Assembly: GCF_022201045.2 (NCBI RefSeq)
Contig: NC_068558.1
Coordinates: forward strand, 43,613,001-43,677,000
Source: Citrus sinensis
Taxonomy: Eukaryota; Streptophyta; Magnoliopsida; Sapindales; Rutaceae
DNA length: 64,000 bases
Direction of reading: 5' to 3'
Shown: positions 1-64,000 of the stretch, in pieces
Position numbering within the stretch: position 1 is the stretch's first letter
Layout of the letters: each line of letters starts with the position of its first letter
Notes under the pieces: model-generated
The model's input: only the letters and a program-made list of their open reading frames with translations
What the model was told of the DNA's origin: nothing
The model's database searches: none
Position numbers and translations under genes: made by a program

Positions 1-799
1 GGTATACAGTATTACAGGGCAGCTGGTTCCACCCCCATCTTCTAAGAGAATCTTCTAGACCTTCAAGGTAAACAAAGGCCCCAAGCACATCTTTTCTAAT
101 AACCAGAATGAAATAAACATCCCCACAATAATGTATCAAGCACAACAGAAATAAGCAGGAATCTCATTTATGTACTGCACTGAAACTGGACAGGAAACCA
201 GGAATTGCAGTCATCATCAAATTTTGCCATCCAGACTTTCAAATTTGTAGAATAGACACTTTGGCAAAATAAAGATTCCCCATTCCTTAGCACAACATTG
301 AAACCAATGTTTACAAGTAGAGACAATACGGTTGAATCTCTTCTAATTAATATCTTCAATCAGCAGATGCTTATTATCTTAATCAATTGAAAAGCGGAAT
401 TCAATTGATAGTAGGAACCATAGCTTTTATCTGGTGCACTTTGTCATCTACCACAGGTGCCAATATGTTCTTGAACCCAAAAATTAAGTGAGAACTTTAA
501 GACACTGAAATAGAATCATAACATCAATTTTGGTTTAATGCAGAATTGTGCTATAACATATACAAGGAAAAACTTGAATTCCTTCAAGAACATACATTTA
601 AAATTCCTCATCCCCTCTTCTAAATTTTTTCTCTTTTAAAAAACAAATTAAAAAAGGGAAGAAGAAGAAGAAGAAATAGCAGTTCGCGGAGGACCAATAT
701 CCAACAATAAGAGCAACAATAAAGAAAACATTTTTGGCAGACCGATTATCACAATTAACAGGGTGGAAACCTTTAACAAAATCGTAGGTCAATTCATAC
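1..799 (-). other. Intron of EOL1, running off the window
   Basis: This stretch begins at a clear 5' splice site (CAG then gtatga, minus strand, donor G at 799) and shows no acceptor followed by the expected final EOL1 exon. I see only AT-rich intron sequence with a purine run near 655-675. The small ORFs here do not resemble any family. Confidence 0.7.
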
Positions 800-3379
800 C
801 TGACCTTTGCGCAGCCTGTCTGAGGGGCACTTCAAGGCATCTTCAAGCAGTGAAACAACAGTTGAAGAACAAGATGAATCCTGGCTAGAGTCGGCCAATG
901 CATAGGCCTTAAGGAAGAAGGCTTCAAACGATCTCTTCATTTGGATAGACTCTTCTGCTTTTCTAAGCCCTTCCTCACAATGACTCGTATCATATAAAAT
1001 CCATCCCTCATACACCAGGCGTTCGTGATCACTGGCTGCATGTTGGCGAGCTAACTGTAAACTTCGCATGGCTGCCTCAGGACAATTTAACCTGATCAAG
1101 ATAGAAGTGAGTTTTGCTCACCCTTGCACTATAATCATAACAACATTTAAATTCTGAAGGTACAGAAGACAAACACGGAGCTGAAGATCAGGCCCAATAA
1201 TCGAAATTACTCACAATAGGAACTTGAATTTTCAGGAAATTTTTATTTTTGTTCCTTCCATTGTCAGTTAAAGTTGCATATTTTGCAGCTAGGTTAATCA
1301 TATGTTATGGATGATTATAAAAAAGTAAACTAGAAAGAAATAACATGCATAATATAAGCTCCATTTTCTTCACAAAGGAAAAAAAAAAGAACAAAAAAAG
1401 ATTTAGATCCTGTACCCACCTAAGGAGAAGTAAAGACTGCCTGAAGTATAATACTCCTTTTGGAGCATCAGATTCAAGCATCTGGTAGATTACAGAGAGC
1501 GATCCGATATCATCAACAGAAGACCACCGATCATACAATTGCAACCAGCAATCTGCTATAGTCCAATTGTCAATATGCTCACGTACAAGCATATGGAGTT
1601 GGGATGCTGCTACCCGTCCCTCAAACATCCTATAGTCTGGTGAGAGCGTGAGAATTGCCTGAACATCACAAAGGGCTGCTTGGTAATCCTCAAGAGCCAA
1701 AAAGAAACAAAACCTGAGCTCCAAGCATTCTAGAGCTAGTTTAAACCCAAGAATCCGATTAATTTCTGCAAGTGCAGCTTCAACATTCTGTTTTGTCATT
1801 AAGGAAGAAGCGCGATACATGTAGGGATAAGAAAGAGTTGGATCCAAAGCAGTTGCTTTGTCAAGATCTTCCCACCTCTTATCACCTTCACAGTATAATG
1901 ATCTCTCCTGATACATCCATCCTAGTGGGGTGACTGAGGATATCACAGAGTTGAGCTTCTCATAAGCCCAAAGTTTATGACCCTTAATATAACCCAATCT
2001 AGCCAAGCCTGCAATGGAATAGATGTGGCCCGCATTTACAGCAGCCTCAAATAGATGTTCAGCTTCATCATACTCTTTCCTTAACAGCCTCACACATCCC
2101 AACTGATGAAACGCCAAGAGTCTCTGTCGATCAGTTTCAGCAGACTCTAGCAATCTTTCCAGGAAACAAACTGTTTTATCCGATCGAGGATCAAGGTTCA
2201 TAGCAACTTCACTTAATAAACAGTACAGTGAAAACGAGGCCAACCCAACCATGATTGATCTATGTTGTCTATTAGCATGGCTAAATATTTCCACCACCCG
2301 TTCATCATTCAAACAGTCAGGCAGTTCCCGTAAAAAAACTTGCAAACATGACACAGCGAGAACAGGCGAGTTTTCTTCAATAGCATATCCCATGAGTTCC
2401 ACAGCATCTTCTCTAGAAGCAACCAAAGATGCAAGTTTCCTATCACATGCATCTTTGAGCCTTTCACAGCAAAACTTGTTTGCAAATATCAATATTTCCA
2501 ACAAAAGATTTGGAGTGACTCCATTCAAACTGCCAGTCACACTGAAGTCACTTATTATCCTCAAACCTGAAGGAGAGATGTTGTTTTCAGACAAATCTAT
2601 GTCTTCACAAAGTGATTCCATAAAAGACCCATTAAGCATAGCACTAAATGGAGCTGAAAGGGCTGCAAATTTCTGCCTATCACACTCTATTTTCTCCTCG
2701 TGAATCCTAAAAACAACATTTCTCAGAACTTGGTCCCCACTCATTGAAACAGTCTCATGGGAGCCGGCCACATTTATATCTGTCTGAAGATGAGAGGCAA
2801 TATCTATCGGTCCAAATTCTTGCAAACATTTGTCACAATTGATAAGCAGGTCAGCAATAAGCTCTTCCCCTTGCTTCTCATACTTTAACCATGCCCCAAA
2901 CACAAGCTTTTCATGAACGGTGCTAGCCTTCTGCCAAGCTTTGCGGAGACTTCGCCGCATAAGTTTGGCTTCCCCAAGGCCCTTAAAGACCTGAAATTGC
3001 AATAAATAGAGACTCGACCTCTCTTGAAGAGGACATAATTCGAGTTCCTCATGAATTTGAGCTAAAACTTCTACGTAATCAACTGGTTTGTAATTAGGTA
3101 GTATTCGCGGCTCAGGTACCTTGATAAAGGATTCTCTGCAATATTTTAAGTCCACCAAAAAATTATAAAAGAAAGTCTCAATCTACTGAGCATGGAAATC
3201 AAAACAGCATAGATTTTAGAAGGAAGAAAATTGAGCAAGGATACTTACATTGATGAAGAAGAAGAGTTGTGTGACGATAGTTTCGAGAGCTTTCCTCTTT
3301 CAACTTGGAGCCAAGACTGAGGATTGAAGCCATTAAGCTGTGATTCTTTACAAGAATCAGAGGGGAAAAAAGTCCTCAT
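800..3379 (-). CDS. EOL1: ETO1-like protein 1 (BTB-TPR adaptor), 3' end outside window
   Basis: Substrate adaptor of a CUL3 ubiquitin ligase; the ETO1/EOL family binds type-2 ACC synthases and promotes their degradation, limiting ethylene production (family knowledge). Exons in transcription order: 3249-3379, 1420-3135 and 800-1091; all use GT-AG introns and the frames join exactly (2139 bp, 713 residues). The start is ATG at 3377-3379, giving MRTFFPSDSCKESQLNGFNP, typical of EOL1. A start inside the long middle ORF would be wrong, because the true acceptor lies just inside it. The BTB domain lies at about residues 180-290, followed by TPR repeats. The third exon carries LNCPEAAMRSLQLA and ends KCPSDRLRKGQ at donor 799. 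The family's last exon, expected to begin ALNNLGS, was not found in 1-799, so roughly the last 170 residues are missing. The motif ESFIKVPEPRILPNYKP favours EOL1 over ETO1 or EOL2. Confidence 0.95.
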
Positions 3380-4853
3380 GGGACATAAGAGATGAAACAA
3401 GTCCCAGATCTCCACAACAGCCAGATGTGTTTCTCTCTCTCTTCAAAACTCACACACAACTAGAAAATAATGTAATAACAACAGGAAATACACAACAACA
3501 AGAACAGTTCCCACTTAATCACAAAACGCAAACCTAGCTAAGAAATCTTCCAGCCTCACTAAGCCACAAAATGATTAATTGAAGCTTAATATCAACAAAC
3601 ATCTATATGGGTATACTCATCATAATTAACTTAACTCCAAAAAGTTTAACAAAAAAGAAGGTTCCTTTCCCTAATAAAAACTGAAACTTTCTTTGAAATT
3701 GCAGTCAAACAAACCCGTATTGGTCCTATTTTTCAGAAATGATTAAGCAAAATTAAACTAAGCTCTAATGGAGAGCAAAGCAAAGCAAAGAGCATATAAA
3801 GACCAAACACCCACCAACAGTCATACAAGATCTCTACCAGAAAGGAAACCAAGCCAAACCCACATTATATTCCACGCAAGCCTCTTACTAACAAAGAAAA
3901 ATGACATAACAGACAATAAAGAGAGAGAAGAGCCAGCTCTGTTTTTGGCTTTGTTTGAATTTACTGAAGCAAATCTGACAGAGCTGCAGAGGCTTGATGA
4001 AGGAGAGATCAAAGTGAATAATGTAATCCAAACGGAAAATTTCTGAATTTCCACTTTGTTTGTTTGGCTTTTGCTTGATAAAAGGGAAAATCTTTTTTTT
4101 CTTTTTCCCTTTTTCTTTTCCTTCGGTTGGAGACCAGAAAAATTTCAGCCACTGTTTGTTGGAAATACAAAACTAAAGTCATAAATCAAAATCTTAATAA
4201 TAATGTCGTTTCATTTTATGTGGACCGGAGGAAAAACGACGCGTCGTCTCGATAGAAAATGAATAATGCTCCAGAGTTGTGCTGTTAGTAGTATTAATAA
4301 TTACTTTGCCACGGCGGGGTCCTTTGAATTGAAGTTACTGCTTGCTAGTAGAATGAATTATGGCAAGTAAGAATTAATTAAGAATGAAAAGGAGACTGTC
4401 TGTCTTCGATAGACTGCTAAGCTAAGAGATCTGTACAGCCCTCTAATTTTAGTGAAAGATGATAAGATTAATAAATGAATGATGATCATAATGGCGACTG
4501 GTGAGGGGTCCATCCAGGAACTGGCCCCACGTTTGGAAAATAATTCATGCCGAAAGATATCTATCGAGTAAATCAAATGAATTTGGAGGCAGTGTGATTT
4601 TATGTATCTTTGAAAATAAGCACTTTCTAACCAAATGTTGTGAACGAGTGGGGGATTTGCTGGTCAAAAAGATTCTGACATTCTTCTGTATTTTGTACAT
4701 CACATAGATTTTGGGATTGCGTTGGTTGGAGGTAGTTACCACTAAAAATGTAACGTTATGTATACATATTATATCATCATCCCATTACTCTTTTTACAAT
4801 GTATATTGGCACGGCCAGTGAGTGCTATGCTGGCTGCTGTTGGAATAAATTAA
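3380..4853. promoter_or_regulatory. 5' leader and promoter region of EOL1
   Basis: No protein gene is supported here. On the minus strand the 130 bases above the EOL1 start contain CT/GA-rich runs (3428-3446) typical of a plant 5' leader. A possible leader-intron acceptor (ttttctag) reads near 3460. A second pyrimidine/purine block lies near 4090-4125. The transcription start and any leader intron cannot be fixed without cDNA. Short ORFs on both strands here look like chance. Confidence 0.45.
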
Positions 4854-5579
4854 TAGTATATTTACTTCTTAAATTGGATAATTGAAATCTAGAATCAAAA
4901 TCTAAAATTAAAATTAAAATTATCGAGAGTATTCACTTCATAAAATTAAAAGTGGGAGTTTGAATTAAAATCGTAAAGTTACTTAATTTGAAAATAGGGA
5001 ATTTTCTATCGGGAATAACGGTTCTACTCTCATTAATATTTTAAAATTCTGAAAATATTTTCTCATAAATAAACAAATAATTAAAAAAAAAACCGCAACT
5101 TGCAGCAGCTAGACGTGATTTGACTTACAAAATCGAGTAGCAGCAATAACTGCGATTGAGTAGCCAAACCATTGTCGTCAGCTGTGGAGCAGTAGCTAGT
5201 CACTGATGTCGTATTCTTTTGGACTCTTTTTTAGTAGTAGCAACAGTCGCGATTCAACAGCGGCAACTAGCTTGATTCCATTTTGTTGTTATTGCTGTTG
5301 CTGCTACTATTGTTGTTGTTGTTATTAATAATGATAAAAGTATTTATAATTAATCAATATATTAATGTTAATAATAATAATCATAATAATTAAAATAAAA
5401 AATAATAATTATGACAAATAATTAATTAAGGACTTTGTAATAATTTATAACAATTTAACTCATTCTGATTTCGATTCCTACAACTAAAATGAACAATTTA
5501 TTCTGATTTTTATTTCTTACTATGGTTCCAGTTCATTATGATTTCCGCTCATTTTAATTTCTTTTTAGTAAATGTACCA
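4854..5579. mobile_element. Probable hAT-like non-autonomous element
   Basis: The ends form a short imperfect inverted repeat: tatatttact at the left, and rc of the right end reads tggtacatttact. They are flanked by an 8-base near match (taaattaa at 4846-4853, taaatcat at 5580-5587; 6 of 8 equal). The interior is AT-rich with GTT/CAG-type simple repeats near 5280-5330 and has no coding capacity. Size and 8-base duplication suit a hAT-type MITE, but the ends are degenerate, so the call is tentative. Confidence 0.4.
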
Positions 5580-5926
5580 TAAATCATATTGAGATTTCAT
5601 GAATAAATAAATAAGTAAATACTCTTGTCAAAAAATAAACAAAAAGTAAATACAGAACGGAGGATTAATTGATGAAGTTGTGAGTAACTACATGGGAATT
5701 TTTCCCAACGATGAGATTGAGAAAAATATTGAACAGCACGTGCTTTAGTCACACCAGCAAGTGCCGATGTTTTCGCCATTAAATTTTCGGGGAAATAGCA
5801 TGTGAAATGACTAAATTACCCAGCATCTCGTATTCCGATAAAATTGTTGAATTTGGAGCTGCTTTAATAATTAATCTGCCAAACCCACCCCGTGGCCAAT
5901 GCCGCTGCTGCTGCTTGCGGGTGGTT

Positions 5927-5935
5927 GGGGGGGGG

Positions 5936-5988
<53 letters not shown>
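5927..5988 (+). repeat. Poly-G tract, 52 uninterrupted guanines
   Basis: Nine G (5927-5935), one C, then 52 consecutive G (5937-5988), flanked by a moderately GC-rich patch (5885-6060) in otherwise AT-rich DNA. Mononucleotide G runs this long are very rare in plant nuclear DNA. The polyglycine and polyproline ORFs through it are composition artefacts. Confidence 0.95.
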
Positions 5989-5990
<2 letters not shown>

Positions 5991-6424
5991 TGCGGTAGGG
6001 GCGCGCCGCGGGCATGTAGAGACGAGGGACTATGGAGATTCAGCTGCTCCGCCTCCAGTAAATTACCAATTTAAGTGTAGACGACTCCGTAAAACAGCAC
6101 TTAAATTGCTATTAACAAATGAATAAAATCATGATAAGATTTTTTTTTTAATTAGTAAATTTTAAGAATCTTTTTTTTTTAAAAAAAAAGGTAAAATTAT
6201 TAAATAAAAAATTGCAAAAATTTTGTCATAATCGTGTTTCTTCATCATTTTCATTGTTCTTGCATTGTATGCTGTTGGTCAAAGTCTTCACCTAAATGTA
6301 AAAAGGGCAAAAATGAAAAAAGAAGAAGAAGAAAAGATAACCTCAATTTCAATTCAAACATTCATAATTCGATCAAGAAACATTAAAAAATAGAGTTTTC
6401 ATCTAAAGAAATAAATTGAGAAAT

Positions 6425-7068
6425 GGTTAATTATTTCTAGGTGATAAATGTTTTGATAAATTTTAAAAAGGTGGCACATTTTAAAAATACTCGAGCGGAT
6501 GACAGACCGTTAACTTTAATGTAAACAGTAAATAAATTAGAAAATAAATTTTTGTCCCTAGAATTAATTATAAATGATGTTTATACCCCTATAATATCTA
6601 CAAAATGACATTTATATCCCTACAATTAGTTACAAAATATGTTTTTGCCTCTACTCAATTATTTTTTATTTTTTAAATAGAAAAAGTTATTTTACCTCTT
6701 TAAATTGATGTTTTTAAAAAAAATTGTATGAATTAACCAAAAAAAAGCATGTTAATTGCACTTAAATGTAATTTTTTTTATCATTTTTCTATTTTTAAAT
6801 AAAAAATAATTGAGTAGTGGAAAAACATATTTTGTAACTTATTGTAGGAATAAAAATATCATTTTGTAGCTATTGTAGGGGCATAAACATCATTTTATAA
6901 TTAATTTTAAGGGTAAAAATGTTATTAATTTACTGTTTATATTCAAGTTAACGACAAAATTAACGATTTATCACTCGTTTGAGTATTTTTAAAACATGTG
7001 TCACCTTTTTTTAAAATTGTAAAATATGTATTACCTCTAACATGTATTGCCTAGAGGTAATTAACCCA
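6425..7068. mobile_element. Foldback (long inverted repeat) MITE, Mutator-like
   Basis: The left arm (from ggttaattatttctagg) is repeated in reverse complement by the right arm (rc gggttaattacctctagg). The arms are roughly 280 bases each and close over an AT-rich centre near 6720-6780. The flanks carry an exact 9-base direct repeat, ttgagaaat, at 6416-6424 and 7069-7077. There is no ORF. Long inverted arms with a 9-base target duplication fit a Mutator-type foldback MITE. Confidence 0.85.
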
Positions 7069-7219
7069 TTGAGAAATAACAAACGTTTAGAACCTTTCAT
7101 TAGGATAGTGCATTTTTAAATTCTTACAATATTTGTTTGATAATATATTGGCGTCTGTATTTTTCTATATTTTAACTTATTCTTAACTGTAATATAATTA
7201 GGAAGCTCTTATTCGAAAT

Positions 7220-7261
<42 letters not shown>

Positions 7262-7262
7262 A
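7220..7262 (+). repeat. (CT)n(AT)n compound microsatellite
   Basis: About eleven CT units run directly into about ten AT units; a potential polymorphic marker. Confidence 0.9.
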
Positions 7263-9565
7263 TGCATAGATAAAATAATGCATTGTGAATCTTTTAGAAT
7301 AAAGTGGGTCTTCCACAATAAAATCTAATAAGTGAGATATCGACAAATATTTTTCATACTATTCTTTTATTTGAAGAAATAATTCATCAAAATAATTAGT
7401 TACCGATTAACCATTAATATGGACACATCCAAGATGAGATCGCCAAATGTTATGGAGTTTCTATATTCAATCATTTTCCAAGAAATTCTTATGGAATAAT
7501 CACAACCGCAGAAAGCTATAAGCCTGGGTCCAACGTCCACTTCCTCACATTACCGGAAAACATAATCTACACCACAAAGTCTGCAGATTGTTGTGTAAAA
7601 TTTATTATCTTGCTTGTCTGTTCAGAGGAGGAGGCAGAAAATTATTTTGTGAATTTGATACAAAAAAAAAAAAAAAAAAAGTCAAAAAGCAGCCGTTCAA
7701 CCTCCTTCACTCAATTTTGTAAAGGCAGTTATCCTAACGGGGGAAATGGGTTTTTTTTTTTTTTGTTGAGAACTGATATTTCATCATGTATGCATCTCTC
7801 CACACGTAGTGTTTTGCAAGAGAGAAATACTATAAATTGGGTCCATTCAATTATGTTTAATTGAGAAATCATACAGACTTGAATCACTGCTCTCACATTT
7901 GAGTCCACTCAATCAATAATTTGTGAAAGCAAGCAGACCACCACTCGATCAAAGGCTGAGTGGTGGCAATGGGATTAGGTAGGTTAAGATTATATTGTCA
8001 ATTTAATTAAACATAATAATTTATAAATATTAAAACTATATTAATATGTGATAAATGTAATAAAAAATTATTGATTTAATAATGTAAATAATAAATTGTA
8101 GTAAATATCTTTTTTTTATTTCACATTAAATTACAATTATGTTTTAATTTAAATATTTTTATAATTCCAAATTTACATTTTTATCTAATTATTAAAATAA
8201 TATTCAAAATGTATATTTTAAAAATAATAGATAGATAGATAAATAAATAAATAAATTTAATAAATAAAAATAAAAATAATTTAAATTATGATTTATATTT
8301 AATTAATATTATTGAGGTTGATTGGTATAATTAATAGTACAAAAAAATTTAGTCTATACTAGTAGAAAAAACTTGTCAACTGTAATATTATAATATAAAT
8401 TATTATGAATAAAAAATATTAAAATATCTTATAATTAAAAATGTTTTTTAAAATTGTTATTAAATGAATTTTCATTTGTATTAATTCAATTAAACTATGA
8501 TTAGTTGACTAATTATTTTTTTAGTTAATAATAACAACAACAACATTAAATATAATCTTATCATATCTTATCCCATCTCATCTTATTCTATTCCAAATAT
8601 CTGCCTGATTTAATACAAATTATGATTCACGAAGATAACACACAATGAGCTTTCATTAGTCGAGCTAAGGGCTCACAACACAACTCCACTAATAGGGACT
8701 CACTATGCGTACAATCTCGCACTTGATCAAAATTCCATAAATAATAATAATAATTTTTCCAAAAAATCCTTCAAATTACCAAGGTAAAAAAAAAAAACAA
8801 CCGATACATGATATAATACACTACAAGACAAAATACATTAGATTAACATATGTGTTTTGCTTCCTTTCAGTTATCCCTAATTTTAATAACTTAATAAATC
8901 TCTTATTAGATAATGACTATCTTTCTCTATACACATACAGAAGAATTCTGCAATAAAGACATTCTTTATTTTAACAAAATAAAAATACCACTACCAGCAA
9001 AAAACACAAATTTAAATATACTTATAGATAAAAAAATAATTTACAATTCATTAAAATATATATTTATTTATATTTTAGTAACATTCTAGTTTAATAAAGT
9101 GAAGATGCCGTAAGTGTTTCAACCGGTAATGGATACAGTAGGCCAGCTCACGTGCATCTTCATTTTCGGATTGCGGATTACATACCTTTAGATTTTGCTA
9201 CAATGCATTATCCAAAATAATCCTGTCTAACGACCATGTACTTACAAGGATTAGCAATTTGTAAATCTTGGAATCTCTGTCATCTTTGAAAAAAATTATA
9301 TGATTGCAATGGAGAACAGAGCACAATGGACTGCTTTTGAGCAAATTCAGTCACATATTGTTGCTTCCACAAACCCTACTGGTTTAAGACGCTTTACATG
9401 TACGTGAAGGAACCAACTCTGGTGATGACACTCTCCACCTGTTCTCATCTTGCGATCATTTATTTGATTGCAGATTTAGAGACGACTACAACATGAAGAA
9501 CTATCTTGAATGTCCTTCATGTAACTCAAAAAGCAATTGCTGCAACTAAAACAACACACTACACC

Positions 9566-9655
9566 TTATGTCACGAACCATCATACAAAGACTACGCACT
9601 TGTATAAACTTTATGTCACCAACCATCATACAAAGTCTACGCACTTGTATTCTTT
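9566..9655 (+). repeat. Two-copy tandem repeat, period 45
   Basis: The unit starting ttatgtcac and containing ccatcatacaaag and ctacgcacttgtat occurs at 9566 and again at 9611 with only a few substitutions. It makes an open frame look repetitive, but no known protein is encoded. Confidence 0.7.
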
Positions 9656-10219
9656 ATGCACACCAACGTGGTTAGCTTGGATAAAATACAAGTTCCAAGC
9701 AAGTTCTTACGCACAAATCAATTTTCCTACTCTCTATATTCAGTTTTCCGTGACATCTGCAAACAAAAAGCACACTAATCATTCAGTTTCCTAACGAAGC
9801 AGCTACAATTATTTCACATCACAAAAATGTAGAATAGGGTGATATGCTGTGTCATTACAATCCCCCAATGCATACAAACTTCATATCATTTCACACCTGA
9901 GATTTGCAAGTCATGTTGCAAACTTTGCACTAATTGTTCACACTAAAACCAAAGACCCAGTTCTAGTGCAATCATGCGAAGATGACATATATATAAAACA
10001 TCAGAATCATTTTATTTTCTTCTGTCTTTTGTTCATATTCCAGGGGTTGGGGGAGTGGAAGGAGTCAGTGGATGCAAGGAAACTTCGGCACTTTATGGAT
10101 ATCAAATTCAGTTATCAGCAGATAAGAGCAAGTTGCTTGTCAACATTGTAGAGGCAGGTATCCATGAGTGTGTTAGAAAAGATTACGTGAATTTTTTTAA
10201 ATTTCTCCCATTTCACATA

Positions 10220-13200
10220 TCAAGAAAGAACATAATTTATTATAGAACTACCACGAAACAAAGCATGCAACGAGATCAGTCTGTTACCTTTGTCATTAGG
10301 ATCCACAGGAAGATTGGAAACATTTGCCAAATTCTCAACCACACCACATCCAGGAGATGTCTGAGATGGCCTGCTTTGAAGAGTAGAGCAAACATCACTA
10401 GGATTCAATTGCTCATTTGCAAACTGATCTCCCACCCAGCGGTTTAAGTAGACGTCCAGACTACTGGATGAAGGCATTGCTATCTTTCTCTTGTTCTTAA
10501 ACCTTCACCTAACAGGGGTATGAGACACGTACAGGAAAGGGAATTTGCTATTCGTAAACTTATAGTGTTGTCATTTAGAGCCTATCAGTGTTTTAAGATA
10601 CCTGTCTTTCCGCTTCTCCCGGTATCTCTGCACCGATGCTTTTCTGCTGGTTGGCCCATCTAGAAGTAACCAACAAAGAGATAAGAAAAATGAGGTGAGA
10701 TGAAAGAAAGAGAAAGCAGAGTGACGAAAGTATAAGTTCCTAAAATTGTTAATCATATTTTCTAAGAACTCATAATTTAATTACATAAAAGAAAGTTTCT
10801 CGATAACAAGCAGCAGAATGGAATGAAGGACAGAAAAAGACAATCCAGTGTTGGTGCATGGTGACACAGAAATAACATACCAAGCAAGAAAACTGTTAAT
10901 AAAGTAAAAAATAAGTGTCTATAAAGCTAAGGGTTGAGCTATGAGAAAGGAATGTATGAACTCAAACATTGACATGATCAAGGACATAAACAGCAAAAAC
11001 TAACTAGAATTATCAGTACCAATAAAGAGGGAAAAATAATATTTAAAAGAAAATATTACTCAACTTGTACTGGAAATTTAAGACCAAGGGTTGCAGAAGT
11101 AGTTTCATTTTCAAAAAAGCAACATTATAAAGATATTAACGACCTACGAACATAACAGAAAACTGCTCATCTAGTATTATGCAATCAATGTACATCTAAT
11201 ACAAAGAAAATAAGACAACTATGGAATTATGAGACAATTATGGAATTACGTAGAAGCACTTACCAAAGCTGTCTTCATGAGAAATGTTGCTTTCTTCCCA
11301 GGGAAGCTGACAGTTTTCCACCACTTTCACTGCAAATAAAACCAACAATGTTGACAAAAGATTATCCCACTATAATTGCCATAACATCACAGTCCTAGCA
11401 CTTTCAGTTGAGAAGTACTAGTCCTCTGCAGTGCATCTCAAATCACGCCACAAATTCTACTTGAATCCGCCAATAAACAAGATAATGGAAACCCCAGACA
11501 CTACCCCAATACCTACCTGTTTGTAACGTTGGGAAGATCACCGGAGAACTTGGGCCAACATTGATACCTGCAGTTTGCAAGTGGCACGGAACAGACTGTA
11601 GTCCTGTTGTTCCATCTGATGGAGCTTTCTGTGATAGAGGGAGTGGGCTTGCAGCAAGCTGCAGAATTGCTTGTGCCTGAAATTTACCAGCCAATGATGT
11701 TACTAGGCTAGTTCATAACAGATATATACTCAATAGTTTTTAAAAAGAAAAAGAAGACTTCATCACCTTCTCACTCGGCATATCATCGTAGACATTCACC
11801 TTTCCACTGTAAAAGATTGTCATCTGTCCTACTGCCTCCTTTGCTGCTACTGTAGTTCTGGGCATTTTAAGAATATTTAAATTTCAAAACTTCTATAAAT
11901 AGTCCAGTTAGCTACTCCTCAGAAGTCATTTTGATGATGATTTCAAATCAGAACTAAATACTTATGAATTCGTGTGAGTTGATCTAAGTTGAAAATTTTA
12001 TTATCTTTTTTTACCTCGAATAAGTAGTTTTGAACCAAAGTAACCTTGCACGCAATTAAACTATACACATGAAATGGAGAATCATCCTACATTGGGTCAG
12101 ATCAGTGATATATATCCCATGAAATAAGGATCCCTACAAAATCTCTGCAATGCTACAAACCAGAAAAAAAATCCTCATAGCAAGATTTAATTCCAGGTAA
12201 AGCCATAAATTTGCTCCAATTAAGAATTTTCCTAATAGAAGTGACAAAAAGACTGACCAAAATTTTGTGCAAAAAAGTAACAGAAGTGTGGCGCTACCAT
12301 CAAACCATTAACCATACAGTGTACCGATAACAGGATCTAATAAGCATGAGGTCATACCAAAAATTTCATAAGCTAAAGAGTTCAATGAATCTCGTCTATA
12401 AATGTCTCGACATATCTGCAATGAACTCTTTTTCAAGAGTATCCATAATAACAAATGTAACAGATGACTAAATGATATTCAAACTATAGAAAGTTTTTTC
12501 AGGTTCACACACATTGATATTGTTCATGACCAACTGAATGTTTACTGATGTACACATCATTTCATTCCTATAATTAGACTTTGATCAGCCAAAGAATAAC
12601 GTATTTGCATAGTTATAAGCACAATAATTTAACAATCATCTTGTCACCAATACACCACTTACGATAGCCCAAACGGCAAGTATCCTGAGCAATTTCTAAT
12701 TTCAGTCACACATGATAGAGTGGTAAAAGTGAGCATGTTTTCACTTGTATAATCGCCCATATGTCCACGCACACTCACATCCACAATGGTGAGACTTAGC
12801 ATGTTGACTCGCTGACCCAACAGCCATCGCCACAAACTTGACCAGCATGTCCCATGAAGTCCAAATTGAGTCTATCCAGAAGTATTAACAAAACCCTAAT
12901 CTAAAGGCATTCAAAATCTCACATTAATCTAGCCAACTAAAATCCTCCTGTGCTCCAAGCAATATAAATTTAAAGTAGATAAACATGTTAAACCTTTAAA
13001 TTTCAATTCTACATTCAACCTGGGAGAAATAGATTCACTGTCAGCTGCAAGTCGACTAGAAGAGTCGCCTGAAAAATCAGGCATGGGGGCATCCTGACGC
13101 CGACAAGGAGCCGGTTCACATGTTTCCTTAACTGTAACAGCCGAATGTGAAGGGACCTACAAGAAATTATTAATTTAATCAAATAAAGAAATACACAGGT

Positions 13201-13693
13201 GCACCACTTCATAAACAATAATTAAAAAAAAAAAGATAAATTATAAAAGTGTCCTCAACTTTGCACTTATTTAATAAAAGTAACAGCGTTAATCGTCAAA
13301 TTAACGATTGATAAAATAACAGGGGAAAAAAAAAGTCACGGCAGAGGAAAAGAAGAAGTTGAAACTCACACTGTAGAGTTTCCTTCGTGCCTCAGTGGCC
13401 TCGGTATCCGTCGTTGTTTCAAGCAGCGTCTTGAGGCAGATCACTTGCTGGATCGCCTGCGATTTGTTCCACGATGGCCTCCTCATGCCTGCACCTCAAG
13501 TTCAAGTAAAACCTCACTCAAATTATCGTTACACGTACAGAGGTACGTAAGATCACAGGACAGAGTGAAGGGGACCTTTTTCTTTGAGGTATCGGCGACA
13601 ATCTTCACGAGTGACCTGAGAAATGTCATCTTCAGTGAGCTGGTGGAGAGGCTTGTCAAGTAGCGACCGGGAAACCGTCTCTCCCGGTGACAT
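10220..13693 (-). CDS. TIFY4B: TIFY4B / PEAPOD transcriptional repressor
   Basis: Plant-specific nuclear repressor; PEAPOD proteins work with KIX8/9 and TOPLESS to limit meristemoid proliferation, leaf curvature and organ size (family knowledge). Eight exons in order: 13576-13693, 13370-13488, 13020-13156, 11767-11857, 11517-11676, 11264-11329, 10602-10659, 10220-10502. All join in frame to about 343 residues, close to the usual family length. The N-terminal PPD domain contains LTEDDISQVTREDCRRYLKE and continues into GMRRPSWNKSQAIQQV. Exon 4 holds the TIFY motif (QMTIFYSGKVNVYD) and runs into AQAILQLA. Exons 7-8 form the divergent Jas-like segment (ASVQRYREKRKDRFKNKRK). The start is the ATG at 13691-13693. 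The last exon is uncertain: it can read to the stop at 10220-10222, or be spliced at a good donor (AAAG then gtaaca, 10288) to an unrecognised ninth exon. The exon 1 donor (gtcccc) is weak. Confidence 0.92.
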
Positions 13694-14647
13694 GGCCTCG
13701 ATTTCCGGTCTATAATGACTTGCAGAGACGGATCGATGAATTTTCAGGTTCTAATACACTTCCCGGTGCCTCCTCTGGTTACCATTTTAGTAAATATAGC
13801 TATTCACCTTTCACGAGCGTGCGAGCTAGGAAGAGTGAGCGCGTAATTTTACGGGAATTTTGGTTGTAGCGTCCGCGTCTCAGCTTTTGTTTACGCTTAG
13901 GCTTATTTATTAATAAAAAATAATAACAAAACAATTAAAAATGCTGTCTTAGCATGCAACCCCAGGACGCCACGTAATCGTATCTGCTTGTAATGACGGT
14001 ACTATCCCCGTCTTAGTCCTAAAAGAAATTATTAACATTTGATCTTGACCGTAAGAATGGGAGGAATTTGCGTGTAGGGGTAATTACAGATTTTTATGAT
14101 AGATATAGGTAGGCTGGCCGGGTGCTAAGCCTGACGCAGTCCACAGTAGAGGGTGCGATCATGTGGTGACCAATAATTTGTGGTACGGAATGATAAGCAT
14201 CGGGCCCTCCATGGTGCTAGTTTAGATCCCCTCTATTGACACGTGTCATACCACCCACGTGTTTTCCAATCGTCTCAATAAAAAAGTAAAAACGAGATGT
14301 GTCACTTTTATCGAGGCATCTATGCAATTAAGAAGGCGCCACGGTGGGGCCTACTTATCCTGTACGAAAGTATGGACCACGTTATAAAGTAGCGACGATT
14401 GTCGATTCCTCCCCCCTGCACCCACTCGGCTTGTCTGAATAATTACTAATTAATTAAATAATTATTATATATATGACTTCTCACCCCCACCAAAAAAAAA
14501 TAATAATAAATCTACATGAAAAAATTAAATATAATTTACGGCCGGAACTCACCGTTCTGGTTCAATTACATCAACCAAAAACATAGCAAACAAATGAATT
14601 GTGAAAATTAAGGACACGCAAAAGACCGGGGGGGGTGGGGGGGTGTG
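13694..14647. promoter_or_regulatory. TIFY4B upstream region and 3' flank of ANK1
   Basis: No gene. From about 13981 the sequence (starting tatctgcttgtaatgacgg) recurs at about 18812 and, from about 14130, again at about 37514, so this flank belongs to the repeated ankyrin unit. It contains two G-box/ABRE-type sites, gacacgtgtc near 14239-14248 and ccacgtgt near 14256. They sit about 550 bases above the TIFY4B start on its promoter side and 3' of ANK1. Which gene they serve cannot be told from sequence. Confidence 0.5.
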
Positions 14648-17600
14648 TTACAGAGGAATCGATTTGTAGCTCCGTTGCGGCACCTTCTTAAAGGTAGCCC
14701 AAATAAGATCAAAATAAAGCGGGAATTGAGCTATAGCGAAGAGAGTTACTGGCAAGCACGTCACCGCGTATACTGGGAATGCTGCGTATTTCAATTTCTC
14801 TCTGAGCACAAAAAAGTGTCCGGCGCAGAAAGATACCAGCATAGAAGCTATGGACACGAACAGCGAAGTTAATCCAAGCAAGAGTTTTCCGGGCAAATCG
14901 CTACGGAAATCTCCTTCTTGGTACCGAGACGTTAGTATTGCTAAGAACATGACCACGGCCGTGACAGAGAAGCAGAGAGCTACCAGAGACGAGATAGCGA
15001 ACACGTTGAATGCTGGCTGGTTTTCGAGTGTTGGCTCCCCGCTATCTTCCTTGACCCCACCGGGCACGGTGGCTGACGTGGCAAAGGCAACCGTTGCAAT
15101 GAGTGCAGCCACGACCGAGCATGACTCGGACGTGTTGGTTAGCCATTGGCCGCCTGCTTGGACAAGCTCTTTGTGTGTCTCGGTGAAGACATCTTTCGGA
15201 GACTTGTTTTGCTTGTTGTAACGAACAAAGAAGTGGAAGGGCATTGATTCCTTAACAAACTGCATGCATTTTGCAAAGCACATATATACATATATACGGT
15301 TTATATAAATAATAAATTAGATATGCCATTAGCTTTGGTCTATATATATGTGTGTGTGTGTGTGTGTCCGCGTTAACGATGTATACATATAATACGCATA
15401 TGACTGAATATGATACAGTAACATACCTCGTACCACCTGAGTTCCCATTGCATTTGTAAAGCGGCCCCCGGTATCAGCCATGGCTTATGGTCTCCTAAAG
15501 TTGCAGCGAGGTGCAATGCACTGTTTCCTTGGTCATCCACTTTACGAAACACACTGTCTTTCATGATTGTTGTCTTGAGTAAGAGCTGATACACATGGGG
15601 TTGCCTATTCTCCACAGCCAACAGCACTATATTCTTCTTCTCCGAGTTTATGTCATGGATTGCCACTGGAAATGATTCTAGAATTTTCTCCACTATTTCG
15701 GTAATTCCATTCTTTGCCGCGATTAAAATTGGGGTCTCCCTCTTTGCCATGTCAGGGATAGTACTCCCTGTTTTACCTACACAAAACAATATAATATAAT
15801 ACAAGCGGCATTTTAATCAACACGTACCCCCCGATTCCCCGCCCCATAAACATTTAATAGTGTCAGAGGCCATAAGCATCATTAATTTAATCACCTCCTT
15901 CATTTCTGTCTTCTGAATTTTTTCCATTGTTTCGGCTCAGTTTGTGTGTGTCAGCAACAACGTTGTGATCAGTTAGGGAGGTATCTGGCTGCTGATAACC
16001 TTCCAAGACGGCATCAGTGTCGCCACCATCAACAATTGCGTAAGGACTTGTCTCGTCTTCTTCTGCTTGTGATGATGGCCGGCGTAGGGGTTTTCCTCCA
16101 TCGTCGTCATACTCATACAGAGAAGCGCGCCGTAGAAGTTCATCCAGAATCTGAACAGACCATGTGTGTTTCTGTTTCTTATCTCGGATCTTCCTTATCT
16201 TGGTTGATCCTAATTATTCAAGTAAATTTGTTATCTTATGGTATGGTTAGAACCGGAACAACATGGTAAAAAATATTATTGTTATTGTTATATTGCCCTA
16301 CCCAAACCAAGAATGACTAGCATTGCCTTGGAGACTAGCTTGACAAACTCAAAGCAGGTTCCATAATTGGGAGGAAAAAATTGGTGACCTTGAGCTCCAA
16401 TATTATGCCTTGATTCTTCTCCTGAATATAATATGAAAATTACAAACTATGTACGTATTTAGCATTACATCCCATTCCAGTAAGGCAGCTTTCAAATCTT
16501 GGGAATCTAAAGTTTTAATGAACATTGTGAAGCGTTTCATAATTCCTATGCTCAAGATTAAACATTCTATCTGGAACAGGTGTGACAAGCTCACATCTGC
16601 CAGAAGAGCGGTTTGACATCTTAAAGTAGCTCAAATAGTTTAATTTTTGGTCAACAATAGGAACACTCACCTTGATCTCCAGTTCCGTCATTACCTTTTG
16701 ACCTTTCAGGGTCCTCTGCATCTCTTTCTTTCTTTGTATTTCCTCTGTTAGACACTGGAAATGGGAACAACTCTGTTACCGCACATTAAATGTAAATTGA
16801 ACGGAAGAAATATTTCACTTTTTTTTTTTTGGATCACTTGTATATGCTGACGTAGTTAGTCATCGAAGGAAAATTTTGACTCACAAACTATGACCATCGT
16901 TTTCAGCAGTCTAATGAAGTTGAGGCATGTTTCGTAGTTCTCTGGGCAGTTCGTTTGCTTTTTACTTGTTTCCAACTGATACTGGTCATAAGATGTCTCC
17001 TCCTGAAGCTTATCAACGAATATACCTTCCAATTCCATTATCCACAGAACGAAAGGATAAAGAATAATTAGCAACTGTGACATTAAGTACTCGTAAAGGA
17101 AGAAGAAAATGGGGGGCCACTAATACTTACAGTGATATATGGTACCGATGCAACGCCCGAGGTGGCTACCGCTTCTGAAGGCATTGGGCTTTGTGGCGAG
17201 GACATGGAGAGGGGACACTCCTTTCTCGTTCACAGAGTTAACAAGTTTTTCATATAGATGAATTATTTGAAATGCCAAATCTATCAGAAAATACAACGCC
17301 ATATTAGTGAAAGCCTGCAATTGAATTATATGATTCTCTCGTGATCTGAACTGAACCTACCGAAGTAGTCCCCAGAGATAGCGCAGTGAAGAATAGTCTC
17401 GCCATCGTTTCTTCTAGAGTAAGTATAGCCATCGTCTACAGAGGCACAGAGGCAATGCAGGCAAAGGAAGGCATCCTTATGGCCATGAAGAGCAGCCAAG
17501 AAGAAAGGGGTTTCGTTTTCGTGGTTGCGCTCGCCAATCAATTTTCGATCGGCAGTAGCAATGCATTTGCACATGCTCACATTCCCCAGCCCGGCAGCGA

Positions 17601-17868
17601 TGTGCAAAGGCGTGCTGCCTCGTTCGTCTCCAATTGTTAAGGCTTCGAGCTGCTGCTTTTCTTTAATTATCCTTACAAGATCTTCCACTATCTCTTCTTG
17701 CCCATCGGAGACAGCAATGTGCAACGCTGTCCCGCCTGATCGTGTGATCTTGACCTTGTGAATTCTTTCATCTTTCTCGTAATTTTTAACGACTTCTTTC
17801 CACTCACCTTTCATGGCCCTCTTGAACAAGTCCTTTTTAAGTTGATCAATGTCAATCCCAGTGGCCAT
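14648..17868 (-). CDS. Ankyrin-repeat protein with PGG domain (ANK1)
   Basis: Predicted membrane protein of the ACD6/ITN1-like ankyrin-PGG family; characterised members act in salicylate-linked defence and ABA/salt responses (family knowledge). Eight exons: 17361-17868, 17131-17280, 16885-17025, 16671-16754, 16302-16421, 15895-16209, 15427-15776, 14648-15259, all GT-AG, joining to 759 residues. N-terminal ankyrin repeats contain [44 protein letters not shown] and [11 protein letters not shown]. Exons 4-6 are a charged, low-complexity linker ([13 protein letters not shown]). Exon 7 has further repeats ([31 protein letters not shown]). Exon 8 carries the PGG motif at about 622-624 and about four hydrophobic segments, so the C-terminus should be membrane-embedded. 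Exon 2 uses the acceptor just before ATTTGGCATTTC; an upstream AG would put a stop in frame. Confidence 0.92.
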
Positions 17869-19463
17869 TGTTAAAGCCTCTTCCTCTTCAACTGGAAATT
17901 AAACTATCTGTGAGCTACAGGTTTTAACTTAATTGGAGCTGTCAATACTCAGTATTGGCTAAGAGGCTTAGCTATATTAATAATTTTATTCTCCAAAAAA
18001 GAGTCGCTCTCCTACTGGCCAACATGTAAAATTAAGAAGAATTTAAAGATATGGATATAAAGATAAAGGTAAAACATGTTGTGTGTTCCATTTGTAGCCT
18101 CCCTTTAAACGTGTTTGATTCTTCTAGGACAAATAAGAAAGATGGAGAAGAGATAACATTATATTGTTCTGTCTTTTGGAACAAGCCATATTAGCACAAT
18201 TAAATTTTATCTAAATTTAAATAAAAAGTTAGTTATGTCAGCTAATATGCACGAGTTTATATAAATATATTCATCTCTTATGTCGTCATTTGCACACAAA
18301 CTGAGACAAACTTTTAAAATTGGAGCGAAGGGGCAGCACAAATTGATATAATGAGTCAAATTTTATAAGCCATGCAATACATTAAGCATAATAGCATACT
18401 GTATTGTTTCAGCTTTCAATGTTTTTCTCAAATGACAATAATCGGCTGATACCAAATAAGACGAAATATTGTAACTTGTAAAGCACAGAATGATCGACCC
18501 CACCAAAAAGAGAAAAGTAAAGTGATAATGCAACTGATTGGCTGAGCTTTGTAATATGGGCCCAATAACTTGGGCCACAAGCATGTTCACGATGAATAAC
18601 GTGACTCTCACGTTCAATCTTCCACCAGGTTCTTTTGCACTAAAAATTGGGAGTTCATCTTTTCCAATGGATCCATTAACTTTAACCTCTTTTAATAAAG
18701 AAAACATTAACTGTGTTTGTCAAAACTCCTCTCTTTATAACAGAGGAAATTCGTAAGTTCGAGTTCTCATGTGAGACTTATCTTATTGTGTTAATATATA
18801 ATCTATATATTGTATCTGCTTGTAATGACGGTACTATCCCCGTCTTAGTCCTGAAAGAAATTATTAACATTTGACCTTGACAGTAAGAATGGGAGGAATT
18901 TGCATGTAGGGGTAATTAGAGATTTTTATGATAGATATAGGTAGGCTGGCCGGGTGCTAAGCCCGACGCAGTCTACAGCAGAGGGTGCGATCATGTGGTG
19001 ACCAATAATTTGTGGTACGGAATGATAAGCATCGGGCCCTCCATGGTGCCAGTTTAGATCCCCTCTATTGACACGTGTCATACCACCCACGTGTTTTCCA
19101 ATCTTCTCAATAAAAAAGTAAAAATGAGAGGACCGCCTTCCTACTTCTTGATTGTCACTTTTATCGAGGCAGCTATGCAATTAAGAAGGCGCCAGGGTAG
19201 GGCCTACTTTCCCGTACGAAAGGGTGGACCACGTTATAAAGGAACCACGATTGTCGATTCCTCCTCCAGCTTGTCTGAATAATTACTAATTAATTAAATA
19301 ATTACTATATGACTTCTCACCAAATAAAAAAAAAACTATAAGAAAAAATTAAATATAATTTACGGCTGGAAATCACCGTTCTGGTTCAATTACATCAACC
19401 AAAAACATAGCAAACAAATGAACTGTGAAAATTAAGGACAGGCAAAAGACAACATGGGGTGCG
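17869..19463. other. Spacer between ANK1 and ANK2 with unit junction
   Basis: This holds the ANK1 5' flank (to about 18790) and then the 3' flank of the next unit, starting near 18812 with the sequence also found at 13981. The junction (tatatattg, then tatctgcttg) marks the tandem-duplication breakpoint. The G-box pair recurs near 19070-19097. The only sizeable open frame is listed separately (18363-18707). Confidence 0.6.
18363..18707 (-). other. Unrecognised ORF with two hydrophobic segments, unit 1
   Basis: The frame encodes about 114 residues with two strongly hydrophobic stretches (VRVTLFIVNMLVAQVIG; FTFLFLVGSIILCF) and ends KAETIQYAIMLNVLHGL. I do not recognise a family. Related frames occur in the same place in the other units (24015-24359, 54339-54683) and, as a deleted remnant, at about 23200-23345 and 53520-53675. 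It lies 0.5 kb above ANK1 on the same strand. It could be a relic exon of a lost membrane protein gene; conservation may simply reflect recent duplication. Confidence 0.35.
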
Positions 19464-22400
19464 TTACGGAGGAATCGACTGGTAGCTCCGTTGCGGCACC
19501 TTCTTAAAGATAGCCCAAATAAGATAATAATAAAGCGGGAATCGAGCTATAGCGAAGAGAGTTACTGGCAGGCACGTCACCGCGTATACTGGGAATGCTG
19601 CGGATTTTAATTTATCTCTAACCACAAGAAAGTGTCCAGCCCAGAAAGATATCATCATTGAAGCTATGGACACGAACAGTGAAGTTAATCCAAGCAAGAG
19701 TTTTTCAGGCAAATCTTTACGGAAATCTTGTTCCTGGAACCGAGACGTTTTTATTGCGAAGAATACGACCAAAGCTGTCATAGAGAAGGATAGAGCTACG
19801 AGAGATGAGAAAGCGAATACGTTGAATGCCAGCTGGTCTTTGAGGTTCGGATCTCCGGTTTCGCCATTGACTCCACCTGGCACGTTGGATGAGGAGGTGA
19901 AAGCAACCGTGGCGATGAGTGCAGCCATGACCGTGCATGCCTCGGACGTCTGGGTTAGCCATTGGCCGCCTGCTTGGACAAGCTTTTTGTGTGTCTCGGT
20001 GAAGACATCTTTTGCAGACTTGTTTTGATCGTTGTAACGAACAAAGAAGTGGAATGGCATTGAGTCTCTGACAAACTGCGTGCATTTTGCAAATTACATA
20101 TATACATATACGGTATATACAAATAATAAATTAGATACGCCATTAGCTTGGGTGTATATGTGTGTGTGTGTCTGTGTCCGCACTAACGATGTATACATAT
20201 AATACGATTATGACAGTATATGATACAGTAACATACCTCGTACCACTTCAGTTCCCATTGCATTTGTAAAGCGGCCCCCGGAATCAGCCATGGCTTATGG
20301 TCTCCTAAAGTTGCAGCGAGGTGCAATGCACTGTTTCCTTGGTCATCCACTTTACGAAACACAGTCTCTTGTATGATTGCTGTCTTGAGTAAGAGCTGAT
20401 ACACATGGCGTTGCCTATTCTCCACAGCCAACAGCATTACATTCTTCTTCTCCGAGTTCATGTCAAGGATTGCCACTGGAAATGATTTTAGAATTTTCTC
20501 CACTATTTCGGTTATTCCATTCTTTGCCGCGATTAAAATTGGGGTCTCCCTCTTTACCGTGTCAGGGATAGTACTCCCTGTTTTACCTACACAAAACAGT
20601 ATAATATAATACAAGCGGCATTTTAATCAACACGTACCCCCCGATTCCCCGCCCCATAAACATTTAATAGTGTTAGAGGCCATAAGCATCATTAATTTAA
20701 TCACCTCCTTCATTTCTGTCTTCTGAATTTTTTCCATTGTTTCGGCTCAGTTTGTGGGTGTCAGTAACAACGTTGTGATCAGTTAGGGAGGTATCTGGCT
20801 GCTGATCACCTTCCAAGTCGGCATCAGTGTCGCCACCATCAACAATTGCGTAAGGAATTGTCTCGTCTTCTTCTACTTGTGATGATGGCCGGCGTAGGGG
20901 TTTTCCTCCAACGTAGTCATACTCATACAGAGAAGTGCGCCGTAGAAGTTCATCCAGAATCTGAACAGACCATGTGTGTTTCTGTTTCTCATCTCGGATC
21001 TTCCTTATCTTGGTTGATCCTAATTATTCAAGTAAATTTGTTATCTTATGGTATGGTTAGAACCGGAACAACATGGTAAAAAATATTATTGTTATTGTTA
21101 TATTGCCCTACCCAAACCAAGAATGACTAGCATTGGCTTGGAGACTAGCTTGACAAACTCAAAGCAGGTTCCATAATTGGGAGGAAAAAATTGGTGACCT
21201 TGAGCTCCAATATTATGCCTTGATTCTTCTCCTGAATATAATATGACAATTACAAACTATGTACGTATTTAGCATTACATCCCATTCCAGTAAGGCAACT
21301 TTCAAATCTTGGGAATCTAAAATTTTAATGAAGATTGTGAAGCGTTTCATAATTCCTATGCTCAAGATTAAACATTCTGTCTGGAAGTGGTGTGACAAGC
21401 TCACATCTGCCAGAAGAGCGGTACGACATCTTAAAGTAGCTCAAATAGTTTAATTTTTGGTCAACAATAGGAACACTCACCTTGATCTCCAGTTCCGTCA
21501 TTACCTTTTGACCTTTCAGGGTCCTCTGCATCTCTTGGCGTTGGTTCTTTCTTTGTATTTCCTCTATTAAACACTGGAAATGGGAACAACTCCGTTACCG
21601 TACATGGAATGTACCATGAATGGAAGAAATATTTTCACTTTTTATCTTTTTTGGATCACTTGTATATGCCGAGGTAGTTAATCATCAAATGAAAATTTTG
21701 ACTCACAAACTATGACCATCGTTTTCAGCAGTCTAATGAAGTTGAGGCATGTTTCGTAGTTCTCTGGGTAGTTCGTTTGCTTTTTAATTGTTGTGAACAG
21801 ATGCTGGTCATAAGATGTCTCCTCCTGAAGCTTATCAACGGATATACCTTCCAATTCCATTATCCATTGAACGAACGAATAAAGAATAATTAGCAACTGT
21901 GACATTAAGCACTAGTAAAGGAAGAAGAAAATGGGGGGCCAGTAATACTTACAATGATATATGATACCAGTGCAAAGCCCGAGGTGGCTACCGCTTCTGA
22001 AGGCATTGGGCTTTGTGGCGAGGAGGTGGAGTGGGGACACTCCTCGCTCGTTCACAAAGTTAACAAGTTTTTCATATAGATGAATTATTTGAAATGCCAA
22101 ATCTACTAGAAAATACAACGCCGTATTAGTGAAAGCCTGCAATTGAATTATATGATTCTCTCGTGATCTGAACTGAACTTACCGAAGTAGTACCCAGAGA
22201 TGGCATAGTGAAGAATAGTCTCGCCATTCTTTCTTCTGGAGTAATTATAGCCATCGTCTACAGAGGCACAGAGATAATGCAGGCAAAGGAAGGCATCCTT
22301 ATGGCCATGACGAGCAGCCAAGAAGAAAGGGGTTTCGTTTTCGTGGTTACGCTCGCCAATCAATTTTGGATCGGCAGTAGCAATGCATTCGCACATGCTC

Positions 22401-22690
22401 ACATTCCCCAGCCCGGCTGCGATGTGCAAAGGCGTGCTGCCTCGCTCGTCTCCAATTTTTAAGACTTTGAGCTGCTGCTTTTCGTGAATTATCCTCACAA
22501 GATCTTCCACTATCTCTTCTTGCCCATCGGAGACAGCAATGTGCAACGCTGTCCCGCCTGATCGTGTGATCCTGGCCTCGTGAATTCTGTCATCTTTCCC
22601 GTAATTTTCAACGACTTCTTTCCACTTACCTTTCATGGCACTCTTGAACAAACCCTTTTTAAGTTGATCAATGTCAATCCCAGTCGCCAT
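19464..22690 (-). CDS. Ankyrin-repeat protein with PGG domain (ANK2)
   Basis: Paralogue of ANK1 with the same eight-exon structure: 22183-22690, 21953-22102, 21707-21847, 21481-21573, 21112-21231, 20705-21019, 20237-20586, 19464-20075 (2289 bp, 762 residues, all phases joining). Ankyrin repeats, acidic linker, second ankyrin block and the C-terminal PGG domain ([18 protein letters not shown]) are all intact. It differs from ANK1 mainly in the last exon ([20 protein letters not shown] here, [20 protein letters not shown] in ANK1) and has three extra codons in exon 4. The intron 1 donor is gtaagt, where ANK1 and ANK3 have gtaggt. No disabling change was seen. It lies head-to-tail with ANK1. Confidence 0.92.
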
Positions 22691-23708
22691 TGTTAAAGCC
22701 TCTTCCTCTTCAACCGGAAATTTAACTAGCTGTGAGCTACAGGTTTTAACTTAATTGGAGCTGTCAATACTCAGTATTGGCTAAGAGGCTTAGCTGTATT
22801 AATAATTTTATTCTCCAAAAAAGAGTCGCTCTGCTACTGGCAAACATGTAAAATTAAGAAGAATTTAAAGATATGGATATGAAGATAAAGGTAAAATATG
22901 TTGTGTTCCATTTGTAGCCTCCCGTTAAACGTGTTTGATTCTTCTGGGACAAATAAGAGAGATGGAGAGGAGATAACATTATATTGTTCTGTCTTTTGGA
23001 ACAAGCCATGTTAGCACAATTAAATTTTATCTCAAATTTAAATAAAAAAGTTAATTATGTCAGCTAATATGCATGAGTTTATGTAAATATATTCATCTCT
23101 TATGTCGTCATTTGCACACAAACTGAGACTAACAACTTTTAAAATTGGTGCGAAGGGGCAGCACAAATTTAATATAATGAGTCAAATTTTATAAGCCATG
23201 GCAATACGTGAAGCATATTGTATTGTTTCAACTTTCAATATTTTTCTACAATTGCGATAATCGACTGATACCAAGACCAAAAATTGGAACCTGTAAAGCA
23301 TAGAATGTTCGGCCCCACGAAAAAGAGAAAAGTAAAATAAACCTCTTTTAATAAAGAAAACGCTAACTATGTTTGCTTCAACTATGCGATTGGCCGTTTG
23401 TCCAAACTCCTCTCTTTATAATAGAGGAAATTAGTAAGTTCGAGTTCTCATGTGAGGCTTATCTTACTGTGTAAATCTTTTCTAAAAGTAATCTAATGAT
23501 TTAGTTGATTAATCTATATATTTTTTATGAACTTATCGGTGTATATTTTCCCATATATTTAATATGAATGAAATATGTATTCTTGATAAAATAAAATAAA
23601 AAATTGTAGAATAATGAAGGAAGAATGAACGATTCGATAAAAAATTATGTCTTGAGTCAAAATTCAAAAGGACTGCTAGATGTGACAATTCGCTTACATT
23701 AATATTTT

Positions 23709-23833
23709 GAGAGCTGCTATCTTATGTTTAACATAAGATACAACCCTCTCTATCAGCGGTGGGCCCTAGTGGGACTCACGAATCAGTTGTGTGAGAAATT
23801 ATACCTTACGTTAAATGTAAGGTAGAAAAATCC
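23709..23833. mobile_element. 125-bp MITE with palindromic ends, copy 1
   Basis: Each end is itself a near palindrome (ctatcttatgtttaacataagata left; taccttacgttaaatgtaaggta right), the two ends are inverted repeats of one another, and the element is flanked by an exact 9-base repeat taatatttt (23700-23708, 23834-23842). The 9-base duplication suggests a Mutator-type MITE. Confidence 0.75.
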
Positions 23834-24014
23834 TAATATTTTTAGCACAATTAAATTTTATCTCAAATTTAAATAAAAAGTTAGTTATGTCAGCTAATAT
23901 GCACGAGTTTATATAAATATATTCATCTCTTATGTCGTCATTTGCACACAAACTGAGACAAACTTTTAAAATTGGAGCGAAGGGGCAGCACAAATTGATA
24001 TAATGAGTCAAATT

Positions 24015-24359
24015 TTATAAGCCATGCAATACATTAAGCATAATAGCATACTGTATTGTTTCAGCTTTCAATGTTTTTCTCAAATTACGATAATCGGCTG
24101 ATACCAAATCAGACGAAATATTGGAACTTGTAAAGCATAGAATGATCGACCCCAACAAAAGAGAAAAGTAAAGTGATAATGCAACTGATTGGCTGAGCTT
24201 TGTAATATGGGCCCAATTAACTTGGGCCACAAGCATGTTCATGATGAATAACGTGACTCTCGCGTTCAATCTTCCTCCAGGTTCTTTTGCACTAAAAATT
24301 GGGAGTTTATCTTTTCCAATGGATCCATGTACTTTAACCTCTTTTAATAAAGAAAACAC
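24015..24359 (-). pseudogene. Unrecognised membrane ORF, unit 2 copy with shifted middle
   Basis: Same frame as the ORF at 18363-18707 at both ends. The middle about 25 residues are read in another frame because of one added base near the ggcccaattaac site and one lost base in the caacaaaagag site. The two changes cancel, so the frame stays open. No family recognised. Confidence 0.4.
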
Positions 24360-24727
24360 TAACTGTGTTTGCTTCGACTATAAGTCATATTTTTATTTCC
24401 AGAGAGGGGATTGGCCGTTTGTCAAAACTCCTCTCTTTATAACAGAGGAAATTAACAAGTTTGAGTTCTCATGTGAGACTTATCTTACTGTGTAAATCTT
24501 TTCTAAAAGTATTCTACATGATTTTATTGATTAATCTATATATTTTTTATGAACTTATCGGTGTTTTTTTTTCTACATATTTAATATGAATGAAATATGT
24601 GTTGTTTATAAAATAAAAAAAATTGTAGAATAGTGAAGGACGAATGAACGATTTGACAAAAAATTATACCATGAGTCAAAACTCAAAAGGACTGCTGAAT
24701 GTGACAATTCACTTACATTAATATTTT

Positions 24728-24850
24728 GGAGCTGTACCTTACGTTTAACATAAGGTACAGTCCTCTCCACCAACTGTGGGCTCTAGTGGGACTCACAGAT
24801 CAGTTGTGTGAGAAGCTCTATCTTACGTTAAACGTAAGATAGCAAAATCC
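24728..24850. mobile_element. 123-bp MITE with palindromic ends, copy 2
   Basis: Same structure and flanking taatatttt repeat (24719-24727, 24851-24859) as the copy at 23709. Its ends read ctgtaccttacgtttaac with ataaggtacag, and ctatcttacgttaaac with gtaagatag. It is a paralogous copy produced by the tandem duplication, not an independent insertion. Confidence 0.75.
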
Positions 24851-27815
24851 TAATATTTTTGGCACATGTGGTGTTTTGGAAGATATGTGAATACTTGAGA
24901 AAAGAAATTGTAGATAAAAAGTAAGAAATAATTTTTTATGTTGGTGAAAGTAACTTCAGCTTGTTACTTGTCATTTTTTTTTCTTAACATCATTCATCTG
25001 TTTAGCAAATTCCTGTTATATTTGATCCTGTCAGCCCATTTCTCTTCAAAGCTCAAGTAAATATTTAAAGCAGACGCTTATATTCCTTACTACGTGCTAA
25101 TTTGATGGTTTTATCCTTCGTCATTAATATTCAGGTGACTGGTTTTATCTGAGAGGTCCAGCTACTTTGCCGATCCAACGGTTCTCATCTAAAATGGGTT
25201 TAGTTTATGCGGGTTTTAAGTGTATTGGAATAATAGATTTATATGGTGTAATACAAAGTGATTTTGCTACCAAACATGAGACAGCATAAATTTAATACCA
25301 TGCAAAATTTTAATACTATGTAAGCCAAACATGCCCCGAAATGTATTAGCCATGAACAAAATCAAGAAGATCCATGAAACCAATTCAGAAATCTGGAAGA
25401 AGTAAGGTCCGGTCACAAGAACATAAGTCAAAAGAACAGAAAGTAAGGGAACAAATAAGGAGGCACATGAAGTTTTGCTTGTGTGATTGTATATTTGTGT
25501 TCAAGGTTAGAACTGGAAAGTTATGGACAACTGGGGCTACAGACTTACGGAGTTATGGTTGCACTTTATATCTTCGAGTCATTAATGGAAAGGCTTTTAT
25601 GATCGTTTTGACTTCATCTTCACTACATTCTTTTTAGAATAAACTTTTATCAAAACTTGCACCCTTCAAGATTGCAAGAAACTAGGAACTTTTGGGACAT
25701 AAACATTTTCCCAAACCTGTATCTTCATCTTCTTCATGATATGATTGTCAGCAGCAAATAAACTGAGAAACATATATTACAGCTCAGGAAAACAGCGATT
25801 GGAACATAATAGAATGAATAGATCTCAATCCCTTCATCACAGCAAGATCAATTCAAGCCTTGGGTTACGTACGTAGTCTATGGCTTAACAATTGTAATTT
25901 ATATATTCACGTGATTCTTGATTTATTCTTTCCTTAATTGATGTACAAAGACATGTATAAATATTTCTTCACTGTGAAATGAATAGCATGTAACTTTCTT
26001 ACAAACATTCGCATCTGTTAATTTCTTCTTAGAACAATCATTTGATTTCTTATAGTCATAAATGTTGTTCTCTTGTGGCATTGCCTCATAAAATAGATCA
26101 AAGTGTAAAATCAAATTTTCATTATCAATGACTGTAGCCTTTTAAGCTATGCTGGCGTAGCCGTCATTTAAACTCAATGAGGGCAAATTTAATTTTCCTC
26201 AATGATTTTGGTGATGAAAATATCATTTCGAACCTATGTTTTAATATTTATTATTCAAAGCCAGCAGGGATAAAAATGACTCTCTATTAATTGGAAAGTA
26301 AAATTTTTAGTTAAAATTGCAAAATAATTTCCTATTAAAGTCCGCGGGGGCAACTGCCCTGCTAGTAGATAACTAAATATGTTCATCCACAACAGCCATG
26401 CACTGATGCACATATCTATTAATTGAGAAAAAAAGCAAAGGGTTTTTTTTTCAACCAACAGTTATTTAGGCAATATATTACCTAATCATTTGCAAATATT
26501 TAGGAGATTATTTTGGAATGCTTGCAAGAAGTTGTTTGCATATCCATCACTTGCATAGTAAGGGTTTTTGTGCTTGTCAGATTACTCCCAATTGTATTTG
26601 CGTTTCTTTTCTTCGGCAGCCGTCACATAAAATCCAAGGGTGACTCTTGGTAAAGGACTAACAAGAACCCTTTGGCGAAGTAGCCATCTTATTCAGCCAA
26701 TTTGTCACGTCACTCCACTCGAGCTGTATTATTTATCGGGTTGTTCTTAGACTAGACAAGACAACCTATGAATTTTTTGTCTTTATCGGAAAAAATTAGA
26801 AAAAAATAAAAACCTACGGAATTTTGTCCAAGGGGAATTATTGATTTCACGTTCAAGGAATCAAGATGCATTTGAAAAGCATTTTAAACAACATGATATA
26901 ACTCCATACGCAAGTAAGTGCATGATTGTACGTAAGCAAAGAAGGTTACCCTACGTTTCATCAGTAACGGACATGAACCAAAATGATGGCCCTCAGTGAC
27001 TGCAATAATAATTGACCTCTGTGACTGCAAGAATGATTGTATTTTGAAGACTGATTCAAAAATCTATTACTGCTTTCAAAAATATTTCTACTTCCCGTCT
27101 TCAACCACACCGAAGCTGGGCTACCAAAATTGATCGTCATCTTCAATTTGTACTGTTTTTTTTTTAATTTTTTTTTTATAATTTATCAACCTCTAAATTG
27201 CACACTAACCAGATTTATTTCTAGATACTAGAAAGACAATATATCTTTCATAATTTTTTTTTTCAGAATTACATTACAATAACCGACTAATAATTATGAT
27301 CGTAAAGTCTATGAATTTTTCTAATTCAATTCTACGATGACATAGTCCATTATCTAAACTCAAAGCGAATCTGATTTATCTTCAAGTATATAAAAGAAAA
27401 TGAACCTGTACGATCAAGCACACAACTTGGATCTACTTAAGGATTTCAATCCTATCAACCAAGAATGAAAATATAAGTTGTCTATCACTCGACCACCAAG
27501 TGATTTGTGTTTCGATTGCAGGATTAAATATACTTTCGTATTATCGGAACTCAAATTTAATTTGATACGGATCAAAGCTATACTAACAAAATGACCAGAT
27601 CTTTTCGGAGGGAGAATAACTTTAAATCTCATAACTGCGACTAATTTATTAGTAATGTAACAAAGAGGATTCCGTTACAAACAGAGAACAACATCACCTG
27701 CATATATATAACTAGTGATTCTAGTATAAATGAAATTGGCTGTTTTATTCTTAAAATTAGGAAAAAAAAAAAAGGAGCAAAAAAATTAAAGTACATTTAA
27801 TTAATTTTAAGATCG

Positions 27816-28915
27816 TTAAACTTTTACATGAGTTGTCGTAAGCATGCTTGATGCATCAATGTACTCAACAGAATCAAGCTTTATAGGAGCAAAAGAAGGG
27901 TCTTTCAGGATTTGCCTAAAATCCTCAGCATCACCATAAAAAAAATCCTTCAGAAACGCCACCACAATCCCACTCACACATCTTCTCATTGGATCCCTCG
28001 ATTCGTTTCCATTTTTGCAAAAGTATTTCGAAAGCGCCCAAGACTTTACGTCTGATGGATTATCATCCAAAATGTCCATGTGACCATAATCTGTAGCAAC
28101 AAAATGAGCACGAGAAGAGTTCTTGCATCTGTTGAAAAACTCTTCATGGTTTGCTCCTTCAGGTGCACAAGCGGTGATGCACCTAGCCACGCCGCCGAGT
28201 CCGGTGCCAATCACAGTAACGGGAATCGAGAAGTCGAAAGAGTCGAAAGAAAGAATCGAGGGATCAAGTCCAGTGGTTTTACTAGTCCCAGCAACGGGGT
28301 CTAGCCCTATTACTGCACCGAATCCATAGCGTAGTGATAGAGCAAAAGCCGTTTGTCCTCCGCGACTGTGCCCCATAACAGCAACCAAGCTTACGTTCGC
28401 TTCAGTATTTTCTGGGAGATTTTGCTGCAGGCCTTGGGGTAGCCACTCCGCGACTTCTGCTGCGCTGTTAAGTTCATTGGTTGCACTTGGTGGCGGGATA
28501 CTGGTGTATAGCTACAAATGCCACGCACACACATCGTTTAAAATTAAGTTATAGTTTTGTACATGTAAATAAAATTAATGTTGAAATATGGATTATATAT
28601 TGATATATTGAGCATACATACCTGAGGAGCAACAACGATGAATCCATGGGACGCTATGTGGTCAAAGATCTTCGAATAGCTTTTGTTGCTGAGAGAAGTG
28701 CCATGAAGGAACAAGATGACATTAAAAGTTCCTTTTCCGGCTGGCGTGACGATAATCAATGGCTTTGGAGGAGGTGGTGAGGATGGAGATGATGTCTCCA
28801 GCGTGATGCGTTTTGTGGAATAAATTCCTCTTGTAAATACCGGAAGTGTGGCCGTAGCCAAAAGGGGAGTGCCTTGCACTGAAGCTGCAGGCTTGGCGTC
28901 CACCATTGCTGCCAT
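27816..28915 (-). CDS. CHLASE1: Chlorophyllase, copy a
   Basis: Hydrolyses the phytol ester of chlorophyll to give chlorophyllide, in the plastid; in citrus it is linked to ethylene-induced degreening (established knowledge). Two exons: 28622-28915 and 27816-28511, joined in phase 0, encode exactly 329 residues. As I recall it, the sequence is that of the cloned orange enzyme. The alpha/beta hydrolase nucleophile is Ser147 in GHSRGG; Asp169 (GLDPVAG) and the His of YGHMD are the likely other catalytic residues. The lipase-like oxyanion region FLHG is at the end of the first strand. The N-terminus (MAAMVDAKPAASVQG) is removed in vivo in the citrus enzyme by literature. The start was chosen to match this; an upstream in-frame ATG would add a hydrophobic leader. 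A TATA-like element lies about 80 bases upstream. Confidence 0.97.
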
Positions 28916-30297
28916 TATCGTGATTTTATTTTCCGCGCGAGAACGTACTGTTGAGAGACAATTGAAAGAGATGAACAGCAAAGGCGGATTTCAGATTTAT
29001 ATATAATGTTAAGACTGAACGTCAAACTTTAACGTCTATAGGATTGGAGAAACACGACAATATTTTACTAGTCGTGAGAAAGAAAATTCAATGTATGCAT
29101 GTGTCTAAATGGAAACCAAATCCATTTTGTTTCCTCGCCTCTCCTATCCTTCCAAATTTTAATAATCCATGTGTCACTAACGAAATTGAATACCAAAAAC
29201 TGACCTCCAAACTCACCTCTAAAGCAAGTTTTTTTTTTTTAATTTTATCTAAAGGATGAACAAATTTGAAGTTCCCTGAAATATAAATGGATCTAAATAC
29301 AAAATACTTGACTGATATGTTTGTGAGTTTTTTTTTTTTAATGCTGAATGTAAGTGACATCTTATTTTTTTTATAAATAAAAAAGTTTTAAACATAACTA
29401 TTTGACATTTATATCCTTATGAGTCAAAATACTTAAAGGAATTAGGTTTTATATATACTTCTTATTTAAATATTTTTTCATTTAGATAAAAGTCACAAAA
29501 ACTATTCAAGGTGTAAATGTCTAAAAATCATATATAAGTTAAAAAAATGTAACTTTAAAAAAAGATATGAAATTAATAAAATTTCAGAATTCAAAGTTTA
29601 GCAAACAAAGCCTGAGTGTTCAACTATTATCAATTTTTTTCTTGATAATTCTTTTCCTCTCAACTCTTTCTATTTTGACATCAATCTCTAGCCAATTGTT
29701 AAAAAAAATAAAATTAGAAAGTACAATTGAAAAAAGACAATTTTTTTAAGCAAATTATGATTTAGATTTTGCTTTAGTTTTTTTAAGAAATTTCAATCAA
29801 ATTATGTATGTTATCTTAATCTTTTATCAGATTTGGTTACTTTAACAATTAATAGTAATTTAATTTTTTTCATTTGTTCATTTGTTCTTGATGTTTGTCT
29901 TCTTTATTTATCTTTTATATTGTTCTAGGCTTATTATTATGCCTTTAGAATGCTTGAGTGACTTGGATTCTTTAGATGCCGAACTTTTTGGTACTCGGAA
30001 ATATGATACCCCGAATAACAATTTGTAATTAAACAAAAGAAAAAGTTCAAATTTTATCAGAAGGAAGATATAGCAACATAAAATGTAGTAACTTCAAAAG
30101 TTATGCTTAACACTAATTCTAAGTACATAAAAACTATAGGCAAACTACTTCAACCTCACAATTATCCAACACCACTGAAACAAATTTATTAGAAATTACA
30201 ACTCCATTCACACAAAAAAAAAAAAAAAAAAAAAAACTGTTCCCTGTGACAGCCACGATCTGCAAGCTCCACCAATTCTTTAGCCTCCTCAATTAAA
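28622..30297. other. Right part of the first copy of the segmental duplication
   Basis: Upstream of the chlorophyllase start the DNA is AT-rich, with T and A runs (29228-29240, 29329-29340, 30214-30236) and no gene. Identity with the second copy ends abruptly at about 30297, after cctcctcaatta, matching about 60625. Confidence 0.6.
28995..29005 (-). promoter_or_regulatory. TATA-like element of chlorophyllase a
   Basis: The minus strand reads tatatataaat about 80 bases above the ATG at 28915, a plausible distance for a TATA box and a short leader. The same string lies at 59324-59334 above the second copy. Confidence 0.55.
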
Positions 30298-33277
30298 AAC
30301 ATCCAAAAGTTGTGTGCAAATGTCATATGGAGTTACTGATGAATCACCTTATTTTTCTTTAGCATTCCCCTCTTTTCCTTTTCATTTTCCTTTGCTTTTC
30401 CTCCATTCAAATTCTTTCACCGTGCGGTTGTGGTCCTCAAACACACATCCTCCATGTCCCTGGGTTAGTTGACAGAGTGCGTCAATCGAAGGTCGCCTTG
30501 CAGTGTGCGTGTTTGATTATAATTATCGTAGAATAAGTCAATGAAATTGCAGAAAGTCTCCGATCATTTAATAAATCTTTCGTAAATTTCCTCATCGCTT
30601 CCTATGTCACTATGATATTGGTGTAGCCGGTGACTTTGGATAAACTCATACTGGCGTACATTATGGTTTAAGCACTGCCTGGAACTATATTATTCATCAA
30701 TTTTTTTTATATAACGTTAAAACATCCTCCATGTCCCTGGGTTAGTTGACAGAATACGTCAATCGAAGGTCGCCTTGTAGTGTGCGTGTTTGATTATATG
30801 ATTATAATTATACGTCAATCAATGGATGTACTAATTCATGTTTATTGTGAAATATACAAGCCCTTATACACACCGAATAAATTTCTAAACATGTATAAAA
30901 AATAGTTGATTATTGATTTTCACAAATTCCAATATATCAAACATCCTATTGAATTATTAATTCCAAAGCACTTTTTTAAGTATCAATAGTGGAATAAATT
31001 ATTTGATAATTTAAAACCCAAACTTACGCCTAAATTCTTTAAATTATCTCAATCAACTTTTATTTTATTAGTTGACTATCTCCATCAATTTTTTGTAAAA
31101 AATAGAATTGACGACCATTTGTATGTTGGCTTTATTTGAAAGTCAGTCAACATTTATTTTTCATGGAGTATTAATGAAGCGTTTTTCCTCATTGGTCCAA
31201 GTCTTACAAGTCTTCGTCAGTCATTATAGAGACCAAAACTAATTATCTTTATCTGTGCCAATCGCTATAAAGATTGATTTTGAATTAATATTAAGATCGA
31301 TTGTCCAGTAACATTAAGATTGATTGAATCAATCTTTAAAAATCAATCAAACTTCCAATTATAATAATTGTGACATTTTTTTCATAAATTCGTAAATTTT
31401 GTATAAATCGAGCTTTTATGCTCATGATTGGTGAAGCAATAGAGTGAAAAATTTGATCTTGATCAGAAATATTAATTGAGCATACATTGGGTTTCGATGG
31501 AACTAATCATTCTTAAGTTTTGGTGGTCACTGTGATTGACGCTTTAACACAATGATTGAATGCTGCAATACATATGTATTTATTTATAAAATTAAGCCTA
31601 TTTAAATTTCACCTCTACATATATCATACATCATATAAAATGTCATTTGAATGTAGTCCACGCTTTTATGAGTAAATTATCAAATATATATGGAAAATTA
31701 CTTGATTAATTATTGGCCATCTAATAATATAAAAAATTAACAAAAATCTTATAAAATAATTTTCTAAACTCACTAAATATTTTAGAATATAAATCCTTGA
31801 ATAAATTTTTTGATAATTCAGTGCAAACCCAATCATACTCTTAAATTACATAAATTCTTAGTCAACTTTTATTTTATAGTATTGACCGTCGCCACTAATT
31901 GTTAGTGGAAAAAGAATTGATGGCCACTGTTTGTTGGCTTAATTTGAAAGTCAGTCAACTTTAATTTTCCACGTAGTTGTAATAATATATGCAAAATTTT
32001 TATTTTCCACGTAGTTGTCATTTAAATTGGACCCGTACAGCTGTCCCAAGTTCATATGAAATTTCTGTTTTAGTCATTTTAGTAGCTTTGATTCAAATGC
32101 ATGAACACAAGGGGTCACAAGAGCTTCAAATAACATTTATGTGTTTTGTCATTTCAGACTACGCCACACTAACTAAACATAGATGAAGATTTACGTTGAT
32201 TAATTATTGATTTTCTAATAAATTAATTTAAACTTAACAAACATCCAATCAAATTCTTCTCAAAACACATTATTTAATAGATTGACTGATAATGCAATGG
32301 AAATCCAAACAAACGGTTAAATTATTTAAATTCTCTGAGTCAACTTTTATTTTATTAGTTATGATTATCTCCATCAAACTATTGCAAAAATTTATAGTTT
32401 ACAATCACTTTATCTATATTTTCATCAGTAACGGACATGAACCAAAATGATGGCCCCAAGTGACTGCAAGAATAATTGACCTCTGTGACTGCAAGAATAA
32501 TTGTACTTTGAAGTCAGATTCTAAAATCGAATACTGCTTTCAAAAATATTTATACTTCCCGTCTTCAACCGCACCGAAGCAGGGCTGCCAAAATTGATCA
32601 TCATCTTCAATTTGTACTTTTTCTTTTTATTTATCAACCTCTATAATTCACACTAACCAGATTTATTTCTAGATACTCGAAAGATAATATATTTCTTTCA
32701 TAATTTTTTTTCCAGAATTGCATTACAATAACCGACAAATAATTATGATCGTAAAGTCTAGGAAAATTTCTAATTCAATTCTATGATGACAGTCCATTAT
32801 CTAAACTCAAAACGAATCTGATTTATTTCCGAATATATAGAAGAAAATGAACCTGTACGATACATGTACACAACTTGGATTTACGTAAGGATTTAAATCC
32901 ATGATTCCAAGAATGAAAATATAAGTTGTCTATCACTCGACCGCCAAGTGATTTGTGTTTCGATTGGAGGATTAAATATACTTTCGTATTATCGAAACTT
33001 ACATTTAATTTAATACGGGTCAAAGCTATACTGATAAAATGACCAGATTTTTTCGGAGGGAGAATAAGTTTAAATCTCATGACTGTGACTAGTTTATTAG
33101 TAATGTAACAATGAGGATGCCGTTGCAAACAGAGAACAACATCACCGCATATATAACTAGTGATTCCAGTATAAGTGAAATTGACTGTTTTATTCTGTGA
33201 AATTGACTGTTTTATGCTTAAAATTAGAAAAAAAAAGGAGCAACAAATTAAATTATATTTAATTAATTTTAAGATCG
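30298..33277. other. Repeat-rich intergenic region
   Basis: No gene. A direct repeat of about 80 bases (from 30444 and 30721; tccatgtccctgggttagtt) and three diverged copies of a block with caacttttattttatta (near 31055, 31865, 32340) occupy it. From about 32425 the sequence becomes a diverged copy of the region starting near 26958, i.e. the 3' flank of the chlorophyllase pseudogene. Confidence 0.6.
30444..30805 (+). repeat. Spaced direct repeat of about 80 bp
   Basis: The block acatcctccatgtccctggg to tgtgcgtgtttgattata is present at 30444-30525 and 30721-30800 with about four differences, separated by about 195 bases. Confidence 0.75.
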
Positions 33278-35862
33278 TTAAACTTTTTCATGAGTTGTCA
33301 TAAGCATGCTTGATGCATCTATGTACTCAACAGAATCAAGCTTTATAGGAGCAAAAGAAGGGTCTTTCAGAATTTGCCTAAAATCCTCAGCATCACCATC
33401 AAAAAAATCCTTCGGAAACGCCACCACAATCCCACTAACACATCTTCTCATTGATAGCCTAAAGAGATACACATCTTGTAATTTTGATGATAACAAACAT
33501 ATGTCTTAAGTAAATTGAAAAATATTGTATTTCACATTTCACTAGTTCTTAAAGGATATTATTTACGAGGAAGTGAATAGGGTGGAATAAAGCTCAAGAC
33601 ACTCAACGGACAACGGTACGATTCAGAATAAAGTTTAGAGCTCAACGGACTCATTATTGCGACAATTCTTGTAAAGTCGGTATGATTTAATATATGCATG
33701 GTTTAACATTTGAGAAGCTCAAAATTTTATTTAATAAATCATCATTTTTCATAAATCAAAGGTTTTACAAGTATTAGCTAAATATTTTATGAAATTAGTT
33801 ATTTTTCAAGATGTGGACTAAAATAAAAAAAAAATTTATAATCTTTGATTCTAAAAAGTATTGTTTTGTATTCTGAAGTTGGACTTATTTGAAAATATTT
33901 GTAATCTTTTGGGTCATACTATAATATATGAAAGTATGAGGGCTCATGTGTAAATATCCTAAGCAGACATAGAGCTAGCGGCTAGCCGCTTGAGGAAGCT
34001 TCACACTTTCAAATTTTGGACTAAATTGAAAAAATTTTGAAAACTTTAATATTTATAAGTATTATGTTAAATTTTGAAAAGAATTATTTTGGAAAAATAT
34101 TATCATGTATTGGGCCATATCACAATTTCAAAACGTTTTGGGAATAAGTATTATTTAAAAAATTCTAAATTTGGACTTGTTTGCATAGTTTTATAACGTT
34201 TTGAGTTATAGTATAATTACTGAAAGTTATGGGCACATATGTAATTTTATGAACAATATTATTGTAGCAAAATTCAAATTTAACGGTAACATTACTGTTC
34301 TGAAGTGGCGAGACGGATTATTTAAGTGGCTAGCCGCTTGGGCGTTGGAATTTACCTATAACGGTTAGTTTTCGGGCTTTAACTATAAAAATTCAACTCC
34401 AACTTCAATTTCAAGACTTTTGCAAGCATAAACAAGTGCATAAAACATATATTGAGCTTCCATTTCACAAATCTTCATATATTGAATCATCATTGTGCTA
34501 TTCTTTGTAGATTCACTCTAAAAGAGAGTTGTTTGTTGTATTCTACATTTTCTTTATCAAATTTGTGAGTGTATAAGTGTGAGAAACACTTAAGTGAAGA
34601 GATTGAGAGATAATCTCTTAGTTGTAAAGGTTTATTGACACCTTAGAAGTCAATTATAACGAACTTGAAATCTTAGGAGGCTTGAATAATGAAATCCTCG
34701 AGCTTGGTTAGCTTGGAGGCATAGACGTAGGTAAGGATTGTCGAATCAAGTAAAAATTATTATGTTTGCTCTCTCTTCCCTTACTCTTTTATTATTGTGT
34801 TTTATTGAATTTATTCTTTTTTATTTAATTAAGGCAATAAATTAAATTATTGTGTGAATTGTTTAGCGTAATATTTAAAAATTCGAATTCACCCCCTAGT
34901 GGTTGCATAACTTGCATTTCACTCATTGGATCCCTCGATTCGTTTCCATATTTGCAAAAGTATTTCGAAAGCGCCCAAGACTTTACGTCTGATGGATTAT
35001 CGTCTAAAATGTCCATGTGACCATAATCTGTAGCAACAAAATGAGCACGAGAAGAGCTCTTGCGTCTGTTGAAAAACTCTTCATGGTTTGCACCTTCAGG
35101 TGCACAAGGGGTGATGCACCTAGCCACGCCACCAAGTCCGGTGCCAATCATAGTAACGGGAATCGAGAAGTCGAAAGATTCGAAAGAAAGAATCGAGGGA
35201 TCAAGTCCAGTGCTTTTACTAGTCCCAGCAACGGGGTCTAGTCCTATTACTGCATGGAATCCATAGCGTAGTGATAGAGCAAAAGCTGTTTGTCCTCTGC
35301 GACTATGCCCCATAACAGCAACCAAGCTTACGTTCGCTTCAGTATTTTCTGAGAGATTTTACTGTAGGCCTTGGGATAGCCACTCTGCGACATCGGCTGC
35401 GCTGTTAAGTTCATTGGTTGCACTTGGTGGCGGGATACTGGTATATACCTACAAATGCAACGCACACGCACACACACATCGTTTAAAATTAAGTTATAGT
35501 TTTGTACATGTAAATAAAATTAATGTGGAAATATGGATTATATATTGATATATTAAGCATATATACCTGAGGAGCAACAACGATGAATCCATGGGACGCT
35601 ATGTGGTCAAAGATCTTTGAATAGCTTTTGTTGCAGAGAGAAGTGCCACGAAGGAACAAGATGACATTATAAGTTACTTTTTTTCGGCTGGCGTGACGAT
35701 AATCAATGGCTTTGGAGGAGATGGTGAGGATGGAGATGATGACTCCAGTGTGATGCGTTTTGTGGAATAAATTCCTCTTGTAAATACCGGAAGTGCGGCC
35801 GTAGCCAAAAGAGGAGTGCCTTGCACTGAAGCTGCAGGCTTGGCGTCCACCATTGCTGCCAT
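33278..35862 (-). pseudogene. Chlorophyllase pseudogene split by a solo LTR
   Basis: A diverged copy of the 27.8-28.9 kb gene. The exon 1 equivalent is 35567-35862; the exon 2 equivalents are 34927-35448 and 33278-33451. Lesions visible: a two-base insertion in exon 1 (around 35678-35685, T run) shifts the frame after the PLIIVTPAE region; a Gln codon in the QQNLPEN region is TAA (near 35360); the nucleophile motif reads GHSRRG; and a 1470-bp solo LTR interrupts exon 2. Ser is still present but the gene cannot make a full enzyme. The remaining sequence is otherwise close to the intact copies. Confidence 0.92.
33452..34921 (-). mobile_element. Solo LTR (family A) in the chlorophyllase pseudogene
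   Basis: Begins TGATAGCCTAAAG and ends TTGCATTTCA, with an exact 5-base target duplication ctcat (33447-33451, 34922-34926). There is no internal coding region. Its sequence, including the accccctagtggttgcat end and the cctacgtctatg-like block, is shared with the inverted element at 41620-43635. TG...CA ends plus a 5-base duplication identify it as a single LTR left after recombination of a full retrotransposon. Strand is relative to the other copy and arbitrary. Confidence 0.85.
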
Positions 35863-36179
35863 TATCGTGATTTTATTTTCCGCGCGAGAACGTACTGTTA
35901 AGAGACAATTGAAAGAGATGAACAACAAAGGCGGATTTCAAATTTATATATAGTGTTAAGACCGACCGTCAAACTTTAACGTCTAAAGCATTGGACAAAC
36001 ACGTACGACAATATTTTACTAGTCGTAAGAAAGAAAATTAAAAACATGCATGTGTCTTAAATGGAAACCAAATCCATTTTGTTTCCTTGGCTCACCTAGC
36101 CTTTCAAATTTTAATAATCCATATGTCACTAATGAAATTGAATACCTAAACTGACCTCCAAATTCACGTGTGAAGTAGC

Positions 36180-37376
36180 GTTTATTTATTATTATTATTA
36201 TTTATTAAAGAAGGGCTCACGAAAAGTTAATGCAACACTAAACGAGAGTGTGCAATCCCATAAGTATCATTACAAAGTAAACTAAAAATAGCAAGAGGAG
36301 GAGAAAGAAGAACATGCAAGCCTATGGGTGTAATTAGGCTATAGGAAGCAAGGAAGTCCGCAACACTATTTGCCTCTCTGTACATATGCTCCATGTGGAC
36401 GATCCAGTCACGTGCTAATAATTCCCGAATAGCTTTGACAAGAATTGCATTTTCGTTGGCTGAAGGATGAGCCCTTTCCAAAAGATGCACTATACTCTTA
36501 TTATCCACTCCCACTTGAAGACGTCTAAAGCCATGATCCCAAGCCACTCTCAAGCCATGCAAAAGACCCCAAAGCTCAGCCGAGAGAACTGAACACATTC
36601 CAAGGTTAACAGTGAAGCCCATGAGCTAATTTCCATTGGAGTCTCAAATCAATCCACCAGCCCCAGCATATCCAGACCCCTTCCTGGCACCATCCGTATT
36701 TAAACTGACACACGGCCAAATAGGAGCTTTCCACTTGATCAGCGTCTCCACTCACTGTTGTTTCCCAAGCAAAGGTTGATGAATACAACGTAAAATCTCA
36801 TGCCTTCGAGCCTTTATGTATGTGGCTATAAAGCCACTCTCCCACGAGCCATGATTAAAGAGAAAGTCATTCCTCCAAAACCGTAATCTCCACATCGCTA
36901 CTCCAAAACATACTCTCCAATACTCCTGACTTGTGTCATTTGTATTTCTCATCAGATTCATCTGTAACCAATTAGTAAGAGAGCAAAGAAAAAAGCTAGG
37001 GGGATGATGGGTAGGTAAGAGATAAGACCATACCCTAGCCGTAACACAGTCACGAAGAGTATGAAGAATATCCTCAACCGGCCATCCACATCTATCACAT
37101 TGAGTAGAAACAACCAAATGTCTCCTATAAAGTTCCTTCCTCGTTTTCAACCGACCATGCAAGAGGAGCCAAAGAAAAACACAATGCTATGGCGGCCCTT
37201 CCAACTCCAAGCCAAACGCCAAAATTTACGATCTACATTAATAATATGATTATCTAAAAGCTCATAAGTAGATTTTACAAAGAAAATTCTATTAGAGGAA
37301 ACTCCCCAAAAGTATCCGTCAGCTCCGTGAGAAACTTTGGGAGGATGAATTGAAGCAATCTTTAAAAGGATATTAT
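36180..37376 (-). mobile_element. 5'-truncated LINE (L1-type) remnant
   Basis: Frames on the minus strand follow the order of a plant L1 3' end. First comes the segment ending in WKGRHSIVFFFGSSCMVG (37147-37401), then a zinc-binding CDRCGWPVEDILHTLRDC region (36752-37162), then an RNase H domain (36227-36622; AELWGLLHGLRVAWD, VGVDNKSIVHLL, EANSVADFLA). Frames are broken between these parts, so no product is expected. An (AAT)n-like tail lies at the left border (36184-36207), as expected for the 3' end of a minus-strand LINE. Outside it the flanking DNA resumes the chlorophyllase 5' flank (compare 29200-29290). Confidence 0.88.
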
Positions 37377-37513
37377 TTGAACATATTTGAAGTTCACTCA
37401 AATCTGAATCTAAATATAAAATACTTGATTGATATGTGTGTGAGTGTTTTTTTTTTTAATGCTGAATGTAAGTGACATCTTAGAAGTTTTATAAATAAAA
37501 AAGTTTTAAACAT

Positions 37514-38133
37514 GTGGTGCTAAGCCTAACGCAGTCTACAAAAGAGGGTGAGATCATGCGTTGACCAATAATTTGTGGTATGGAATGATAAGCATCGGGC
37601 CCTCCATTGTGCCAGTTTATATCCCCTCTATTGACACGTGCCATACCACACCCGTTTTTTCCAATCTTCTCAATAGGAAAAGCAAAAATGAGAGGACCGC
37701 CTTACTACTTCTTGATGTGTCACTTTTGTCGAGGCAGCTAGGCAATTAAGAAGGCGCCATGGTGGGGCTTACTTATCCTATACGAAAGGATGAACCACGT
37801 TATAAAGTAACAATGATTGTCGATTCCTCCTCCGCACACCCAGCTTGTCTAAATAATTACTAATTAATTAAATAATTACTATATGACTTCTCACGAAAAG
37901 AAATACTATATGGAAAAATTAAATATAATTTACGGCCAGAACCCTCCGTTTTGGTTCAATTACATCAACCAAAAACATAGCAAACAAATGAACTGTGAAA
38001 ATTAAGGGCATGCAAAGGACAACACGGGATTGTGTATCGATTTGTAACTCTGTTGCGGCACCTTCTTAAAGGTAGCCCAAAAAAGAGAAACACAAAGTGG
38101 GAGTCGAACTATAGCGAAAAGAGTTAATGAGAG
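37514..38133 (-). pseudogene. Detached 3' end and flank of an ankyrin gene (probably ANK3)
   Basis: The 3' flank and last codons of an ANK gene, homologous to about 14130-14745 and 18957-19540. The frame reads ...KKVPQQSYKSI and would stop at 38002-38004. It is cut at 38133 by the CACTA element. Bases 38056-38133 are repeated at 49842-49919, on the far side of the Copia insertion, with about 7 differences. This is best read as the part of ANK3 separated from its body by the 11.7-kb nest; a fourth, otherwise deleted gene is the alternative. Confidence 0.7.
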
Positions 38134-39416
38134 CACTACAAGAAAACATGCAATAGATGACGAGAAATAACTGTCATAAAAAAAAAGTGTATGACATACA
38201 ATTTATCCATCATCCGTCATCTACGTCACTGTCATTAATTTATAACAAAATATTTTCTGTCATGAATTTATGATAGCATGTCATAGTCATATATCTGTCA
38301 CATAATATTTTAATGTAAAAAAATAATTAAATTTATTTAAATTTTCACACCTTTTTTTAATTTTTTAGTGAGAAATTCAATTATTATTTAAAAATTTATT
38401 ATTCAATTTTGGCGGGAAATTATTTATGATAGAATATATGATGGCTTTTCTATCATAAAGTTTTGATTTTTTTCTAAAATTATATTATAATTATAATTTA
38501 TTGATGAATTCCTGTTTACAAATTTAATTAATTAATAAAACAAATATCATAAAAAATTAATATCAATTAACATTCATTCAATCCAAAAATTAATTTAAAA
38601 AGAAATACATATGATCTACACCAAGACATAATAAAACATCCCAAATTGAAAAAGTCATCCCAAAGTATAAAATTGCAGTCAAATTCCAATCAAACTCTAA
38701 GAAAAGCAATAAGAAATCCGGCCACCAAGCCAAGTTACCCAACAAAAATTCCAAAGATTAATGCAAGTACTCCAACAATAAGATTTCTAGCAAGACTTCC
38801 TGTAAAAATTCCAGCAACAATATCATCTTCTGATAGCACTCTAAACGAAAATTGAAACTTACAAAGCGACCTGCAAGCTTCCTGTGAACAAAATTGATTC
38901 AAACACCAAGCAGAATAAGGAAAATTACGAGGCTGCAATACATGTGGACATCAAATATAGTAATCTATTTGATTTAAACTGACTTCACTTTTATGGAATG
39001 AGCAAAATATACATACTCAATGGATTAAAATTACTTTTGGTGAATGGGAATTCATCAAAATCAGCAAGCTAGCTAAAAATGCAAAGGAAGCCACAACAAT
39101 AGACTAGTGTGAGGAGACAAAAATAAATCATAAAGTCAGAAAAAACAATGGCATCCAGATCCGGCTGAACTGATCAACCAATGAAACAGAAACCAAACAA
39201 CCAACTTTGACAAGCTTATCTCAACCAACAACACCAATTCTAGGCCTGTAACCTGCCTACCTATTTAAAATAGCATAACAACACTTTTCTGAAAAGTGGA
39301 AACGACTATATATATGTCAGGATTTTTAATAAAATGCATTCTTCATCCACAAAATAAAAATAAAATCTAAGTGGAGAAATTATCACTAGCACATAAAAGT
39401 ACCTGATCTAAAGTAT

Positions 39417-39513
39417 GTTTAGCAAAGTCAGTGGTAGATATCATCACTCCAACTATGAATGAACCCAGATCAAGACTGAGGCCCAGCTTATCACTGCACT
39501 GAAAAGAAACTCC
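39417..39513 (-). pseudogene. Captured exon of a KEA-type K+ antiporter
   Basis: A segment bounded by ag and gt splice signals on the minus strand encodes CSDKLGLSLDLGSF, then VGVMISTTDFAKHTLDQ. These match the KEA4/5/6 subgroup (family consensus recalled). The following family exon (beginning VEPIRN) was not found, so only an isolated exon was captured. Confidence 0.75.
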
Positions 39514-39908
39514 AAAGGTATTACATTGTCCAAGCGGATGATCACTTAACAGCATAAAAGCATATTATCTAGTGCATAAACAGTAAATTAACAAAGCAGA
39601 AAACAGAACCCATTAATCGATTGCCAGCAAGATGATTAACCTTGACAAAACAGACGTATTGCACTTACCCAAGCAGAAATCAAAGAAATGTCAATTCCAT
39701 GGGAAAAAAAAAAACAACTAACATAAGTGAGGTGGGCAAAAAACTGAAAAACACATATATCCCTGCATGTTAGCCATTACTATCCACCAACATTTACATC
39801 CAGTAATATACAAACATTAAATGGAGAATAACAAACAGATGTAGAGGGGAGAAGGCAAAAGGATAAAGAAACATTAAAAAAAAAAAAGGGAGATGATTAA
39901 AAAATTAG

Positions 39909-40533
39909 CCTAAGGTACGCAACTTGTTTGCAACATAGAGCAGATGGCTTATGTTTGTTGGTGGATAATTTTGGAGTAGCTTGAGATTAGAGGTGAAATC
40001 CCCTGCTAGCAAACGCCTCAAATCATCATTGCACAACATACTCGAAGCAGAGTCTCCTACAATATGTCAGAGTTTCGTAAGACTACACATTATTCTCTAG
40101 TTTCAAAATGAGGAAACCCTTATAGTGCTCCACTCATCACCTAGCATGTGCAATCCATGATGCTCCAGTTGTTTACCCATAAGAGAAGGGAAAAAAGAAA
40201 TAATTAGAGTTAAATGGCTGACAGATTTGAATACCCAATAGCAACTTTAACAGGAAAGGAAAGTGTGCTGATGGTTCCACAAACTAAGTTCATGGTTTTT
40301 TCAACAAAGCTCCCAAAGGCAATTACTCTAATAAAAGATCAATTATTACATTTCGCAGTTCCAAGAACATGGCATCCTTCCATAATATCAACAAGATTAA
40401 ACAGGAAAATATTAAGAGAAAAAATATCAGCCCTACCTGGGGGCCGTCAGGGTCACTTAGAAGTGTGTCCCAAATGTGAAGGTTGTCCGCAATGTTGAAT
40501 TCGTGCGTTAAGAGCAGAGTTATCCACCTAAAT
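39909..40533 (-). pseudogene. Captured exons of a TBC (Rab-GAP) domain gene
   Basis: Minus strand. An exon near 40435-40533 encodes RWITLLLTHEFNIADNLHIW followed by DTLLSDPDGPQ and ends at a gtaggg donor. After an intron, an exon from about 40061 starts ETLLRVCCAM and, after a small frame-breaking deletion, continues LLAGDFTSNLKLLQNYPPTN and SHLLYVANKL. These are the C-terminal blocks of plant TBC1D13-like proteins. The intron is retained, so capture was at the DNA level. Confidence 0.82.
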
Positions 40534-41619
40534 GCATAAAATTAGGGGTTGACCTGTCATAAGACAGACCCATGAGGCATTTGAAAAGATCAGTTGACCA
40601 AAAGATAACATTATCACTAAATGACTAACAGCCCCTTCGAAAATCCTAGTTACAGTGAAGAATTAATTAAAAACTAGAACTAATGCAACAAAAAAGGAGA
40701 ATGGAGCTTAAATTTAACATATGAGCGTCATGGAACTGCTTTTTAACAGAATAACATCTCTCACATGAAGCAACAACCAAAAACATTAATCCCCAAAATC
40801 ACTTACCCTACCATCCGTGAAGCAACAACAAACAACAGCCGACAGCCACACCTTCATTGCCTCACACACCCAAACAACAATTACAACCGTCACCAATCAA
40901 CAACCCAGCAGCACGCGATGCAGTAGCGACCCAACAGCATCAGCAGTGCGACGTAGCAGCAGCCACTCCCACGCAACATAGAAGCAGCCACTCGAACCCC
41001 ACGCGACACAGCAGCAACAAACCCAGCATTTTAATACTACTAGCAAAATAGTGCCGACAACAACGGGCAACAATTTTTAAACAACATTGCTGGCATACTT
41101 ACAATATACTTGAATGGTGGCGAAAGGATGGTGTTTTGCTCGATCGATTGAGTGCAAGGTTGATTTCTAAGGTTTGGTCGTGAAAGAGTGATGAGTGTTT
41201 GGGTGTGAGTGTCAGTGATTTTGGGGCTTGGTGGGTCAAGACGATAATGTTTTTCTTTTCTCTTTTTTTCATTTTTGAATTTTTAAAATGCACCCTTTTG
41301 TTTTTTAAATAAAATAATATATTAAACTTTAGGTCAAACATAGTCAAAGTAAATTTTTTATCATAATTTCTTGACTTTTATCATAATTTCTTGACAGAGA
41401 AAACTTTTATCACAATTTTATCATAAATTTGTGATGGAAAATAATATTGTCATAAAATCATCATTAATTCATGATAGATTGAAAATTTTATCACGAATCT
41501 GTCATACTATTATGATATAAGTTGAATCTGTCATAAATTGTCTGTCATCTATTGCCTATTTTCTTGTATTGAAGGTGTTAAGGATATATAGTGATTGTTA
41601 AGTTCGTTAAATTAGTTAC

Positions 41620-43635
41620 TGAAATATAAATGTGCAACCCAAGAGGGGGGTGAATTGGAAATTTAAAAATTATCCTAACAAATCCACACAACAAGCAATT
41701 TAATGTCTTAATAAAAATTGAAAGCAATAAGTTCGTTCAATCAACGCACAATAATTAAAGAGCAAGGGAAGAGAAAGCAAACTCAAGGATTTTTACGTGG
41801 TTCGGCAATCCCCGCCTACGTCCACGCCTTCAAGCGCACCGGGCTTGAGGATTTCACTATCCAAGCCTTTCCAAGGCTTCAACCGATTACAATTGACTTC
41901 GAGGTGTCAATAAACCTTTACAACAACGAGATTATCTCTCAATCTCTTCACTTAAGTGTCTCACACACTCAAACTCTTACAAATGAAATGAAGAAATGAA
42001 AGTTACAATGAAACTCACTCAATGAGTAAATATTCAAAGATGAAGAACAATGAATGATTCAATGTTTTGTGTTTTGCAAGTTGAAGGCTCAAGATATCAC
42101 GTGTGCTTTTTGTTTTTGCTTGTTGGAGAGCTTCAAAATGAGTTGGATTTGAGTTCTTATAGTTTGAGCTCAAAAACTAGCCGTTACTCACATTCCAGGC
42201 GTATCCGGTTTGCCGTTTATAGAATCTAGGCTTGGCAATTTAGCCCGACCCGATTTTTGGCCCGATTGGCCCGACCCTAATTTTTAGGGCTTTGGCCCGA
42301 ATTTTTAAGTTTAGGGTCGGGTTAGGGCCAAGATTTTAAGGCCCGAACAAATTTAGGGTTAGGGTAGGGCTTAATGCCGGCCCGACCCGACCCGACCCTA
42401 TTTAAAAAAAAAAAAAACTAACACAAGTTAACACACACACACAACATCACACATTGTGTGTTTTTAATTTAATTGCATTGTATTTTTATTTGTATAAGAC
42501 ATGAGTTTTTTTTTTTTTATTTTGTGTTGTTGAATTGAATTGTGTATGACTAAAATGGTTGTGAAATTATATTGTGTGTTTTTAATTTAATTGCATTGTA
42601 TTTTTATTTATATAAGACATGAGTTTTTTATTTTTTATTTTTTATGTTGTGTTCTTGAATTGAATTGTTTATGGGTAAAATAGTTGTGAAATTACATTGT
42701 GTGTTTTTTATTTTATTACATTGTGTGTTTTTCATGTTGGATTTTGGAATTGATTTGTGTGTGGGGTTGAAATAGTTGTGGAATTGATTGAAATAGTTGT
42801 GGAAAGTGGATTAGATTGTATTTGAAATGGTTGAGTAATTGCCGAATTGGTTGAAATGGTGGTGGAAAATGAAAATTAAATTGTGGGGTTAATTATTTCG
42901 GTAGGGTCGGGTTGGGCCCGACCCGATGTTGGCCCGATTCGGGCCGGGCTCGGCCCGACCCTAACTAAATAGTGTTTGGGCTTTTTTAGGGTCAGGCTTT
43001 AAATTTTTTTGATCGGGTCGGGCTCGGGCTTGGCCAAGCCCGAGCCCGACCCGACATTTTGCCATCCCTAATAGAATCCGGTAAGCCGGATTTATGTTAC
43101 CGTTAAGGCAAAAATTTGAATTTTGCCTATCCGGCTTGCCGGTTATGGAATCCGGTAAGCCGTTTTCGTTCTGGACGCTTGCTGCCCGTATCTGGATTTT
43201 CGGTTTTCAGAATCCGGATAGCCGCTTGCTACAGTAACCTGCTATAGTGAAAATTTTCCCAAATTTTTAGTTTGACCCCAAAACTTTATAAAACTGTAGT
43301 ATGACCCAAAACGTTATGAAACTTTGTAAATAAGTCCAATTTCAGAATTTCTAAATAATGCTTCATTAATCCCAAACTTTCTGAAATTATGATTTTGCCC
43401 AAACTTTGTGAAATTATAGAATGACCTAAAAACATTTAAATAGTTTCAAATAGGTCCAAATCTGAAATTTAAAACACTATCAAAGATTTTGAAATTACTT
43501 TCATTTTCGTCCAAAATGCTTTAATTCCATAAAATCATTTTCTTATTATAAAAGCACAATTCATAAATCTTTACTTAATAAATACATATGGTTTGTTATC
43601 ATCAAAATCAATATTTATAGCCATATAGGCTAACA
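41620..43635 (+). mobile_element. Solo LTR (family A) inside the Copia 5' LTR
   Basis: Begins TGAAATATAAATG and ends GGCTAACA, flanked by exact gttac (41615-41619, 43636-43640). It is the same family as 33452-34921 in the opposite orientation (shared tttgttatcatcaaaat and cctacgtccacg blocks). It carries the hAT-like element 42227-43070; without it the LTR is about 1.16 kb. Confidence 0.85.
42227..43070. mobile_element. hAT-type non-autonomous element
   Basis: Left end taggcttggcaattt; rc of the right end tagggatggcaaaat. These ends resemble the Ac/Ds type (cagggatggcaaa). The flanks are an exact 8-base duplication atagaatc (42219-42226, 43071-43078). Both subterminal regions are rich in cccgaccc/gggtcggg motifs in opposite orientation; the middle is AT-rich with two repeated blocks (tgtgtttttaatttaattgc). 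No transposase. Confidence 0.9.
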
Positions 43636-43900
43636 GTTACAATCCATAATAGTGACGTGACAATTCGTTCAGCAAAAGTTGTTAGTGATTATTAGTTTGT
43701 TATATCGTTTCTCAGAGAGCTGGAATGCACATGAACTTGATTTATGTATTTAGAAAGTTTTGGATGTTAGTATATAAGCTTGTAATCTCGTTAATTGATC
43801 AATTCAATGAAAGGAATTTTTCTCAGCTAAATTTTCTCTGGTTTTCACTCAAGTTTTCTCAGTAGCCAAACACTCTAAAACAACAAAACAAACTTTGATT

Positions 43901-43912
43901 TGGTATCAAAGC
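43901..43912 (+). other. Primer binding site of the Copia element
   Basis: TGGTATCAAAGC differs by one base from the standard initiator-tRNA-Met complement TGGTATCAGAGC and lies about 10 bases after the 5' LTR, as in most plant Copia elements. Confidence 0.85.
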
Positions 43913-43931
43913 CTTGAATCACAATACATTC

Positions 43932-46900
43932 ATGGCTTCTTCAAGTTTTAGTACAAATCTTTCTTCATCAATTTCAACATTTACATTCACAACACTAATT
44001 AAACTTGACAGATCGAATTACACTATATGGACATCACATATCCTTTCATTTGTTCGAGCAAATGTGCTAAAAGGTTTTCTTGATGGATTACGTGCTTGTC
44101 CAAATCAATTGCTATCTGGTGAATCATCAAGTACTAGTGTTGTTGTCTCAGAAAATCTTGCATATGCTGCTTGGAAAAGGCAGGATTAGATACTTTTGAG
44201 CTGGCTCCTATCATCTATCAAAGTCAAGATCTTGAGTCTTGTGGTAAATTCTAAAACTTCTCATGAACTTTGGATAAATCTAGAAGAATAGTTTGGTTCT
44301 GAAACCACAACTAAGAAAGTGCATTTAAAGATGTTGCCGAATAATCTTAAGAAATGATCTATGTCAATTACAGAATATTTTTATAAGCTTAGATCAGTAA
44401 CTGATGAATTAACAATGGCTGGAAGTCTAGTTAGCTCTCTTGACTTCATTATACATTTAATCTCTAGCCTAGGACAACCCTAATATCCTGTCGTGGTGTA
44501 TGTTGAGGCAAATGTTCTTAAAATAAGCACTAATGAGGCTTACTCTATGTTGTTAACTCATGAAGCTAGGCTTGAAAGTAATCACTCTAATGCAACTAAG
44601 GAAACTAAGTTGAATTTTATAGCTAATATGGCTCAAACTGGTAATAATCAGAAGAAATCAGGGGATAATACTAGTTGGAATGCTAATAATAAGGGAAATT
44701 GGAATGGAAATTTTATGAATAAGAGTGGAAATGGTAACTACAATAGCAAATGAGTTTTTGGATTTGGTAGAGGTGGTTATATGGAACAAAATTTAGGAAG
44801 AGCCTAGTTTGGAAATCAAGGAAGATATGGTAGATTTAATGGAAATGGAAATACTGGATTTTTTGGTGGCTTTGATAGAGGAAGTGGCAGAGGAAACATT
44901 AGTTGCCAAATTTGTTTTAAGCCAAATCACTCTGCTACTAATTACAGAACAAGCTCAATAGGAATTTTGTTCCAAATCCTCTCATGCAGAATCAAGGGCC
45001 GAGAATTGCTTATATGGCCACCTCAGAAAGGATTGTTGATCAGGGTACATAAACAGTGAAGCTACTCATCATTTCACCAACAATATGCATAATCTAGCTG
45101 AAAGTAAACCTTATAATGGTACTTAGTTGTTATTAGTTGGAAATGGTCAAGGTCTCACTATCACACATATTGACTGCACTTATCTCTATACTTCTTTAGG
45201 CACATATTTATCCTTAACCAATAATTTGTGTGTTCTAAAAATAACCAAAACCTCATCAGTATATCTAAACTTCTCTTGGATAATAACATAATCATTGAAT
45301 TTTGTTCCACTATGTGCTTTATCAAGGATAAGAAAGAGGGAACCTTGCTGACAGGGGGGATTGTTGAAGGTGGTATTTACAAGCTACTATCACATAATGA
45401 CTCATTTCTTCACTCTACAAATTGCAATTCAAACTTTTTAAACTAAGTTCCATCTCAGTTTTTCTTGATAATAAAGTTGTAAACTCTCTACATAAGTCTA
45501 ATAACCAAGTGTCTGTTTTGAACAATAAACATGCTTCTAAAGCCTATCTTTGTTCTGTTTCTGAAAATATCTCTATTACTAGTAGTGTATCAGTCTAGTT
45601 GTTGCATAACAGATATTGTCATCCTAATAAACATGCTTTGCAAACAGTATTAAAAAGTCTTCCCAAACACTTTATCTCAAATCAATCGATTAGCTTCTGT
45701 GATGCTTGTTAATATGGCAAAATACATCAATTTCATTTTTCTATCACTAACATCAAAACAAAAGCACCACTTGAACTGTTATATATAGACTTATGGGGAC
45801 CAGCTCCTGAATACTCCATGGATGGTTACAGATACTATATCTCATTTGTGGATGATTTTACAAGATATTCTTGGATTTTTCCTCACATTAAAATCAGAAG
45901 CTTAGAAACCTTTAAGCACTTCAAACTTCTTGTTGAAAAATAAATTTTCTTATCTACCAAAACACTGTAATTAGATATGGAGGGAGAGTTTATAGCCTTT
46001 AAAACATTTTTGCAACAAGAGGGTATATATTTTAAACATACTTGTCTATATATACACCATCAAAATGGTGTTGTTGAAAGAAAACACAGACATATAATTA
46101 AGACAGTCTTAACACTTTTAGCCTAATCTCATTTTGGTGGGAAGCTTTTCGTACAACCTTCTTCTAATCAATAGAATGTCCACACCAGTTTTAAATAATT
46201 TATCTCTATTTCAGAAATTATATAATCAACTACCCGACTATCCGTTCTTTAAAGTTTTTAGTTGCTCATATTTTCCTTTTCTCAAACCTTATAATCATCA
46301 TAAACTTGATTTTCATACTAAAAAATATATCTTCATTGATTATAGTCCACTTCATAAAGGTTACAAGTGCTTAGATCTTTCTGGTAAAGTGTTTGTTACT
46401 AGACATGTTTCAATTAATGAAACTAAGTTTCCCTATAAAGAATTATTTCTTAAACAATCTACTTTAAATGTCTCAAACATTGATATCTCATCTTCATCCG
46501 TACAATTCTCTTTCCTTTAAAATTCTATTCATGCTGACAATAGTAATGCAGAGTCACCATCTACTAACCTTGATCCTGCAATGTCTCCTTCATTAAATTC
46601 TAGTTCAGTATAGACTTTTTCTTCTTTCTCTAACCATTCACCTCCACAACCCAATCATACTGCATCATCCTTATTATTAACTCATCCAATGATCACTAGA
46701 GCCAAGGCTGGTATTTTTAAACCCAAATCTTATCTAGCAGTAACCCAAAACCTTGAACCAACAAATGTCAAATGTGTCAAATAAGATTTCAAGTAGTTTG
46801 AAGCCATGAAGGAGGAATTTAAAGCTTTGCAAAGAAACCAAACCTGGGCATTGGTGCCTCCTAAAAATGCTGCTAAAATTGTTGGAAATAAGTGGGTGTA

Positions 46901-49573
46901 TATGGTAAAATACAATCCTAATGGAAGCATTTCCAAATACAAAGTCAAATTAGTTGCCAAGGGTTATCATCAAACATAAGGGGTAGATTTCTTTGAAACT
47001 TTCAATCCAGCTGTGAAACCTTGTACAATCAGAGCAATATTAAGTCTAGCAGTGATGCATTATTGGCCGATTAGACAACTGGATGTCAATAATTCATTTT
47101 TGAATGGTGTGCTCGAAGAAGATGTATTCATGCGCCAGCCTAAAGGATTAATAGATTTTGCATATCCATTTTATGTTTGCCAATTAAACAAAGCTTTATA
47201 TAGTCCCAAAAAAGCTCCTAGAGCTTGGTATGAGATGTTGAAAGGTTCTTTGATCAATAAGGGATTTCAATCTTCAAAATCCGATACATTCATGTTCATC
47301 CAACACATTGGTCAGGACATCCTACTTATTTTTATAAATGTTGATGACATACTGATCACTGGTTCAAATTCTCAACACATTGAGACTGTTATTTAATATC
47401 TACATTCAAAATTTGCACTCAAAGATCTAAGGGAGTTTAAGTACTTTCTTGGAATTGAAGTGACATATTCTCTTTAGGGACTGCATCTATCTTAGACCAA
47501 ATACATTGGTGATATACTTAGAAAAGCAAATATGCTTGATAGCAAATGATTTAACACTCATATGTCCAGGTGATAAACTTAAAAAGGACAGTGGTACAAC
47601 TTTTGACAATCTTTCATTATACAGAAGCATTGTAGGTTCTCTTCAATATGTGTTGCTTGTTGTGCAAATTTTATTGAACTCGCAAGTGCGCGAATCTATT
47701 GTAGTAGAGATCAATGGTGACGAGTGTCGATCCCATGAGGAGGTGAATTTTAATTGTGTGTAGAATTAATTTTGTAAATGAGTGGTTGGATTTGTAGTGA
47801 AAGTGACTTAAATTATCCTAAAATTAGAATTGAAATGGCGAGAATAAATTGAAGAGAAATATATTGAAATGACGTACTTGGGTATCCGTATCTGTATCAA
47901 CATGCACCATGGGATAAATAATCCTTATTAATGCCAATTAAATCATGAGGAGAGAATCCACACCTCATGAACTACGCTCTAATCAATATGGTGCTAAGGG
48001 CTTATCGTGCCAAATAATAATAATCTTGTACTAGGGAGCCGGTGAAACCAGGGCGGTATCTAGACAAGATTATTATTATTTATCTACGAGAAGTCAAAAC
48101 ATCCACAAAAATTAGAGGGTAAGAGAAAATAAGTTTACCAAATAAAGCCTATGACACATGTTGAGACTTCACCTTCAACCCAAGCTTGAAAAAAAATTAA
48201 CTACTCATAATCGAACTAGGGACAAAATGAGAATTTATTAAAATACATAGAAAATACAAGATGAAGAAGGAATTACAGAAAATGGAGTCCAAAAATGGAT
48301 TATCAAATTAAGGGGGGAGACCCCCTTTTTATAGATACATTGAGTAAATCATGGCCATCGGATTAAAAATAGTTTGGACGCTCAGGATTGCACCACGTCA
48401 TCAGTCAACAGTACGCGGTTTGACCACACGGTTTGAGCCAGCTTTAACAGTAACACGGTTTGGTTGAAAATAATTCTGTGTAATGCATATACCGTACACG
48501 AGATTTTTGGTCCACTGATATGCTGTCTCGTCATCGATCAACAGTACATAAGAATTTTAGTCCAACAAGATCATGACACCTCATCAGTCAATGCCACATC
48601 ATTGGTCAATGCCACGTCATCGATCCGTCTATGTGAACAGTGTCGTGAACAGTAATGTAAACAATATCGTACATGTGAATAGTGCTATTTTTTTCTTTTA
48701 TACTCCTCCTAAGGTTTTCGACCGTCCTGAGTTCAAAAGTAGTGTCCGTTTTGCCGTTTGATCTCTCGTTTATTGTGAAATGACTATGATGTCCTTAAAA
48801 TACATAAAATACTTAATTAAAATAAAACACACATAATTAAATTACAAGAAGTTTAAATACATGAAAGTAAGGGTTGTTAGTAAGACTTGAAATGTAAAAT
48901 GATGATTTTCTCCTTTATAAATATATATTTTCTAACACTCAACATTGCTGACCAAACTTGACATAGCTTATACTATAAACAAACTCAGTTAGTTCTTGGT
49001 TGCTCCAACAGTCTCACATTGGCATGCTTGCAAAAGAGTTCTCAAATATCTACAATCTACTTCACACTTTGGCATTTAATTTTTCAATTCAGGTTTTGTC
49101 TCATTAAAGTATTTTCTGATGCTGATTGGGCAGCTGATCCTCATAATCGAAAGTCAACTGGATGGTATTGTGTATTTTTAGAAAACAATCTTATTTCTTG
49201 GTCATCTTAAAAGCAGACTATTGTTTCACGCTCCTTAGCAGAGTCTGAATATCGAGCTTTAGCTTCGGCAACTTCAGAAATTCTTTGGCTCACTTACTTG
49301 TTTCAAGAACTAAGGATTCATCTTAATCAACCTCTTGTTCTGTACTGTGATTATCAAAGTGCAAAGGGCTTAGCTAGTAATCCAAAGTATCACTCTTGTA
49401 CAGAGCATATTGAGTTAGACCTTTATTTTGTTCGAGAGCACATTGCACAGAAACAACTCACTGTCAATCATATTTCCAGTTTTGAACAATTTGCAGATAT
49501 TCTCACCAAGCCCTTCTCCTTTGATCAATTTGCTTATCTTTGTGACAAGCTTAATGTTCTTCCCAGACCTTAA
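43932..49573 (+). pseudogene. Degenerate Copia gag-pol
   Basis: Reads in order, with many stops and frame breaks. Gag: LIKLDRSNYTIWTSHILSFV at about 43995, then a decayed zinc knuckle CQICFKPNHSATNY whose last Cys is Tyr. A protease remnant (ATHHFTNN) is near 45060. Integrase: YIDLWGPAPE and the VDDFTRYSW region from about 45780. Reverse transcriptase: GNKWVYMVKYNPNG, QLDVNNSFLNGVLEEDVFM and the FINVDDILI catalytic region at about 46880-47360. RNase H: DADWAADP, SLAESEYRALA and CDYQSAKGLASNP at about 49110-49560. Integrase-before-RT order identifies Ty1/copia. A 1287-bp solo LTR splits the end of RT. It cannot encode working proteins. Confidence 0.92.
47658..48944 (+). mobile_element. Solo LTR (family B) inside Copia pol
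   Basis: Begins TGTTGTGCAAATTTTATTG and ends ACTCAACA, with an exact 5-base duplication ttgct (47653-47657, 48945-48949). Removing it and one ttgct restores the Copia frame LQYVLLTKLDIAY across the junction, which confirms the borders. It contains the cgcaagtgcgcgaatct / gtcgatcccatgagg block common to some plant LTRs and is unrelated to family A. Confidence 0.92.
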
Positions 49574-49576
49574 GCT

Positions 49577-49586
49577 TAAGGGGAGA
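49577..49586 (+). other. Polypurine tract of the Copia element
   Basis: aaggggagat directly before the 3' LTR start (tgttaagg, 49587), the usual position of the plus-strand primer. Confidence 0.75.
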
Positions 49587-49843
49587 TGTTAAGGATATAT
49601 GGTGATTGTTAAGTTCGTTAAATTAGTTACAATCCATAATAGTGACGTGGCAGTCCAGTCAACAAAGTTGTTAGTGATTGTTTGTTTGTTATATCGTTTC
49701 TCAGAGAGCTGAAATACACGTGAACTTGATGTATTTAGAAAGTTCTGGATGTTAGTATATAAGCTTGTAATCTCGTTCATTAATCAATTCAATGAAAGGA
49801 TTTTTTCTCAGCTAAATTTACACTCAAGTTTTCTTTTTTGCGG
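49587..49843 (+). mobile_element. 3' LTR of the Copia element, end truncated
   Basis: Matches the 5' LTR from tgttaaggatatatgg to actcaagttttc, but lacks the last about 45 bases (cagtagccaaacactc...) and an inner dozen. It joins ANK3 coding DNA directly at about 49843 with no ca end and no 5-base target repeat. The minus-strand reading of this LTR supplies the ANK3 stop codon. Confidence 0.82.
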
Positions 49844-52800
49844 CACCTTCTTAAAGGTAGCCCAAAAAAGATAAACACAATGCGGGAATCGAGCTATAGC
49901 GAAGAGAGTTAATGGCAGGCCCGTCCCCGCGTATAGTGGGAATGCTGCGTATTTTAAATTATCTCTAACCACAAGAAAGTGTCCAGCGCAGAAAGATATC
50001 AGCATTGAAGCTATGGACACGAACAGTGAAGTGAAGCCAAGCAAGAGTTTTCCAGGCAAATCATTACGGAAATCTCGTTCCTGGAACTGAGACGTTGTTA
50101 TTGTGAAGAATACGACCAAAGCTGTAATAGAGAAGGATAGAGCTACGAGAGATGAGATAGCGAATACGTTGAATGCCAGCTGGTCTTTGAGGTTCGGATC
50201 TCCGGTTTCGCCATTGACTCCACCAGGCACGTTGGATGAGGAAGTGAAAGCAACCGTGGCAATGAGTGCAGCCATGACCGTGCATGCCTCGGACGTCTTG
50301 ATTAGCCATTGGTCGCCTTCTTGGACAAGGCTTATGTGTGTTTCGGTGAATAAATCTTCTGCAGACTTGTCTTGCTTGTTGTAAGGAACAAAGAAGTGGA
50401 GTGGCATTGATTCCTTAACAAACTGCATGCATTTTGCAAAGCACATATATACATATATACGGTTTATATAAATAATAAATTAGATATGCCATTAGCTTTG
50501 GTCTATATATATGTGTGTGTGTGTGTGTGCCCGCGCTAACGATGTATACATATAATACTGAATATGATACAGTAACATACCTCGTACCACCTGAGTTCCC
50601 ATTGCATTTGTAAAGCGGCCCCCGGTGTCAGCCATGGCTTATGGTCTCCTAAAGTTGCAGCGAGGTGCAATGCACTGTTTCCTTGGTCATCCACTTTACG
50701 AAACACACTGTCTTTCATGATTGTTGTCTTGAGTAAGAGCTGATACACATGGGGTTGCCTATTCTCCACAGCCAACAGCACTATATTCTTCTTCTCCGAG
50801 TTCATGTCATGGATTGCCACTGGAAATGATTCTAGAATTTTCTCCACTATTTCGGTAATTCCATTCTTTGCCGCGATTAAAATTGGGGTCTCCCTCTTTG
50901 CCATGTCAGGGATAGTACTCCCTGTTTTACCTACACAAAACAATATAATATATAATACAAGCGGCATTTTAATCAACACGTACCCCCCGATTCCCCGCCC
51001 CATAAACATTTAATAGTGTCAGAGGCCATAAGCATCATTAATTTAATCACATCCTTCATTTCTGTCTTCTGAATTTTTTCCATTGTTTTGGCTCAGTTTG
51101 TGTGTGTCAGTATTGTGATCAGTTAGGGAGGTATCTGGCTGCTGATCACCTTCCAAGACGGCATCAGTGTCGCCACCATCAACAATTGGGTAAGGACTTG
51201 TCTCGTCTTCTTCTGCTTGTGATGATGGCCGGCGTAGGGGTTTTCCTCCATCGTCGTCATACTCATACAGAGAAGCGCGCCGTAGAAGTTCATCCAGAAT
51301 CTGAACAGACCATGTGTGTTTCTGTTTCTTCTCTCGGATCTTTCTTATCTTGGTTGATCCTAATTATTCAAGTAAATTTGTTAACTTATGATATGGTTAG
51401 AACCGGAACAACAAGGTAAAAAATATTATCGTTATTGTTATATTGCCCTACCCAAAGCAAGAATAACTAGCATTGCCTTGGGGACTAGCATGACTAGCTT
51501 GACAAACTCAAAGCAGGTTCCATAATTGGGAGGAAAAAATTGGTGACCTTGAGCTCCAAAATTATGCCTTGATTCTTCTCCTGAATATAATATGAAAATT
51601 GCAACTATGTAAGTATATAGCATTACATACCATTTCAGTAAGGCAACTTTCAAATCTTGGGAATCTAAAATTTTAATAAACATTACGAAGCGTTTCATAA
51701 TTCCTATGCTCAAGATTAAACATTCTGTCTGGAACTGGTGTGACAAGCTCACATCTGCCAGATGGGTGGTTTGACATCTTAAAGTAGCTCAAATAGGAAC
51801 CACTCACCTTGATCTCCACTGTCGTCGATACCTTTTGACCTTTCAGGGTCCTCTGCATCTGTTGGCGTCTGTTCTTTCTTTGTATTTCCTCTGTTAGACA
51901 CTGGAAATGGCAACTCCGTTACCGTACATGGAATGTACAATGAATGGAAGAAATATTTTCACTTTTTTTCTTTTTTGGATCACTTGTATATGCCGACGTA
52001 GTTAATCATCAAATGAAAATTTTGACTCACAAACTATGAACATCGTTTTCAGCAGTCTAATGAAGTTGAGGCATGTTTCGTAGTTCTCTGGGTAGTTCGT
52101 TTGCTTTTTACTTGTTTCCAACTGATACTGGTCATAAGATGTCTCCTCCTGAAGCTTATCAACGGATATACCTTCCAATTCAATTATCCATTGAACGAAG
52201 GAATAAAGAATAATTAGCAACTGTGACATTAAGCACTAGTAAAGGAAGAAGAAAATGGGGGGCCAGTAATACTTACAATGATATATGATACCGGTGCAAA
52301 GCCCGAGGTGGCTACCGCTTCTGAAGGCATTGGGCTTTGTGGCGAGGAGGTGGAGTGGGGACACTCCTTGCTCGTTCACAGAGTTAACAAGTTTTTCACA
52401 TCGATGAATTATTTGAAATGCCAAATCTATCAGAAAATACAACGCCATATTAGTGAAAGCCTGCAATTGAATTATATGATTCTCTCGTGATCTGAACTGA
52501 ACCTACCGAAGTAGTCCCCAGAGATAGCACAGTGAAGAACAGTATCGCCCTCGTTTCTTCTAGAGTAAGTATAGCCATCGTCTACAGAGGCACAGAGATA
52601 ATGCAGGCAAAGGAAGGCATCCTTATGGCCATGAAGAGCAGCCAAGAAGAAAGGGGTTTCGTTTTCGTGGTTACGCTCGCCAATCAATCTTGGATCGGCA
52701 GTAGCAATGCATTTGCACATGCTCACATTCCCCAGCCCGGCTGCGATGTGCAAAGGCGTGCTGCCTCGCTCGTCTCCAATTTTTAAGACTTTGAGCTGCT

Positions 52801-53014
52801 GCTTTTCTTGAATTATCCCCACAAGATCTTCCACTACCCCTTCTTGCCCATCGGAGACAGCAATGTGCAACGCTGTCCCGCCTGATCGTGTGATCCTGGC
52901 CTCGTGAATTCTGTCATCTTTCCCGTAATTTTCAACGACTTCGTTCCACTTACCTTTCATGGCACTCTTGAACAAACCCTTTTTAAGTTGATCAATGTCA
53001 ATCCCAGTCGCCAT
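49808..53014 (-). CDS. Ankyrin-repeat protein with PGG domain (ANK3), LTR-derived C-terminus
   Basis: Third paralogue, eight exons: 52507-53014, 52277-52426, 52031-52171, 51808-51900, 51452-51580, 51051-51359, 50581-50930, 49808-50422. All phases join (2295 bp, 764 residues) and the ankyrin repeats, linker and PGG domain are intact. Differences: three extra codons in exon 5 ([11 protein letters not shown]), two codons fewer in exon 6, and Cys instead of Gly at the exon 6/7 junction. After KKVPQ the frame enters the Copia 3' LTR and adds KRKLECKFS before a stop, replacing the normal RSYKSI-type tail. The native 3' flank is now 11.7 kb away, so the polyadenylation signal must be new. The sequence is a mosaic: exon 1 and exon 8 resemble ANK2, while exon 7 and its surroundings resemble ANK1. 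Protein probably still functional, expression unknown. Confidence 0.88.
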
Positions 53015-54032
53015 TGTTAAAGCCTCTTCCTCTTCAACTGGAAATTTAACTAGCTGTGAGCTACAGGTTTTAACTTAATTGGAGCTGTCAATACTCAGTA
53101 TTGGCTAAGAGGCTTAGCTGTATTAATAATTTTATTCTCCAAAAAAGAGTCGCTCTGCTACTGGCAAACATGTAAAATTAAGAAGAATTTAAAGATATGG
53201 ATATGAAGATAAAGGTAAAATATGTTGTGTTCCATTTGTAGCCTCCCGTTAAACGTGTTTGATTCTTCTGGGACAAATAAGAGAGATGGAGAGGAGATAA
53301 CATTATATTGTTCTGTCTTTTGGAACAAGCCATGTTAGCACAATTAAATTTTATCTCAAATTTAAATAAAAAAGTTAATTATGTCAGCTAATATGCATGA
53401 GTTTATGTAAATATATTCATCTCTTATGTCGTCATTTGCACACAAACTGAGACTAACAACTTTTAAAATTGGAGCGAAGGGGCAGCACAAATTTAATATA
53501 ATGAGTCAAATTTTATAAGCCATGGCAATACGTGAAGCATATTGTATTGTTTCAACTTTCAATATTTTTCTACAATTGCGATAATCGACTGATACCAAGA
53601 CCAAAAATTGGAACCTGTAAAGCATAGAATGTTCGGCCCCACGAAAAAGAGAAAAGTAAAATAAACCTCTTTTAATAAAGAAAACGCTAACTATGTTTGC
53701 TTCAACTATGCGATTGGCCGTTTGTCCAAACTCCTCTCTTTATAATAGAGGAAATTAGTAAGTTCGAGTTCTCATGTGAGACTTATCTTACTGTGTAAAT
53801 CTTTTCTAAAAGTAATCTAATGATTTAGTTGATTAATCTATATATTTTTTATGAACTTATCGGTGTATATTTTCCCATATATTTAATATGAATGAAATAT
53901 GTATTCTTGATAAAATAAAATAAAAAATTGTAGAATAATGAAGGAAGAATGAACGATTCGATAAAAAATTATGTCTTGAGTCAAAATTCAAAAGGACTGC
54001 TAGATGTGACAATTCGCTTACATTAATATTTT

Positions 54033-54157
54033 GAGAGCTGCTATCTTATGTTTAACATAAGATACAACCCTCTCTATCAGCGGTGGGCCCTAGTGGGACT
54101 CACGAATCAGTTGTGTGAGAAATTATACCTTACGTTAAATATAAGGTAGAAAAATCC
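54033..54157. mobile_element. MITE with palindromic ends, duplicated copy 1
   Basis: Counterpart of 23709-23833, with taatatttt on both sides (54024-54032 and from 54158). Confidence 0.72.
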
Positions 54158-54338
54158 TAATATTTTTAGCACAATTAAATTTTATCTCAAATTTAAATAA
54201 AAAGTTAGTTATGTCAGCTAATATGCACGAGTTTATATAAATATATTCATCTCTTATGTCGTCATTTGCACACAAACTGAGACAAACTTTTAAAATTGGA
54301 GCGAAGGGGCAGCACAAATTGATATAATGAGTCAAATT

Positions 54339-54683
54339 TTATAAGCCATGCAATACATTAAGCATAATAGCATACTGTATTGTTTCAGCTTTCAATGTTT
54401 TTCTCAAATTACGATAATCGGCTGATACCAAATCAGACGAAATATTGGAACTTGTAAAGCATAGAATGATCGACCCCAACAAAAGAGAAAAGTAAAGTGA
54501 TAATGCAACTGATTGGCTGAGCTTTGTAATATGGGCCCAATTAACTTGGGCCACAAGCATGTTCATGATGAATAACGTGACTCTCGCGTTCAATCTTCCT
54601 CCAGGTTCTTTTGCACTAAAAATTGGGAGTTTATCTTTTCCAATGGATCCATTTACTTTAACCTCTTTTAATAAAGAAAACTC
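54339..54683 (-). pseudogene. Unrecognised membrane ORF, unit 3 copy
   Basis: Counterpart of 24015-24359 with the same pair of compensating single-base shifts. The upstream part has no ATG start. Two hydrophobic segments, no recognised family. Confidence 0.35.
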
Positions 54684-55055
54684 TAACTGTGTTTGCTTCG
54701 ACTATAAGTCATATTTTTATTTCCAGAGAAGGGATTGGCCGTTTGTCAAAACTCCTCTCTTTATAACAGAGGAAATTAACAAGTTTGAGTTCTCATGTGA
54801 GACTTATCTTACTGTGTAAATCTTTTCTAAAAGTATTCTACATGATTTTATTGATTAATCTATATATTTTTTATGAACTTATCGGTGTTTTTTTTTTCTA
54901 CATATTTAATATGAATGAAATATGTGTTGTTTATAAAATAAAAATAAAAATTGTAGAATAGTGAAGGAAGAATGAACGATTTGACAAAAAATTATACCAT
55001 GAGTCAAAACTCAAAAGGACTGCTGAATGTGACAATTCACTTACATTAATATTTT

Positions 55056-55178
55056 GGAGCTGTACCTTACGTTTAACATAAGGTACAGTCCTCTCCACCA
55101 ACTGTGGGCTCTAGTGGGACTCACAGATCAGTTGTGTGAGAGACTCTATCTTACGTTAAACGTAAGATAGCAAAATCC
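55056..55178. mobile_element. MITE with palindromic ends, duplicated copy 2
   Basis: Counterpart of 24728-24850, flanked by taatatttt (55047-55055, 55179-55187). Confidence 0.72.
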
Positions 55179-58144
55179 TAATATTTTTGGCACATGTGGT
55201 GTTTCGGAAGATATGTGAATACTTGAGAAAAGAAAATGTAGATAAAAAGTAAGAAATAATTTTTTATGTTGGTGAAAGTAACTTCAGCTTGTTACTTGTC
55301 AATTTTTTTTTCTTAACATCATTCATCTGTTTAGCAAATTCCTGTTATATTTGATCCTGTCAGCCCATTTCTCTTCAAAGCTCAAGTAAATATTTAAAGC
55401 AGACGCTTATATTCCTTACTACGTGCTAATTTGATGGTTTTATCCTTCGTCATTAATATTCAGGTGACTGGTTTTATCTGAGAGGTCCAGCTACTTTGCC
55501 GATCCAACGGTTCTCATCTAAAATGGGTTTAGTTTATGCGGGTTTTAAGTGTATTGGAATAATAGATTTATATGGTGTAATACAAAGTGATTTTGCTACC
55601 AAACATGAGACAGCATAAATTTAATACCATGCAAAATTTTAATACTATGTAAGCCAAACATGCCCCGAAATGTATTAGCCATGAACAAAATCAAGAAGAT
55701 CCATGAAACCAATTCAGAAATCTGGAAGAAGTAAGGTCCGGTCACAAGAACATAAGTCAAAAGAACAGAAAGTAAGGGAACAAATAAGGAGGCACATGAA
55801 GTTTTGCTTGTGTGATTGTATATTTGTGTTCAAGGTTACAACTGGAAAGTTATGGACAACTGGGGCTACAGACTTACGGAGTTATGGTTGCACTTTATAT
55901 CTTCGAGTCATTAATGGAAAGGCTTTTATGATCATTTTGGCTTCATCTTCACTACATTCTTTTTAGAATAAACTTTTATGAAAACTTGCAGCCTTCAAGA
56001 TTGCAAGAAACTAGGAGCTTTTGGGACAAAAACATTTTCCCAAACCTGTATCTTCATCTTCTTCATGATATGATTGTCAGCAGCAAATAAACTGAGAAAC
56101 ATATATTACAGCTCAGGAAAACAGCGATTGGAACATAATAGAATGAATAGATCTCAATCCCTTCATCACAGCAAGATCAATTCAAGCCTTGGGTTACGTA
56201 CGTAGTCTATGGCTTAACAATTGTAATTTATATATTCACGTGATTCTTGATTTATTCTTTCCTTAATTGATGTACAAAGACATGTATAAATATTTCTTCA
56301 CTGTGAAATGAATAGCATGTAACTTTCTTACAAACATTCGCATCTGTTAATTTCTTCTTAGAACAATCATTTGATTTCTTATAGTCATAAATGTTGTTCT
56401 CTTGTGGCATTGCCTCATAAAATAGATCAAAGTGTAAAATCAAATTTTCATTATCAATGACTGTAGCCTTTTAAGCTATGCTGGCGTAGCCGTCATTTAA
56501 ACTCAATGAGGGCAAATTTAATTTTCCTCAATGATTTTGGTGATGAAAATATCATTTCGAACCTATGTTTTAATATTTATTATTCAAAGCCAGCAGGGAT
56601 AAAAATGACTCTCTATTAATTGGAAAGTAAAATTTTTAGTTAAAATTGCAAAATAATTTCCTATTAAAGTCCGCGGGGGCAACTGCCCTGCTAGTAGATA
56701 ACTAAATATGTTCATCCACAACAGCCATGCACTGATGCACATATCTATTAATTGAGAAAAAAAGCAAAGGGTTTTTTTTTCAACCAACAGTTATTTAGGC
56801 AATATATTACCTAATCATTTGCAAATATTTAGGAGATTATTTTGGAATGCTTGCAAGAAGTTGTTTGCATATCCATCACTTGCATAGTAAGGGTTTTTGT
56901 GCTTGTCAGATTACTCCCAATTGTATTTGCGTTTCTTTTCTTCGGCAGCCGTCACATAAAATCCAAGGGTGACTCTTGGTAAAGGACTAACAAGAACCCT
57001 TTGGCGAAGTAGCCATCTTATTCAGCCAATTTGTCACGTCACTCCACTCGAGCTGTATTATTTATCGGGTTGTTCTTAGACTAGACAAGACAACCTATGA
57101 ATTTTTTGTCTTTATCGGAAAAAATTAGAAAAAAATAAAAACCTACGGAATTTTGTCCAAGGGGAATTATTGATTTCACGTTCAAGGAATCAAGATGCAT
57201 TTGAAAAGCATTTTAAACAACATGATATAACTCCATACGCAAGTAAGTGCATGATTGTACGTAAGCAAAGAAGGTTACCCTACGTTTCATCAGTAACGGA
57301 CATGAACCAAAATGATGGCCCTCAGTGACTGCAATAATAATTGACCTCTGTGACTGCAAGAATGATTGTATTTTGAAGACTGATTCAAAAATCTATTACT
57401 GCTTTCAAAAATATTTCTACTTCCCGTCTTCAACCACACCGAAGCTGGGCTACCAAAATTGATCGTCATCTTCAATTTGTACTGTTTTTTTTTTAATTTT
57501 TTTTTTATAATTTATCAACCTCTAAATTGCACACTAACCAGATTTATTTCTAGATACTAGAAAGACAATATATCTTTCATAATTTTTTTTTTCAGAATTA
57601 CATTACAATAACCGACTAATAATTATGATCGTAAAGTCTATGAATTTTTCTAATTCAATTCTACGATGACATAGTCCATTATCTAAACTCAAAGCGAATC
57701 TGATTTATCTTCAAGTATATAAAAGAAAATGAACCTGTACGATCAAGCACACAACTTGGATCTACTTAAGGATTTCAATCCTATCAACCAAGAATGAAAA
57801 TATAAGTTGTCTATCACTCGACCACCAAGTGATTTGTGTTTCGATTGCAGGATTAAATATACTTTCGTATTATCGGAACTCAAATTTAATTTGATACGGA
57901 TCAAAGCTATACTAACAAAATGACCAGATCTTTTCGGAGGGAGAATAACTTTAAATCTCATAACTGCGACTAATTTATTAGTAATGTAACAAAGAGGATT
58001 CCGTTACAAACAGAGAACAACATCACCTGCATATATATAACTAGTGATTCTAGTATAAATGAAATTGGCTGTTTTATTCTTAAAATTAGGAAAAAAAAAA
58101 AAGGAGCAAAAAAATTAAAGTACATTTAATTAATTTTAAGATCG

Positions 58145-59244
58145 TTAAACTTTTACATGAGTTGTCGTAAGCATGCTTGATGCATCAATGTACTCAACAG
58201 AATCAAGCTTTATAGGAGCAAAAGAAGGGTCTTTCAGGATTTGCCTAAAATCCTCAGCATCACCATAAAAAAAATCCTTCAGAAACGCCACCACAATCCC
58301 ACTCACACATCTTCTCATTGGATCCCTCGATTCGTTTCCATTTTTGCAAAAGTATTTCGAAAGCGCCCAAGACTTTACGTCTGATGGATTATCATCCAAA
58401 ATGTCCATGTGACCATAATCTGTAGCAACAAAATGAGCACGAGAAGAGTTCTTGCATCTGTTGAAAAACTCTTCATGGTTTGCTCCTTCAGGTGCACAAG
58501 CGGTGATGCACCTAGCCACGCCGCCGAGTCCGGTGCCAATCACAGTAACGGGAATCGAGAAGTCGAAAGAGTCGAAAGAAAGAATCGAGGGATCAAGTCC
58601 AGTGGTTTTACTAGTCCCAGCAACGGGGTCTAGCCCTATTACTGCACCGAATCCATAGCGTAGTGATAGAGCAAAAGCCGTTTGTCCTCCGCGACTGTGC
58701 CCCATAACAGCAACCAAGCTTACGTTCGCTTCAGTATTTTCTGGGAGATTTTGCTGCAGGCCTTGGGGTAGCCACTCCGCGACTTCTGCTGCGCTGTTAA
58801 GTTCATTGGTTGCACTTGGTGGCGGGATACTGGTGTATAGCTACAAATGCCACGCACACACATCGTTTAAAATTAAGTTATAGTTTTGTACATGTAAATA
58901 AAATTAATGTTGAAATATGGATTATATATTGATATATTGAGCATACATACCTGAGGAGCAACAACGATGAATCCATGGGACGCTATGTGGTCAAAGATCT
59001 TCGAATAGCTTTTGTTGCTGAGAGAAGTGCCATGAAGGAACAAGATGACATTAAAAGTTCCTTTTCCGGCTGGCGTGACGATAATCAATGGCTTTGGAGG
59101 AGGTGGTGAGGATGGAGATGATGTCTCCAGCGTGATGCGTTTTGTGGAATAAATTCCTCTTGTAAATACCGGAAGTGTGGCCGTAGCCAAAAGGGGAGTG
59201 CCTTGCACTGAAGCTGCAGGCTTGGCGTCCACCATTGCTGCCAT
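58145..59244 (-). CDS. CHLASE1: Chlorophyllase, copy b
   Basis: Exons 58951-59244 and 58145-58840 encode the same 329 residues as the gene at 27816-28915, with Ser147 in GHSRGG and the same splice sites. The open frames show no amino acid difference. It lies in the second copy of the large duplication, 30329 bases to the right. The TATA-like element (59324-59334) and the proximal promoter are also copied, so dosage rather than divergence is the expected consequence if both are real. Assembly duplication of one locus is the main alternative. Confidence 0.96.
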
Positions 59245-61639
59245 TATCGTGATTTTATTTTCCGCGCGAGAACGTACTGTTGAGAGACAATTGAAAGAGA
59301 TGAACAGCAAAGGCGGATTTCAGATTTATATATAATGTTAAGACTGAACGTCAAACTTTAACGTCTATAGGATTGGAGAAACACGACAATATTTTACTAG
59401 TCGTGAGAAAGAAAATTCAATGTATGCATGTGTCTAAATGGAAACCAAATCCATTTTGTTTCCTCGCCTCTCCTATCCTTCCAAATTTTAATAATCCATG
59501 TGTCACTAACGAAATTGAATACCAAAAACTGACCTCCAAACTCACCTCTAAAGCAAGTTTTTTTTTTTTAATTTTATCTAAAGGATGAACAAATTTGAAG
59601 TTCCCTGAAATATAAATGGATCTAAATACAAAATACTTGACTGATATGTTTGTGAGTTTTTTTTTTTAATGCTGAATGTAAGTGACATCTTATTTTTTTT
59701 ATAAATAAAAAAGTTTTAAACATAACTATTTGACATTTATATCCTTATGAGTCAAAATACTTAAAGGAATTAGGTTTTATATATACTTCTTATTTAAATA
59801 TTTTTTCATTTAGATAAAAGTCACAAAAACTATTCAAGGTGTAAATGTCTAAAAATCATATATAAGTTAAAAAAATGTAACTTTAAAAAAAGATATGAAA
59901 TTAATAAAATTTCAGAATTCAAAGTTTAGCAAACAAAGCCTGAGTGTTCAACTATTATCAATTTTTTTCTTGATAATTCTTTTCCTCTCAACTCTTTCTA
60001 TTTTGACATCAATCTCTAGCCAATTGTTAAAAAAAATAAAATTAGAAAGTACAATTGAAAAAAGACAATTTTTTTAAGCAAATTATGATTTAGATTTTGC
60101 TTTAGTTTTTTTAAGAAATTTCAATCAAATTATGTATGTTATCTTAATCTTTTATCAGATTTGGTTACTTTAACAATTAATAGTAATTTAATTTTTTTCA
60201 TTTGTTCATTTGTTCTTGATGTTTGTCTTCTTTATTTATCTTTTATATTGTTCTAGGCTTATTATTATGCCTTTAGAATGCTTGAGTGACTTGGATTCTT
60301 TAGATGCCGAACTTTTTGGTACTCGGAAATATGATACCCCGAATAACAATTTGTAATTAAACAAAAGAAAAAGTTCAAATTTTATCAGAAGGAAGATATA
60401 GCAACATAAAATGTAGTAACTTCAAAAGTTATGCTTAACACTAATTCTAAGTACATAAAAACTATAGGCAAACTACTTCAACCTCACAATTATCCAACAC
60501 CACTGAAACAAATTTATTAGAAATTACAACTCCATTCACACAAAAAAAAAAAAAAAAAAAAAACTGTTCCCTGTGACAGCCACGATCTGCAAGCTCCACC
60601 AATTCTTTAGCCTCCTCAATTATTCATTCTATAGTCAACCTATCTACAAGCAGTTGCAAGAATCACAGGGCACAAAACTAATTACTAAAACTCTTTTTGC
60701 AGAGATTCATCTTTCTCGCAAACAATCACAATAAATAATTATAGCTTCTAACGTCAGACCCAACATTTTTATTCACTATTCTCTTCCAAATCTTCTTAAC
60801 GTCCACCGCCATTTCCATCCAGCCATGTCGTCAAACATATCGAGGGCAATCTCCAACACACCAACTTCTCCAACATGGCTTTCTACTACTTACGGTGTTC
60901 GAGAATCTCTTCGATCTATCTGCACCATTTAGTATTGGCGAGGGTGTAAATGCTGGTATCAGAGATTGATTAATTGGAAGGAGAAGACCGATCAAAATTA
61001 TAATTTTGATTAGGTAGAAAAAAAATTACAATATTTAGGTTTACATTTGGGAAAGTTTTTGAGTTAAGAAAAAAAATTGTTTGAAATATAAGATTCAATC
61101 TCATCCTTTAGATTTGAGAAAGCTTAGGAGAAGCGAGAAAACAAAATGCCTAAGAGGGGATTCAATTCCATCTAAATGACATGCATGCTTATTTTCTTTT
61201 ATTGATGGTTATAAAGTTCTTAAAGCTAAAAATATTACAAGTATATCCTTTAAACTTGTATTTGAATACCTTGTACTTACAAGCTTGAAATACTTTTTAA
61301 GTTAAATAATTTGACAATATAGTATTTCCAAGTTAGATAATTTGATTACAACCAAAAAATAAAATTAGAGTTTGTTGAATTATATAAAAATAAATAATTT
61401 TCATTTGTTTTAAATTTAATCAGCTTTGAAAATTATTTAAAATAATGTTGTTCTCTAAATTCTATAATTTTGTCGAAATATATAAAATGACCAAATTACC
61501 CTTAATAATTTATTTACAGCAAACAATGGGTAACAAATTAAATTTATGATTCACTTTTCCCATGAAAGAGGGAAAATTAAAAATTTACATGATTCACAGT
61601 TTGGAGGCTTTGGTTTTGGTGTAATCAAAATCTGCATAA
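59245..61639. other. Intergenic region right of chlorophyllase b
   Basis: Up to 60625 it is the duplicated upstream DNA of the chlorophyllase. Beyond that the sequence is unique and AT-rich, and I see no gene or repeat I can name. Confidence 0.5.
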
Positions 61640-61699
61640 TGGTGCTTTCACCAGCACTACTAATATTGTAATGGATATTAAGGTCTGTATAGAGTAAAT

Positions 61700-62308
61700 T
61701 CAAAAGGTTAATCAGAGTTTGTTTGTTGCTGCTGCCACGAAGATTGATAAATATTTTGGGTGGGTGGCACCTAATTGGCCTTGGTTTAAACTCAACATAG
61801 ATGGAGCTTGTAAAAGTTCTGGTTTGTTTAGTGCGGAGGGCTTGATTAGAAACTATTATGGGGAGTGGATAATTGGTTTTGGCATGAATATTGGTGTTGG
61901 TACCATCACTGGTGTTGAATTATAGGGTCTTTATCAGGGGTTATATTTGGCTTGGGATAATGGAATTCGGCAGCTTCAGGTGGATGTTGACAACCTAAGT
62001 GTTACTCGTTTGGTGGCTAATGCTATTGTTAGGCCAAATGCGTATGTGCCTCTTTATCAGGGGTATCAAAGAATTGTTGAACAGAAGTTGGCAAGTGCAT
62101 ATGAATCAATTTTACAGAGAAACCAATTTTGTAGTTGACTTTCTTGCAAACTCTGCTATTTCCTTGCCTGTTGGACTGCATATTTTCAATTCACCTCCTT
62201 TAGGGGCTGAGTTATGGGTTCATCATGATTGTATTGGGGTACCATATCGGCCTAAAATTGTTGAGAGTATTATTAGAGAAATGATAAAAAAATCTCTCTA
62301 TTATTAGT
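61700..62308 (+). pseudogene. LINE RNase H-domain remnant
   Basis: Plus-strand frames read WFKLNIDGACKSSG, GLIRNYYGEWIIGFGMNIG, a TAG where the family has W in ELWGL, then QLQVDVDNLSVTRL, and in another frame YRETNFVVDFLANSAISLPV. This is the RNase H domain found at the 3' end of plant L1 elements and in related host-like genes. A stop (61923-61925) and at least one frameshift (near 62050-62130) show it is dead. Related to, but well diverged from, the domain at 36227-36622. Confidence 0.8.
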
Positions 62309-62498
62309 TAAAATTAATCATTTTCTTCTTTTGAATTCTCTGGTCATTGAAAAAAGGTGAAAAAGAATGTAGTAAAATCGGTGTTTTGTTAGTTAATTAA
62401 CTTGTTAATTAATAGTCCTAATGAAAACATAGTAAAATAAAATAATTTATAAAAATATAATAATAAACATTAATATATATATATAATGCTGTTTCAAT

Positions 62499-62627
62499 TC
62501 GGGATTCCGGATTAGAACAATGTCCGGAGAGAGGCTAGTGGCCACCTGTGACTGCACATGATGGAGCCCACCATGTGCAGCCAAACCAAAAAAAATTAAA
62601 AGCTGCTGTTCCAATCCGAGACTCCTA
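62499..62627. mobile_element. Short MITE-like palindromic element
   Basis: Left gggattccggattagaacaa pairs with rc of the right side (ggagtctcggattggaacag). The centre has a strong hairpin (ctgcacatgatgg / ccaccatgtgcag, 62554-62582). The whole sits between TA-rich runs. Borders and target duplication are not clear. Confidence 0.5.
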
Positions 62628-63115
62628 TAGCCTCCTATATATATATATTGTAATTCTTGAAATAACTAAATAATAATACCCCTAATCAAAATATGCAAAG
62701 GGTTTTTAATTGGTTGATGTGGTCAGTTAATGCAGAAGCTCCGACCTTCGAAAATTCTAAATGCAACTTTGTCGCTAACGATAAGGCTGAGGAATATTTT
62801 ATCAACTTGTAATTTTATTTCTCTGTGCCTCCTTTTGAAAAAAAAAAAACAAAAAACAAAATCAAAACACCTTATCCTGTGTGTAGTGTACGTGTGCCTA
62901 GCAACAAAATGAATTGAATATCTGAAGATGCATGCTTCCACAAAGCTGTCTAACTCTCCGTCTTGAACGAAAAGGCAAGCCCGCCTTGAATTGATCATCG
63001 ACTTCATCACTACATCTAATTGAAATCCTGATGAGTCTGGGGACTAGGATTCATTGAGATTCTTCTTAGCATATATATTTTCACACAGTGACAATAAATG
63101 TATATGTGGCAAAAA

Positions 63116-63176
<61 letters not shown>

Positions 63177-64000
63177 TAATGAGAGTGGTCCAATTATGTT
63201 GGATATGCTCGCACTTATCCGATAGTCATAGGAGATGCTCTAATTTAGAGCATCCCAACATAGCAATTCTCATAATAATAATAATAATAGATCTACAAAC
63301 TATATAAACTCTATCATGTTGCTTGTATAAATACATTAGATATTATCGAACTTTAAATAAGAGTTATCTATTGGAATAATACTCTTACTGATTTATTAAC
63401 AAGAAGAAGATTTATGTCGGAAAAATTAGTAATGTATCCGGAGAAATTGGTACAAGAAGCAGCGGATACACTTCTTAATAATCAAATCCGTGGACAGCAA
63501 ATAGGAATGTTGATAATAAAATTTATAAGTCGTTTTTAGATGTAATGAGCCGCATTAATTTGTACGAAGTGGATCCATCATTCCTCATCTTTAAAAGATG
63601 TGGACATATAGCATCCTAATTATTCCTAATCCTCTTAGCTGGAAATAATATTTTCCACGTTTATTAAAAAATATTATTTTATTTATTTTATTTGATGTTA
63701 TACTCGATCCAGTTGGGGTCACCATGGACGAATACCATCCACTTGTTATGTTAAGGATATCTTTAGCTCGGTTAAATAAATTTGATGTTATGAGACCGAC
63801 CTTCCAACGTTTCTGTTACCCATAGATGTTATTTTTCACACTAATAACTGAGATCATCCTTTAAAATTAGCGAATTAATTATTAGATAGCGGATAATGGA
63901 GATTAACATGGAAGACTTGAATACTTTATAAAACGTAGAATAAACTGGTAGCCTATGAACCCAATTACAAATTAATTTAATCAACAAGAACATGATGATT
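62628..64000. other. Right-hand intergenic end of the window
   Basis: AT-rich with no recognisable gene; short frames here have no known motifs. The only named feature is the ATA microsatellite at 63119-63177. Confidence 0.5.
63119..63177 (+). repeat. (TAA)n microsatellite
   Basis: About 18 uninterrupted AAT/TAA units; the polyasparagine frame through it is an artefact. A shorter run of the same unit lies at 63271-63288. Confidence 0.95.

Follow-up and report, generated by a model that had tools for sequence, protein, structure and literature searches.

Alternative last exons derived from Copia retrotransposons are already known in plants, and the sweet orange gene described here, ANK3, adds another such case. 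In the defence gene RPP7 an intronic Copia element reportedly offers an early poly(A) site; it is reported to shorten the transcript from within an intron, whereas the one at ANK3 forms the end of the gene. Arabidopsis has transposon-associated alternative last exons (TE-ALE) and termination sites (TE-ATTS); among the TE-ALE, LTR/Copia elements are over-represented, and GER5 carries in its 3′ UTR an ONSEN Copia in antisense orientation, with alternative ends (PMC10241880). In those cases, as at ANK3, a Copia element in a gene or at its end gives splice sites and transcript ends; in contrast to the TE-ALE described there, the ANK3 element replaces the coding sequence of a conserved C-terminus and provides both read-through and splice-in ends, and ANK3 is known from annotation rather than from long reads. 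Another parallel is given by new Arabidopsis ONSEN insertions in RAV2 and SOC1. These are exonised, the SOC1 insertion in antisense orientation, and the transcripts end in the RT-RH region or the LTR; LTR-encoded residues occur at the C-terminus of the predicted RAV2 proteins (PMC12112155). Those insertions share with ANK3 the exonisation of antisense Copia sequence and predicted LTR-encoded C-terminal residues, but they are fresh and yield short transcripts with disrupted frames, whereas the ANK3 Copia is old (LTR K2P 0.072) and the frame is complete up to KKVPQ. What ANK3 adds to the known cases is thus an old element copy from which a gene with an otherwise complete frame takes its coding ends.

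The encoded protein resembles ACD6 and wheat Lr14a, which are ANK-TM proteins with ankyrin repeats followed by membrane helices, an Lr14a mutant having a premature stop in the membrane part (PMC7878491); the likeness is one of architecture. Among the titles and abstract openings listed in literature searches on citrus transposon-gene chimeras and on ACD6-type genes we found no report on ANK3, and no paper joining ankyrin, the PGG domain and citrus.

The window, by which we mean the whole 64-kb stretch of DNA analysed, has three ankyrin-PGG genes, all of them on its minus strand. Their positions, and the exons of ANK3, are as follows.

14675-17868, minus strand: ANK1 with its exons; last-exon host homology from 14675
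19491-22690, minus strand: ANK2 with its exons; last-exon host homology from 19491
49838-53014, minus strand: ANK3 with its exons; last-exon host homology from 49838
50423-53014, minus strand: ANK3 exons 1-7 (53014-52507, 52426-52277, 52171-52031, 51900-51808, 51580-51452, 51359-51051, 50930-50581) and introns; open reading frame, GT-AG introns
49808-50422, minus strand: ANK3 exon 8 in its read-through form, encoding the PGG/membrane domain and then the LTR-encoded KRKLECKFS and stop, as in protein P0002
49808-49837, minus strand: LTR-encoded tail, nine codons plus stop (TGA)
49835-49838: junction, a short T run between the truncated 3′ LTR and the host exon

All eight ANK3 exons are open and the splice sites of the GT-AG introns are intact, and the product scores well above the Pfam cut-offs for both Ank_2 (94 bits against 27.3) and PGG (91.5 bits against 24.1), so that the gene is an ankyrin-PGG member and otherwise intact, as had been supposed from the first reading of the sequence. 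Up to the family's KKVPQ nothing is missing from the frame; the host part of exon 8 reaches down to 49838, beyond which the same frame continues through a Copia 3′ LTR read in antisense. This junction is sharp, homology to both tandem paralogues beginning at 49838 and LTR homology ending at 49834, and the original prediction that the last exon runs from KKVPQ into a truncated antisense LTR, at 50422-49808, proves exact in its coordinates. Because short open runs often occur by chance, the nine open LTR codons carry no evidential weight alone; the annotated sweet orange protein P0002, with a C-terminus of exactly KRKLECKFS, nonetheless matches the predicted tail and stop, and in this form the host gene does take its final residues from the LTR. 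A predicted structure of P0002 has helices at 506-539, 558-586, 598-626 and 636-666, where ten-residue pLDDT means go down to 38-56 over most of the stretch. In the best 60 of 261 rows of a search of solved structures none was found for the PGG part, the best stretches covering the N-terminal ankyrin part.

The element at the end of ANK3 lies in the opposite direction to the gene and has the following parts.

41576-49834, plus strand: Copia retrotransposon, with two nested insertions
41576-43900, plus strand: 5′ LTR, start intact, interrupted by an insertion at 41620-43634
43901: start of the primer-binding site, next to the 5′ LTR
46797-47393, plus strand: reverse transcriptase of Copia type (Pfam RVT_2), split into two open pieces, one of them matching at E 5.2e-32
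47658-48944, plus strand: solo-LTR-like insertion in the Copia body, starting TGTTG and ending CAACA, with TTGCT at both sides
49587-49834, plus strand: 3′ LTR without its last 41 bases

The paired LTRs, the primer site beside the 5′ LTR and the Copia-type reverse transcriptase identify it as a Ty1/Copia element. The insertion at 47658-48944 is missing from the four related copies compared, and the 2-kb insertion at 41620-43634 is partly 75-79% similar to the opposite strand of 33856-34896. The end of the LTR was defined from seven related LTR pairs, six of which place it at the primer site (one alignment overruns by one base) and have a perfect 5-base target duplication; the seventh, L018/L017, does not. 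By this yardstick the 3′ LTR in the window lacks 41 bases at its outer end. A matching 5-base target duplication is absent here, the flanks being GAAGG on the left and TTTTTGCGG after the LTR. Since the LTR is truncated and the flanks are unmatched, 49838 is no ordinary integration site. The two LTRs differ at 17 of 248 aligned bases, plus gaps.

The far side of the Copia carries a piece of a similar last exon, separated from it by a DNA transposon.

37516-38052, minus strand: native-type tail and 3′ flank of an ANK copy, stop at 38002-38004
38053-38133, minus strand: ANK last-exon fragment repeating ANK3 49838-49918
38134-41571, plus strand: DNA transposon of CACTA type that separates the tail fragment from the Copia

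The segment at 38002-38133 encodes KKVPQQSYKSIHNPVLSFACP with its own stop, and the suggestion that it holds the original tail therefore stands insofar as the tail is of native type; it is not the cut-off end of ANK3, in that 38053-38129 repeats 49838-49914 (71 of 77 bases the same, six differences). With the CACTA set aside, the repeat can be traced to the first Copia base with about two mismatches, for a total of ~82 bases, and because both sides carry these same bases the fragment is not simply a displaced tail. The CACTA element is recognised by terminal inverted repeats with one mismatch, and among its other matches (40 of 169 candidates scored) 27 of 39 start exactly at 38134 and the remainder within 9 bases.

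Comparison of the 77 bases among the copies gives some clues to the relationships of the fragment. It differs at 11 from each of ANK1 and ANK2, and at four sites it agrees with ANK3 and not with ANK1/ANK2; at three of them the chromosome-9 paralogue agrees with ANK1/ANK2, so that the fragment and ANK3 share a derived change there, the fourth site being undecided. Sites 51 and 67, where the fragment has the chromosome-9 state and ANK1, ANK2 and ANK3 agree on another, speak against this grouping, although repeated changes there are likely, the paralogue being only 68% alike. This paralogue (C9:18020289-18020883, L005), used as the outgroup, is the sole match to the ANK last exon outside the array in one genome search.

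The array itself has a complex history. The segments 22690-30295 and 53014-60622 (7.6 kb) are 99.66% identical, without a substitution over 56030-60541 (4.5 kb), and both end abruptly, at 30295 and 60622; such near-identity points to duplication or gene conversion in the very recent past, or else to an assembly duplication. Because its edges are not at 49838 it leaves the junction untouched, but it may affect the copy number of the locus. Within 32420-37513, the segments 32420-33453, 34922-36204 and 37378-37513 match parts of 26956-29395 at 88-93% and are older copies of them, which suggests repeated tandem units of the array; they stop just before the ANK 3′ flank at 37516. The idea that ANK2 and ANK3 stem from a simple 30-kb tandem duplication was rejected, as near-identity covers only 7.6 kb and windows of 250 columns show differences of about 2-11% in the gene bodies; P0006 was likewise rejected as a fused ANK2/ANK3 gene, since only three residues distinguish it from P0005 of ANK2. 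Exon identities among the copies are 84-99%, and ANK3 and ANK1, for example, are 99% identical in exon 7 and 84% in exon 8; as identity switches between neighbouring exons, gene conversion among the ANK copies seems evident.

A protein search with the ANK3 last exon as query, against proteins clustered at 90% identity, yielded four ANK3 forms among the matches listed (120 of 530): P0002, P0008, P0009 and P0010. P0009 and P0010 represent clusters of two and six sequences, and it is the representatives that were inspected. All four map exactly to the locus with GT-AG introns, and the three other than P0002 use these sites.

49968-49970, minus strand: splice donor in the PGG exon (exon end 49970, GT 49969-49968)
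49422-49427, minus strand: AATAAA hexamer, past the read-through stop and ahead of acceptor A, as a candidate signal for poly(A) addition (such hexamers arise by chance)
49323-49373, minus strand: alternative last exon A, antisense to the part of the Copia body that follows the reverse transcriptase, encoding a segment that ends in SPLHFDNHSTEQEVD; used by P0009 and P0010
49104-49157, minus strand: alternative last exon B, in the antisense Copia body, encoding a segment that ends in TFDYEDQLPNQHQKIL; used by P0008

In these forms the donor after 49970 is joined to acceptors before 49373 or 49157, bypassing the junction and the entire LTR, and the C-termini, LSPLHFDNHSTEQEVD in P0009 and P0010 and LTFDYEDQLPNQHQKIL in P0008, are encoded on the minus strand within the Copia. 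By their exact maps P0008-P0010 finish in antisense Copia exons, and so, as annotated, would have TE-associated alternative last exons. The claim that the LTR is where the gene ends is thereby undercut, three of the four annotated ANK3 proteins seen splicing around it into the Copia body. The donor GT is also present in ANK2 and is absent from ANK1. The spliced forms drop the last 44 gene-encoded residues, their shared gene-encoded part ending at residue 627 of P0002; the modelled last helix (636-666, of low confidence) lies beyond this point, and the spliced proteins would be without the last membrane helix.

A further search, with the central part of the protein as query, found a Citrus unshiu protein with a native-type RSYQSIPP tail, and no further ANK3 form among the matches listed (120 of 358); with clustering at 90% identity, a native-tailed ANK3 orthologue of another citrus could be hidden in a cluster. 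The Valencia annotation was made with BRAKER and Mikado on 80 RNA-seq sets (PMC9832951). Because this pipeline, which we think applies here, used RNA-seq assemblies, the annotated ANK3 forms are likely, if not certain, to be real RNAs, although an annotated isoform may stem from a gene predictor; it is likewise probable that ANK3 messages end inside the Copia.

The acceptors can be followed in relatives of the element. Thirteen related Copia loci were examined, eight with well-aligned sequence; the five that were not counted are four without coverage of the acceptor sites and L015, which has no AG at acceptor A in a weak 58% alignment. An AG stands at acceptor A in 8 of the 8 alignable relatives; at acceptor B it is missing from L014 alone (7 of 8). 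With AGs present in related copies, the acceptor sites belong to the element family and did not arise after the insertion. The acceptor region lies downstream of the reverse transcriptase, presumably where RNase H is to be expected; one open piece tested there, 49211-49570, gave no Pfam match.

What ANK3 has lost is well conserved elsewhere. In an alignment of 32 listed proteins chosen by hand, 25 of the 27 non-Citrus rows have the PQRSY tail, and ANK3 does not. ANK3 also departs at conserved positions after the donor, at 6 of 31, 9 of 36 and 10 of 38 of them (thresholds of 90, 80 and 70%), an excess over the rest of the protein that depends on the threshold (p 0.126, 0.012 and 0.020, respectively) and that ANK1 and ANK2 do not show at the two thresholds tested for them, 80% and 70%. 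Conserved C644 is lost, and the last-helix segment falls below the hydropathy cutoff in ANK3 and above it in ANK2. There are nine ANK3-specific changes after the donor, all non-synonymous, as are all three ANK2-specific changes there; in sum, specific non-synonymous and synonymous changes number 51:11 in ANK2 and 46:9 in ANK3. Between ANK2 and ANK3, dN exceeds dS (0.061 and 0.043 by NG86; 0.064 and 0.035 by YN00). These patterns hint that the segment skipped by splicing is under weaker constraint, suggestively at most, as the overall excess of dN and gene conversion weigh against it.

Because the fragment and ANK3 both hold the same ~82 bases, the junction seems to have arisen by rearrangement with duplication, and because there is no matching target duplication the insertion history of the Copia is reconstructed rather than read off. 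The element most likely landed first ~82 bases further into the exon than the present junction, that is, upstream in the direction of the gene, in the last exon of a copy of this gene. Later the 3′ LTR would have lost its end, and end joining would have linked what remained of it to an unbroken copy (allelic, sister or tandem). This would have duplicated the ~82 bases and left the ANK3 frame complete up to KKVPQ, with the CACTA element inserting at the other edge. Alternatively the duplicate may have been made by an odd integration, one Copia end being joined by integrase and the other resected by 41 bases and end-joined to give a long target duplication; this concerns origin alone, is compatible with the present-day part of the favoured account, and seems to us possible but on the unlikely side. 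The intact start of the 5′ LTR is consistent with it, as is the similar divergence of the duplicate (6 of 77) and the LTRs (17 of 248), as from one event, although this similarity does not decide between rearrangement and integration. A literature search on long target duplications listed one paper, on a rotifer. Integrations of this kind, with a resected, end-joined element end and a long target duplication, are to our knowledge rare, and the tandem array gives an easier route via deletion or unequal exchange. Moreover, the left flank of the fragment diverges from that of ANK2 by 0.099 (52 of 526), above all seven ANK3 introns (0.017-0.079), which leans towards two different copies, a comparison that gene conversion blurs.

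Directly established are the junction, the shortened LTR, the absence of the family tail from ANK3, the existence of four annotated proteins with exact GT-AG maps, and the acceptor AGs in the relatives. We think it probable, with reservations, that these are best explained by a last exon that runs into a backward Copia with a 3′ LTR 41 bases short, by the rearrangement proposed above (insertion ~82 bases upstream, LTR-end loss and end joining), so that the PQRSY tail is gone and messages likely end in the Copia either by read-through to KRKLECKFS or by splicing to acceptors in its antisense body. Transcripts would then be cleaved within the Copia, and splicing would skip any early poly(A) site near 49427. 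A rather less favoured view is that ANK3 is a dying gene copy, its Copia-ended isoforms being transcriptional noise or products of gene prediction and yielding no consequential protein. The excess of dN over dS, the nine uniformly non-synonymous changes after the donor, the loss of C644 and of a nearly invariant tail, and the last-helix segment under a cutoff that ANK2 passes are all in keeping with this; against it are the eight open exons with intact splice sites, the use of one donor with two acceptors, which is likelier to come from transcript assembly than from a predictor, and the finding that ANK2, whose end is unbroken, has the same excess of non-synonymous changes. We regard it as unlikely. 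That the locus is an assembly artefact is very improbable: false duplication could give the 99.66% likeness of 53014-60622 to 22690-30295, but the suspicious edges, at 30295/60622 and near 53039, are away from 49838, there is no N anywhere in the window, and protein models span the junction, though built on the same assembly. Least credible of all is that a plain insertion displaced the old tail and that LTR read-through is the end of the gene; P0002 is annotated and a native-type tail does lie at the far side, but of the four ANK3 proteins seen, three bypass the LTR by splicing, and the ~82 bases stand on both sides, and a plain insertion at 49838 is ruled out by an LTR 41 bases short and by the missing flanking target duplication.

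A more speculative and rather doubtful extension of the favoured account is that ANK3 has become a two-way gene through the Copia. Read-through would yield a membrane protein of four helices whose basic tail is LTR-coded, whereas the spliced product would be short of the last helix, a part already losing conserved residues; as the acceptors are carried by the Copia family, its elements would act as portable last exons for any gene hit backwards. At this locus it is an old copy of a retrotransposon, rather than a fresh insertion, that gives coding ends to a gene from a family with known defence members, and it offers exact testable sites, with two competing ends of one gene and acceptors that relatives of the element already have. 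Should the RNAs be confirmed, ANK3 would show the persistence of a gene after loss of a C-terminal motif common to nearly all of its aligned relatives.
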